A stretch of DNA of 64,000 nt from the NCBI GenBank assembly GCA_963576725.1, contig OY755240.1:57226633-57290632 (forward strand). The letters are read 5' to 3'. Source of the DNA: Azorinus chamasolen. Taxonomy: Eukaryota > Mollusca > Bivalvia > Cardiida > Solecurtidae. The translations under genes were made by a program, and so were the position numbers. Positions 1 to 64,000 of this stretch are shown piece by piece. Within the stretch, counting starts at the first letter, position 1; each line of letters starts with the position of its first letter. The notes under the pieces are model-generated. The model saw nothing but the letters and a program-made list of their open reading frames with translations, had not been told where the DNA came from and ran no database searches.

Positions 1-5
1 TTATT

Positions 6-3000
6 GATAAGCCCATTTGGGCTTTAATTGCATCCGGGTATGTCCTATTAAGATGTTTGCAACCATTAGCAACTACCCGAAATGCAACAGTCACTTCTTT
101 GTTTCATCCAGAAAAAGTTTATTGCAATTCTGGTTTTTATTGCAAAACTGGTTGTCAAGTAATTGCAATACGAATTTGGACCCATTTTACATCCCAACCA
201 GTTTTGCAATAAATTTATTGCAAAAGTGGTTGGGACTACGCTGTCAATCCCCAATGTTCAAACAGAAAGAGACGATATAAGGTTGGTTTCATAATGTGCT
301 GATAAGCCCATTTAGGCTTTGTTGGCATTGCGATGTGTCCATTTGAGATGTTCGCGTCTGTTAACAACTGCCGCCGATACATGAATAACTCATTTCTCCA
401 ATGTAGAAAAGTTTATTGCAATTCTGGTTTTTATTGCAAAAGTGGTTGTCAAGTAATTGCAATACGAATTTGGACCCATTTTACATCCCAACCAGTTTCG
501 CAATAAATTTATTGCAAAAGTGGTTGGGACTACGCTGTCAATCCCCAATGTTCAAACAGAAAGAGACGATATAAGGTTGGTTTCATAATGTGCTGATAAG
601 CCCATTTAGGCTTTGTTAGCATTGCGGTGTATCCATTTGAGATGTTCGCGTCTGTTAACAACTGCCGCCGATACATGAATAACTCATTTTTCCAATGTAG
701 AAAAGTTTATTGCAATTCTGGTTTTTATTGCAAAAGTGGTTGTCAAGTAATTGCAATACGAATTTGGACCCATTTTACATCCCAACCAGTTTTGCAATAA
801 ATTTATTGCAAAAGTGGTTGGGACTACGCTGTCAATCCCCAATGTTCAAACAGAAAGAGACGATATAAGGTTGGTTTCATAATGTGCTGATAAGCCCATT
901 TAGGCTTTGTTGGCATTGCGATGTGTCCATTTGAGATGTTCGCGTCTGTTAACAACTGCCGCCGATACATGAATAACACATTTCTCCAATGTAGAAAAGT
1001 TTATTGCAATTCTGGTTTTTATTGCAAAAGTGGTTGTCAAGTAATTGCAATACGAATTTGGACCCATTTTACATCCCAACCAGTTTTGCAATAAATTTAT
1101 TGCAAAAGTGGTTGGGACTACGCTGTCAATCCCCAATGTTCAAACAGAAAGAGACGATATAAGGTTGGTTTCATAATGTGCTGATAAGCCCATTTAGGCT
1201 TTGTTGGAATTTGGATGTGTCCATTTGAGATGTTCCCACCTGTTTAAAACTGCCGCCAAAGCATGAATAACTGATTTCTCCAATGTAGAAAAGTTTATTG
1301 CAATTCTGGGTTTTATTGCGAAACTGGTTGTCAAATAATTGCAATACAAATTATGTCACTTTTTACATCCCAACCAGTTTCGCAATAAACATTTTGCAAT
1401 TCTTGAAAAGGGGTCTGCTCTTGCAGACTATGGCAAACTCGTCTACATTGTTATCATTCCTGTCAATTTTCGAACATGTAAGTTCAGAACAGGTAGTTTT
1501 GGGCCAATGTCATAGATGACTGATAAGCCTATTAGACTTCCACATTATCCAAATTAGCTTTAAAAAGATGTTTGCAACTACCTTTGAAACAAATAATCCT
1601 ATAATCGACTAATTTATCAATCCAGCCGATGTTCAAACAGAGAAAACACTGATAAATGATTGGTTTTCTAGTTTATTGATAAGCCCATTTGGGCTTTAAT
1701 TGCATCCGGGTATGTCCTATTAAGATGTTTGCAACCATTAGCAACTACCCGAAATGCAACAGTCACTTCTTTGTTTCATCCAGAAAAAGTTTATTGCAAT
1801 TCTGGTTTTTATTGCAAAACTGGTTGTCAAGTAATTGCAATACGAATTTGGACCCATTTTACATCCCAACCAGTTTTGCAATAAATTTATTGCAAAAGTG
1901 GTTGGGACTACGCTGTCAATCCCCAATGTTCAAACAGAAAGAGACGATATAAGGTTGGTTTCATAATGTGCTGATAAGCCCATTTAGGCTTTGTTGGCAT
2001 TGCGATGTGTCCATTTGAGATGTTCGCGTCTGTTAACAACTGCCGCCGATACATGAATAACTCATTTCTCCAATGTAGAAAAGTTTATTGCAATTCTGGT
2101 TTTTATTGCAAAAGTGGTTGTCAAGTAATTGCAATACGAATTTGGACCCATTTTACATCCCAACCAGTTTCGCAATAAATTTATTGCAAAAGTGGTTGGG
2201 ACTACGCTGTCAATCCCCAATGTTCAAACAGAAAGAGACGATATAAGGTTGGTTTCATAATGTGCTGATAAGCCCATTTAGGCTTTGTTAGCATTGCGGT
2301 GTATCCATTTGAGATGTTCGCGTCTGTTAACAACTGCCGCCGATACATGAATAACTCATTTTTCCAATGTAGAAAAGTTTATTGCAATTCTGGTTTTTAT
2401 TGCAAAAGTGGTTGTCAAGTAATTGCAATACGAATTTGGACCCATTTTACATCCCAACCAGTTTTGCAATAAATTTATTGCAAAAGTGGTTGGGACTACG
2501 CTGTCAATCCCCAATGTTCAAACAGAAAGAGACGATATAAGGTTGGTTTCATAATGTGCTGATAAGCCCATTTAGGCTTTGTTGGCATTGCGATGTGTCC
2601 ATTTGAGATGTTCGCGTCTGTTAACAACTGCTGCCGATACATGAATAACACATTTCTCCAATGTAGAAAAGTTTATTGCAATTCTGGTTTTTATTGCAAA
2701 AGTGGTTGTCAAGTAATTGCAATACGAATTTGGACCCATTTTACATCCCAACCAGTTTTGCAATAAATTTATTGCAAAAGTGGTTGGGACTACGCTGTCA
2801 ATCCCCAATGTTCAAACAGAAAGAGACGATATAAGGTTGGTTTCATAATGTGCTGATAAGCCCATTTAGGCTTTGTTGGAATTTGGATGTGTCCATTTGA
2901 GATGTTCCCACCTGTTTAAAACTGCCGCCAAAGCATGAATAACTGATTTCTCCAATGTAGAAAAGTTTATTGCAATTCTGGGTTTTATTGCGAAACTGGT

Positions 3001-4293
3001 TGTCAAATAATTGCAATACAAATTATGTCACTTTTTACATCCCAACCAGTTTCGCAATAAACATTTTGCAATTCTTGAAAAGGGGTCTGCTCTTGCAGAC
3101 TATGGCAAACTCGTCTACATTGTTATCATTCCTGTCAATTTTCGAACATGTAAGTTCAGAACAGGTAGTTTTGGGCCAATGTCATAGATGACTGATAAGG
3201 CTATTAGGCTTCCATATTATCCGAATTAGTTTTAAAAAGATGTTTGCAACTACCTTTGAAACAAATAATCCTATAATCGACTAATTTATCAATCCAGCCG
3301 ATGTTCAAACAGAGAAAACACTGATAAGTGATTGGTTTTCTAGTTTACTGATAAGCCCATTTGGGCTTTAATTCCATCCGAGTATGTCCTATTAAGATGT
3401 TTGCAACTATTAGCAACTACCCAAAATGCAACAATCACTTCTTCGTTTCATCCAGAAAAAGTTTATTGCAATTCTGGTTTTTATTGCAAAACTGGTTGTC
3501 AAGTAATTGCAATACGAATTTGGACCCATTTTACATCCCAACCAGTTTTGCAATAAATTTATTGCAAAAGTGGTTGGGACTACGCTGTCAATCCCCAATG
3601 TTCAAACAGAAAGAGACGATATAAGGTTGGTTTCATAATGTGCTGATAAGCCCATTTAGGCTTTGTTGGCATTTGGGTGTGTCCATTTGAGATGTTCGCC
3701 TATGTTTACAAGTGTTGCCAAAGCACGAATAACTCATTTCTCCAATGTAGAAAAGTTTATTGCAATTCTGGTTTTTATTGCAAAAGTGGTTGTCAAGTAA
3801 TTGCAATACGAATTTAGACACTTTTTACATCTCAACCAGTTTCGCAATAAACATTTTGTAATTCTTGAAAAGGTGTCTGATCTAGTAGACTATGGCAAAT
3901 TGGTCTTCATTGTTATCATTACTGTCAAATTTCAATTATATATTAAGTTCAGAACAGGTAGTTTTTGGCAAGTTCATGGTTGGCAGATAAGCCCATTAGG
4001 CTTCCATATTATCCGAATTAGCTTTAAAAAGTAAAGTTCAACAACTTTCAAAACAAACAATCATATAATTGACTAGTCTATCAACCCATCCAGTGTTTAA
4101 AAAGAGAAAACACTGATAAATAGTTGTTTTCCTAATTTACTGATAAGCCCATTTGGGCTTTGTTTTCGTCCGGGCATGTCATGTAAAGTTGTTTGCAACT
4201 ACTAGCAACTACCCGAAATGCAACGGTAACCTAATTCTTAAATCTAGAAAAATTTATTGCAATTCTGGTTATTATTGCAAAAGTGGTTGTAAC
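6..4293. repeat. Satellite array with 1,672-bp higher-order repeat
   Basis: The motif GATAAGCCCATTT recurs at 6, 301, 595, 889, 1183, then as variants at 1522 and 1678. This gives four monomers of 294-295 bp, one longer monomer (339 bp) and one short (156 bp). The whole 1,672-bp set repeats from 1678 to 3349 with very few differences. A third copy (3350-4141) keeps only the 295, 341 and 156-bp members, so three middle monomers are missing. A fourth copy starts at 4142 and stops near 4293. Short ORFs here repeat with the same period and are not genes. Confidence 0.95.
192..235. repeat. 44-bp near-perfect palindrome in each satellite monomer (first copy)
   Basis: The central 24 bp read the same on both strands (TTTTGCAA, TAAATTTA, TTGCAAAA). 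The arms extend to TCCCAACCA and TGGTTGGGA with one mismatched pair. The same palindrome recurs in the other long monomers, for example near 486, 780 and 1074. Upstream, around 140-155, is another copy of the right arm, so the middle segment could pair with either neighbour. Confidence 0.85.
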
Positions 4294-4847
4294 AGGCCTT
4301 TGATTATTACTTAATATTGCTCAGATAACATACATACTTCTTTAGAAGAAAACTGCTATATTAAGGGTGTGAAAAATATCAAAAAGTTTTTTCTTTTACA
4401 AAAATGTTACTTAGTACCTTTTACCTTTATACCCTCGAATTATATAGAAATAGAGATTGCGACAAAAAGTGTTGTCCCTGATCAGACACCGCTTCGATCT
4501 GGGACTGCACTATTTGTCGATATGCATTTATGCGACATTGGCTGTGAAAGGGTTCAGACATTTTCTACTGTATACACTGAAATGAAACTATAGAAAACAA
4601 ATATATAGCACGCTGTTTGTATCCTCTGTTTGAGACCTCTGAACTCTGTATCCACGCATGCATGGGGCCGATCACATTCCTGCAAATACAGAACAACTGT
4701 CTGATGCTTACAATTTATTTCGGTAATTTAACTACTGGTTTACTCTGCACAAAATAAAGGACCGTGTCCCTCATATGTCTTTAACTGTCAGGTGCCATTC
4801 AGTTTGTGTAGTTAAGCTTTCCCTCATAGAACATTTTCTACTTAATT

Positions 4848-4952
4848 ACAGTAGAAACTATATTAAGATATCATTCATTTATTGACCTTAGGAGTTTTAA
4901 ACGCAGGCGGTTGCTCTATGCTGGGCGAAAGTAATACAGAAAGCTCCTAAGT
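4848..4952 (+). mobile_element. Half copy of pogo-like palindromic MITE
   Basis: It starts TA then CAGTAGAAAC and follows the left half of the element at 7751: tail of the terminal repeat, the AGGAGT.TTAAA segment, then the GCAGGCGG and AAAGTAATACAGAAAGCTCC blocks. The right half is missing. Confidence 0.65.
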
Positions 4953-5795
4953 TCTTTGTACGAAGTGGAAACAAAACATTCTATCCAGATTTCAGAACAA
5001 TTTTGCACAATGAAGTTTGTTGTGCGTTCGCGAATTTCAGTAAATGATATTAATATATGCCGCCATGTAGTGAGGAAGACTAGTTTTTTAGGGTAGAAAA
5101 TTGTTTCACAGCAGATCGTTTGCAAACGTGTAAACGTTCTTGGTGGCGTTCGATATGATTCATTTAAGCTCATAACCGCTAGAAGTCAGCTTAATTTTGA
5201 TAGCTTTCAAAGTCTGCTAGACAATATGTCTATACAAACTTTTGGTTATGATAATAAATTCCTAAACATCAAATACTCATGCACATATTTATTAGTGAAA
5301 TATTTGTGTTTGACTTGCTAGCGAATATCACAAAACTGCGTCTGGCGTAAAATAAACTAACTCTTACGTCACCAGTGTTTTAAAATCAAATAATTTGGCT
5401 TATTTGTGTTCTTGTTTTTTCCTGGATATAATTTCTTAGGTAATAATATATTTGATTGTTATGTGGTGCACGTCTTAAAAATTAACTGTATATTACGGAT
5501 AAGAACAACAGCTCTTGCAATACACGTTGTTAAATCTGTTGAATCCATTGCTTTGCATTTTCCGTAGATTGTGCAGATGTTGGTAATCAGTTTCACCTTA
5601 GTGTTGTAAAATGAATGCTTAAATGACCTTCGACTATAATACATGTATCACTATTTTGTTGCATTTGTTTTACCGGATAATGATGTTAATTTCGAGTCAG
5701 AGTAGAAACACACTCTATAGTCGTAGTTTATTAAAATACCTACCGGTATTTGAGTTCAACACCTGTTCTCGAACATATGAAATTTTCAATGTTGT

Positions 5796-5878
5796 TTTGT
5801 GTGTGTGTGTGTTTGTGTGATGAGTGCGTGCGTGCTTGTATGCATCCATGTGTGTGCGCGTGCGTGCGTGCGATCGGG
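5796..5878. repeat. TG/GCGTGC-rich simple sequence
   Basis: Starts as (TG)n and degenerates into GTGCGTGCGTGC-type sequence. A similar short tract lies at 10183-10235. Confidence 0.85.
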
Positions 5879-6950
5879 CATATTAATGTGTGCTGGTTGA
5901 TATTGTTATGTGTGTATCTTTTTTGTATAACATTATATCCTCAGGATTGTATATATTCGCATTTACCTTTTTTGAATTTATATGAATTTAGATCACATTC
6001 ACTTTGCTTATTTTAAATAGTGACTGAAGCTTACGACTTCTTTGATATTCCTGTTCATATTTCAGACGGTCCGAACGTTTTCAGACGAAACTAATTCTGC
6101 GCCATAAGAGTTAAACCAAATGACGAGAATATTCAAAATGTTCTCGTATTAACGCTTTCGTTCCAAATAAATTTCATCAGCTAAGATAATTTTCCGCTTC
6201 ATGTTTTCAAAGTTCCAGTTTCTCCAATTTCCTTTTAAGATTATAACAAGTGTCAAACAGTTTGGATCCTGATGAGACTGAGAAGTTACTCTGAGTTAGG
6301 TCTAGATCCAAACTGCAAAGGTTATCACGGATTCACCTATGGCGGTGAAAAGGTTAGCCTTAGATTGTTGAATAACAGTTACGTCCATGTATATATCGTG
6401 TGAAACCATTTGGTGGTTTTTTTTGTATTTTAGCTTTCTTTAGTTTAACGCAATTACATTTCTCTTCTTGAAATAAAATGTGTTAGCAATTCTTAGAACT
6501 ACGTGTATTTCGACATAATGTTGTAATAAAAGTAGAATGATTTCCATGTTTTAATTTCTATGCCCGTCTCCATTGTTTAATTGGTTATCAATACGCACAA
6601 TACAACCAAATATATATTTAGATAAGTAATAATTATGTTAAATCATTTGAATTTGTGCTTTGACACACTCTGAGTCTCAAACTTGGGTCGATGTCAAACT
6701 TTTAAAGGCTCCTGATATTCAATTTAAATATGATTTCCATAGTAAACTATATATTGAAAGGGAGGGGGTCTATGATAGTAAAGCATGAAATAGTGCGTCA
6801 TCTGACCATCAAGGATGCCAGCAAGCTATGGCATTCCACATCGTCTGGGAAATTAGGGAGAGAGGGGCGCGAAGAGCAACCCGTGAAATATGACTTCATC
6901 TGAGAAATTGGATTGTATCGACAGCAAACCATAAGATAAGACATCATGAA

Positions 6951-7150
6951 GTATGATACTAATGCGACCACCTAAACGAGGTATAATCATGGGTGCTACA
7001 TGCAGGTAGTAGCTTAATGCAGGAAAAAAGTACTGCAGAAAGCTCATAGAGGAGCTTTCTGCAGTACTTTTGCCCTGCATTAAGCAACCACCTGCTTATA
7101 AAGACACCCATGTTTATTGATTAAGTGGTCGCATTAGCGGGGTTCTACTG
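6951..7150. mobile_element. Palindromic MITE with long central stem
   Basis: The centre pairs AAAGTACTGCAGAAAGCTC with its exact complement across a short loop (about 7027-7072). Outside it, CAGGTAGTAGCTTAATGCAGG pairs imperfectly with its counterpart, and CTAATGCGACCAC pairs with GTGGTCGCATTAG. The right end reads GGGGTTCTACTG then TA, matching the CAGTAGAACC ends of the other MITEs here. Confidence 0.75.
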
Positions 7151-7314
7151 TATAATTTGAGAAATGGGTTGATGTTAAATGTCAGCAAACCAGCCTACCA
7201 TAAAATACGTAATCATCAGAGAAAATGGTGAATTACTGTCAACCATGAAATATGATATCGGTGAGAAGGGGGTGTTATCATTGTCAGAATTTTTCTGAGC
7301 AAAAATTGCATCCC

Positions 7315-7509
7315 ACGTTTGCTCCTCTCTACCCAGGTGTATAAATGGGTACCTGTGAGGAAAATAAGCCCATGTGCCATGGCTGCCATGGGCGCCGAGT
7401 GTTAATGGCCGACATATAACCCAGTGAGCAGGGGGTAAATTGTGAAGTCGGGAGAATATGTACATTGTATGTAGTTCCAGACTATAAACCTTACCTTTAC
7501 CTTTTACCT
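7315..7509 (+). mobile_element. Probable SINE 3' portion
   Basis: The segment has CTACCCAGGTGTATAAATGG, GGTACCTGTGAGG, GAGTGTTAATGGC and ACCCAGTGAGCAGGGG, and ends in degenerate repeats of TTTACC. This resembles the body and tail of tRNA-derived SINEs I know from molluscs. No tRNA-like head with box A and B is visible here, so it would be 5' truncated. Identification is from memory of the family. Confidence 0.5.
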
Positions 7510-7750
7510 ATTGTCCGGAAATTATGTAGTACGACATCATCTCAGAAATGAATATGAAAAGTGAAATCTGTTCGGATACAGATAAAGAACACCAAAAGAT
7601 CATATCAGGCATTTTTATCATAGGAACCTTGGATAAGGACATGTCTAGAAAAATATTGCGCAAATTGTTCCGTATAATGCAATAAGATGACATTGTTCAC
7701 ATTGTTTATTCATTATATAATTTATTCATACTTCACCGCTCGTATATCTA

Positions 7751-8107
7751 CAGTAGAACCTGTCTAAAGCAGTCATTCAGTTATTGAACATAAGGAGTCT
7801 TAAAACACAAGTGTTTGCTAAATGCAGAGCAAAAGTAATGCAGAAAGTCTGTATAGGAGCTTATTTCATTACTTCTGACCTGCGTTAAGATACCACCTGC
7901 CTTACAGAAACATAGATATACAGTACAACCTCTCTATAACGGCCACTAAATTGTGTTAATTAATCCTATAGGAGCGTTCTGTTTCTCTTTCACCTTGCTT
8001 AAAGCAGTCACATGCATATAACAAAAATACTTGATGTATTTTAGTGGCCGTTATAGAGAGGTTTCACTGTACCCATATTTTATGGCCGCTTTAGACAGGT
8101 TCTATCG
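7751..8107. mobile_element. Pogo-like MITE, interrupted by a second MITE
   Basis: Left end TA then CAGTAGAACCTGTCTAAAGC; right end GCTTTAGACAGGTTCTATCG then TA. TA on both sides is the duplication expected of Tc1/mariner/pogo elements. The element is interrupted at 7921-8069 by a related MITE. An uninterrupted relative lies at 35426-35632. Confidence 0.85.
7921..8069. mobile_element. MITE nested inside the MITE at 7751-8107
   Basis: Ends are CAGTACAACCTCTCTATAAC and its near-exact complement ending GGTTTCACTG, with TA on each side. Inside are GGCCACTAAA and TTTAGTGGCC. The middle carries CCTATAGGAGCG. No transposase is encoded. Confidence 0.88.
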
Positions 8108-8419
8108 TATCTATTAATGTAAATCAGGTCATTGACCTTTATTTGACCTTTATCGATTTTCATAAAATATGGTAAAAATTTAAATGCATATTTGTTTAAG
8201 ACGACATCTGTTATTACGAGGTCACTGAAAGTAATACGAAAATTCATTTGACATGTAAGTCCGCTTTCTTTCTATCGAAGTCTATTATTTCTCAAACGAC
8301 ACAAACTTATTCATTTTCATCAGAATGTTTCTTTCTGCGTTTCATAGCCATGCTTTGTATTACTGAAAATCACTTCGGACACCTTTCCGAAGATCGTCTG
8401 GTACGTATCAACCAGACAC

Positions 8420-8515
8420 ACGGTTATAAAACATTTGTCTTGAGTCTGAGATCATTCTCAAGCATCTGATTTGTAAGATTCTGAGCTTACTCAGAAGTTT
8501 TATAACATTGGACCC
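8420..8515. repeat. Palindromic dispersed repeat (TTATAA / GGACCCAG family)
   Basis: Starts GGTTATAAAACATTTGTCTT and ends AAGTTTTATAACATTGGACC. The interior contains CATTCTCAAGCATCTGATT and its diverged complement. Members of the same family lie at 9282-9400, 10400-10463 and 35838-35965. Confidence 0.7.
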
Positions 8516-8797
8516 AGTTTGTAAATGTGCCATCGTAAAATAAGACATCTCGACAGAACAATAGCAATATGCAAATACCTACAACTCTGGTTACGGACCT
8601 GTTAAATAGTTGTGCATGTTACCTACAAACTGTTACTGTGCCTGTTTGAAGCTAAAAAGAAGAGAAAGCAATTAAAATTGTATAAGAGGTCGAAATTTGG
8701 CAGCAAAAGAGTTAAAAAGAAGCAAACAATATTTAAGTGCAGTCCAATAATCACCTTATAGTAGCTTTCCATGTTCGCTTAAGTTAATATATTCTGA

Positions 8798-8915
8798 AAA
8801 GGCGTGATCCCCGAGAGCAAAAATTACAACACAGAAAGAGAAAATTGCAGACTCGGTTTTATTGAGTCTGTTCATGAACAGTAATTGAAAATGCAACACT
8901 GCTCACGCCCCCTAG
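8798..8915. mobile_element. 120-bp dispersed MITE-like element
   Basis: It runs from GGCGTGATCCCC to CTCACGCCCCCTAG, giving short inverted ends. Inside is a hairpin with CAGACTC and GAGTCTG arms around GGTTTTATT. A second copy at 50757-50875 is highly similar, and two inverted diverged copies lie between 62545 and 63115. Confidence 0.8.
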
Positions 8916-9281
8916 CACCGGCTTAAGCGGTATTCAATTTTCAGAACAAGAAGTACTGAAATTCATGATCTCGAAGGATCAGAAGGTATAACAACACTAA
9001 GTTTAGACTAACAAGTCTACTTATTTCTATTGTGTTTCGCATCTTTAACTCTTTCGCCGCCAAATGTTGTCGTTCGCAAACTTTGACGTCCGTTACAATT
9101 ATTCATTTTTCTTCATTTTTGTTTCAATAATAAGGCAAAGTAACAAAGCTGTTATATCCTGTTGAGACGACGAGTTACAAAGCGTCTAATCTGGATACAA
9201 ACTGTTTGCATAGGTAATTACAAATATAACATTGACAGCGGAAATGTATATGTTTTGAACTATAATCAAATCATTGAACAC

Positions 9282-9400
9282 TGGGTCCATGCTTATAAAA
9301 CTTTTAGTTGAGTGTGAGCTCGTTCTCAAGTTTTTGATTGGTCAGATTTGAGCCTTTGGCTCAAATCTGACCAATCAAAAGCTTGAGAACTCAAATTTGA
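9282..9400. repeat. Long hairpin, also one half of a 1.2-kb inverted repeat pair
   Basis: From about 9332, TTTTTGATTGGTCAGATTTG pairs with CAAATCTGACCAATCAAAA across a loop of a few bases. The outer part CTGGGTCCATGCTTATAAA also matches, inverted, TTTATAAGCATGGACCCAG ending at 10463. A third copy of the CAAATCAAAAGCTTGAGAA arm follows at about 9398-9420. Confidence 0.85.
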
Positions 9401-9435
9401 CAAATCAAAAGCTTGAGAACGACCCAGATGCTCGT

Positions 9436-9677
9436 TTAACCGTTTATTTCATGAATATATTCACATAAGAAATAGTGATATAATGAATATTAATTAGATT
9501 CATTTTATTACGAACAAAATAATATTTGGCCATGGCAGAAACTTTAGAATCATATCTATGTTATATCATAAGCAAACAGAACAGATCCTGATCAGACGGC
9601 TCCTACAGGAGTCTCTGGTCTGGGTTTTCTCGGTTTGCAAAGTCATAGAAATGCGTATTTATGGAGCAAAGAGTTAA
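9436..9677. mobile_element. MITE, TTAACCCTTTACTCC family
   Basis: Ends are TTAACCGTTTATTTCATGAA and TTATGGAGCAAAGAGTTAA. The centre is the GATC-rich palindrome CCTGATCAGACGGCTCC... ending near TTTGCAAAG. The orientation is opposite to the copy at 60713-60948. It lies in the receptor gene, just 3' of exon C. Confidence 0.8.
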
Positions 9678-9741
9678 GTCACAATTCTAATACAGACAAA
9701 CCTAGTCACTCAATTAACTCAAATGATCATGTTAAAATTAC

Positions 9742-9869
9742 CTTTGAACCCACTACAGCTGAGAGTGCATACAAAAAGGGATTAAGAGCGGAGTTTACCG
9801 GCACGACTAACACTGCGGCCCAGGCATAAGCGTCACCAGAGATCACAAGACCATCGTACGCCATTATAG
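9742..9869 (-). CDS. Relaxin/GRL101-like receptor, exon C (TM6-TM7)
   Basis: This 128-nt exon of a class A GPCR completes a codon split after the previous exon (phase 1) and ends on a codon boundary at AAG|GTAATT. It encodes about 43 residues, including GDAYAWAAVLVVPVNSALNP and FLYAL, the typical TM7 with the NPxxY-type motif written NPFLY, as in leucine-rich-repeat GPCRs. The acceptor used here, TTGTAG at 9870-9875, keeps the frame with exon B; an alternative TTTAG at about 9918 would not. The C-terminal tail exon, expected at lower coordinates, was not found. Confidence 0.8.
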
Positions 9870-10399
9870 CTACAATACATGAAATATGCATGTATGCACA
9901 GAGGTCCATATAAGATGCCTAAATTAAAACCTTTGAAAAATAACTTCTTTATTTCTCAACGAAAGCCTATGTTGTCACCACTCTTTAGAATCGTCTCTTA
10001 GAGACGATTGGAGTATTTGAGTATGTACCTTTATCTGTATCTCTGTATACGTAATACTATCTAAAATGTGATAACATACTAATATTATGAGGTTGTAAAC
10101 GGCAGATGGCTGCGTAAAACAGATATAATATACCAGGAGGTGCAAAGAGGAGACGCTTTCATCTGGTGTCTGTCTGTATACCGTGTGTGTGTTTGTGTGT
10201 ATGTAGGTACGAGCGTGCGTACATGCGTGTGTGTAATTTATTTTCTATCGATGTTTTGGTGGTGGATGCGTCATGTGTGTGGCTCTTCATGTTTTACTTA
10301 ACTACTTTTTTCTCTTTACTAGTTTAAACGTTTTAAATCAACAAATAAATAAGATTTGTTTTATGAGCGAACACCAGTATCCATGCCTATAGCTTACAT

Positions 10400-10463
10400 C
10401 TGACCAATCAAAATCTTGAGAACGAACTCAGACTCAAACAGCTTTATAAGCATGGACCCAGAT
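10400..10463. repeat. Right member of inverted repeat pair flanking receptor exon C
   Basis: TCTGACCAATCAAAATCTTG, AGAACGAACTCAGACTCAAA and TTTATAAGCATGGACCCAG follow in order. This is the reverse complement, with moderate divergence, of 9282-9345. Confidence 0.8.
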
Positions 10464-10590
10464 ATTGTCACCTAATACTTTGACATTCTTTATGTTTTGG
10501 CTAGTAACATCAACGTTATATAATCACAAAAGGCTCAGCACATGGGTTATATATTACACTAGATGGAAACTGTTTGTTTGAAAGTCTTAC

Positions 10591-11120
10591 CCATAACTCC
10601 AATCGGGAACCAACACAGAAAATCTGTAGTTAGAATGAGCAACAAGTTCCTTGCAATGGCAGTATCATTTCTTGTCTGAGATTTGTACTGCTCCATCCGT
10701 TTTGAGCTTTTCCTGATTTCTAAGAATATTGCAAACTGTTCAATTGCTTTTAGGATAAAGGCAACGAAGTTGATAGCGACATATACTATGAAAGAATACA
10801 ACCATCCCGGAGGTCTGCGATGAGTCAGTGGCATGGCAAGACAAACGCCTGAGGATGAATAGAAGCTTCCTTGAAAATAATCTTGAATTATAACTGGTAC
10901 TAATGCAAGCGGCAGTGAAGTTGTCCAGGTCATTGCTACGGCTATTCTAGACGCTCTGACACTGAACCTCCGCTGTCCAAAGGGATACTTTATAACTAGA
11001 AATCTGTCCACGGTAATGAGGCACATCAATAGGACGCTTGCCTCGGACGAAACTGTTGCCAATACACCTGCTATATTGCACCAAATACTCGTTCTCCAAT
11101 AATCATCCATTAGCATGTAT
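10591..11120 (-). CDS. Relaxin/GRL101-like receptor, exon B (TM2-TM6)
   Basis: A 530-nt exon with acceptor TCTAG just above 11120 and donor GG|GTAAGA just below 10591, with no internal stop. It encodes the end of extracellular loop 1 (MLMDDYWRTSIWC, with the conserved Cys), TM3 with ITVDRFLVI in place of the DRY box, TM4, TM5 and the start of TM6 with FLCWFPIGVM. VDRFLVIKYPF and WFPIGVM are hallmarks of the relaxin receptor (RXFP) and mollusc GRL101-type LGRs. The first base completes an Arg codon begun in exon A. Loop 3 is short and basic (SSKRMEQYKSQ), as in RXFPs, which couple to G proteins at the plasma membrane. The ligand is not predictable from the sequence. Confidence 0.88.
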
Positions 11121-11728
11121 CTAGATGGAAAAGGAAAAAACAACAGTATAATGTTATATGTTAGGAAAGTTGCAAGTAATACATAGAAAATATTACACAT
11201 GGGCTGTCATCATACCATACGTTACTTTCCACATGCACTCATTCTGAACGAATCTATAGAGACTGTAATCCCACCAGGTGATAGTTTTTATAATATTGCC
11301 TTCACATGCAGTCTTAAAATTAATTATTGTTTTCCCCCAAAACCTCGTCAACTAACTTTACAAGAAACTGTAATTCCAAGCTGTATTTGTAGACTAACAT
11401 GGTATTCGTGTCCATGTACAGCAACACTTATCCTAAGCAATCAGTGGGTGCTTAACCCTTTCCCTGATCAATATTCATGTAGGAAATAATGACGTCATCA
11501 ATATTAACTAGAACTATCACTAAAGGTGATGAATACCCCCACACGGCAGCCTTGATTGCAAATTCAAGTTTTGAACATGTAACAGGACCAAATAACAAAT
11601 ATACCCAAAGTTCAAATAGAGAAAATTCTGTAATGGCTAACACTAAACACAGGAAAATTGTGTCTTGCACATGTACTATTCGTGTTTAGTATGTATGGCA
11701 AGTATCAATTTAATAAGTTTCAAAATGA

Positions 11729-13040
11729 AGGAGGAGTTTGTGACACCAACTCCCCATGTTTCATGTAAAAATGAGAAAAAATATTCAAAGTTCAGGGGGG
11801 GATAATTCTACAATGGCTAACCGTAAACACATGAAAATTGTGTCTTGCGCATCTGCTATTTGTGACCATTACGTATCCCAAATATAAATTCAGTAACTTT
11901 AAAACTGAAGGAGGAGTTTGCGACGCCAACTCCCCATATTACAAGCCAAAACAAGTATGAAGTGAATCAGGTTGAAAGTGAAGGAGTTCAAAGTACAGGA
12001 TTTTGCCTGCCAATTTCAAGACCAATTTCAAGGACAAAGGTCAAGGTCAAGGTCACAGAGACCTGAAAGTTGTGTCTTTCACGTATACTACTCCTGAGTA
12101 ATTTATTGCCAAGTATCAAGTGAATCAGGTTGAAATTGAAGGAGGAGTTCAAAGTTCAAGATTTTGCCTGCCAATTTCAAGACCAATTTCAAGGACAAAG
12201 GTCAAGGTCAAGGTCACAGAGACCTTAAATTTGTGTCTTGCACATATACTACTCCTGAGTAACATTTATGCCAAGTATCAAGTGAATCAGGTTGAAATTG
12301 AAGGAGGAGTTCAAAGTACAAGATTTTGCCTGCCAATTTCAAGACCAATTTCAAGGCCAAAGGTCAAGGTCAAGGTCACAGAGACCTGTAATTTGTGTCT
12401 TGCACATCTACTACTCCTGAGTAACATTTATGCCAAGTATCAAGTAAATCAGGTTGAAAGTGAAGGAGGAGTTCGCTGTACAAGATTTTGCCTGCCAATT
12501 TTAAGACCAATTTCAAGGCCAAAGGTCAAGGTCACAGGGATTTGAAATTTGTGTCTTGCACATCTACTTCTCCTGAGTAACATTTATGCCAAGTATCAAG
12601 TGAATCAGGTTGAAAGTGAAGGAGGAGTTCAAAGTACAAGATTTTGCCTGCCAATTTCAAGACTAATTTCAAGGCCAAAGGTCAAGGTCAAGGTTACAGA
12701 GACCTGAAATTTGTGTCTTGCACATCTACTACTCCTGAGTAACATTTATGCCAAGTATCAAGTGAATCAGGTTGAAATTGAAGGAGGAGTTCAAAGTACA
12801 AGATTTTGCCTGCCAATTTCAAGACCAATTTCAAGGACAAAGGTCAAGGTCAAGGTCACAGAGACCTGACCTGAAATTTGTGTCTTGCACATCTACTACT
12901 CCTGAGTAACATTTATGCCAAGTATCAAGTGAATCAGGTTGAAAGTGAAGGAGGAGTTCAAAGTACACGATTTTGCCTGCCAATTTCAAGACCAATTTCA
13001 AGGCCAAATGTCAAGGTCAAGGTCACAGAGACCTGAAACT
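11729..13040. repeat. 160-bp satellite with nuclear-receptor half-site clusters
   Basis: The phrase GAATCAGGTTGAAA recurs at about 11963, 12122, 12283, 12446, 12602, 12763 and 12931, a period of 156-168 bp. Most units carry AAGGTCAAGGTCAAGGTCAC, in which TCAAGGTCA is the extended monomer site of FTZ-F1/NR5A and ERR receptors. Two more diverged units lie upstream (GGAGGAGTTTG at about 11729 and 11908). The length and the GGTCAAGGTCA content suggest the old bivalve satellite BIV160; the match is from memory. The array sits in the receptor intron between exons A and B. Confidence 0.9.
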
Positions 13041-13474
13041 TTCTGCATTACGTTTGATCTGCATTAAACTACCATCGGGCGTACAGACCCATAATTAGAC
13101 CTCTTCTTGGTGACCGCTAGAGACAGTATCTACTCTATATAAATATAAACCTATGATAAACTTTAAATATACCCATAGTTCAGTATTTTTGTTCTATATG
13201 TTCAGGTAAATATCAAACCCCATTAATGGATGATTGCATCGGTGGATTTTCACTTTTAACCACATATGTAGGCTAAATAACTACCAGAGATCCAGATAAG
13301 ATGCGTTAACTAAAATATTATAAAAGAATAATTTATTTCTTCAACAAACCCTATTTTGTGACCACAATTTGGAATCCTCTCGAAGAGAGTTGTCAAAACA
13401 AAGGGTTTTGAGAAGAAATGACGGTTTTAGTATTCGGGTTCGCACCTTTATCTGTTGCTCTGTTACAATACATA

Positions 13475-13686
13475 CAGTGCAGGGAAACATCTCTATAACG
13501 GCAATTATTTTATTACATCAAGTATTTTGTGTTAAAGGTAGGTGGCTGCTTAAGGCAAAATGAAAGTAAAACAGAATGCTCCTATAGGAGCGTTCTTTTT
13601 TACTGTCACCTTGCTTTAAGCAGCCAACTGCCCTAAATACCAACTAATCAACATAATTAAGTTGCCGTTAAAGAGAGGTTTTACTG
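13475..13686. mobile_element. Pogo-like MITE
   Basis: TA then CAGTGCAGGGAAACATCTCT ... AAAGAGAGGTTTTACTG, with TA nearby. The interior has GGTAGGTGGCTGCTTAAGGC paired with GCTTTAAGCAGCCAACTGCC and a central GCTCCTATAGGAGC. It is the same family as 7921-8069 and 62866-63038. It lies in the receptor intron, about 100 bp from the exon A donor. Confidence 0.85.
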
Positions 13687-13786
13687 GATATACTTTTGTA
13701 AGATACAGTCATAGCTCCATCTACGGTCAGTGCTCAGTAACGGAAATATGCCTGCAGAAATGCATATATAAAATTGTATGACTTAC

Positions 13787-14782
13787 CTTTCTCGAAAACT
13801 TATATCTGCAATTGCAATAATAAGCAGGTAAACACCCATGAGAAAGTCTGAGGCGGCTAGATTCAAAACAAACATTCCAAAACCTTTCTGCACTTTCTTT
13901 CTGTTATGGATTACACGATAAATGAATGTTGTGGCGTTGGAAAAAAACAGCAAAAACAAATCTTCACACGAAGAGAACTCATCTTCATGTGGCCAACAAT
14001 TCTCACTCTTCACTGTGCTGGGTTTGTAGCAGCAGAATTTGTATGAGGGCGCTCGAAGTTTTTTACCCCGACAAACAGCTTTGTATCAAAATCTACGATA
14101 TCGTTTCCTTCAAAGTTGATTTCCAATGCATTAAAATTGTTGAACGTATATTTATGTATTGTGGTGATTTTATTTTCGGATATATCTAAAGTATTTGATT
14201 TTAATCCGGAAAATGTATTTGGCAAAATTTGGGAAAGTATTGTCTTTGTCATCAAAATATTATCTAAATAGCCAAGAATTTGGAATACTAATGGTTCTAT
14301 TTCCGAGAGAAGGGCATTTCCTTCCATATTTAATACTCTGATAGATCTCAATCCGAAAAACGCATCTTTTCCTAAAACTTTAATTTTGTTAAAACTCAGA
14401 TCAAGATGAATCAAACTTGATGCGTTTGTAAATGTTCTATCTTTAACTGAAGTCAGATTGCTGCCTTTTGCATATAGCTTTAATAGATACGGGAACCGTT
14501 TCTGAATTGTAAGGCTTCCATCCGTAAATACCGCGGTATTACTGATATCTAGTACACGTGTTGCTGAATCAAGATCCAGTAGGTCAATCTCTCTTATTCC
14601 ACTCGATTGACAATTTACAATGTATGGTTTGCAAGAGCATCTTCCAACACATTTAAAATCACAAATCGCTTCATCATCATTATATGGACACTGACTAATC
14701 CCATCGCATGTCTGGGTTAAAGGCATATGAATATTCGACGAACCACATTTAAAATCCCATGCACTCCTTGCCAGAGAAGCAC
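13787..14782 (-). CDS. Relaxin/GRL101-like receptor, exon A (LDLa, LRRs, hinge, TM1-2), frameshifted
   Basis: The exon begins after the acceptor TTTTCAG and ends at the donor AG|GTAAGT. It encodes part of an LDL-receptor class A module (FKCGSS, TCDGISQCPYNDDEAIC; the third Cys of the module seems to be missing), a Cys-rich LRR cap, then leucine-rich repeats such as LIHLDLSFNKIKVLGKDAF and LDISENKITTIHKYTF. After LFVGVKNFER near 14060 the frame runs into a stop. The hinge (KFCCY, DEFSSCEDL) continues in the next frame, followed directly by FLLFFSNATTFIYRV. Compared with known receptors about 17 residues of TM1 are missing. TM2 (GMFVLNLAASDFLMGVYLL) is intact. So there is one apparent 1-nt frameshift plus one deletion: a pseudogene, an allele defect or an assembly error. 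Earlier exons (signal peptide, more LDLa) are not seen. Confidence 0.8.
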
Positions 14783-14829
14783 CTGAAAAGGAATTCAAAG
14801 GAACATTATGCACTTAAAGATTAAAACAT

Positions 14830-15345
14830 TTATGAGCCCGTCACACCATGACGTTTTGGTCAGCGTTCTCTGGCGTTTGAGGAACCGTTGGTAGTCGCCC
14901 ATGGTCACTGGGATAGCGCCAGAAGAACGTTGTGTGAACGCTTGTGAACGCTAGTGAACGTCGGTGATCGCCGGAGAACGCTGGTCCGGAAAACAAGTTT
15001 GAACAAAGGTTCTCACTGAGACCAGCGTTCTCCAACGTTTAATTTTAAACGCTGAAGAACGTTTAAGAACGTTAATGTAACGTTTTACTAACGTTCGATG
15101 AGCGTTGCAATCGTTCGGATATCGTTAGTCAGTCGTTACTCTAGCGTTACTTGGTTGTTACTAAACGTTTGCTTTGCAGTGAACGACTCACTCACTGGCG
15201 AGCTGAACGGTCCCCCTAGCGCACACAGCGTGTGACTAAAGTCAAACGAACGTCAAAACGCTATTCTGTCGTTATTCACACGTTAGTCACACGCTCAACA
15301 CGATCGTCTAACGTTCACAAACCGTTCGTTGTGCACCAGTGGCAT
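14830..15345. repeat. CpG-bearing interval dominated by AACGTT-like words
   Basis: The stretch is full of GAACG, AACGTT, CGTTC and CGTTA words at irregular spacing, for example AACGCTTGTGAACGCTAGTG at about 14938. No clean monomer period is visible and no ORF of interest is present. It starts about 50 bp upstream of receptor exon A and ends near the presumed 5' LTR of the Gypsy element, so part of it could belong to either. Confidence 0.6.
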
Positions 15346-15514
15346 TCGGAATATATATGAGTTAGATATATAGTTGCATTGTACGTTATATTATGTTAAT
15401 AGGTTGAGTGGATATTTAAATAGATTGATATACTGGACAGTCTCGTTATTTACTTGTTCTATTGAAAAGAATTCCGGAATCACAATTGGCCAGCCAGTGG
15501 AAAATTGTGACAAA

Positions 15515-15532
15515 TGGGGGCTCGTCCGGGAT
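15515..15532 (+). promoter_or_regulatory. Primer-binding site for tRNA-Pro
   Basis: TGGGGGCTCGTCCGGGAT is an exact 18-base complement to the 3' end of tRNA-Pro, the primer for minus-strand synthesis in many retroelements. It follows TGTGACA and a two-base spacer, so the 5' LTR probably ends with CA at 15512. The start of that LTR was not located. Confidence 0.9.
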
Positions 15533-15642
15533 CCATTTCATACGGATTATAAATAGTTGCAAGTATTCGTTTGCATTTTACAAACAGAATATCGAGACTG
15601 GTTCTAGTTTATTTAGTGTTGTATGGACATTCTGAAAAGAAA

Positions 15643-16281
15643 ATGGAAAAGTTTGTTTCTCTTGAGAAAGAGTTAGGGCTAACTGGAACAGAGTTATTTG
15701 ATTTCGTAAAGGCCGAAAATGAGAAAGCTGAGGAGAAAAATGAAAGAGAAAGAGAGAGAAGAGCCAATGAAGAAAAAGAAGAAATAATGGCAGCTAGAGA
15801 AATGAAACGGTTAGAGTTAGAGAATGTTGCTAGAGAGAGAGAATTTGCACTTGAGTTAGAAATACTTAAGTGTAAGGGCTATACAGGTCCAGTTAAAAAA
15901 GAAGTCCGTGCGAAAATGCCCTAATTGCCTAATTTTGTTGAAGGTAAAGATAATATTGACGCTTATTTCAAACGTTTTGAAAGGTTTTCAGACAATGCTG
16001 AGTGGTCTAAAGATCAGTGGGCAACTAATCTTAGTGCGCTTCTACAGGGTAAAGCCTTAGATGTGTACTCGAGGTTATCTGCCAAGGACTCAATCAATTC
16101 TGGTGTTCTGAAAGATTCTCTGCTCAAGCGTTTCCAGTTGACAGAAGAAGGGTTTAGACAAAAACTCCGGACTTGTAAAGTGGAGACTGGTGAATCAGCC
16201 CAACAGTTTGTCGTCAGAATGAATGAGTACGTTGTGAGATGGATGGGTTTGGCCAAAGTAAATGAAACATTTGAAGGGTAA
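15643..16281 (+). pseudogene. Gypsy 1 gag, broken
   Basis: The probable start is the ATG at 15643 (MEKFVSLEKELGL). A charged coiled-coil stretch follows (EKAEEKNERERERRANEEKE). A TAA at 15922 interrupts the frame, and the capsid-like part continues in the same frame (LPNFVEGKDNIDAYFKRFER, then LLKRFQ and AQQFVVRMNEYV). A second stop follows at 16279 and the frame shifts. The product would be the structural protein of virus-like particles in the cytoplasm. Confidence 0.85.
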
Positions 16282-16312
16282 AAAGACTTAGTTTGAGTCG
16301 TCAAGTAAACCT

Positions 16313-16957
16313 TTGCATGTATTTTTAAAAGAGCGGAAAGTTAAATCAGTAGAAGAAATGGCTGAAATTGCAGATCAGTATTTAGAAGCACATGGTAATA
16401 TTAGTAACCCAGGTAAGCCAGTACTTAATTCGAAGCCAAGTTATAGCGAATTCAGGTCAAATACAACCCAGAATAGAAGTGAGAGGTCTAGGTATTGTTA
16501 TATCTGTCGCTCTGGTGCACACATTGCCAAAGACTGTCCACAAAAGTTTACTGGTAAGACAAATAGGTCCGAAAATGTTTGTGCAATGAATACAAATTGT
16601 CAGAGTGAATGGTCTAGAAGCAGGTACATGAGTAGAAGAAATTTTGTTTGCAGAGGTGGTCATAGAGGTGGTTTAGGTTTAGGTGGTCAAGAAAGGCAGA
16701 ATGATTATTCCGATAGAGTAGATGTTGGTGATGTTGGTTGTTTTGTCCAAGAGAATATTCAGGTTCAAGAGAATTCGGTTACACTTGATGGGAATCAGGA
16801 ATTACCTTTGATGTCAGGGTCTTGTAGGGGAAAGAAGACCGTCTTTCAGAATATGCCAGTTTCGAAGGGTTACATGAATAATGTCAAGATGTTGCGGGAT
16901 AGTGGTTGTTCCAGTGTAGCTGACAGGAGGGATTTTGTCGGAATGTCTAACTGGTGA
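16313..16957 (+). pseudogene. Gypsy 1 nucleocapsid zinc knuckle and start of protease
   Basis: Residues near 60-75 read CYICRSGAHIAKDC, a CX2CX4HX4C zinc knuckle of a nucleocapsid. The last 15-20 residues contain MLRDSGCSS, in which DSG is the active-site triad of a retropepsin-type aspartic protease. The frame is open from about 16313 to TGA at 16955, where the protease passes to another frame. Confidence 0.85.
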
Positions 16958-17246
16958 AACACAGAAATGTGTCTTAGACGGGACTGTGCGACGGTTACCA
17001 ATAGCTATAATCTTTGTTGATATCCCCTATTTTACAGGCACGGTTAAAGCCCTCTGTACAGAACACCCCATATATGACCTCAATTTAGGCAATATGGTAG
17101 GTTTTAGAGAGCCAGGTGATGGAGATTTAGGTTGGGAGAGACAGAGTCAGAGCAAAGAGGTTGGAGGTGAGAAGGGTGACAGTGAGCATTTAAATGCTGT
17201 GCAAACGAGGGCGCAGAAAGAGAAAGGGGAGATATTAAGAAGCTGA
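16935..17246 (+). pseudogene. Gypsy 1 protease C-terminal part and linker
   Basis: It continues the protease in the next frame: CLTGETQKCVLDGTVRRLPI, then YFTGTVKALC and IYDLNLGNM, which matches the usual flap and DLILGN end of these proteases with substitutions. The acidic linker ending LNAVQTRAQKEK follows, a common bridge to integrase in Gmr1-like elements. Confidence 0.75.
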
Positions 17247-17248
17247 AA

Positions 17249-18506
17249 GTGATGGGGAGTATCGGTGAGATTGGCGTAGAAGAAGTTAAGGAAAAGCAAA
17301 GGAGTGACATAACTCTGAGTAAATTTCGAGAGAGAGCAAGTGAGAATTCACAGCTTGTGTCTAAGACGGGTGCAAATACCCGATTTGTAGTAGCCAGAGA
17401 AATTCTGTATAGATATTTCCAGAGTGAGAAGATTGAAAATGGTAAGTTGTTCAAACAAATGTGTGTTCCCTCGGATTTAAGAAATGAAGTGTTAAAACTA
17501 GCACATGATTCAGTGATGGGTTTGTCAAACGACCTTCCCGAAAGGTAAAGTCCAGAAAGTCCCGATAGGTGTTATGCCCCTGATAGGAAACCCGTTTGAC
17601 AGAGTGCCATTTGACTTGATAGGCCCGATTAACCCATCTCCTGATCGAGGAAACCGTTTCATTCTAACATAAGTAGATTATGCAACCCGTTATTCAGAGG
17701 CAGTTGCTCTCAAACATATAGACTAAGAAACAGTTGCTGAAGCCATGGTAGAAATTTTTAGCAGAGTAGGTGTCCCAAATGAGATATTGTCCGACATGGG
17801 AAAACAATTCACTGCAGATTTAATGGGGGAGGTAGGTATATTGCTTTCTATCAGAAAGTTGACAACCACCCCATACAATCCTGCCTGCAACGGCTTAGTA
17901 GAAACATTTAATGGCACACTGAAGAGTATGATAAAAAAGATGTGTAGTGAGCAGCCCAGATTGTGGGATAGGTATATTTTCCCATTGCTTTTTGCATACA
18001 GAGAGACACCACAGGCTAGTTTAGGGTTTTCTCCCTTTGAGCTTTTGTTTGGTCGTACTGTGAGAGGTCCATTTACAATTCTAAAGGAATTGTGGACAAA
18101 GGAGAAAGAAGAGAGTGAGGTTCAGATTACATACCAGTACGTAGCAGATCTTAGAAATAGGATTGAACAGACCTTAACGTTAGCACGAGAGGAGTTAGAG
18201 AGAAATAGTCATACGTATAGGAAGTATGGTAATGTAGGTAGGAAGTCGAGGTATCTTAAAGCTGGTGATAGGGTGTTGATTCTTTTACCTACCAGTAACA
18301 ACAAATTACTGATGCACCTCCAGGGTCCGTACGAAATCACAAAGAAATTGAATGATTTCGACTACATTGTGAGAGTGAAAGGTAAAGAGAAAAATTACCA
18401 CGCAAACCTTCTTAGAAAGTACGTGACTATAGAAAACCAGGTCAGATCTAATGAATTGACTGCGACTCGATATGTCGAACTCGGAAAACTACCCCACTGC
18501 CCATAG
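17249..18506 (+). pseudogene. Gypsy 1 integrase, broken
   Basis: The N-terminal region (LFKQMCVPSDLRNEVLKLAH, giving the first His of the HHCC zinc finger) stops near 17522, where about 40 residues of the finger are missing. The catalytic core resumes at KVQKVPIG with the first Asp in FDLIGPI (about 17612), the second in LSDMGKQF (about 17790) and Glu in GLVETFNGTLK (about 17898), a D-X35-E spacing. In-frame stops occur near 17668 and 17725. The last 253-residue stretch (17745-18506) is open and ends in the C-terminal region KNYHANLLRKYV. Integrase would insert the cDNA; this copy cannot be active. Confidence 0.88.
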
Positions 18507-19490
18507 CTAATAAAACGAATTGTATGACCAGCTGCATTAGACGCTTTGACTTTGTGTTGATTATGAATGTCCACTACCCAATCTTCATTGTCAATAAACA
18601 ACAAAACTGTTTATTGTTAGTTGTTTTTTCTACAAAACAAGTGCCAGTACCATAGACACAATTTCCAAAATTGTTATATCCTTCAGAACTTCTGAAGTGC
18701 ACAAAGCCTGTAGCAAATGCAAAAAAGACCATTCCCCTTGAAAATAACAACAACAGCATACCCGGGAGACCCAAAAAAACTGTAACATGTTACTGTCCAG
18801 CCATGCATGTGTTTGGATATGTATAATCCCGTTAAATGTATTTAGAAAAGTCAACCACATATTAAGATCCCGGCAAACACCTTGAGAAATGCAAAGCCTG
18901 TGGTGTGACTTCTTAATGCTAAATATAGAGTCATAAAAAATCGTCTTACAAATTCCCTACTAAAACAAACAGCACGATAAAAGAATGTCAATGGACGAAC
19001 TAATGCCTGAAACTCTTTTAATGTAACCTTCTTCCATGCAAGCATACCCAAAATTGCAAAATATTCCTTTCCTTATTTGTCAAACCCAAACACATGAAAT
19101 CTGCTGATGATGTGGGCAAAAGGTGAAACACAAATTAAATATCACGCTTAGAAATTTCCACCCCTATTCCGATGAAATATGTCGGCAACAACATCAAAAG
19201 AAGTATAACTAACCAAACTCAAATCACCACTAATGCCACCATTTACCCTGCAACCGTGTGTGTGACAAGTTTCAAATATGCCTGTAACTGCCATCAGACT
19301 TTGGAACTAAACCTACTGGTGATATAGACTGTTTGGTATGGGATAATTCCGGAAGGTTTAAGCAAGCATACTTAAGATTGATAGTAGTCAGGGAGCCAGT
19401 AGTGCCTACCGTGCACCCCCCTAGACTTTTTTTCATGGGTACCAAAATGTTCAGAAAAGTGTCCTGAATCAGAATCGCGAATGTACTCAA
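18507..19490 (-). pseudogene. Decayed DIRS/Ngaro-like retroelement fragment (RT and RNase H)
   Basis: Reading the minus strand from 19490, an RT entry motif SISPVGLVPKSDGSYRHI is followed by stops and shifts. Then come LKEFQALVRPLTFFYRAV and REFVRRFF (19051-18851), THAWLDSNMLQFF and CYFQGEWSFLHL (18860-18680), then ITILEIVSMVLALVL and, at 18604-18510, LLFIDNEDWVVDI. The order and wording match the RT-RNase H of tyrosine-recombinase retroelements. No recombinase or terminal repeats are seen. Coding similarity stops exactly where Gypsy 1 begins. BEL/Pao is a less likely alternative. Confidence 0.65.
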
Positions 19491-19509
19491 ACTTAAATTC
19501 TTTTAGGCT

Positions 19510-21345
19510 ATGTGTATTTTAACCGTTTCCATGGCAACCCCCCCAGTTTTCGTAATGATGACCCATACCTACAAATTCGCCCATATCACAGCCAGTTTTT
19601 GTCCTAAAACTATAAAACTGGTACCAAATGGAAGATAAGACATTGTGCTTTTATTTCGAACTTGATTTTTTAATTACCTTATTTGCATACTCATGAATAT
19701 TAATGAGAACATTAAAAATAGTAAAAAAGTATAGAAATAACGTAATCCTTTCATTTTTTATCCTACAAATATCAGAAAATAACTTCAAATGCAGTTTAAC
19801 ATGATGACGAAACCCCCAGGAAACACAATATCCAATTTGAGGACCATAGCATTAATTTTAAGCACCATTTTCACCGTTTCCATGGCAACACCCAAGTTTT
19901 CGTAATGATGGTCCGTACCTGCAAAATCGTCCATATCACAGCCAGTTTTGTCCAAAACCTATAAAACTGGTACCAAATTGGAGATAGCGCATTGTGCTTT
20001 TATTTCCAGTTGTGTGTTTTTAAATTACCTTATTTGCATACTCATCAATATTAATAAGAACCTTAAAAATAGTAAAAACAATATAGAAATAACGTAAATA
20101 ATGTAAACTATTCACTTTCTATCCTACAAATATCAGAAAACAATTTCAAATGCAGTTTAACCTGATTACAAAATCCTCAGAAAACAAAATATAAAATTTG
20201 AGGACCAAAAATTTAACTCTAAGTAACTTTTTAACTGTTTCCATAGTAACCATTCATTCCACTCTGTTCACACATTTTTGTTAGTCGACACCTACCTGCA
20301 ATAATCTTCCATATCAATGGAAGTTTTTGTGCTAACTGTATTAAACTGGTACCGAATTAAAGCTAAGACATTGTGCTTTGGTTTAAAGGATATACTTAGG
20401 CATTACCTTATTTGCATGCACATGAATATTAATGAGAATAATTAAAAAATAGCAAAAAAAATACAGAAATAACGTAAACCTCTCAATTTTTATCCTACCA
20501 TAATCAGAATACAACTTCATATGTAGTTTAAATTAATGACAAAATACTCAGAAAGCTAAGTATCTAAATTGATACCCAAACAATGAACTGTAAGTAAGAT
20601 TGTAACGGTTTCCATGGTAACCGATCCTTTCACAACTTGTGGAAATTTGACATCCAACTGTAATACTCCGCTAGATCTCAGTTATTTTTGATGAATCATG
20701 AAATCAATTGTTACAAACATAGATATGAGGCATTGCTTTAATAGTAAATATTTCTTTTCTGATATAAACTAATTTGCATATGTATGAATATTTATGAGAA
20801 CAGTAATAGATGTTGAATTTTTGACAGACACCAGTCTTTCTCTTATCAAGCAAACAAAAATGCAAAATGGTTAGCTAAAGTTTGCTATGATCACTGAATA
20901 TCACCAAGATTGTTAGATAAAATAAATTTGGGACAAATTATATAGCACTGATGGTGATATATCTGTTTCCTAGGCAACCATTCTAACCTGGTTGTTCATA
21001 TTACAGAGTGTTTAAATACAATCCCTGCAACATACAAAGATATTGCGGCCTACGTTGGCGATAATTATAAATGATATAAACATATACCCGGTAGATGATG
21101 TATGAATCTTTATGTTTGGTTCACTTTATGCAAATTACCTTATTTGCATCCTCATGAATATTGATTAGTGATAAGAAAACAAAGAGAAACACTATTGAAA
21201 ATAACATGTTGCGCAGTATGCCAAGCACAACATTACACCATCCTCCAAATATAGCTTGCAATGTACCTTTTGGTGATGAATAAATAAATTTTATGTCTAA
21301 AACTGTTACCAAAATGACCATGCACTGCTTCCATGGTAACTGTTG
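19510..21345. repeat. ~360-bp tandem array with RFX X-box and octamer motif per unit
   Basis: The phrase GTTTCCATGGCAAC or a close variant starts at 19525, 19876, 20237, 20608, 20965 and 21327, giving periods of 351-371 bp. Each unit also has ATTTGCAT (19681, 20032, 20410, 20772, 21142), usually followed by CTCATGAATATTAATGAG, and a CATATCACAGCCAGTTTTTG block in the first units. Divergence rises from left to right. No ORF spans a unit. Confidence 0.88.
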
Positions 21346-21399
21346 AAAGCCAAGTACTTATGATACCCCAAACAATCTTCTGTTAGTAAATAAAATCCC

Positions 21400-23018
21400 T
21401 CAATTCTTTCGTCTGCCAGCACAATATTTATATAGATCTATACAGGAATCATAAGAAGACCAGTGAAGACTATTCTCATAACAGAATCGATAGGTTTTGT
21501 TTGTCGTTTCCAGTAGATTTCTGATAATTAAAATTTAGACTGATGTAAAACTGAAAACAAAATCGATTAGGAATTAGAATCGGAACCTAAAACATAGAAT
21601 CGAAATAAAGATGAATTCACTAACAATGTGCACAAACGTATGTAAACCTATTCAACCTAGTAACTTATTGTGTGTGTGTTTTGTGTTTAACGGGTGTTCC
21701 GTGTTTCAATATAAAAAAATCTTACGTTTTGAACAACAAATAATTGAAATAGAAAGCATACTAGAACATCGCACCCATATTTTGCAGAAACGAAACAGAC
21801 AATTCACGGCCAGATTATATTCCAGTACAATCAAACGCGCCAAAAATAATGGATGTATTAATTTGTGTTTGCCGAATGCAGAACAGTTTCGGTTTGGAAT
21901 TAGTCTCAACGAACCATTTCTCGAGTGTTTTATTTCATACATTTCATATCAGTTTTGCACAATATGGATGTATATATTTGTATGTACATGTAAAGTGAAA
22001 GATAGGCTGTGAAAATTAATCAAGGATATAAATATCAATCCAGGTAAGGTCCAGCGCGATCCGCAGTGGTACACCGTGGTCCACGATGACACCATCGCGA
22101 CCTGCGGTGATAACGATCGCGCCCGGCGACGAGTGCCCCTGGTGAGACACCATCGCGGACCCATCACAACCCGCGCTGGATTGCGGAAGACCGCATATCA
22201 GCGCGGACAAAAAAAACCTTGTCCGCGTTGGATAAAATTGCGATGGGCCGCGGAAAACAAAAAGTCCGCGGGACTTGTACTGTACATAGGTGTAGGATCA
22301 ATGGACTTTAACTCTTCTGACAATCAATTTTACAATAGCTTATATGAACATTTCATGTGCACTGTATACCGCGAAGTAAATACAGATATACAACATGTAC
22401 TTCGTGTGTATACACATTTTAGAATATACATTTATGCACACTTTCAAGTACCCATACTGCATTTACATCGACTTAGTGAACATTCAAAGCATGAAGGCAA
22501 GTACATGTTAGGTATGACGATATTGCCAGAAAACCTTTTGAACTACATTAATATTTAATCCCGAAATTGTATGATTTTTAATCTATAGGTTAGAAAACAA
22601 ACACTAAAACCGACAAAATGACCGTGGTCCGAAATGACCTACCAGCAATTAATCAAAGAGAAACTGAAAGTTAGCGCAATATATTGTTTTATGTATCCAG
22701 GGATTATGACGTGAATTAACTGGGTTCGCCGAACAATCCCAAGCAAATAAGAAGTTGCAATTTATCAGTGATAATAACTTTCGTGAAAAGAGCATGCAAT
22801 ACTCGACATGTATCGTGGATGGACCAGTTTCGGTGCACTTAGCAATCAAACTGATCGCGGTGATCACAAATCTTAAAATTGTAAAAAAAAACTAATAGTA
22901 CCTTTGTAATAGGTCTTCTAAGGTAAATCAGTGTAAATTAATTCCCAAAATATTCCATATTTATCGCGGTTGAAACCGTTTTAATGACGTAGCCATTTTG
23001 TGTTATTTTGTGTTTATC
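21400..23018. other. Interval without convincing genes; CpG-rich patch at 22040-22285
   Basis: ORFs of 133 codons (21611-22012) and 160 codons (22076-22558) are open by chance as far as I can judge: no domain, no Kozak preference, mixed composition. The patch at 22040-22285 is far richer in CG than its surroundings. It contains self-complementary runs such as GCGCGGACAA with TTGTCCGCG (about 22200-22228) and CCGCGGA with TCCGCGG (about 22247-22272). Confidence 0.5.
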
Positions 23019-23801
23019 TGCCCTATTTCGGTGCGGCTTTTTTTTTATCCAAATACAGTGTTCAACAAAAGTGTATGACTACATTTGTAAATTAAAAGTA
23101 GTAGGTCTGTAAACTTATTTTTTTACTTTGAACTGTTAAAACAAAATGAAATGCATATCAAACACATTATGCATGTTGTAACGAGTTTAAAGTATTTTTA
23201 TAACAAGAACCATTTATTGTCAATGTTCTTACCTTGTTTAAACTCATTTTTTCCCTGGAATTTGTGCATTTTGACTAAAAACAACTCTAGTAAGACTTTT
23301 TTCCAGTAAAATATTATTGGATTTAAATCTAGTAGGTATCTTTCCGGCATTAATAAAAGTATGTCTCTATCCTGTATGAATAAACTAAAGTATATCTCTG
23401 CTCTGTAAGGTCTCTCTCCTATGTGAAAAATATAGTGAAGGACATACTTTTGGACAAAGCCTGTACTTGAAAAAAATGAGCAGAGACATCGAAGTCGTGT
23501 GACTTTGCTGCAGCATATGACAATAAATGTGTATCCCTAGAAAATTGAGAGAAACGATTTCAAGACAGTATTTTTTGGAACAAACATTATCTAAGTGAAA
23601 ACAGACATAAGGAAAATGGCTGAAATTGCTACGAGTTATCAAATATAGTAAGTAACTTTAACTGTTTGCAGTATATTTTAGAATTTTTTTACAGCGATGA
23701 CAGGTATTGGTTTATTTTGTGGATTGCAAAAAGTGATGACGTAATTCAGCTCTTCTTAAAGAAGATATCGTTTCCCAAGTAAAGTGCACCGAAATAGGGC
23801 A
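23019..23801. mobile_element. Candidate 783-bp element with 16-bp perfect TIRs
   Basis: The left end TGCCCTATTTCGGTGC and the right end GCACCGAAATAGGGCA are exact reverse complements. A further partial copy, GCACCGAAACAGGGC, lies directly to the right. The interior shows no transposase and no clear target duplication was found, so this could also be two independent copies of a short repeat. Confidence 0.5.
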
Positions 23802-25570
23802 TGCACCGAAACAGGGCCATCGATGATACACCACTCACCAGATAAATTTACCACGAGCGGATCCATAAGTCGCGAGCTTATTCATTCATTGCTCCTTAAC
23901 TGATTCCATTTTCTAGGTTTCTTGGTTTAAGTGGACAATATGTCTTGAGTGAGCCCGCTGTCTTATTTGTTCTCGTCTAATCTTCTCTGGTAATACCTCG
24001 GAATGAGGACCCCGTCGCAACTTTGGATGTTTCGGGTCGCCATTTTGTTTACTTTCTCCAGCGCAGTCTAAATCACGTGACGATCATATTACACTAGCTC
24101 ATTTGCATTAACTCGTCTATACGACCAACATAGGATTCCCTGGTATTCCACGTTAATTTCTTCGAAATGAAAGATCTTTCGAGCATCGCGATTTTTTCAC
24201 TAGTGATTTGAAACCTTCTTTGAACCAAAAATCGATATTTTCGTTTTTGGACATGGAAATATAATGCGAAAATGTAATTGGACTTTAAGGGAATGATGTA
24301 ATATTTGGCTGATAAAATGCCTTGGCGTAAGGTTATACTGCAACATTCTGTTTGTCATACAGTGTGCTACTAAGGCAAACACAGGTAAAATATTTGCGTG
24401 CAAATTCCGAAGTATGAAAATATTTTTTTAACCATTGTTCATTAAGAAAATGCTATGTTTATGGATATGTGACTGATATCCTTACCATGTAAATATTTTC
24501 TCTGATCATATTCACAGTTTGTTTGATTTGATCTCAATCGCAAGAACCTTTGTACTTAAAATAGAATAGAAGCATGCTTTCCAAGTTTGCCATGTTTTTT
24601 CCACAGGTTATTAACAATTAAGCGGTTAGAGATGCATATTATTTTACAATGTGAAATAAGGATTTCAACCTTGTTGTCCGAAACTGGCGAAAGTGTATTT
24701 CAGGCTAGCTGTTTTGAATTAAAATCAATTCCATATAAAATAAATGTTGTCAGGACAGAATATGTAGTTTTCCCAATGGAAAATTGATAATCTTTGAAAA
24801 AACCACTGGATAAATGCTTATTTCTGATTGACACAATTTTTAAATTTTAGGAAAATAAAGAAAATATTATATGATGTATAAACAAGTAATAAGAGCAGTG
24901 ACAGCTATGCCATAGTCCCCTACCAGCTTAACTTTAATTTCAACTGCTTTAATTTTGTGACAAATCAATGCTCTAAGATTTATAAAAGTGCCAAAAGGCA
25001 TCATTCAATATGAGCAAACGGGTTAACCTGAAAAATATTTTCCTTTACTTAACCCATGTCCTCATAGGCTAGTGAGTCTCTTTGAATAAATCTACCAAAA
25101 AAGGACCATTTCATAGAGGAAAGGAACATTTTAGAATTGTGTACATTTGAAACTATTAATTTTGATAAATGCTCTATTTATCACAGTGGTTTCATAAAGT
25201 GACTTTTGCAGAGCATCAATGTGAGGGAATGGGTTAATGATCGATAGTAAAACCTATGGGATGATGATGATGCAAAACAGATAAATTAAAGAATGTTCAA
25301 TATTGAGGGAAAACAATATTCTCAAGCATGATTAATATATATGATAATTCATTTTGAAATTTTGAAACCTTACACTAACTTACAGGGAAATGAGAAACTG
25401 CTTATTGTAGATGCTGCAAATCCTCATTTGTCATCTTTTAAAGATGTCAAAAGGTGTATATGGTACCGTAATTAAGGCTCAAGACGAATGGAACATGTCG
25501 TTTGAGAAGTTGACAGCAAATTATGACAGAGGACAATGGAATGCAGTGATAGCAGGGCTGTTAGTAGTTT
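23802..25570. other. AT-rich interval, nothing recognised
   Basis: No ORF above about 70 codons and no repeat copy that I could relate to the rest of the window. A short AG-flanked open stretch at about 25384-25475 (plus) could be a stray exon, but has no recognisable domain. Confidence 0.5.
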
Positions 25571-25680
25571 CATGTCTCTGGTAAATGCTGTTTTATGGCA
25601 GTGTTACATGTCTCTGGTAAATGCTGGTTTTTGGCAGTGTACATGTCTCTGGTAAATGCTGTTTTATGGCAGTTTCACAT
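25571..25680. repeat. Three-copy minisatellite
   Basis: ACATGTCTCTGGTAAATGCT with a GTTTTATGGCAGTGT-type tail occurs three times in a row with small changes. Confidence 0.9.
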
Positions 25681-25780
25681 TGATATGGGACTGTTATTAC
25701 CCGAATTTTCAACACTTTCATGACAGCTATTGATTAAATGGACATTTGCAGTTTGGAACAGAAAATATATCTACAATTAC

Positions 25781-26210
25781 CTGTCGATACACTGGTGGTA
25801 GCTTGTGAGAGTATCTGGTTCGTATTCAGAGCTGTCTGCTTTACGTATGGAAAGTAAGAAGGAGCCAAAAAGAGGGTCGAACGCAGCAGGCTGCAGTTAC
25901 CAGATTGGCCTGGTCTCCTTTTGTGGTGGCTCTGCCAACCATCTCTGGAACACCTTCATGGTTCCTTCTGTTTTTTCACAGTGTTTTTGCTCTTCATTGT
26001 TTCAACAAAGTTCTCTTTTGCATCAGTACTTACAGTTATGAACTGGGGAGCTCGTTTTGAAACCTTAGCTGTCCTAACCGTCGCTTGGTCTGGTCCCGGT
26101 TCCAGCCGATCACGTATTTCTCTAGATATAGATCCCTCAAAAATTAAATCTAGAGCTTCTAGCGTCGGAAGAGAATTCAACAGACAGAAGTTCGAACTGA
26201 CCATATTCAT
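25781..26210 (-). pseudogene. Broken exon of a DUF3504 (QRICH1/ZMYM/Crypton-derived) family protein
   Basis: In the minus strand, ENFVETMKSKNTVKK is followed, one frame over, by MKVFQRWLAEPPQKETRPIW, a TAA stop, then FGSFLLSIRKADSSEYEPDT and LTSYHQCID ending at the donor AG|GTAATT. The pattern matches the N-terminal domain of proteins with a DUF3504 region related to Crypton tyrosine recombinases, where N.KKT...MK.F..WL and F...VRK.DG.EYEP.TL...Q..ID are typical. One frameshift near 25965 and one nonsense codon near 25895 make it a pseudogene fragment. Upstream, 26210-25970 is open but not recognisable. No second exon was found. Confidence 0.65.
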
Positions 26211-26599
26211 TCATACCAAATTCTGGGAAACTAGCTATTTGAAGACAAAATCGGAAAAAGTCGATAGGGGTTTGTTTGTTTACTAAGTTTACTAAGTTTA
26301 GACAGACGGACAACAGGAGACGGACACCTAAATTTCGCCTTTTCACAGTAAAACGTTAAGAATGGTTGTAATACATGTATTTTGCGGCATTTCAATCTAT
26401 ATAACTACAGACACACTTGCAGGTTTCATTTCATTTTATTTTATAACAATAATGTAATTCTGAATGGGTACTATAAAGAGCTGCTATACGGGTTATAAAT
26501 AACGTTGGGAAATTTTCCCTGAATTGCCCATAACGGTAAGGAATTTGATGGTGTAAATGAAAACAAAATTATAATTATATCTGTATGAGAGTTTACACA

Positions 26600-26840
26600 T
26601 CTTAACCCTGTGTCTGTTTTATGTTTATTCTAAATTTCAATACCTGAAGTTTTTATGGATAAACTAGTTAAAACGAAATATGGAAAAAGGGACATTGTAT
26701 CCATTTTAGAAAGTAAAGAAACAAGACAGACCCTGATCAGACGGCTCCTTTAGGGACCATCTCATCTGGGTCTACTCTGCAAATGTGTCAAAAATCATTT
26801 ATATAAAGGAAAGGGTGATGAAGGTCAGCAAATATCTATT
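26600..26840. mobile_element. Dispersed repeat related to GATC-core MITEs (family B)
   Basis: It shares ACATTGTA.CCATTTTAGAAA, GTAAAGAAACA and the CCTGATCAGACGGCTCCT core with 50130-50365 and 53770-53975. Confidence 0.7.
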
Positions 26841-27005
26841 GAAATCATGGTATTGTTTCATAATCCCTATTTCAAATAACGAAAACAATTCTTGTATTAA
26901 TTCGGAAGAAAATTAATGTAAAATAATGTTTATATTTTGTCTGCCGCTGATATATATCACACGTATTCAATGCTCTTTTCATTTTAAAACAAACTATAGT
27001 TTATA

Positions 27006-27440
27006 TTAAACAGAACGTATAATTTTATAAATTAATACGAGACAAAAACCTACCCAATGTAAACTTGGTTTTCTCACACCAGTGATAGCGCCATTACGAG
27101 ACGCTGCTAACTCCGACAGTACATGTGTGCAGTAAAATGTCTTCAATTTAGGGATCATCTTGATTCCCCATAGGTCGGTATCCCTATATATTCTCTGTAC
27201 ACACATTACATTTACTCTCCGAATTAAGGGGTTGCACCATTTGAAGTTTGATATGTATTTGGTAGTAAAATTTGTGATTGTCTCGGTGATATGCAATTTC
27301 CAACTTTTAGCAGCCATACGTTTCTGTTTTTCTGCTGCTTCTGCTATAAGTAGCTTTTTGTTTTGCAGCAAAGTTTTGATTTCTGATAGCCCAACATACC
27401 CAGTGCTGACTATTACTTTACCGGCAGGTGTACATGCCAA
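27006..27440 (-). CDS. Unrecognised ORF, 144 codons
   Basis: It opens with MACTPAGKVIVSTGYVGLSE, followed by a basic and Gln/Lys-rich segment (KLLIAEAAEKQKRMAAKSWK) and a C-terminal half with LKTFYCTHVLSELAASRNGA. The frame upstream of the ATG is open for only two codons after a TAA, and no donor or acceptor is clearly used. I do not recognise it. A weak resemblance of the first residues to DDE transposase text was considered but is not good enough to name. Confidence 0.2.
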   Translation of the reverse strand: MACTPAGKVIVSTGYVGLSEIKTLLQNKKLLIAEAAEKQKRMAAKSWKLHITETITNFTTKYISNFKWCNPLIRRVNVMCVQRIYRDTDLWGIKMIPKLKTFYCTHVLSELAASRNGAITGVRKPSLHWVGFCLVLIYKIIRSV

Positions 27441-27659
27441 GAATAGATGTTACTTGTCAAGTACTAGTCCGGGAATATCAATGCTAGTAACATTAAGATG
27501 TTTGTTGTACTTCGTCTTAGAATTTGTCTTTTCTCTCAAGACATTTATAGTAAATGTGTTGCCTTTGAATTTTGAATACAACAAACACTTCCCTTTCGAA
27601 TTACTGTTGTTATTTGGTGAGCATGGCATTACTTCCCCAAAGTAAGAGATAGCGTTCTA

Positions 27660-28350
27660 GTTTCCCTCTCAATTGAAATTATATTTTAGGTAGATATACT
27701 TATATTATCATTGTAGAATGTGAGACATGTCTCGTTTAGCTCTGCTTCAGTAAAGTCTTGGGCTTCTATCTAAACACCTGCATCATAGTTTCCTTTTGCC
27801 TGTTTTCAACAGTGACCCTTTGACTTTGCTGGCTGAGAGTTGTATTTTCTATCTTTGTACTTGTTCTGCTTTTTAAGAACATTGTCTATATATAGAAATG
27901 AATATGCTATCAAGATTTGCATTTACTGCATGCGTGTACACCTGACCATGCTGGACCAAGAAGTGACCTTAGGGAAGCCCGCATAAAATCCAGATTTGAA
28001 ACATTTGTTTGTAAATTTTCCACCATCAAATGTACACCTGATATGCATACATGATTCTGCTATGTGACTTGCGAAATTACCTTTGCTTGTGAAAATACCA
28101 ATTAGCCTATCCGAATTTTTGGCCATTCTGTTCAAAATGATGAATCAGGGTCACTCTTACTTGCAGAATATGAAGTGACGGTGTCTGGTGGGCTATCAGG
28201 TGTAGTCCAATATTCCGATTGATTACTTAGGGTACCAATGTCCATTTCTTCCTCATCAGCAACAGAATCAGTTTTGTTAAATTTGGTTTGGCAACTCCGG
28301 TGTCATGGTTTCTGAAAACAAATTCTGAACAATTTGAATAATCTTCACCA
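27660..28350. other. Interval with a possible degenerate coding stretch on minus strand
   Basis: On the minus strand 28280-28140 reads as an acidic Ser/Asp-rich stretch (TDSVADEEEMDIGTLSNQSE) and 28135-27923 is open (FASHIAESCMHIRCTFDGGK). Both could be remnants of a host or transposon gene; no family is recognised. Confidence 0.3.
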
Positions 28351-28351
28351 A

Positions 28352-28619
28352 ACCGGCGGACGTGGTCGTCTGGCTAACGCGCTCGACTGCAATACCAGTG
28401 GTCATGGGTTCGATCCCCCGCCGGACCAAGTCCTTTGGACGAGACTATAAACCGAGGTCCGATGTATCAGTGCTTTACATTGGGCATCTGAAAGAACCAG
28501 AGATAATAAGAGTAAGGCATCGCGCCCGGGCTTCTCTGTATCCTCTCCCCTATCTATCTGGGGCGTCCAATTAGCACATAGTGAGCTGAAACAGACGTTA
28601 ATTAACACAAACAAACAAA
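28352..28619 (+). mobile_element. tRNA-derived SINE
   Basis: The head has a box A-like TGGTCGTCTGGC and an exact box B GGTTCGATCC 40-50 bp later, as in an internal RNA polymerase III promoter. A tRNA-unrelated body follows (GACGAGACTATAAACCGAGG ...) and the element ends in a short ACAAACAAACAAA tail. It is too long and poorly paired to be a tRNA gene. Confidence 0.82.
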
Positions 28620-28986
28620 TCGGTGCAAACCTTCAAAATGTGAAGGTAATTTTAAACCAAACCATCAGTGTAATCGGTGGAAATTAAATATGTCAAGGAG
28701 GTAAGTGCGTAAAGCTGTAAAGAACAATTCGAGATATTATTATTATTATTATACCACATTTATATAGCGCTCTTTTCACACGGATATGTGCGTTCAAAAG
28801 CGCTTCACATGGATGAAATCACTAACCGGAACGATCAGCATGATTATCTATCCAGACAATGAAAGATGTACAATATATATGAAATTGCTAGCCGGAAGGA
28901 ACTACATGATTTCCATCGGTCAGTTAAAGATATGAAAAAGATATACAATAGATATAAAATCACTATCCGCAAGGAATAGCATAAAC

Positions 28987-29200
28987 TGTATTAACAAACT
29001 GGATACAGACAAGTTGACTGAAAGCCATGCTCATCAATATCACAAATTAGAATAAGTGTATTAACAAAACTTGATACAGACAAGTTGACTGAAAGCCATG
29101 CTCATCAGTATCACGAATTAGAATAATCTATATTAACAAACTTGATACAGACAAGTTGACTGAAAGCCATGCTCATCAATATCATAAATTAGAATAAATG
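28987..29200. repeat. 71-bp minisatellite in LINE 3' UTR, three copies
   Basis: GACAAGTTGACTGAAAGCCA starts at 29008, 29079 and 29150. Confidence 0.92.
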
Positions 29201-29209
29201 GTCTGACTG

Positions 29210-29440
29210 AAAATCATTCCATTTATATGACTATTGGGTCAACTGTTAGCTTGATAGGTTGGCTGAAAGCCATTCCTATCCTGAACTCAGTTGCCACTGT
29301 ACATGACTACTGGGTCAACTGTTAGCTTAATAGGTTGGCTGAAAGCCATTCCTATCCTTAGCTTAGTTGCCACAGTACATGACTATTGGGTAATCTGTTA
29401 GCTTAATAGGTTGGCTGAAAGCCATTCCTATTCTGAGCAA
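29210..29440. repeat. 76-bp minisatellite in LINE 3' UTR, three copies
   Basis: GGTTGGCTGAAAGCCATTCC starts at 29257, 29333 and 29409. It shares GGCTGAAAGCCAT with the 71-bp array next to it, so the two arrays probably share an origin. Confidence 0.92.
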
Positions 29441-29447
29441 AACTGTC

Positions 29448-30356
29448 CTAGTAACAAATGCTGAAAAAGTGCGTTTTCAGACACCTTTTGAAACATGCCA
29501 GTGACCTTGCGTCTCTAATTCCTGACGGTAGAGCATTCCAAAGTGTCGGAGCTGCATGCATGAAACTTCTCTCATCGTATTTTACCGTACGACTTTTTGG
29601 CACAACCAACGACAATGATCTGCTTGCTGACCTTAACTCTCTGCGCGGCCTGTATACGTCAAGCATGTCGACAATGTACTTGGGAGATTCATTGTGCATG
29701 GCTTTATATGTAAGAGTCAGAATTTTGAATTCAATTCGATGTTGAACCGGAAGCCAGTGAAGTTCCTTCAAAACCGGCGTGATATGATTATATCGAGAAG
29801 TTCTGGTAATGATGCGGGCTGCTGTGTTTTGCACCCTTTGAAATTTCCGCAGTGAGTTGTTCGAAATCCCATGCAGCAGTGAATTGCAGTAGTCTATTTT
29901 CGATGTAACAAGAGAGTTTACCAAAGTCTTGGTAGCATCAGGTGAGAGGTACTTTCTAATATGGCCTATTTGCCGGAGCTGCGCATAGCTAGACCTACAC
30001 ACGGAATTGACATGTGATGTCATATCCATTTGTGAATCGAGCCATGCACCGAGATTCTTTATACACAAAGATGGCTTGATTTTAGAGGGTCCTACTTGCA
30101 CACTAACCTCTGTAGGTACTTCTGTGTTTTTTGTATGAAACAGAATGACCTCAGTCTTGTCAGTATTGAGCTTCAGCATGTTCTGATGCATCCAAGAGAC
30201 TACTTCTTTGAGACAGTCCTCAACTCGCGATAAAGCTTCCAGTTGACAGGATATGCCCTTGGGCTTAAAGGACAGGTATAACTGTGAGTCATCGGCATAG
30301 AAATGGTGATTAAGCCCATGATTTCTGCAGATTGAGCCAACAGGTTTCGTGTACAT
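29448..30356 (-). CDS. LINE pol: C-terminal RT
   Basis: 302 codons in the frame after the breaks. HFYADDSQLYLSF is RT motif C with the catalytic YADD. LNTDKTEVILFHTK and the thumb region (SYAQLRQIGHIRKYLSPDAT, SKIDYCNSLLHGIS, PVQHRIEFKILTLTYKA) follow as in CR1/L2 elements. It ends 29448 in FFSICY. The VPQGSVLGP turn lies in a third frame at 30394-30356, so two 1-nt indels separate this ORF from the upstream one. Confidence 0.9.
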   Translation of the reverse strand: MYTKPVGSICRNHGLNHHFYADDSQLYLSFKPKGISCQLEALSRVEDCLKEVVSWMHQNMLKLNTDKTEVILFHTKNTEVPTEVSVQVGPSKIKPSLCIKNLGAWLDSQMDMTSHVNSVCRSSYAQLRQIGHIRKYLSPDATKTLVNSLVTSKIDYCNSLLHGISNNSLRKFQRVQNTAARIITRTSRYNHITPVLKELHWLPVQHRIEFKILTLTYKAMHNESPKYIVDMLDVYRPRRELRSASRSLSLVVPKSRTVKYDERSFMHAAPTLWNALPSGIRDARSLACFKRCLKTHFFSICY

Positions 30357-30372
30357 GATGTAGTTTTTGGTC

Positions 30373-32889
30373 CTAGGACGGAACCCTGTGGCACGCTATA
30401 TTCAATTTTATCTGGGGTGGACAGTTTCCATCTACTGAGACTATTTGATAGCGGTCATTCAGGTAGGAGGTTATCCACTCAAGAGGTTTTCCAATAATTC
30501 CGAAGTCTTTTTCCAGGCGTTTCAGCAGAGTTTCATGATCGATAGTGTCAAATGCAGCCGATAAGTCGAGCATGACGAGAACAGTTATTTCGTTTTTATC
30601 TAGGGATTGAAGGATGTCGTTCTGAACTTTCAGGAGAGCAGTCTCCGTTGAATGATGCTTTCGGTATGCCGACTGATGATGCTCATGTAGTCCGTTTGAG
30701 GTCAAGTGGGACTCGATGCGCTTGTCCACTACTTTTTCTAACACTTTGGAGACAAATGGCAAATTCGAAACAGGCCTATAATTCCTAAGTTCGTCTGAAT
30801 CCAGATTCGGTTTCTTCAAAATAGGTCTGACATGTGACATCTTGAAGTTTTTTGGAACGTAGGCAGTGTCTAAAGAGGAGTTTACAATTTTCGTCAGAAT
30901 CGGAAGAAGTTCACCAAGGCATGACCTTAACAGCCATGTAGGTATAGGATCCAGTTCACATGACTTACAAGGGGATGCCTTAATGATCTGTTCTACTTCT
31001 TCTTCTGTAGCTGTAACAAAACTATCAAAAGCGTTCGTTGCATGCTGCATTTCAGTAATAACTGGTGCACTCGAGACAGTGTTTGATGCAATATCTGCCC
31101 GAATTTTGTCCACTTTGTTGACAAAAAAGTCACTGAAGTCTTGTGCAAGTTGTCTTGAGGACGAAGTCTCAGGCAAATTGATGTCACTAGTCGTGCCTAA
31201 CAGGTGCTTAGTAACTTTGAAAAGACTCTTTGAGTCTGCCTGGCAAGATTCTACTTTCTCTGAGTAGAAATCAACCTTTGCCTTTGCCAACAGCTTGTTT
31301 ACTTTGGCACACTGTTCTCTGTATAGCTGATGGTCTATTGTGAGTCTGGATTTTCTCCAATTTCTTTCCAACTTGCGCCGTGCATGTTTAGCATCGTGCA
31401 GTTCCTGGGTATACCACGGACATGATGGTCTGAGCGTTATGGTTTTAGTACGCAATGGTGTATGTTTATCGGCAAGTGCCTCCAGCGCTTGGGTATATGT
31501 GTTAACCAGCTCATCAACATCTGTCATTTGCAAACTTGCTTTGATGGGTTCAGATTTTATGAGATCTGTTTTAAATGAGTCAACATTAATTGCTCTAAGT
31601 TTCCGAAATAAAACAGTTTTTCTCACTGTTGGAGGTTTAGCCGCCTTTGCTTCGAAAGTTACGGAAAAATGATCGCGCGAAACTTTACCAGTGCCGTCAG
31701 ATAGCCCTGGATCGGTGACCTCAATATTTGACACACCGTCATCACCGTTTCTCGTGATAATAACATCAAGGGTATGTCCACCTACATGAGTGGCTTCATC
31801 CACATGTTGTTGCAATCCAAATGACTCTAGTGTACTAACAAAGTTAACTGTGTTCCTGTCACTTTGATTGTCAAGATGGATGTTTAAGTCCCCTACAATG
31901 ATGACTGGTCTGTCACAAGTCACAAATTTAGATAGGAAAAGTGGCCATTCATTATCAAGAAAATCTCCGGTTTTAAGGCCATTTCCCCGCGATGGCGGTG
32001 GTCTGTAAACGACTACTAGGCGTAGAGTGAAATCTTGGATACTTATGGTGCAGTCCATGTACTCAAAATTTGAGAAATCGCCATCTTTTGTTGACGAATG
32101 GAGACGAAGTCCTATTGAAGTCTTATGTATGACTGCCACCCCGCCGCCACGGTTGCCATTGCAGCGGGGGACATGTTCAATTTTGTAATTGGTGGGAACT
32201 AGTTCACTTAGGCACGATTTGTCTACAGAACTACCGAGCCAGGTTTCTGTAACGGCTACCACATCTAAGTCATTTGAAACAATATAGTCGCAAATAGAAA
32301 GAGCCTTGTTTTTGACTGATCTAGGATTTATGCTGCATACTTTTACAAAAGTCTGAATTCTGGCTGGCGTTGGAGGTTCGCGTTTCACAAGTACAAGATT
32401 GTCCGTTACTCTGGGAAAGGGCACTGCTGAAAATTTACCAGTGTTTCTGTGAGGTTTTGAAACAGTAGGTATGATTATCTGGGGTATCTCTTTCAAGTGA
32501 TATAAATTTACACCAGCAGATGGAATTTCCCTTTTGATCTGCCGGTTTCCAGAAACAATTGGAATTGATTGGGGTATTTCCCTTAATTTGTTTAAATGAA
32601 CACCTTTATTTACATCCCAAAAACGCTTTGTTCTCTTTGATTTCGAGTTGCCCCCTCTCGAACCCCTAAATTTAGCTAAGCCAAATTGCCCGAAGTCTAA
32701 CAGTCCTAGCTGTTTTAATCTTGATACTAATAGGTTGCTGGGTTTTAAATTGGGCGATAATTGCCCTATAAAAGAAAGATCACACCTTGTATAAGTAATC
32801 CGCTTCTCCACTAATCCACTTCTCATCTCCACCTGTATATCCTGATGCCTGTGGCTCACACATTTGGTTTTAAAAGTCCAATATGACAC
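30373..32889 (-). CDS. LINE pol: endonuclease and N-terminal RT
   Basis: 838 codons. Residues 1-180 are basic and not recognised. Residues about 183-415 are an endonuclease/exonuclease/phosphatase fold: SINPRS (N187), VTETWL (E215), VVYRPP (near 294), GDLNIHLD (333-340) and SRDHFS (D406, H407), all the usual catalytic positions. RT fingers and palm follow: VRPILKKPN, LRNYRPVSNLPFVSKVLEK, and motif A VMLDLSAAFDTIDH near 785. The frame then shifts within the turn before the VPQGSVLGP motif. The enzyme nicks target DNA and primes cDNA synthesis from the element's 3' end. Confidence 0.9.
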   Translation of the reverse strand: MSYWTFKTKCVSHRHQDIQVEMRSGLVEKRITYTRCDLSFIGQLSPNLKPSNLLVSRLKQLGLLDFGQFGLAKFRGSRGGNSKSKRTKRFWDVNKGVHLNKLREIPQSIPIVSGNRQIKREIPSAGVNLYHLKEIPQIIIPTVSKPHRNTGKFSAVPFPRVTDNLVLVKREPPTPARIQTFVKVCSINPRSVKNKALSICDYIVSNDLDVVAVTETWLGSSVDKSCLSELVPTNYKIEHVPRCNGNRGGGVAVIHKTSIGLRLHSSTKDGDFSNFEYMDCTISIQDFTLRLVVVYRPPPSRGNGLKTGDFLDNEWPLFLSKFVTCDRPVIIVGDLNIHLDNQSDRNTVNFVSTLESFGLQQHVDEATHVGGHTLDVIITRNGDDGVSNIEVTDPGLSDGTGKVSRDHFSVTFEAKAAKPPTVRKTVLFRKLRAINVDSFKTDLIKSEPIKASLQMTDVDELVNTYTQALEALADKHTPLRTKTITLRPSCPWYTQELHDAKHARRKLERNWRKSRLTIDHQLYREQCAKVNKLLAKAKVDFYSEKVESCQADSKSLFKVTKHLLGTTSDINLPETSSSRQLAQDFSDFFVNKVDKIRADIASNTVSSAPVITEMQHATNAFDSFVTATEEEVEQIIKASPCKSCELDPIPTWLLRSCLGELLPILTKIVNSSLDTAYVPKNFKMSHVRPILKKPNLDSDELRNYRPVSNLPFVSKVLEKVVDKRIESHLTSNGLHEHHQSAYRKHHSTETALLKVQNDILQSLDKNEITVLVMLDLSAAFDTIDHETLLKRLEKDFGIIGKPLEWITSYLNDRYQIVSVDGNCPPQIKLNIACHRVPS

Positions 32890-34240
32890 AAAATTGTTTT
32901 ATTAAATTCACTTTTTCCTGTTAAATCACACAACAGAATCACCTAAAAAGTACATCAATCTGTTCACAATCCCTTCATGCACAATTGTGTCACGTTTCAG
33001 AAAGTCTTATAAAGTATTTTCCTCTTAAAACTATGCAAAATATCAGAGCAAAATTAATGCAGCCTTCACACTTTGGCGCATATATCACTGTATATTATTG
33101 AGACAACTAATATGTGTCCAGAAGGAAAAATGTTAAGTATAAAACCACAATTGTTTCTGAATGATCCACCAGACACATTACATTCAGCACTTTAATTAAT
33201 ACGTTTTGGTTTATGGGTGGTCGACACATGTGACACCCACTAGAGAAAATCAAAACGCAGCCTCCTTAAATGAATAGCTCATGAAATTGGAGAACTAATT
33301 TTGCATCGAATAGCTGAAGTGTTTTGCACAGAAACCTGCTAAAATACTTACCGAAAGCTAACATCTAATTTCAACACCACGAAAGCATCGCTTTTTCCGC
33401 CATGATATGTTTAGGTACTGTCTTATGACTGACTTTGCTATTTAATATAAATCGCGCCCCTTAACTCCAATTTGGAACCACCTGAAAGGGGAGTACCTTT
33501 TACTATATGTATTGGCATTATGACGGTTGCGGGAAAATATCCGCAATAAAAATATAATTCAACGAAACTATGAATTAGGTTTTTATGATTTTTGTTCATT
33601 AAATACAATACTTAACCTAATAAAAGCTTAATTTATAAATGGTATAGCGGTCAAGTCTTAAAAGGCACCATCTTTTTATAAATAAGTTGTAGCGGCGGAT
33701 TGATGTTTTCGTACATTTTCGTAAATCTGCTCATAAAAACAACTTTTCACTTGACGTTTTCTACGAAATGTTCGCCTTTAGTAAACAAAGATGTAGTGCC
33801 ATCGAAAGTGTGATTAATTAATGATATTTAATGACAAGAGAACACATATCCGGTCGTTAAGTATCTGTTTCGTGGGTGATTTTTTCCAACAAACCTCAAG
33901 AACGTCCGTAAACTTAGTCAAGTAAAGACCACCGAAAAAAGCGTGACGAAAATAATTACCCAATTTATTGACCAGCAAGACCTCATGTTATTTTTTTTTG
34001 TCCCTGTATTTCGAGTCTTAATTCTTATTTTTAATACCTGTCTGACTAAAAGTAATATTATCAAATGCAAATGTAAATGCAATTTTAAAAATAACCGCAG
34101 GTTAAATGAATATTTTAAAAACCCGTTTCGTACATTAACAAATTAGATCGATGCAGTCTATCAAATGCTTTTGATGGTTCGTGTTTATATCAGCTATTGG
34201 TGATTGTAAGTTTTTATTAATGGAAAAGTAGTAAAGTCAA
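32890..34240. other. Interval upstream of the LINE, nothing recognised
   Basis: The part next to 32889 may be LINE 5' UTR. No ORF above 70 codons, no repeat that I can relate to other parts of the window. Confidence 0.5.
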
Positions 34241-34296
34241 GCAGGCAAAGCCACATACAAGACGCAACCACCACCAAAACACCGATAGACAGCATG

Positions 34297-34322
34297 ACAC
34301 ACACACACACACACACACACAA
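34297..34322. repeat. (CA)n microsatellite
   Basis: About 13 CA units, followed by a degenerate CACA-rich stretch to about 34500. Confidence 0.95.
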
Positions 34323-34789
34323 CATCACACCCAAACGCACACTCACACACGAAATGAACACAGAAAACACCAAAAGACACACAAGAACCAGAGACAAACG
34401 TCCCACACATGAACAAAATCACAAGCACAAAGACGCAAGGCAAACAAAAGGAAGGGTGACAAAGAGAGTACCGCCTTGGCACGGTCAGTAGCAAAAACAC
34501 CACTGGGGGTTTAAACCGGTTTACGGACATCCTAACCTCACACTTCTCTCAAAATCACCCTAGCTTTACAAATAGTGTAAATAAAGGTATCCCCGCTGGA
34601 CTTACCCCGCTTAACTTTGTACTTTCAATATAATACATAATTTAATGCCACGTACATATTGCATGGAAACCATAATGTTTATCTGCAGCAGAAATACATA
34701 AATAAGCTGTGTATTGGAAAAGTTCGATGTCTCTTTCATGGTTTAGATGAAAGGATATGTAAGTGAGCGAGTGTGTTGGTGGGTTTGGG

Positions 34790-36120
34790 TGGGAGTGGCT
34801 CGGGAGAGGAGTTTTATGATAGCAAAGCATGACATATGACAGCTTCTGAGAATTCAGGATGCCAGCAAGCAATGGCATTCAACATCTGAATACATTTGGG
34901 GGAGAGCATTAACAGCAAACCAATATATACGATTTCATCTTAGAAAATAAGTAGGGGCGGGAATAGGCAGCAAACCATGAAAAGGTCTTAATCTGAGAAA
35001 TTAAGTGTTGGTGGGAATCTGTAGCAAACCATGAAATAAGAAATCATAAGAAATGAAATTATTTTAGAAATGGGATCGGGATAAAATACAGTACCATAAA
35101 AAAATTACGTCATCATCTGAGAAAATATTGACTGCCAGTCATGAAATATGAGACCATCTGAGAAGAATTTGGCTCATTGACAGTAAATTACGGGAAGTAC
35201 ATCATATGAAAAACGAATATAAGAAGTGAAATCTCTACAGATACATACATTATACTAACTACGCAAGTGACCATATCAGGCATGTTCACCATATAAACTT
35301 GGGATAATGAAATGTCTAGAAATATATGTCTTGATATATAACGCCTACTGCATGCCATTGTTAACATTTCCATTCATTCATTCATTTCTTCATTTCTTCA
35401 TTCATACTTCAACACTCGTCATCTATAGTAGAACCTATCTAAATCAGTCATTCCTGTATTGAATATGTGTGTCTTAAAACGCAGGCGGATGCCTAATGCA
35501 GGGCAAAAGTAATACAGAGAGCCCATGTAGAAACATTTTGCAGTGTGTATGACCTGCATTAAGCTACCACCTGCCTTACAAACCTACAAAGATATACCTC
35601 CTTTTGATGGCCGCTTAAGACAGGTTCTATTGTATAAATTTTAATCTGCTCAATAATCTTTATCGATTTTGTTTATCGAAGGCTCTTATTTCTGAAGCGA
35701 TACAAACTTGCCAATTCTTGCCAAACTTGCCAATTCTCATTAGAATGTTCTTTCTACGTTTCATTGCCAAACCCTGTATTGTTGGCATCCACTAGAGGCA
35801 CCATTCAGAAGATCATTTGGGTTCAACGTTATGAAACCTCTTAGTATGAGTTTTACTTCATTCTCAAGTATCCGATTGTTTAGATTCTTAGCAAGCTCAG
35901 AATCTGACCAATCAGATGCTTGAAACTGATCTCATACTCAAACAAAACGGTTTATAACCTTGGGGCCTGGTCAGAATCAACCAGTTTGTAAACAAGTTTT
36001 CGTAAAATAAGAGACATCGACAGAACAAAAGCAGTATGCAATTACCTACAACTCTTGTTAAGGACCTGTTAAATATGTGTGGTTGTTACCTACAATCATA
36101 CCTTAATACAAAACTGTTTG
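34790..36120. repeat. Diverged duplicated block, copy 2 (partner 6750-8650)
   Basis: Same order of landmarks as copy 1: TATGATAGCAAAGCATGACA and GGATGCCAGCAAGCAATGG at the left; repeats of GCAAACCATGAAATA; a TTCATACTTCAACACTCG flank and a TIR element; GTTTATCGAAGGCTCTTATT; and ACATCGACAGAACAAAAGC, CTACAACTCTTGTTAAGGAC at the right. It ends close to where Gypsy 2 begins. Confidence 0.75.
35426..35632. mobile_element. Pogo-like MITE, uninterrupted relative of 7751-8107
   Basis: TA then TAGTAGAACCTATCTAAATC ... CTTAAGACAGGTTCTATTG then TA. The interior shows GCGGATGCCTAATGCAGGGC paired with ACCTGCATTAAGCTACCACC. It lies at the same place in duplicated block 2 as its relative does in block 1. 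Confidence 0.85.
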
Positions 36121-36149
36121 AAAAGTTATTCTGTAAGTATTTAGGATAG

Positions 36150-37246
36150 TTGTTTTCCTAAAGTTGTCGAAATTGGCTTTTTTCGTATCTGTTGACAAAG
36201 TATTTTGATGACATGAAACGGCAACAACAGGGTTACGGTAAAGAGTTCTGTAAGCGCCTCTCCCATCGTCCCTCTGCTCTTTGTATGCAGAGATGCCTTC
36301 ATTATGAATACTCTTAACGATATATCCTTCAGATCCCAATCGGTCGACCAGTTTACTCTTGCCCTAGATACAAACAACATATATCTTGGTTCAATGATTT
36401 GCTCACCTGTCTGGTATACCTTTCATTGTTCTATGCGGCATGTTTGCCAGAAAATATTACTGTAGTTTATAAGCATACCAAAGCCTACTGCGCAACGTCT
36501 GTACATAAAAAGTATGACTCTTTGCACTTAAGGTATTATCCTTATCTGGTTCAATCTCAAGATAGGCATCAACAGAAAAGCGAGGATGTCAGCCAAACAT
36601 ACGATAATGCGGGGAAAATCGCATCATTTTATAAGGCATTATACGCCTGCACCAAATGAGCTATAAAGCTCTTCCAGTCATGCCTATGTCTTTCCTCTAG
36701 AGGACCGAGAATCTTCAAAAGGGTTTGAAGATAAACTTGTAAACTTGTATGATACTATAACTGCAACCCGGCGATGGCTGGTAGCATCTAACTCTGCAGA
36801 AGTAAAAACATTGGTATGTGGGTTATTCCCAGTGAAAACTTGAAAACTCTTTCCATACAGATACTTATGAAACTTATCTGTTGTTGCCCACTTATGTGCA
36901 AGCAATTCCAACGTATGCGCTTGATATTTCCTCTAAGTCCTCTACTGGCATAAGCTAATACTCTGTCAATAAAACCGGTTTCTGGTAAAAATCAGGAACC
37001 AAGACCAGAGATACTGGTATCTGTATGCAGAATTAATGGACAAGAATAATCCGAAAAACCCCAAACAGGTTGACTAGATAGAACTTCCTTAACCTTTCTG
37101 AAAGCTACCTTCTGAGCCTAGCCCCATATCCATAGAAAAGGAGACGAACCTTTCTTCTTTCTACTTGACCCCTTCTTACTAGTACCTTGACCTTCCAGGA
37201 GCTTGTTTAAAGGATCAACAAGATTGGCATAACCTTTAACAATCCG
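36150..37246 (-). pseudogene. Gypsy retrotransposon 2, RNase H and integrase C-terminal part
   Basis: On the minus strand from 37246: YANLVDPLNKLLEG, then SSQPVWGFSDYSCPLILHTD, the start of RNase H (Asp of HTD as in LHTDAS). After several breaks come MELLAHKWATTDKFHKYLYG, FQVFTGNNPHTNVFTSAELD (36911-36740) and SYKF. The integrase core is missing; the next recognisable text, 36690-36620, is WKSFIAHLVQAYNAL, the end of integrase. Degraded C-terminal domain pieces (VNWSTDWDLK, AYRTLYRNPVV) follow to about 36150. This is the usual RT-RNase H-integrase order, so the element is distinct from Gypsy 1. Confidence 0.8.
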
Positions 37247-37552
37247 GGACTCCCTAAAACGAATGACGAATGAAAATGGAATGACGAATGACAGGTAGTA
37301 TTTTTACAATGACTGGTCCCTTGTCATTCAGTTTGTTATAAGATGGAATGACAATGGTTATAGATAGAATGACATACGTTTTAGCCATTGTAGTCGCCAT
37401 ATGACCCTTTGGAAATGGAATGACACTGTTGTAAGGTGGAATGACAGTTATTATAGGCTGAATGACAGACTTTTGAGACATACATTGTAGCACCGTAGCC
37501 CCCTTATGATCTTTTGGAAATGGAATGACACTATTTAAGGTGGAATGACAGT
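37247..37552 (+). repeat. Foldback left tip and first monomers
   Basis: About 100 bp of tip with GAATGACGAATG repeats, then three monomers in GGAATGACA orientation, ending inside a monomer after GGAATGACAGT where the insertion starts. Confidence 0.88.
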
Positions 37553-38099
37553 CGCGTGTATCTCTGAAACCAGTTGGGCTAGAGTCACCAAACGTCACAG
37601 GAATGTTCAACTGAGTTGTTGTGCACCTGGGGTTTTGAATTCCCCCTGATAACTTTGGAGTTATTGCCCCTGATGACTTAACCCTTTACCCAATAGCCAA
37701 ACCTCCAAACCCTTATCTTACACCGATATAGGTAAGCCTTATCCGATAATCAATAACCAATATCCATGTGGTAAGCGTAACACACTCTCACCAATACAGT
37801 TTATTGGATATATTGGAAAATTAGTTTGAATCTGACACCTGTCCTTTTCAATCCCATATAAATGCATTTAGGTTAACCATTATCATTATAGTGTAAATAA
37901 AAAGTTTTTAGGGAATTAAATTCTCTTTTTGATGGTGTATTTTTCATGCAGTTTGAAGTATGTATAAGTACAATACACGGGGATAAAACGAGGCAAGTCA
38001 ATATCTTTTCAGAACTTTATTATAATTGACCTTAAAATCTCAGCTAAATATGTTCGGAACAGTAACCTATCGCCTGCTATTCAAAATAAAATATCATTT

Positions 38100-38470
38100 C
38101 CAAACAGGCTTGATCCAGATCAGAGCTGAGTAAATAATTCCTATATTCATTCAGCGCGGACCCAGATCATACAGCGAGTAACTCAGCGCCGGTTCGGGAT
38201 CCACGCTTGGATCGATATCAGACGCTGAGAGATTCATTTTAGCCACTAAGGTTAGATCCAGATCAGAAGTTGAGTATGATGTCTGATCTGGATCTAGATC
38301 CAAACATTGATTTAGATCAGATACTGAGTAACTCGGCACCGGACCTGGGTCCAAAATTTATCTAAATTAGATTCTGGGTAACTGTGTGTCTGATCTGAAT
38401 CCAATTATAGATCCAGATTAGATGTTAAGTTTTCCGGTGCCTGATCTGGATCTAAAGTATTGAACCCGTC
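38100..38470. repeat. Degenerate minisatellite rich in GATCCAGATC words
   Basis: Units combine AGATCCAGATCAGA with GAGTAACTCGGC or variants. Copies are diverged, so no exact period is given. An open minus-strand frame here is a by-product of the repeats. Confidence 0.75.
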
Positions 38471-38778
38471 CAGGTTAGGGCCTGGCTCCAAAACGAATGC
38501 CGCCACCTGAAAAAAAAATAATCGGAAGACAAATTTCATATGCATGTTCACTGAACTAGATGAAATCATGAAATTCCGACACATATAAATTATCCTATTT
38601 TTTTTTATTGTTCGTTGAAACATTTTCCGTTTTTTATAATGCATTTGAGTTGGGCACAAGGAAAATGGAGAATGCGTTGCATTTCAAACAGTGTAGACTC
38701 AGATCAGCTGCATCTCACACGCAGCATCTGCTTCACACTGTTTGAAAATCACCAGAATATATGCATTATTTATTCATG

Positions 38779-38856
38779 TGGCCCAGCAAACAGTGTAGAT
38801 CCTGATCAGATGCCGCATGGGAAAAGCGGCTGCTGATCTGGGACTACACTGTTTAC
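38779..38856. repeat. GATC-core palindrome
   Basis: AAACAGTGTAGATCCTGATC on the left pairs with GATCTGGGACTACACTGTTT on the right, around GCCGCATGGGAAAAGCGGC. This is the clearest copy of the core shared by the MITE families in the window. Confidence 0.85.
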
Positions 38857-39845
38857 AATCTCCCAACCCACTTTTCCTGATATCTGTCTCATTTGCATTT
38901 ATTATGCATTAATCGAGATTTAGAATAGTTCCTGATCTGAGTCTACACAAATTCAGTTTTTTTTGCATTATGGTATATTTATTAAATTAATTTTGATGTA
39001 GATGAGACGCCACGTAGCTTGTCATTTCATCCAGATCTAAACTAAATGGCGCTTATGAACGAATTATTCGTTTTATATCAATTCAGACAGTTTGGATCTC
39101 GATAAAAATATCGGCGTCCACACGAGATCCTAACTGTTTGACATTTATGAATGAATTCCCAGACATGATTCGTTTGAATGGTTAAATTGGTTGATTAGCT
39201 AAGTTATTTGATTGATATTGCTATCTACCCTCTGATCGGATTATACTTACGAAAGTTTTATTGCCCAATTTCCGCCGGTGTGTTTTGAGGTTGACAACGG
39301 GTGACCCATGTGTTATTTTAGCCCCAAGGCAAGTCGCGCGTGATTTATGGAGTTCCGATTAGTCATTGGTCAATTATATTTAACATATTTATATTTAGAA
39401 TTTGACCTTGGCGACAGTGGAAAATTTTCGTGTGATCATTTATCGGCAAAGTTCGTACTTTCCGAATAATGACGAATAGTATTATACCCATGTCTTACGA
39501 TGATCACCGAACATATAAAAAGAATATACCACTGGACTTCAGCCTCGTTTTTTGCAATATTTTTCTGTAGTAACACTATAATTAGATTTGGGATTTCAGA
39601 AGATATATTAACACACTTTAAATGTGTACACATCCAGATAAAGAAATTTAACTAGAAAATTGAGATATTAGCAGGTAAATATTGGACTCGCTCAAACCCG
39701 CTTATACACGGTAATAGATAGACCCGCGCATACCGCTTCTATCAGGGAATAAGCAAGGTCGCGTTATCTCGCTTCTATCAGGTGATAAGCAAACTCGCGA
39801 TTTCTCGCGCATATAAGGTAAAGGGTTAACATTAGAAAACACTTA

Positions 39846-42086
39846 TTATATGTAGAATGACATACTTTTGAGATATTGTAGCCGCCATATGACCTTTTGG
39901 AAATGGAATGACACTATTTAAGGTGGAATGACAGTGCTTATAGGTAGAATGACATACTTCTGAGAATTTGTAGCCCCGATATGACCTTTGGAAAATGGAA
40001 TGACATTGTTGTAAGGTGGAATGACAGTTATTATAGGTGGAATGACATATCTTTGAAATAGTGTAGCCCCCATATGAGATTTGTGAAATGGAATGACACT
40101 GTTGTAAGGTGGAATGACAGTTATTATAGGTGGAATGACATATTTTTTAGGCATTGTAGCCCCGATATGACAGTTGGGAAATGAAATGACACTTTTGTAA
40201 GGTAGAATGACATACTGGCAATTTGTAGCCCCTTATGAACTTTTGGAAATGGAATGACACTGTTGTAAGTTGAATGACAGTTATTATAGACGGAATGACA
40301 TACTTTTGAGACATTGTAGTCGCCATATGACCTTTTGGAAATTGAATGGCACTGTTGTTAGGTGGAATGTCAGTTATTACAGGTGGAATGACAAACCTTT
40401 GAGACATTGTAGTCGCCATATGACCTTTTGGAAATGGAATGACACTATTTAAGGTGGAATGACAGTGCTTATATGTAGAATGACATACTTCTGAGAATTT
40501 GTTGCCTCGATATGACTTTTGGAAAATGGAATGACACTGTTGTAAGGTGGAATGACAGTTATTATAGTAGGAATGACATATCTTTGAAATATTGTAGACC
40601 TCATATGAGATGCGTGAAATGGAATGACACTTGTAAGGTGGAATGACAGTTATTATAGGTGGAATGACATATTTTTTAGGCATTGTAGCCCCCATATGAC
40701 ATTTTGGAAATGGAATGACACTGTTGTTAGGTGGAATGACAGTTATTACAGGTGGAATGACAAATCTTTGAGACATTGTAGCCGCCATATGACCTTTTGG
40801 AATTGGAATGACACTATTTAAGGTGGAATGACAGTGCTTATAGGTAGAATGACATACTTCTGAGAATTTGTAGCCCCGATATGAGATTTGTGAAATGGAA
40901 TGACACTGTTGTAAGGTGTAATGACAGTTATTATAGGTGGAATAACATACTTCTGAGACTTTGTAGCTCTCATTTGACCTTTGGGAAATGGAATGACACT
41001 TTTGTAAGGTAAATGACAGTTATTATAGTTGGAATGACATACTTTTGAGACACTGTAGCCCCCATATGACCTTTTGGAAATGGAATGACACTACTTAAGA
41101 TGGAATGACACCGCCTATAGGTGGAATGACATACTTCTAGGACTTTATAGCCCCGATATGACCTTTGTGAAATGGAATGACATTGTTATAACGTGGAATG
41201 ACAGTTATTATAGGTAGAATAACATATCTTTGAGACATTGTAGCCCCAATATGACATTTGGGAAATAGAATGACACTTTTGTAAGGTGGAATGGCAGTTA
41301 TTATAGACGGAATTGCATACTTTTGAGACATTTTAGCCCCCAAATGTCCTTTGGTAAATGGAATGACACTGTTGTAAGGTGGAGTAACAATAGTTATAGG
41401 TGGAATGACCTATCGTTGAAAGAATAAAGCCCCCATATGACCTTTGGGAAATTGAATGACATTGTTGTAAGGTGGAATGACAGTTATTACAGGTGGAATG
41501 ACATATCTTCGAGACAATGTAGCCCCCATATCACATTTGGGAAATGGAATGACACTGTTGTAAGGTGGAATGACAGTGATTATAGGTGTTATGACATACT
41601 TATGAGACATTTTAGCTCCCTTATGTCCTTTTGGAAACGGAATGACACTATTTACGGCGGAATGACAGTGCTTATAAGTGAAATGACATACCTCTGAGTT
41701 GTTGTACCCCCCATTTGACCTTTTGGAAATGGAATGAAACTGTTGTAATATAGAATGACAGTTATTATAGTTGGAATGACATACTTTTGAGACATTGTTA
41801 CCGCCAAATAACCTTTTGGAAATGGAATGACACTATTTAGGATGGAATGACAGTGCTTATATGTGGTATAACGTACTTCTGAGACGTTGTAGCCCCAATA
41901 TGACCTTTAGGAAATAGAATGACACTGTTGTAAGGTGGAATGACAGGTTGTTATAGGTGAATGAGATATTCTGAGACATTGTAACCCCCATATGACATTT
42001 TGGAAATGGAATGACACTGTTGTAAGGTGGAATGACAGTTATTATAGATGTAGCCCCGATATAACCTTTGAGGAATGGAATGACAC
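39846..42086 (+). repeat. Foldback left arm, about 24 monomers of 93 bp
   Basis: ATATGACC landmarks at 39887, 39979, 40072 and 40165 give the 92-93-bp period. Each monomer has GGAAATGGAATGACACTG, AAGGTGGAATGACAG and GGTGGAATGACATAC followed by TTGTAGCCCCCATATGACC. Confidence 0.93.
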
Positions 42087-42087
42087 A

Positions 42088-45000
42088 GTGTCATCCCATT
42101 TCATAAAGGTCATATCGGGGCTAAAATTCTCAAAAGTATGTCATTCCATCTATAAACACTGTCACCCCCCTTAAATAGTGTCATTCCATTTCCAAAAGGT
42201 CATAAGGGGGCTACAATGTCTCACAAATATGTCATTCCACCTATACTAACTGTCTATCCACCTCGAATAGTGTCATTCCATTTCCAAAAGATCATATGGG
42301 GCTAAAATGTATCAAAAGTATGTATGTCTCAAAGGTATGTCATTCCACCTATAATAACTGTCATTCCACCTTACAACAGTGTCATTCCATTTCCCAACTG
42401 TCATATGGGGGCTACAATGTCTCAAGAATATGCCTTTTCACCTATAATAACTATCATTATACCTTAAAACATTGTCATTCCATTTCCCAAATGTCATATC
42501 GGGGCTACAATGTCTCAAAGATATGCTATTCTACCTTTATTAACTGTCATTCCACGTTACAACAGTGTCATTCCATTTCCCAAATGTCATATTGGGGCTA
42601 CATTGTCTCAGAAGAATGTCATTCCATCCATAATAACTGTCATTCTACCTTACGACATTGTCATTCCATTTCCAAAAGGTCATATGGGGGCTACAATATC
42701 TCATAAGTATGTCATTCCACCTATAATAACTGTCATTCCACCTTACAACAGTGTCATTCTATTACCCAAAGGACATACTGGGCTACAATGTCTCAAATAT
42801 ATGTCATTTCATCTATAATAACTGTCATTCCACCTTACAACAGTGTCATTCTATTTCCCAAAAGACATATGGGGGCTAAAATGTCTCAACAAATATGTCA
42901 TTCCATCTATAATAAATGTCATTCCATGTCTCAGAAGTATGTCATTTCACCTATAAGCACCGTCATTCCACCTTAAATAGTGTCATTCTATTTCCTAAAG
43001 GTCATAAGGGGGCTACAGTATCTCAACGTTATATCATTCCATCTATAATAATTGTCATTCAACCTCAAATAGTATCATTCTATTTCAAAAAGGTCATATG
43101 GCGGCTACAATGTCTCAAAAGTATGTCAATCCACCTATAATAACTGTCATTCCACATCAAATAGTGTCATTCCAATTCCAAAAGGTCATATGGGGGCTAC
43201 AATGTTTCAAGAGTATGCCATTCTGTCTATAAAAGCTGTCATTCCACCTTACAACGGTGTCATTCCATTTCCCAAATCTCATATCTGGGCTACAAATAAG
43301 AAATATGTCATTCCACCTATAAGCACTGTCTCAGAATGTCTCAGAAGTATATCATTCCACCTATAAGCACCGTCATTCCACCTTAAATAGTGTCATTCCA
43401 TTTCCAAAAGGTCATATGGGGCTACTATGTTTCAAAGGTATGTCATTCCACCTATAATAACAGTCATTCCACCTTACAAACAGTGTCATTCCATTTCCAA
43501 AAGGTCATATGATGACTCCAATGTCTCAAAAGTATGTCATTCCGCCTATAATAACTGTCATTCCACCTTACAACAGTGTCATTCAGTTTCCAAAATGTCA
43601 TATGTCGGCTACAATGTCTCAAAAGTTTATCATTCCGTCTATAATAACTGTCAGTCCACCTTACAACGGTGTCATTCCATTTCCCAAATGTCATATGGGG
43701 GCTACAATGTTACAAAGATATGTCCTTCCACCTATAACTACTGTCATTCCACCTTCAATAGTGTCATTTCTTTTCCAAGAGGTCATATGGAGGCTAGTAT
43801 ATCTCAAAGGTATGTTATTCCACCTATAATAACTGTCATTCCACCTTAAAACAATGTCATTCCTTTTCCAAAAGGTCATATGGTGACTACAATGTCTCAA
43901 AAGTATGTAATTCCGCCTATAATAACTGTCATTCCACCTTACAACAGTGTCATTGCATTTCCCAAATGAAATATCGGGGTTACAAAGTCTCAAAATGATG
44001 TCATTTCACCTATAAGCACTGTCATTCCACCTTAAATAGTGTCATGCTATTTCCAAGAGGTCATATGGGGTTTACAATGTCTCAAAAGTATGTCATTCCG
44101 CCTATAATAACTGTCATTCCACTTTACAACAGTGTCATTCTATTTCCCAAAAGACATATGGGGGCTAAAATGTCTCAACAAATATGTCATTCCATCTATA
44201 ATAAATGTCATTCCACCTTACAACAGTGTCATTCCATTTCAAAAAGGTCATATCGGGGCTATAAGCCTCAGACGTATGTCATTCTACCTATAATAACTGT
44301 CATTCTACCTTACAACAGTGTCATTCCATTTCCAAGAGGTCAAATGTGGGCTACTATGTCTCAACGATATGTCATTCCACCTATAATAACAATCATTCCA
44401 CCTTACAAACAGTGTCATTCCATTTCCAAAAGGTCATATGATGACTTCAATGTCTCAAAAGTATGTCATTCCGCCTATAATAACTGTCATTCCACCTTAC
44501 AACAGTGCCATTCAGTTTCCAAAATGTCATATGTCGGCTACAATGTCTCAAAAGTTTATCATTCCGTCTATAATAACTGTCATTCCACCTTACAACGGTG
44601 TCATTCCATTTCCCAAATGTCATATGGGGGCTACAATGTTACAAAGATATGTCCTTCCACCTATAACTACTGTCATTCCACCTTCAATAGTGTCATTTCT
44701 TTTCCAAGAGGTCATATGGAGGCTAGTATATCTCAAAGGTATGTTATTCCACCTATAATAACTGTGATTCCACCTTAAAACAATGTCATTCCATTTCCAA
44801 AAGGTCATATGGTGACTACAATGTCTCAAAAGTATGTAATTCCGCCTATAATAACTGTCATTCCACCTTACAACAGTGTCATTGCATTTCCCAAATGAAA
44901 TATCGGGGTTACAAAGTCTCAAAATGATGTCATTTCACCTATAAGCACTGTCATTCCACCTTAAATAGTGTCATGCTATTTCCAAGAGGTCATATGGGGT

Positions 45001-48000
45001 TTACAATGTCTCAAAAGTATGTCATTCCGCCTATAATAACTGTCATTCCACCTTACAACAGTGTCATTCTATTTCCCAAAAGACATATGGGGGCTAAAAT
45101 GTCTCAACAAATATGTCATTCCATCTATAATAAATGTCATTCCACCTTACAACAGTGTCATTCCATTTCAAAAAGGTCATATCGGGGCTATAAGCCTCAG
45201 ACGTATGTCATTCCACCTATAAGCACTGGCATTCCACCTTAAATAGTGTCATTCCATTTCCAAAAGGTCATATGGGGGTACAATGTTTCAAAGATATGTC
45301 ATTCCACTTAAAATAACTGTCATTCAACTTTACAACGGTGTCATTGCATTTCCAAAATGTCATATGTGGTCTACTATGTCCCAAAAGTATGTCATTCCGT
45401 CTACAATAAGTGTCATTCTACCTTACATCAGTGTCACCTTAAAACATTGTCATTCCATTTCAAAATGGTCATATGGTGACTACAACGTCTTAAAGGATGT
45501 AATTCTGTCTATAATAACTGTCATTCCACCTTACAACAGTGTCATTGCATTTCCCAAATGTCATATCGAGGTTACAACGTCGAAGATGTATGTCATTTCA
45601 CCTATAAGCACTGTCATTCCACCATAAGTAGTGTCATTCTATTTCCAAAAGGTCATATGGGGCTTACAATGTCTCAAAAGTATGTCAATCTGCCTATAAT
45701 AATTATCATTCCAACTTGTAACAGTGCCATTCTATTTCCCAAAAGACATATGGGGGCTACAATGTCTCAGCGGTATGCCATATCACCTATAAGCACTGTC
45801 ATTCCACCTTAAATAGTGTCATTTCATTTCCAAAGGTCAAAAGGGGGCTACAATGTCTCAAAAGTATGTTATACCACCTATAAGCACTGTCATTCCATCT
45901 TAAATAGTGTCATTTCATTTCCAAAAGGTCATAAAGGGGCTACAATGTCTCAAAAGTTTGTCATCCCACCTATAATAACTGTCATTCCACCTCAAATAGT
46001 GTCATTCCATTTCCAAAATGACATATGGGGTCTACTATGTCTCCAAAGTATGTCATTCAGTCTATAATAAGTGTCATTCTACCTTACAACAGTGTCATTC
46101 CATTTCCTAAATGTCAAATGGGGGCTACAAAGTCTCAAAAGTATGTAATTGCACCTATAAGCACTGTCTTTTAACCATAAGTAGTGTCATTCCATTTCCA
46201 AAAGGTCATATGGGGGCTACAATGTCTCAAAGGTATGTCATTCCGCCTATAATAACTGTCATTCCATTTTACAACAGTGACATTCGATTTCCCAAAAGAC
46301 ATATGGGGGCTACAATGTCTAAAACATATGTCATTCCATCTATAATAACTGTCATTCCACCTTACAACAGTGTCATTCCATTTCAAAAAGGTCATATCGG
46401 GGATAAAAAGCCTAAGAAGTATGTCATTCCACCTATAAGCACTGTCATTCCAGATTAAATAGTGTCATTCCATTTCCAAAAGGTCATAAGGGGATACAAA
46501 GTCTCAAAAGTATGTCATTCCACCTATAATAACTGTCATTCCACCTCAAATGGTGTCATTCCAAATCCAAAAGGTCATATGGGGGCTACAATGTCTCAAA
46601 TGTATGTCATTCTCTCTATTATAACTGTCATTCCACCTTACAACGGTGTCATTCCATTTCCCAAATGTCATATAGGGGCTACAATGTTTCAGATATATGT
46701 CATTTCACCTTACAACAGTGTCATTCAGTTTCCAAAATGTCACATTAGCGCTACAAAGTCTCAGAAGTATGTTATTCCACCTATTAGCACTGTCATTCTA
46801 CCTATAATAGTGTCATTCCATTTCCAAAATGTCATATGGGGTCTGCTATGTCTCAAAGGTAGGTCATTCCACCTATAATAACTGTCACTTCACCTTAAAA
46901 CAGTGTCATTCCATTTCCAAAAGGTCATATGGTGACTACAATGTTTCAAAGATATGTCATTCCACTTATGATAACTGTCATTGAACCTCAAATAGTGTCA
47001 TTCGAATTACAAAAGGTCATATGGGGGCTACAATGTCTCATAAATTTGTCATTCTGTCTATAATAATTGTCATTCCACCTTACAACGGTGTCATTCCATT
47101 TCTTAAATGTCATATGGGAGGCTACAATGCTTTATAGATGTCATTTCACCTTACAACAGTGTCATTCAGTTTCCAAAATGTCATATTGGCACTACAAAGT
47201 CTCATAAGTATGTCATTCCACCTATAAGCACTATCATTCCACCATAAATAGTGTCATTCCATTTCTAAAATATCATATGGGGGCTACTATGTCTCAAAGG
47301 TATGTCATTCCACCTATAATAACTGTCATTCCACCTTAAAACAGTGTCATTCCATTTGCAAAAGGTCATATGGTGACTACAATATCTGAAAAGTACGTCA
47401 TTCCGTCTACAACAGTGTCATTACATTTCCCAAATGTCATATCGAGGCTACAATGTCTCAAGGATATGTTAATCTACCTATAATAACTGTCATTTCACCT
47501 TTTAACAGTGTCGTTTCATTTCCAAAAGGTCATATCGGGGCTACAAAGTCTCATAAGTATGTCATTCCACCTATAAGAACTGTCATTCCACCTTAAAAAG
47601 TGTCATTCCATTTCCAAAAGGTCATATGGCGGATACAATGTCTCAAAAGTATGTCATTCCGCCTATAATAAGTGTCATTCTACCATACAACAGTGTCATT
47701 CTATTTCGAAAAGTTCAAATGGGGGCTACAAAGTCTCAGAAGTATGTCATTCGGCCTAAAAGCACTGTCATTCCACCTTAAGTAGTGTCATTCCATTTCC
47801 AAAAGGCCATATGGAGGCTACAATGTCTCAAAAGTATGTCATTCCGCCTATAATAACTGTCATTCTACCTTATTACAATGTAATTTCATTTCCAAAAGGT
47901 CATAGGGCGGCTACAATGTCTCAAATGTATGTCATTCTATCTATAACCATTGTCATTCCATCTTATAACAAACTGAATGACAAGGGACCAGTCATTGGTA

Positions 48001-48058
48001 AAATACTACCTTTCATTCGTCATTCCATTTTCATTCGTCATTCGTTTTAGGGAGTCCC
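42088..48058 (-). repeat. Foldback right arm, about 64 monomers of 93 bp in opposite orientation
   Basis: The same monomers appear as TGTCATTCC-bearing units. Because 93 is a multiple of three, long ORFs (up to 244 codons at 44044-44778) stay open across monomers, giving 31-residue periodic translations such as CHSTLQQCHSISK. They are not genes. Confidence 0.93.
43433..45213. repeat. Recent 929-bp (10-monomer) tandem duplication inside the right arm
   Basis: Rare variants recur 929 bp apart: GGTCATATGATGACT at 43502 and 44431, and the sequence behind the identical start at 44044 and 44973. The two copies (about 43433-44284 and 44362-45213) are nearly identical, whereas neighbouring monomers differ strongly. 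Confidence 0.9.
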
Positions 48059-49450
48059 AGAGTAATAGCCTGCAAATCTTAAGAATTGGCGTACATCTGT
48101 AATGTTAGAGGGTTCAGACCAATTGGTCAAATCACTGATTTTTTCCAGGATCTGTTTAGAAGTATTAAATAATTCAAATTTTGAAGCTTTCAGCTTTCAG
48201 CTTTCAACTTTACATTGTCCGAAAGCAATGCTGGAAAACAGACTTCTAACGTTCAATATGCTCTTCAAAGGTACGGGAGAAGATAAGTATGTCTCAATGA
48301 ATATAAAACATTCATTGAGATGCACATCACCCATGCACTTGTCCATCATCCGCTGCAAACAAACGCGAACGTTGGTTTAACCAAAACTGAGTCTGATGAA
48401 CTTATAAAATCCAAGATTTCCAATTGAAAAAGCCGCCTTATGATTACCTTCCTTAATCATTTCCACTTGTCAATATCCACTTGTATGGTCTAACTTTGAA
48501 AAATATTTAGATCCATAGTGAGTGTCAACAGTGTCATCAAAACGTGTTAAAACACACATGCATCCTTCCTAGTCCTCGTATAGAGAAGGTCACAGTCAAT
48601 ACAAAAGCGAAGACAGCTAGAGAAGGTCACAGTCGATACAAAAGCAAAGACAGCTAGAGAAGGTCACAGTCAATACAAAAGCTAAGACAGCTAGAGAAGG
48701 TCACAGTCAATACAAAAGCGAAGACAGCTAGAGAAGGTCACAGTCAATACAAAAGCAAAGACAGCTAGAGAAGGTCACAGTCAATACAAAAGCAAAGACA
48801 GCTAGAGAAGGCCACAGTCAATACAAAAGCGAAGACAGCTAGAGAAGGTCACAGTCAATACAAAAGCGAAGACAGCTAGAGAAGGTCACAGTCAATACAA
48901 AAGCAAAGACAGCTAGAGAAGGTCACAGTCAATACAAAAGCGAAGACAGCTATCTTTCTTCCTGAGCAAAACTATGTTGGACGAGAAACGACTAGTAGAA
49001 TATCTTATGACACCCGCTTCCAGCACATCTTTAACATGCTGTCTCATATCCTTTTACAAAGCAGGAGGAATCTTCCTATATGACATGTTGAATGGTCGTT
49101 CATCCTTTAGCACATTTCTATACTGAAGTAAAGCAGTCGTTCCAAGGTAAGTTGGACTCTTGGGAGAAAATATGAGTCTAGTTACCGAACACTTGTCAAG
49201 CCCTAAGGACATTTCCTTCAGACAAAAGAGAATATATTGATATTAATGCCAAGATCATCCAAATGAGGATTTGAAGAGCCCTTACTAGGATTAGAAATAG
49301 ACAAAGCAAGAATATAATTATTCAGTAAGTATATACAAGACATTAACCTTTAACCTATCACCACAGTGATTCAGATTAACAAGTCTGAGACACACAGCAT
49401 AATCTAAATCAACGCCCAAGCAAGTTCTGTATGTTTATTTGAGGCGGTAT
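48059..49450 (-). pseudogene. Gypsy retrotransposon 2, reverse transcriptase part
   Basis: Minus-strand text from about 49170: DERPFNMSYRKIPPAL, DMRQHVKDVLEAGVIRYSTS, SSNIVL and RFCID (RT entry), then a 37-bp tandem array (48582-48951), HKAAFSIGNLGFYKF-like palm sequence, QRMMDKCMGDVHLNECFIF near 48340-48280, and DVRQFLRFAGYYS ending at the foldback insertion. The catalytic YxDD position is changed to a non-acidic form (FIFIETY). Many stops and shifts. It joins the RNase H part across the 10.8-kb insertion. Confidence 0.8.
48582..48951. repeat. 37-bp tandem repeat, ten copies, inside RT remnant
   Basis: AGAGAAGGTCACAGTCAATA starts every 37 bp from 48582 to 48915 with almost no differences (GCGAAG or GCAAAG or GCTAAG). 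The unit overlaps the coding region of RFCIDYR-like text, so it arose by expansion of a piece of Gypsy 2 pol. 37 bp is not a codon multiple. Confidence 0.95.
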
Positions 49451-50750
49451 TAAACGCCTGTAGCATAAATGAAAAATTAAATACTAAACCCTAACTATTG
49501 GTGACTATAACAATTTAGAATTTCAACAATACATGGCCGCGAGATACCGAAACAGAATAAAATCACTCAATATAATTCAACATAGACTTCGCTCAGTACT
49601 TACCAGATACATGGAGTAAGTTGACTTATCATAATAAAGTTGTTGTCGTGAGACAACAAAATAAAGCAAACTATGAAATAACTATGCCTTATGTATCATT
49701 ATGCTACCATCAATATTGTCTGGAACGCACTGAGCTGATAAGGTGGGGACGCACAGGAAGAAGTTAGAAAGAAAGTCCATGCAAAGCATGCGCTATCTGT
49801 ATCTCATTACTGTTCTCATACACCGATGTGTACGTGATATAAAGAGATATACATGTGTAAAGACACGTATGAAAGCAGATGACATTTCATTCATTTCAAT
49901 TAAATGGAACCCTGGTTCCACAAAGCTTAATCAGATTGCACTTTAGCAATATGGAACCCTGGTTACAATTAAATATCATTTTCGTCAGTGATTAATTTTG
50001 ATACAACTTTTGTTGAAATAATTTTCAGAATTGGAAGACCCCGTTTGAGTTATTCAGCAAAAAAATGTTAAAGGCCTTTGCGTAGTTGAAACAGTTTTTG
50101 ATGTATTCATGATCAGTGGTTTAGAACGGCAAGTAACTCTATCGCTGTTCTGTCTGTATTCCTAATTTCAATATCTGCTGAATATCATGACCAAAATACT
50201 TATAATGCAATATGGAAGATGGAACATTGTAGCCATTTTAGAAAGTAAAGAAACAGATCTATCAAATACCATTACTAAACATAGCAGATCCTAATCAGAC
50301 AACTCCTATATGAGCAATCAGATCTGGATGTTTGTAAATGCGACAATGAGTTTGTATAAAAGAAAAGGTTATCTTTGTTCCACTGTCATTCAATAGACAA
50401 TTTTAGTATTGGTGCAAAACAGTACAGTCGCTGCATTCAAACATAATACACAACCTCTGAAATGAGACCAAGGATTGATTCTGCTTTGTTTGTTTATGAA
50501 ATAACATATTCTGGCATGAATATTCATGGAGTGGATGGTTAAATTATGACTAATTAGAATTATTTTCATTAACAGATGTTTCCTTCCTGAAATTATTTTC
50601 TATATACAACATGTATGCATTTCTATTAAAAGGTCTCTACATATACAGACGCGTACTCAAATACTATAATCGTCTTTGCTCCACCAAACCCAAACCCTTC
50701 GAGATGATTCTAAAGAGATGTCACAACATAGGGTTTGGTAGAGAAATAAA
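49451..50750. other. Interval without genes; family B repeat at 50130-50365
   Basis: The family B copy shares GGAACATTGTAGCCATTTTA and the GATC core with 26600-26840. Nothing else is recognised. Confidence 0.55.
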
Positions 50751-50756
50751 TTCTGA

Positions 50757-50875
50757 AGGGAGGTGATCCCCCGAAAGCAAAAATTGCAACACAAAAAGAG
50801 AAAATTGCAGACTCGGTTTTATTGAGTCTGTTCATGTGCAGTAATTGAGAGTGCAACACTGCTCACGCCCCCTAG
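50757..50875. mobile_element. Second copy of the 120-bp element at 8798-8915
   Basis: Shares GAGAAAATTGCAGACTCGGT, TTTATTGAGTCTGTTCATG and CACTGCTCACGCCCCCTAG with the first copy. Confidence 0.85.
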
Positions 50876-51187
50876 AATTTATTTTCTTTTGAGGAGTGGT
50901 CACAACATAGTATTTGGTGGCGAAATAAAGAAGTTCTTCTTGAAAATGTTTTAATTTTCGCATCTTATATGAACCTTAAATGGTGTCAAGCATCAACAGT
51001 TAGTTCCAGTTCTGGCACGCTATAATTTAACGCTGAAGTTTGAAAGTGGAATAGCCCACACTTCTAATAATGTAGAGTCCAAAGATATGCGAGAGAATCT
51101 GGTGGTCTTTTTGTGCCGTGTATACATTTATCAGCACAGATAACCGACTGGTTGACACACTGCTACCACCTGCTTCACATACACATA

Positions 51188-52122
51188 CGAGGGGAGATTG
51201 ATAAGTTCGCGGAATTGCTTAATTATTTAAACATGGAATAGAAAACTAAAAAACTAAACGTACCACGAGATACGTTTACTCACGACTAACATAGAGCTCA
51301 AATATTATATAGATACATTGAACAATAACGTTTTCATTAAACATTGAACAATAGTACTATGTAGTACTTGAAGCACGCCGACGTCAACGTTGGGTCACAC
51401 TGACGTTACGTAAAGGTCAAAGTCTACTGCATGTTTAACTTTCTCGACGTAATCACCACCTGTGGTCACACACATTTAATGTCTATGTACCCATTGGTCA
51501 AATGTAACCTTAAACCAATCCTCACTGAATGATGAAATTATTCCATGTGTCTTGTTATGTTATTCTAAAGATGTTTCAAACCGTTGGACTCTAAGTTCCT
51601 TCTTCAGATCACGGAACAGACGAATGTCCAAAGGGGCTAAAACTCGTCGACAACCACTGAAGTTCTACCATCCCTAAACATGTCGTGCCATTTGTAGAGA
51701 AATGTTTTTTCCACAGGTTGGTAATGTATCTGTGTTTTTAATTTGTTTTGGTGTTTCTACCGGTGAAAGTTTGAGTACCATACACAATTTGACAACTGCA
51801 CGCCACTCAGTGTCATCTGTTGACGTCATGCGCCGTTTTGAAGCCATGACCATAAAGCGCTGATGCGAAATAACCGGCCTTCACAATGTCTTCAAACTTT
51901 CTGGAAAGGACGTCGAAACCTCACGCTAACAACAGTTTAATTCCCGCCAAATATGCGCTAAATTTGACTGCGCACTACCATGCTTAGTGAATTCAGAATA
52001 TGTAAAATAACACCGTGCTTAAAGTCACCAAACAGTGGTTGCTATGGATACCACTTATTCTTCTTACGTGTAAAATGTCTATTTACCTACCCGAATTCCG
52101 CGAATTTATTAATCAGCCCTCG
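51188..52122 (-). mobile_element. Internally deleted mariner element
   Basis: Inverted ends CGAGGGGAGATTGATAAGTT and, complementing, AATTTATTAATCAGCCCTCG, with TA on both outer sides. Minus-strand coding remnants: N-terminal part from about 51850 (RAVVKLCMVLKLSPVETPKQ, helix-turn-helix region) and C-terminal part from about 51640 (LAPLDIRLFRDLKKELRVQR, then GDYVEKVKHAVDF-like text). The central catalytic region between them is deleted and stops are present. Length 935 bp against about 1.3 kb for a complete mariner. Confidence 0.85.
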
Positions 52123-52194
52123 TACATAGATATATTTTTGATGGTCACTTAAGATAAGTTCTACTGTATATGCATTCAACTGTCTTTGACCCAC

Positions 52195-52715
52195 CGCCGG
52201 ACATGGTATACATGGGCCATGTTGATTTTATAAGAGAGGACTGCCGACCTGTCCTGCTCACAGATGCAGCAAGGCACTTCCGAAATGTATATGCGCACTA
52301 GGGTAAGGACATGGCCAGGTCAGGTTCAACGCAGGAAACCTCTACCTGGTGGTCTTAGGCGGAAGCAGTTTGAATGGACGTTCCGACTGCGATGTCCTTG
52401 TCCGGGCACACTGACAGCCCAGTGGTATAGAGATGCGATTCTGGATACCCGGTTATATTGCATGCTGGTGCTGTGGGTGATGGGCTCAGTCTAATGGAGA
52501 TCATGTCCGTCTTCATACCGTACATGCTGTGCAATAATTCCCGCTAAGGGAGGAACTTTTACACGTGGACTATCCAGTCCGACACTTAACATAAATCTCA
52601 TCGACTATATATGGAATGGGATGAATTTCCACCCATCAAGTTCAGTCAAGAAGTATTCAGGGGTTTGGTCGCATGTTGGTCCAAGAAGTGCAGAAACCGT
52701 CCAAAGCTGCTTTAC
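52195..52715 (+). pseudogene. Tc1-like transposase fragment
   Basis: Degraded, frame-shifting text on the plus strand: VQRRKPLPGGLRRKQFEW (HTH end and linker), then GTLTAQWYRDAILDTRLYCM in the catalytic domain (typical GT.TA..YRD.ILD), and LNINLIDYIWNGM corresponding to the SPDLNPIEHLWD motif. Catalytic residues are not all preserved. No terminal repeats found. Confidence 0.7.
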
Positions 52716-52960
52716 CCTTTACTCCGTGAATATTCAGGATAGAAATAATGATATCATGAATATTATTATTTTTTATTTTTTTAAAATAGCACATGGACAC
52801 GGGAATATTTAGCCATAGATGAATCTGTAGAATTATATCTACATTATTTCATAATCAAACAGAGCAGACCTTGATCAGACGGCTCCTATTGTAGCCGTCT
52901 GATCTGGGTATACACTGTTCGCAAAGGCGTAGAAAGGCGTGTTTATGGAGTAAAGGATTA
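52711..52960. mobile_element. MITE, TTAACCCTTTACTCC family
   Basis: TTTACCCTTTACTCCGTGAA at the left and TTATGGAGTAAAGGATTA at the right, with a core CGGCTCCTATTGTAGCCG flanked by GATCAGA and TCTGATC. Confidence 0.85.
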
Positions 52961-54469
52961 TCGAATATTTATTCTAGCTGTTTTCTATCAGAAACATTGC
53001 GTTGTGCAACGTGGTCACAAGGAAATGTCAACTGCACAATTATTATCTATATTAATGATGTTTACTACTAATCCATTAGATAATTACCTTATGTGCTTTC
53101 ATTCTGAAAAAACGTATCTCTTGTGTGTATGTTAAAGTGCGACTAGAATGCCAGACAAATTAATGTTGTCAAGCAATTCATTGTTCCCCACCAGAGACAG
53201 CCCTTAGCATTTCGTTATCTGGCTGTGGACTAATCGGGGATATTATCTTTTTATCACACGTTTATGAGTGATGCTGTGTAATATTTTATTAATGGACCAT
53301 TTACAGGGCAGTAGAATCATTTCATTCATTTTTTCAAAGCGGCTGTTGATTCATTTAAGTGGAGCTATCTTTCTGCCCTGTTGGGTGGTTGAGTCATGGT
53401 CAGAGAATCGAATTAATACGACGTATTTGATGCTCTGCTTTCCTAAAATACTTCAAAAAGAATTGTTTCAACTCTGACCCAACCGGATGAGGAGATATCA
53501 TTCGGACACAAATTAAAGACATGCCTTTAATTAAACTGATGTTAAGGCCAGGTTAAGGGTCACATAGATATCAAAGTAGAAAGAGAAACTCCGCCATCCA
53601 AATTTGCATATAAAAGTGGAAATGTTAACCAAAGCGATCAAGGTGACATCCTCCAGACAAAAAGATGGACGAAAGGATGGACGAAAGGACAGACGGAAAG
53701 ACGGACGGTATTCAAACCTATAGCCGCCAATCCATGACTAATCGACATGTACTAGCGTTTTAACCCTACCCCTGTTCCTTCTATTGTTATTTTAAATTTC
53801 AATATATACTGATTTTTAATGAACAAAACTGTTGAACTATGGAAGGTGGAACATTGTAGCTATTTTAGAAGGTAAAGGAACAGAACTACCAATTTCCGTT
53901 AGCAAATAGTGCATACCTAGATCTGGGTCTACCTGTTTGCAAATGTGTAAAACATTTTCTTCTCATACATTCATGTACTAGTGAGGGCTATTTACCTGAA
54001 CAGCAAGATAAATAAGCTTACTTTGTAATTTGCTGTGGATAAATTAGTCACATATATTGATGGCTAACTTAACATGAACTTTATTAGCAGGTATCGTGTA
54101 ACTTTCTATTTTACTCTTACTTTTCACTAGAAAACACCATAGGGGGTTTAGCAGATTAATAACAGACATCAGATGTTCACAGCTTCTGTTAAATATCCTG
54201 ATTTTAGCAGGTATTGTCCTGTTTTATTAACCTGTCAAATTATAGGCTTGCTGAACACGCCATATATAGCTTCGGTTGATATCGATCGTTTCCGCTAATA
54301 AAAGCTTTCTTACTTGGCTCATTCGAGTGCTTGTACATTTATTGTGAATTTCGTGAAAAGCGTTTGAAAAATGGGTTTACCCAAGCTAAATATATCCTTT
54401 CAGTGACGTAGAATTATATTCACATTTGACAGGTCAATAAAACAGGACAATACAAAAATATCAAAAATC
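52961..54469. other. Interval without genes; family B repeat at 53770-53975
   Basis: Includes a GGACGAAAGGACAGACGG-type simple stretch at 53665-53710 and the family B copy. No convincing ORF. Confidence 0.55.
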
Positions 54470-54745
54470 CTGTTTATCAAACATCATTTTTATGAAACAT
54501 TCTGTGTTTATGTTAACTCTTCCAGTGCCAATGTCGAACCTGTAATTACCTATGCAAACAGTATGGGTCCAGATGAGACGTCAATTAGCTCAGTGTCTTA
54601 TCAGGATCCAAATTGTTTGTTTCTATGTCTGTGTTTTGAAACAAATATGAAAAACCGCAGTTTGCGAACATTCGGTGGCGTTGGCCAATCCGAGTTGGTT
54701 ATTCGTGACGACTGGATTATTGCCGCCAAAATGAGACCCTCGTGA
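54470..54745. mobile_element. Dispersed palindromic repeat (family C)
   Basis: AATTACCTATGCAAACAGT, GGTCCAGATGAGACG and CTTATCAGGATCCAAATTG form the core, which also occurs inverted at about 9040-9260 together with the outer parts (GCGAACATTCGGTGGCG-like and GCCGCCAAA). Confidence 0.65.
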
Positions 54746-54995
54746 AGAACATTTGATTGGCTGACTATCGTTTCTGACAGCTTAAACCATTTGACTCAGC
54801 ATATGGACATTACTCAGTGGGGTATCCCTTATTTGAATTTAGTAGGCGGTTAAAATCTGTTTAAGGCTGCCATAAAGTTAATGGCATTGTTTTATTAAAA
54901 CACACTGGCTTTGCAGATGCTCCGCGCAGTCTCTTTCATGACGACCTGTCGTAATGCAATCTAGTATGTCAGACTATAGAGATAGATTGATACAT

Positions 54996-55220
54996 TTAAC
55001 TCTTTACTACATACACACGACTTTCTACGTGACCGCAAGCAGAATAGACCCAGGTCCGACGGCTCCTATAGAAGCCGTCATATCAGTGTCTACTCTGTCG
55101 GCTCATGGCATTATACAGATATGATTCTATTGCTTCTGCCATGGAAAACTTCCTGTATGCAATCCAATTAATATTCACGATGTTATTATGTTTTACGTAA
55201 ATATTAATAAAGTAAAGATA
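54996..55220. mobile_element. MITE, TTAACCCTTTACTCC family, diverged
   Basis: TTAACTCTTTACTACATACA at the left, a core CGACGGCTCCTATAGAAGCC, and AATATTAATAAAGTAAAG at the right. Confidence 0.7.
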
Positions 55221-55563
55221 CGGATACTGGTGACAAGGTCTGTGAAACCTTTGGATAAAATATATTATCTTAATCCAAACATTATATTAAATAAACATTA
55301 TGAACCACAGGACAAGGGCTAAATGTACATGTTCAATTCGTACGACAATGTACGAGAGATATTTACACATAGTCCTGTGCGTATTGCATAGCTGTAGTCT
55401 AATGGATTGCGCAGTCCTGCAGTAACGCCTGACAGCTCACAAACTCCTCTGTTTCACTCCACTAAACATTCATAATTATAGGTTAGAAAAGCTGATTCTT
55501 TTGGAACTTGCATATTTTTTATTCAGGTTAAAGTGGTAATGTAGGTAGTTGTACATGCACATC

Positions 55564-55660
55564 ATGGTTTTTGGACCAGCACTTCGCGCACATGTTTTGC
55601 TTGTTATGTTTTGGAGTTATTTTGATATATCTGATGGAGCATCCGATTACAATGTCTCGG
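55564..55660 (+). CDS. EGF/ApeC secreted protein, exon 1 (signal peptide)
   Basis: The first ATG gives MVFGPALRAHVLLVMFWSYF, a plausible signal peptide, followed by DISDGASDYNVS. The exon ends at CTCGG|GTAAGT after the first base of a codon (phase 1). The link to exon 2 rests on matching phase, order and the secretory nature of both; the intron of 3.8 kb carries a TATC microsatellite and a hairpin repeat. A start at the later Met would shorten the leader. Confidence 0.6.
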
Positions 55661-55899
55661 GTAAGTAAACTCATTGTTTATTTAGTTTACAATATGCTTA
55701 ATAATCAACATAATTCAGTGATATTTTCTTGTTTGAGATTTAAGTTTCAATTTATTGCACACAGCTTAAACTTAGTCGTTCATATAAAATTGCGCATGGA
55801 AACATGTAAATGTATCTGCAAACTTTCATCATTTCCCTAATATAAACGCTAATTGAGCAACACTGTTTGCCTATGGAATTATATAAATCTGATCATACA

Positions 55900-57940
55900 T
55901 TTGTTTTTAAAGGCAAGAAATCGTTGAAATACTTTTAATTGTGAAAAAGAAGTTAATGAAGACTAATTCACACATAAGTGTTCATTAGGGGAATGGAAAC
56001 ATTTAATGAACACGGTAGATCTATCAATTATTTAAATTGCGTGTACCAGCACACTCATCTAGACAGAGAGTAATTTTATATTTCGGTGACGTGATCATAA
56101 AATAAAGTTTCCATTATTCTTGTCTAAGCTCATATAATCGAATACCATGTACAACTCGTGAAACAACCGTTCATTATTCCACTCAACTTAAAAAAGAAAA
56201 TACTACTAGTAATTATTTCTTCGTTTCATCCAATTAATTCATTTTCTTGAACGTTGTCTATATTGTCATTCGCTATATATTTGGTACATGTAAGTCTGTT
56301 TACCTATCGTGTTGTTTGATTGCTTGTTATTAAATTTAAACATTTTACTTATAGTATTTGCATTGTTTCATATATTTTAGAATGCAATATAAACAGGGTT
56401 TTTTTATGGGGAACCCTATGATATTTGCTTAATTGAAAAACAGAAAGAAAATAGCTACAGTTAACCGACTCTAAACCGGAATTCTAGTAAGGAAGACTGT
56501 AGATTTTAGGCAGATGGCTGCTCAATGCAGGGTGAAAGGCATGCCGAAAGAGCTTTCTGAGTTTTAAGCACCTTGCTTTAAGCTGCTACCTGTCACCAAG
56601 ATCGATTTTATACTAACTTGAACGAATAATTTATCGTTCGGGTAAGACGAGTGTATGTGTGTTAAAGGAAATAATGTATTACAACCAAACTACCATACTC
56701 AATCAAGCAATCAATCAATTATTGCACCCAACATTATAAAATACTCAAAACAATCATACTGTATACACATCAGTAAATACATTTTACTATGGAACTGTCC
56801 ATGAACAGAACAAATAAAAATGATGACATATAAAGATGATGACATATATAGAATTTGCAATTTGTGTCAGTTGGTTATTGACAATAATATCCTTTTAAAC
56901 ATTTATTTCTTAAATACTAATGTAAAATGGAATTCGTGCTATATAATATTCATATTACATTGTATACATTTTCGTTCGTCTCTACTAGTCTTAGTGTATC
57001 GATGAAAATGAGGTGAGGAAAGTCTAACTTTTTTTAGTGAAAGTCTAAAGTTTTCTCCTTAGTGAAGTCCAAATAAGTGTCTGGTTTTGTTGCATTATTC
57101 ATATTAGAGTACCATGTTTGTTAATAAATTTCAAGAACTCTTGTTTTTATATTGTGAATTTTAATTCATCCCAATATTTGACATGCCGATAGAGTGATGT
57201 TAATAACTATCATTATACTGCAAAGTAATATTTTCGATTTTAATTGGTTAATTAGCCATGTATAAAGAGTCGTGTATCCCTCAAAATTATGATGTATATA
57301 CGGAGTCATTAGCAACAATGGAAATTCCCCCGTCGAGGGCGTTGCTTCATTGCTACAGCAAATGCCGCTCTCAATTGAAATAGCAAGAGTTTGGGACGGA
57401 ATAAAGTTATCCATTGAGAAACAATTTTGTTTTAGTGTAAAAACAGTGTAAAAGAAGCTGATACATGGCGAATATTTTATTCTGCTCTGATGCTGCAACT
57501 CTCGTCAAAGTGCTTGTGCACGTACCGATTAGCCCCCAAACCTCCGCTTTTATAAAGACAATCCACACCCATTTCGATTCAGATTTTATTAATGCACATG
57601 TACAGTACACGTACCTGAAAATTGAAGTATAGCTGCTCCTTCTAATGTCCATTTTTTGAGTATTATAAAAACGTCATTTTGACGTCATCCAAATGACATC
57701 GGAATAGTGCCATTCCCTCAATTAAGTTTAACCGTTCACATGCTGAAAAATAGTGTCTGCTTAATCTCTAATCTGCTGAAAGTTTTTCTAACGTCTGATT
57801 CTTTCCTATCCTTTGAGAAACATGCACTTGGAAGATCCCTTTCTATCCACAAATGTAATAAGCAGGTGTAATGTCGCAGAGTGATACAATCCCTTACCTT
57901 ACAGTATGAGGCTCCTGAGGGGAACGACGCCTACATTAAC
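55900..57940. other. Intronic AT-rich sequence with a half MITE at 56495-56620
   Basis: The half MITE shows AGGCAGATGGCTGCTCAATG and CTTGCTTTAAGCTGCTACCT, as in the other pogo-like MITEs. Minus-strand ORFs at 57166-57652 have no recognisable domain. Confidence 0.5.
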
Positions 57941-58001
57941 AACGCTATTTAACTACTGCAAATGTTAAACTTTGCAGTTTAATAAAATCGTTATACAGAC
58001 T

Positions 58002-58119
58002 ATTGGCGGGGTATCGGAATTTTTATTCCCTGTTGGGGAAAATAATGTAGCCCTCACCTAACACATCGGGCAACATGATTTTCCTCAGCAGGGAATAAAT
58101 ACTCGGATACCCCGCCAAT
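58002..58119. repeat. 118-bp hairpin
   Basis: ATTGGCGGGGTATC at the left and GATACCCCGCCAAT at the right are exact complements; further in, TTTATTCCCTG and CAGGGAATAAA, then GGGGAAAAT and ATTTTCCTC also pair. Probably a small foldback MITE in intron 1. Confidence 0.85.
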
Positions 58120-58718
58120 GATAACTAATAGTATCCCCGAAGACTTCATGTAACATAGGACAGTTGCAAGCGTCATTAAACAGTAAAGTCGCGCTAATAC
58201 GACGACTCAAAATAAGTCTATTTCTGGCGTTTTAAAATAGGTGTAACTTAACCCTTCTCTTGCTGAATTTTAAAATATATTTATCCTTCTTTACCCATCC
58301 CTTGTTGTATAATTACGTATATTTCGCTGTGGAATCACTGCTGTGGAGTTCTTCAGAGCTACATATGAACGTGTGTACTCAAGTATTAGAATCATCGTTT
58401 TTCCACCAAACCTTATGATGTGACCACTCCTTAGAATCGTCATCAAAGAGGATATGTTTACTAAATGTAACGCCTGGTATAGTGTGGACTTTCGCCATTA
58501 AAAGATTGGCAACGTCTACATATTTATCTAAGTACATGTATTGCATTTTATTGCATTCTCTATTTCCTGCCACTCCCGTTTTTGGCGCGTCGCATCCTTT
58601 TCCGGCAAACTTAATTTAAATTATCGCATACCCTTCAACTTATTGATATACACTGTAGCTAAAGTTAGTAGGAGGCGATTGGTTCAAAAGGAAATATCAT
58701 TTTCTCTACTGAAACATC

Positions 58719-59093
<375 letters not shown>

Positions 59094-59476
59094 ACCCATG
59101 CAACCATCCATCCATCCATTCATCCATTCATCAATCCATTCACCCAATAACCAACCCACCCTCACAATGACCTACTCACACACCCACACACCCACACATC
59201 AACCCAAACCCAAATCTCACCAATTGTACTCTGCAGTAAGCGGCCACCTGTCTTAAATACATATATTCCTATCAATACATTAATTCTTCATTACTAAATG
59301 TTCTTAGTATTGCGTTTAATGTACAAATATTTAAGTGTCATGACTGCTGATTGATATGACCATTTTGTAAACGATAAACTATAAATCTGTGTCATTGTAC
59401 TTTACCAAGGAAGGGATTGAAATTATGTGTGTGATCAACCATTTACCTGAACATTGATAGTGTCCTCTCGTTTCAG

Positions 59477-59581
59477 ACTGTAACTGGATCAAGTGCTACA
59501 ATTTTGGGACTGTCATCGAACAAGACCAACGCTGTGTATGTCAGTGTCTGGCTGGATTCTCCGGAATACTATGCGAATACG
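59477..59581 (+). CDS. EGF/ApeC secreted protein, exon 2 (EGF-like domain)
   Basis: 105 nt between TTTCAG and G|GTAACC, phase 1 at both ends. It encodes one EGF-like module: DCNWIKCYNFGTVIEQ, then RCVCQCLAGFSGILCEY, with six cysteines and the C-x-C-x8-C ending. Symmetric phase 1 exons are typical of shuffled extracellular modules. Confidence 0.82.
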
Positions 59582-59726
59582 GTAACCGATTAATAAACTC
59601 GAATGCCAATATATTTGAAAATGTCTCATCAGGCGAAATTGAAACAATGTGAATATGTACAAACAGTATGGCAATACAAAAAACAAACCAATATAATTCT
59701 TATATATTTACGTACATTTGTTTCAG

Positions 59727-60050
59727 GAATGATGCCAAGTAGTTGGCCCGATGGACTTTACGCTTTGCTCATGCCGTCAACTGGATGTCCCGAGGACAAA
59801 CTCTACGGCTGGAGTCCAGGTCATATCAATATCACTACTCTGCAACCGATGGAAATATGGACTAAGCATAATAAAGCAATGGCTTTAGTTCCATTATCGG
59901 AAACACCTTCGAAACTGGCCGGACCGTTGGGAAGCTACACAATACAGTTTAACTTTTGTTTTAAACATGCAGGGTGGCCATTACAACAGGAAACTAGTTG
60001 GCCAACACCAGGAGTCAGCGTTTTCGGAGTTCATGATGGATGTCCAGAAG
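59727..60050 (+). CDS. EGF/ApeC secreted protein, exon 3 (ApeC domain, first part)
   Basis: 324 nt between TTTCAG and G|GTAAAA, phase 1 at both ends, open throughout. Text includes SWPDGLYALLMPSTGCP, YGWSPGHINITTLQP, YTIQFNFCFKH, SWPTPGVSVFG and DGCPEG. The pattern W-P-x-G-x-Y...GCP...FC-x-K...W-P...GCP-x-G is that of the ApeC (apextrin C-terminal) domain, found in secreted invertebrate proteins thought to bind microbial surfaces. The usual Cys after the second WP-x-G-x-Y is not present here. The second half of the domain should lie on a later exon that was not found up to 64000. Confidence 0.78.
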
Positions 60051-60712
60051 GTAAAACAAGCAACAATTTAAATGACAACACACGCTTTTTGTTTTGTTGG
60101 TAGCAAGCCTTTGATAATTCTAGACTGTGTACAGTCCGAATTTTGGTCTTGAAAAATCTGTTAAGGCATATGAAGATCGTTTGATCACTGGTATCCTGTT
60201 CGGCATGTTGACAAATCTTATATATAAATTGTAGCACCAGTTTGTTGGTATTGTAAAAATTATCACTTATTTATTAATAATACATGTATGTATTGTAATT
60301 ATAACATTATTTATTTGTAATAATTTATCATACGTATATTTAATCGTTTTTGACATTATTATTACAGAGATTTTATTTATACCTTTTTCCTTCTTAAATG
60401 ATGAAGCAAATACCAACGATAATATGTAATAGGCCATTGGATGAAGATGATGAAGATATTATTATTGTTGTTGTTATTTGAAATGATGATGATGATGATG
60501 CCTAAAATCTGAGCTATTGGAAAGGCTATTTACCCCTTTAAACTCTAGTCAGCTTATATACGCTACTTAAAATAAGTATGTATACCTATATAGAGTGCAC
60601 TATTGAGTACACTGGTCCTATATGCTATGTAGATCTTAGATCTTAAGATCTTATTTGTCTGGTGACACCGGTCACATCGCATGCCTTTCGTATACGATCA
60701 TTTAGCCTTCTT
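60051..60712. other. AT-rich interval, probably intron
   Basis: Contains a short (GATGAT)n/TTATTG microsatellite at about 60438-60502. Nothing else recognised. Confidence 0.5.
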
Positions 60713-60948
60713 TTAACCCTTTACTCCATGAATACGTTTTTCTACACCTTTGCAAACAGATTATACCCAGAACATAGCCGTCTGATCAGAGTCTGCTCTG
60801 TTTGCTCACGAAATTATACAGATCTGATTGTACAGTTTCTGTCATTGCCAAATTTTACTGTGACCATGTGTTATTATAACAAATTAATCCAGTTAATATT
60901 CATTGGGTCTTTATGTCTTACATGAATATTCATGACGGAAAGGGTTAA
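60713..60948. mobile_element. MITE, TTAACCCTTTACTCC family, best-preserved ends
   Basis: TTAACCCTTTACTCCATGAA at the left and TTCATGACGGAAAGGGTTAA at the right. Interior: TTTGCAAACAGATTATACCC, then AGCCGTCTGATCAGAGTC. Confidence 0.88.
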
Positions 60949-62007
60949 GTGGTAGCAATAGAGGAGGGGAACAATGTCGTAAATTCATACTGTACTCAGT
61001 TTGACGAAACCACTTTTCGTTTATTATGTTATATCAGTTTGACGAACCGGTAGTTTGACGAAACTGTATGACTGCCAACTCACTGGAGAATTGTGAAACA
61101 ACTGCTTAAATATACCAACCTATTTCGGAGTCTTGCACGTCTATATTTATATGGGGGATTTGCCTGTACATGTAGCATCTATTTTAAGAACAGAAATTTC
61201 GACAGCATTCGAATATAAGAGTAAATATGACTTTCTGTTTAATATGGCATTTTGACTGAACTCTGAGAAGTTTATAGAAAAGGGTCTGTATAACAGAATG
61301 CCTAACATTTGGTGTGGTTAGGTCAATATGGATCGATTGCATGGAATTCAGCTTGCGAAGTACAATTGTACTAATTATAATAAGAATGGTATCTTGAAAT
61401 AACTACAAGGTCTTAAGAATGACCCCAGGAATTTCATCACATTAGCTGACTGTGTCGTGATTTTGTACATCAAGTTTGGCCACGTGTAGAGTCATTGTAA
61501 AAGGCTGTATGCCAGTCTAGGTATTAACTAATGAAAGCACAGATCACTACAAAATACTAATGGGTCATATGCAAATTACAACGTAACATAGTTCCTGATT
61601 GGTGGAAAACTAGAACAAGAATGAAAATAGACAGCTAGCCCCTGAAAAACTATGTATTAAATATCACATATATATCTGCAAGGGTATAGAAAAAGTCATG
61701 AAAAGTGAATCGTTACTAAAATTGTCTAAGTCTTACTGATTTAAATTCCGTAATATATCAATGTTACTCATAAACTCAAACTGCATCTGTAACCCGTTAT
61801 AAAAAAAGATACATACTAAATATCTGCAGGGTGTAGAAAAATTCCGCTGGCGAACTGAAGTGTGACTGACTGGTTGACGGAGGAATCGACGGACGGACGA
61901 ACGGTGTGCAAACCTTTAACTCCCTTCGGCGTTGCCGTTCGGGAACTAATTATAAGATAAGCATTTATGCCGATTGAGGAACATTTAGATATACAATGCT
62001 ATGCTAG
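60949..62007. other. Interval without genes
   Basis: Has a short CGGACGGACGAACGG stretch at about 61888-61903 like that at 53690. No ORF of interest. Confidence 0.5.
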
Positions 62008-62243
62008 TAACCCGTTACTCCATAAGTACGTCTTTCCAAACCTTTGCAAAGTAAAATCGGACTAGACCGCTCCTACAAGATACGTCTGATAAAGGTCTGC
62101 TCTGTTGGGCCATGATACACTATACATTCTGCAGCTTGTGCCATGACCAAAACTCCCTGCATCTATGTGCTATTATTACTTAATCCAGTTAAAATCATGA
62201 TGGCATTATTTCTGACATGACTATTCATGTAATAAGGGGTTAA
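62008..62243. mobile_element. MITE, TTAACCCTTTACTCC family
   Basis: TAACCCGTTACTCCATAAGT at the left and ACTATTCATGTAATAAGGGG then TTAA at the right, with a GACCGCTCCTACAAGATACG core. Confidence 0.8.
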
Positions 62244-62349
62244 AATGTTTGGAGGGAAGAAGAAGCAGTGTACACTAGTTATACAGACAATTAGTTTAGT
62301 TCAGTTTCATTAATTGTGCAACATACATCAAGACACTACGTTTCAAAAT

Positions 62350-63207
62350 AGAGTAAAACCTTTTTAAACCGGGCGTTCAAGTTAGTATAAATATCGGTCT
62401 TGGAGACAGGTGGCAGCTTATTGCAGGGAGAAAGTCATGCAGAAATCTCATTAAGGAGCCCGTACTTCATTCTCAGTGTTGTTATATTTTCTTTTTCATT
62501 AGTGTTGGTGTTATTAGTTTTGAAAATTGAATGCTGCTTAAGCTGGTGTAAGGGGATATGAATAGTGTTGCACTTTTAATTACTACTCATGAACATACTC
62601 AATAAACCTACTCTGCAATTTTCGCTTTTCGCATTGCTACTTATTCTTTCGAAGGATCTCCAACTTCCAAAATGTGTGTACTTTACAACAGCAGGTGATA
62701 AGTGCCTGTGTGGAGGCCGTAAAGAGTCGCACCGTACTTCATTTTCAGTGTTGTTATATTTTCTGATCCTTCGGCATCATTCATTTGATGTTATTAGTTT
62801 TGAAAATTTATTACTTCTTAGGTCAGTGCTAGGGGGCGTGCGTAGTGTTGCACTTTTGATTACTACAGTAAAACCTCTTTATAACGACCACTTAATGACA
62901 TAAAGTATTTTGTGTTAAAGGCAGGTGGCTGCTTAAAGCAAAGTGAAAGTAAAAAAGAGAACGCTCCATAAGGAGCCACCTTCCCTAAATACCAACTAAT
63001 TAACTCACTTTAGTGGTCGTTATAGAGAGGTTTTACTGTACTAATACACAGACTCAATAAAACATAGTCTGTAATGTTCTCTTTTCGCATTCGAAGGATC
63101 TCCCACTTCAAGTATGTATTTCACCCTGCATTAAGCAGCCGCCTACCGACAAGTATCTAAATTATTTTCTACTAGAATTCCGGTTAAGTAAGGTTTTACT
63201 ATATTGG
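62350..63207. mobile_element. Composite of nested and tandemly duplicated elements
   Basis: Outer ends AGTAAAACCTTTTTAAACCG and, complementing, CCGGTTAAGTAAGGTTTTAC belong to a pogo-like MITE with GGCAGCTTATTGCAGGG and CCCTGCATTAAGCAGCC inside. Between them a unit starting CGTACTTCATTCTCAGTGTT (62463) occurs again at 62733, each copy containing an inverted relative of the 120-bp element of 8798. The second copy is interrupted by the MITE at 62866-63038. Confidence 0.7.
62866..63038. mobile_element. Pogo-like MITE inserted in the 120-bp element family
   Basis: TA then CAGTAAAACCTCTTTATAAC ... TTATAGAGAGGTTTTACTG then TA. The host sequence on both sides continues into a TTGCACTTTTGATTACTAC / CAGACTCAATAAAAC unit. 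Confidence 0.9.
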
Positions 63208-63344
63208 AAATCAGATTTATAGGGCTAAATGGATAGGGCTGATACCATATGTAATGACTGAAATATGACAAAATTACGTATCTCCTATTAACTGTTAGAA
63301 GGTTTACTCATAGATTAAGAATATACATAGGGAATACTATACGT

Positions 63345-63474
63345 AGTGACGATATGAAGGATTGTACCACATGAATTGCTGTTTGGCCGTGGTATTCTCA
63401 CTGACCCAGGAGCGGCGAGTGATGACACCACGGAAAAACAACCACGACTGTGATACAACCCTTCATATTGTCAC
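63345..63474. repeat. 130-bp hairpin repeat
   Basis: AGTGACGATATGAAGGATTG pairs with CAACCCTTCATATTGTCAC, and GGCCGTGGTATTCTCACT with AGTGATGACACCACGG, around a short CCAGGAGCGGCG loop. Confidence 0.85.
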
Positions 63475-63883
63475 GTTGTGTAATATTCCGTTTATTATAT
63501 ACCTGTTTGAATAAAAGAACACATAAGAACATCAATAGTCTTATATTCTAACTCATTTTATTCAGAGACATTTCGTTACTAAACATAGACGCATTTCCGG
63601 TGCGTCACGGAAATTGACGGCTATTGCTATACATAAAAACTGTCTTGGACGGCATATTCATACATTGTAGCATTTTTTAATAATACTGTAGATCGTAGGT
63701 TTATTACTTTCGTTTGGATGTTATTGAATTGAAACGAGGATTGCATAAATTCATAAATCATATACACGCTAATTATATCTGTACGCTAATCGATACACAC
63801 TGTTGTTTACATTGCATTAATAAAGATAGACGCGTCTCCGGTGAGTCACACAAATTAGGGGATAACCGTTGCGTATTTGAAGA

Positions 63884-64000
63884 TTTGCAGCAGTATATCG
63901 GTGGTTTATATGTCGCAAATTTAGTTTTACATGCGACGCGTTAGCGGAGCATGTAAAACGATTATTTGCGACATATAAACCACCGATATACTGCTGCAAA
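63884..64000. repeat. Near-perfect palindrome running off the window end
   Basis: The left arm from TTTGCAGCAGTATATCGG to GTCGCAAAT is matched exactly by the right arm ending at 64000. An inner pair, GTTTTACATGC and GCATGTAAAAC, surrounds GACGCGTTAGCGGA. The right edge is the window edge, so the true extent is unknown. Confidence 0.9.

What the first reader, a model, noticed from the sequence alone, without database searches (positions are those of the whole stretch)
37247..48058. A 10.8-kb foldback element built entirely from 93-bp tandem monomers
Two arms of the same monomer, roughly 24 plus 3 copies and roughly 64 copies, run in opposite directions and end in about 150-bp tips that are nearly identical. 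There is no unique core and no gene. Drosophila FB elements are the closest known plan, but I know of no described bivalve element of this design and size. The near-identical tips argue for recent movement or correction of the ends, while monomers inside are diverged.
Basis: partly seen in the sequence, partly recalled or inferred. Interest (0 to 1): 0.92.

Follow-up and report, generated by a model that had tools for sequence, protein, structure and literature searches.

The report
Foldback transposon built of tandem repeats
This stretch is a damaged copy of a jumping-DNA family whose body is mostly short repeated units in two mirror-facing arms; relatives sit elsewhere in the same genome, and several still carry the 9-base scar that insertion leaves.

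Summary
Observation largely right, but "built entirely from 93-bp monomers" is wrong. Window 37246-48058 holds two opposed arrays of a 93-bp monomer (3+25 and 66 units, partials included) between near-identical inverted tips. 37558-39838 is not monomer: one unit of a ~158-bp repeat, split by a 2.15-kb TTAA-flanked insertion. Six of 18 pairs have perfect 9-bp target duplications (0 of 306 mismatched pairings). The window copy lost its right duplication; a sister copy 1 Mb away keeps it (TAACAATCC), and 13 other copies of the target repeat run uninterrupted through the site. Five copies (four insertions) share one hinge. I read it as a non-autonomous Foldback-type transposon moved in trans by a 9-bp-TSD (Mutator/Phantom-like) transposase, which was not found. 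Against a simple story: 9 of 20 further tips looked at have no monomer behind them, and many arrays lack a listed tip. Near-identical tips do not show recent correction: tips are as alike between elements as within. Known kind, new family, near-coreless and unusually large.

The parts
37237..37245 (+). left target-site duplication TAACAATCC
   Evidence: identical 9-mer follows the outermost right tip of the sister copy L044 (9/9); joined flanks hit 13 copies of the target repeat that run through the join
37246..37338 (+). left terminal tip (93 bp, starts GGGACTCCC, holds three GAATGAC boxes)
37338..37557 (+). outer 93-bp monomers of the left arm (3, incl. partial)
37551..37681 (+). single unit of the ~158-bp repeat class, 5' part (ends at TTAA)
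   Evidence: 88-92% to the first unit of the 158-bp arrays of L011, L012, L014, L016, L018, L022; alignment runs on after joining at TTAA
37678..39829 (.). nested insertion, 2,152 bp, TTAA on both sides and CCCTTTACC inverted ends (piggyBac-like by these marks, label recalled); not part of the foldback element
   Evidence: (I6)
39830..39845 (+). remainder of the ~158-bp unit after the insertion
39846..42086 (+). left arm, inner 93-bp array (25 units incl. partial)
42080..42094 (.). hinge between the arms: ATGACAC-A-GTGTCAT; sequence around it conserved in five copies (four independent insertions)
42087..47966 (-). right arm, 93-bp array (66 units incl. partial)
47966..48058 (-). right tip; by comparison with L044 this is the inner of two stacked tips, the outer tip and its target duplication being deleted (inferred)
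48059..48062 (.). AGAG, read as a remnant of the spacer that lies outside the inner tip in stacked copies
   Evidence: compare L044 and other stacked ends
48063..50695 (.). target repeat, right side; matches C6:58257600-58259700 in four pieces (85-95%), not at 48620-48913 and 49427-49663

Best explanation
The feature is a decayed copy of a non-autonomous Foldback-type DNA transposon family. Plan of the best-resolved lineage: single tip, about two 93-bp monomers, a block of ~158-bp monomers, a 93-bp array, hinge, an opposed 93-bp array, inner tip, ~100-210-bp spacer, outer tip. No coding core was seen. It moves as a whole by cut-and-paste, with the tips as the cleaved ends and a 9-bp staggered insertion (insertion shown by target duplications and empty sites; cut-and-paste inferred). 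The enzyme is supplied in trans, most likely a Mutator/Phantom-like transposase (inferred from the 9-bp duplication and from Tm1 and Tetris). The GAATGAC-box arrays probably serve as extra transposase-binding sites (inferred) and change length after insertion by unequal exchange or slippage (inferred). The window copy lies in an older dispersed repeat. It and a sister 1 Mb away look like one insertion duplicated with its surroundings (inferred from right flank and array register; the sister's left end is lost). Later the window copy lost its outer right tip, and its left arm took up a TTAA-type insertion.
For: 110 tips genome-wide at up to 3 mismatches, 0 for the reversed control. Among the 100 listed, of 18 neighbouring ends within 25 kb 17 converge, 0 diverge, 1 is tandem. 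Perfect 9-bp duplications in 6 of 18 pairs versus 0 of 306 mismatched pairings; 8 or 9 of 9 in 8 of 18 versus 2 of 306; the signal peaks at exactly 9. Window left flank and sister right flank share TAACAATCC 9/9. The joined target has 16 matches: 13 run through the join at 80-83%, 3 are the occupied flanks. Five copies share the hinge (window and L071 belong to the duplicated pair, so four independent insertions), with 0.90-0.93 identity 50-300 bp to its left against about 0.82 between random monomers. In these the stacked tip is always on the same side of the hinge (the window's read from its sister). In 6 of 7 copies with both features the 158-bp block is on the arm opposite the stacked tip only (window through L044). 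Of the 100 listed exact monomer hits, all 9 clusters with both orientations run + then -, at least two of them near-copies of each other.
Against: No transposase was found between tips. Ten of 18 pairs have fewer than 8 of 9 matching flank bases (one of these a perfect 8-mer, two others 7 of 8); the window's own two flanks match 2 of 9. Many ends are unpaired: 86 ends after merging, 17 convergent pairs. Of 20 further ends (L073-L092) 9 have no 93-bp monomer within 0.98 kb, 1 has it in the opposite orientation, 2 have it only further in or mixed; 8 have it directly behind the tip or stacked tip. In the C1 and part-C2 listing, 8 of 9 two-sided arrays have no listed tip (10 of 110 tips are unlisted), and two of them sit between arms of another, 39-bp repeat, so the array is not confined to one tip family. 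Box conservation is weak (0.929 versus 0.886, p 0.026 with columns as units).
Confidence: 0.78

Rival explanations
1. Local rearrangement: a satellite array inverted on itself at this one place, tips being coincidental array ends.
For: The window copy shows no target duplication of its own; arrays without a listed tip exist; 9 of 20 further tips have no array behind them.
Against: Tips recur 110 times, with unrelated flanks in the pairs compared; 17 of 18 neighbours converge; 9-bp duplications and empty sites; hinge shared by four independent insertions.
Confidence: 0.03
2. A foldback-like element of another superfamily (P-type like Galileo, or Merlin), not Mutator, supplies the transposase.
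For: Foldback structure arose in several superfamilies (PMC3169594 and PMC3688188, passages seen). One pair has a perfect 8-bp duplication and two have 7 of 8. No MULE gene could be tied to the tips.
Against: Nine bp is clearly the best length; Tm1 with a Phantom-like transposase has 8-10-bp, most commonly 9-bp, duplications and tandem-repeat ends; Tetris has 8-10 bp.
Confidence: 0.25
3. The reverse transcriptase in 6 of the 20 loci L009-L028 (and near the tip of L085), or the sub-threshold Polinton-like pieces in L028, mark the autonomous partner.
For: 6 copies in 174 kb of L009-L028, none in the 64-kb window; L028 has weak Pox_A32, rve_3 and RVT_1 matches; L085 shows RT sequence about 200 bp inside its tip (translated by eye).
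Against: The RT family has 22,495 first-look candidates genome-wide, about one per 77 kb, so about two would be expected in 174 kb; six is only a mild excess. In L011 the RT frame starts at the array boundary like a truncated insertion. The named Pfam scores in L028 are all below cut-off.
Confidence: 0.04
4. The MULE at C15:16870430 is the autonomous element: its domain lies about 6 kb inside a tip.
For: 36 MULE matches genome-wide, this one (E 4.9e-4, over the family cut-off) within 10 kb of a listed tip; the tip is 97.8% identical over 91 bp.
Against: No left tip and no 93-bp array in the 10 kb fetched. The adjoining 391 bp has 2,233 first-look candidates genome-wide; of the 40 scored, only this locus and its C16 counterpart lie by a listed tip (compared by eye). 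The C16 counterpart has the same tip, the same inner sequence (95.4% over 1 kb) and the same 100-bp outer flank, i.e. a duplicated locus.
Confidence: 0.05
5. Assembly artefact of palindromic DNA.
For: Long inverted repeats are hard to assemble.
Against: Many copies with different flanks, matching target duplications and shared hinge.
Confidence: 0.02

Closest known systems
Tm1 (Mutator/Foldback family of root-knot nematodes; PMC3169594, passages seen)
   Same: composite ends with variable numbers of tandem repeats, 8-10-bp (mostly 9) target duplications in 45 of 53, non-autonomous majority, asymmetric outermost ends
   Different: Tm1 repeats are ~14 bp, its transposase-bearing element is 2.6 kb, and it has a middle region and a Phantom-like transposase; here 93- and ~158-bp monomers, up to 21 kb, mostly no middle, no transposase found
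Tetris of Drosophila virilis (PMC4079207, passages seen)
   Same: terminal domain, then variable tandem repeats (220 bp) in each inverted repeat; 8-10-bp duplications; no autonomous copy; repeats also found beyond the element
   Different: Tetris has inner domains and a middle domain; here the arms usually abut at a hinge, and they differ by a plan (158-bp block on one, stacked tip on the other)
Drosophila FB (recalled)
   Same: inverted arms of tandem short repeats
   Different: FB monomers are tens of bp and elements a few kb; no sequence link tested
Galileo (P superfamily, foldback-like; PMC3688188, passages seen)
   Same: long internally repeated ends; transposase binding shown inside the tandem repeats, the precedent for the binding-array idea
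   Different: has its own P-type transposase; unique core recalled
Tandem repeat-containing MITEs of the clam Donax trunculus (title seen in a reference list; paper not held)
   Same: by title, a bivalve DNA element that carries tandem repeats
   Different: not read, so not compared; whether it has inverted arms of repeats is unknown to me
Helentron-borne satellite arrays of the Pacific oyster (PMC7492417, abstract start and two passages)
   Same: satellite-like arrays dispersed by mobile elements in a bivalve
   Different: rolling-circle class without inverted arms or target duplication (recalled)

Membership tests
Foldback-type (structural class) | long inverted arms made of tandem direct repeats behind a short terminal domain | tested here: met
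   17 of 18 neighbouring ends converge
Foldback-type (structural class) | dispersed copies with distinct flanks and 8-10-bp target duplications | tested here: met
   6 of 18 perfect 9-mers versus 0 of 306; empty sites for the window copy
Foldback-type (structural class) | middle domain between arms (in the Tetris scheme, variable in size and composition; not treated as defining here) | tested here: not met
   of 13 loci among L009-L028 with both arms, 11 have under 60 bp between them, L019 100 bp, L010 695 bp; window 0 bp
Mutator/MULE (incl. Phantom) | 9-bp target duplication | tested here: met
Mutator/MULE (incl. Phantom) | MULE transposase in an element with the same ends | tested here: inconclusive
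   36 MULE matches in the genome, one 6 kb from a tip but without partner tip in 10 kb and in a duplicated locus
Galileo / P superfamily | P-type transposase with THAP domain in an element with these ends | not tested
   -
Drosophila FB (as a lineage) | sequence or transposase homology to FB/NOF | not tested
   no FB sequence compared; resemblance is of plan only

The most novel reading that the evidence does not exclude
A transposon that is almost nothing but its own binding sites: a 0.3-21-kb, near-coreless palindrome of box-bearing monomers with a left/right asymmetry (158-bp block one side, stacked double tip the other). Its 93-bp foldback array also forms the middle of a second foldback structure with 39-bp arms. 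Two such composites, C1:17.80 and C1:108.31 Mb, each have both arms; they are 94.9% identical over 6.06 kb (98.7% over the 4.3 kb around the 93-bp array) and 91.5% over 1.8 kb of the other arm, with an unlike stretch in between. Their outer ends were not reached, so movement of the composite is not shown. If it moves, foldback nested in foldback is a route by which satellite arrays spread through this genome.
Probability: 0.3. Interest if true: 0.72.

Novelty: new variant of a known kind. Interest (0 to 1): 0.56.

Why it matters
It links satellite DNA and transposons in one object with resolved anatomy: ends, target duplication, empty sites and a shared hinge. The family lets one test, within a single genome, whether arrays expand before or after insertion and whether repeat number affects mobility. 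It also bears on genome stability, since kilobase palindromes at many sites are prone to rearrangement. In the library searched (PMC open licences) I saw no description of a bivalve foldback element of this kind. Four bivalve or oyster papers in those listings that hold the word were checked for it and mention it only when citing Tetris, as does one review; other listed papers were not opened, and subscription papers and repeat databases were not searched.

Tried and rejected
Autonomous partner by reverse transcriptase association: rejected as background, though 6 copies against about 2 expected is a mild excess. MULE at C15: not supported. GGGACTCCC/GGGAGTCCC as a 9-bp target duplication rather than part of the tip: rejected, it is conserved as the tip start across copies with different flanks. 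Recent correction of the tips: not supported. Mirror register between arms: absent (best registers 0.84-0.85 against mean 0.822, sd 0.011, uncorrected for some 70 registers). Conserved boxes as proof of binding sites: only a weak signal. All six perfect-duplication pairs have a stacked end (6 of 9 versus 0 of 9 pairs, Fisher p 0.009), noticed after the fact, with the window counted as unstacked although its sister is stacked. Tip search of viral contigs: 0. Host identification by one protein: uninformative; by RT homologues: no informative names in the 120 listed. Whether the nested TTAA element recurs genome-wide was asked four times and never answered. Papers on FB4/NOF: none held; the Phantom paper is not held, nor the Donax one.

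Full report
What is in the window. Tandem-repeat analysis finds opposed arrays of one 93-bp unit from about 39839 to 47970, and self-comparison gives long inverted matches between the two sides. The tip reads GGGACTCCCTAAAACGAATGACGAATG at 37246 (+) and 48058 (-) and nowhere else in the window at up to 3 mismatches. The tips match at 96.8% over 93 bp; the alignment continues for about 310 bp with rising divergence. A wrap-around alignment counts 3 + 25 units on the left and 66 on the right, partial ones included; 80 units are near full, with mean identity to consensus 0.892. The consensus unit holds three GGAATGAC boxes, 21 bp apart, and a further 30 bp; the left tip holds three GAATGAC boxes, the right tip two.

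37558-39838 is not monomer. Its first ~130 bp and last 16 bp belong to a ~158-bp repeat that sits about 300 bp from the tip in L008, L028 and other copies. Between them lies a 2,152-bp insertion with TTAA on both sides and CCCTTTACC inverted ends; after joining the flanks at one TTAA the alignment to another copy runs on through the join. No open frame of 110 codons or more lies within 37558-39838.

Family. The window is G000:C6:57226633-57290632 in a 1.72-Gb, 137-contig genome. The first tip search scored 40 of 397 candidates and gave 47 matches. A 27-base pattern at up to 3 mismatches gives 53 + 57 matches, 0 for the reversed pattern; 100 of the 110 are listed. After merging same-way tips closer than 1.2 kb these are 86 ends, 12 of them stacked; within 25 kb there are 17 convergent neighbours, 0 divergent, 1 tandem; the convergent ones span 0.335-21.0 kb. 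A second tip variant (AAAGTG) has 26 matches at up to 1 mismatch, control 0, overlapping the 110. The monomer pattern has 2,986 matches at up to 2 mismatches against 7 in the reversed control. Of the 100 exact hits listed, on C1 and part of C2, there are 17 clusters: 9 with both orientations, all + then -; 3 one-sided; 5 single hits.

Insertion. I compared outermost flanks of 18 tip pairs: the 17 convergent ones, the window's among them, plus L015, whose right tip is truncated. Perfect 9-mers: 6 of 18 (ACGGCTACC, GTCGTTGTG, GGGAAAAAC, AGGAGGAAT, GTGAAAAAC, AAGACTTAG) against 0 of 306 mismatched pairings; no other length from 2 to 12 gives more than one perfect match among the 18. Two more have 8 of 9, one has a perfect 8-mer, two have 7 of 8. 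The remaining seven, the window among them, have no clear repeat in register; L015 keeps part of one after loss of its tip end. The window's right flank is explained by a sister copy, L044 at C6:58257200-58257700, whose outer right tip is followed by TAACAATCC, the window's left flank 9 of 9. Beyond it the flanking repeat matches the window in four pieces, 85-95%, between 47966 and 50695, and the sister's array matches the window's best in one register (86% against 80-83% elsewhere in the best rows). The sister's left tip was not found in the 14 kb to its left that were fetched, so only the right side is compared. The window kept the inner right tip and four bases of the spacer; outer tip and duplication are gone. 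The target rebuilt by joining the flanks has 16 matches in the genome: 3 are the occupied flanks and 13 run through the join at 80-83%.

Anatomy of the lineage. Of 13 loci among L009-L028 with both arms, 11 have less than 60 bp between them, L019 100 bp, L010 695 bp. Five copies (window, L022, L025, L071, and L018 reversed; window and L071 are the duplicated pair, so four independent insertions) share one hinge: 0.79-0.94 identity over 100 bp, 0.90-0.93 at 50-300 bp and 0.87-0.95 at 300-600 bp on its left, 0.83-0.91 and 0.76-0.84 on its right, against about 0.82 between random monomers. So whole elements were copied; arms were not built anew each time. In these the stacked tip is always on the same side of the hinge (the window's read from its sister). 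In 6 of 7 copies with both features the 158-bp block is on the other arm only; L011/L012 has it on both. All six perfect-duplication copies have a stacked end (seen after the fact).

Against simple readings. Of 20 further ends (L073-L092), 8 have 93-bp monomers in the usual orientation directly behind the tip or stacked tip, 1 in the opposite orientation, 2 only further in or mixed, and 9 none within 0.98 kb. Tip identity within elements (0.965, 13 of 14 pairs measurable) equals that between elements (0.965; permutation p 0.51), so alike tips say nothing about this copy's recent history. Monomers are as alike within the left arm (0.819), within the right arm (0.827) and between arms (0.822); there is no mirror register. 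Eight of the 9 two-sided arrays in the C1/C2 listing have no listed tip (10 tips are unlisted). Two of them, at C1:17.80 and 108.31 Mb, are near copies (98.7% over 4.3 kb; 94.9% over 6.06 kb with more flank) and each lies between inverted arms of a 39/78-bp repeat; their far arms match at 91.5% over 1.8 kb, with an unlike stretch between that arm and the array. Their outer ends were not reached. The 93-bp array is therefore shared by at least two structures.

Transposase. Not found. Duplications of mostly 9 bp with tandem-repeat ends are what Tm1 shows with a Phantom-like transposase (PMC3169594, passages); Tetris, with 8-10 bp and no autonomous copy, was placed in Mutator by the same reasoning (PMC4079207, passages). 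Of 36 MULE matches one lies 6 kb inside a listed tip at C15, but that locus has no partner tip in the 10 kb fetched and no array, its inner sequence is a common repeat, and the locus is duplicated at C16. A reverse transcriptase seen in 6 of the 20 loci L009-L028 has 22,495 first-look candidates genome-wide and is mostly background. Merlin- and P-type transposases were not searched for.

Mechanism. Shown: dispersed copies, 9-bp duplications, empty sites for the window copy, a hinge and an asymmetry inherited together. Inferred: cut-and-paste in trans by a Mutator/Phantom-like enzyme; arrays as auxiliary binding sites (precedent: Galileo, PMC3688188, passages); array growth after insertion. GGAATGAC boxes are only slightly better conserved than the rest (0.929 versus 0.886, p 0.026).

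Verdict. A real family of Foldback-type transposons: known kind, new family, unusual for near-coreless arms up to 21 kb, two monomer classes and stacked ends.

Noticed in passing
L095+L093+L096 (C1:17803000-17811900) and L097+L094+L098 (C1:108306200-108314800): 93-bp foldback array enclosed by inverted arms (about 1.9-2.3 kb or more each) of a 39/78-bp tandem repeat; the two loci are 94.9% identical over 6.06 kb. The hit spacing at C1:50.13 Mb suggests a third copy. Outer ends not reached.
   Followed up: partly
C18:56672700, 56679679, 56684248: Three tips of the AAAGTG variant in the same orientation; the two looked at (L042, L043) share nearly the same 40-bp outer flank, apparently a local duplication of an old insertion.
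   Followed up: no
L076, L078, L082, L085, L087-L091: Tips without 93-bp monomers within 0.98 kb; L082 shares 360 bp (94.7%) with the inside of L028, L088 with L072.
   Followed up: partly
window 37678-39829: 2,152-bp TTAA-flanked insertion with CCCTTTACC ends nested in the left arm; its genome-wide copy number was asked but not answered.
   Followed up: partly
window 37146-37245 and 48063-50695: The target is itself a dispersed repeat with 13 other copies found that run through the insertion site; beside it is a 37-bp tandem array (48581-48952).
   Followed up: partly
window 113-1389, 1785-3061 and from 3462: Three blocks of what looks like one tandem family (294-bp period in the first two, 18-bp subrepeat TTTATTGCAAAACTGGTT in all three).
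   Followed up: no
window 15553-18506: Gag and integrase pieces of an LTR-type retroelement (Retrotrans_gag over cut-off; integrase matches below cut-off).
   Followed up: no
window 29448-32898 (-): Endonuclease plus reverse transcriptase of a LINE-type element, in two overlapping frames.
   Followed up: no
window 10559-14813 (-): Frames with a 7-transmembrane (7tm_1) domain and leucine-rich repeats, possibly exons of one LRR-containing receptor gene.
   Followed up: no
L028:3-7484: Sub-threshold matches to Pox_A32 ATPase, rve integrase and a reverse transcriptase near a foldback tip, perhaps pieces of a Polinton-like element (label recalled); described only.
   Followed up: no
genome-wide: A very abundant reverse transcriptase family (22,495 first-look candidates; 150 scored, many in open frames of about 489 codons).
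   Followed up: no
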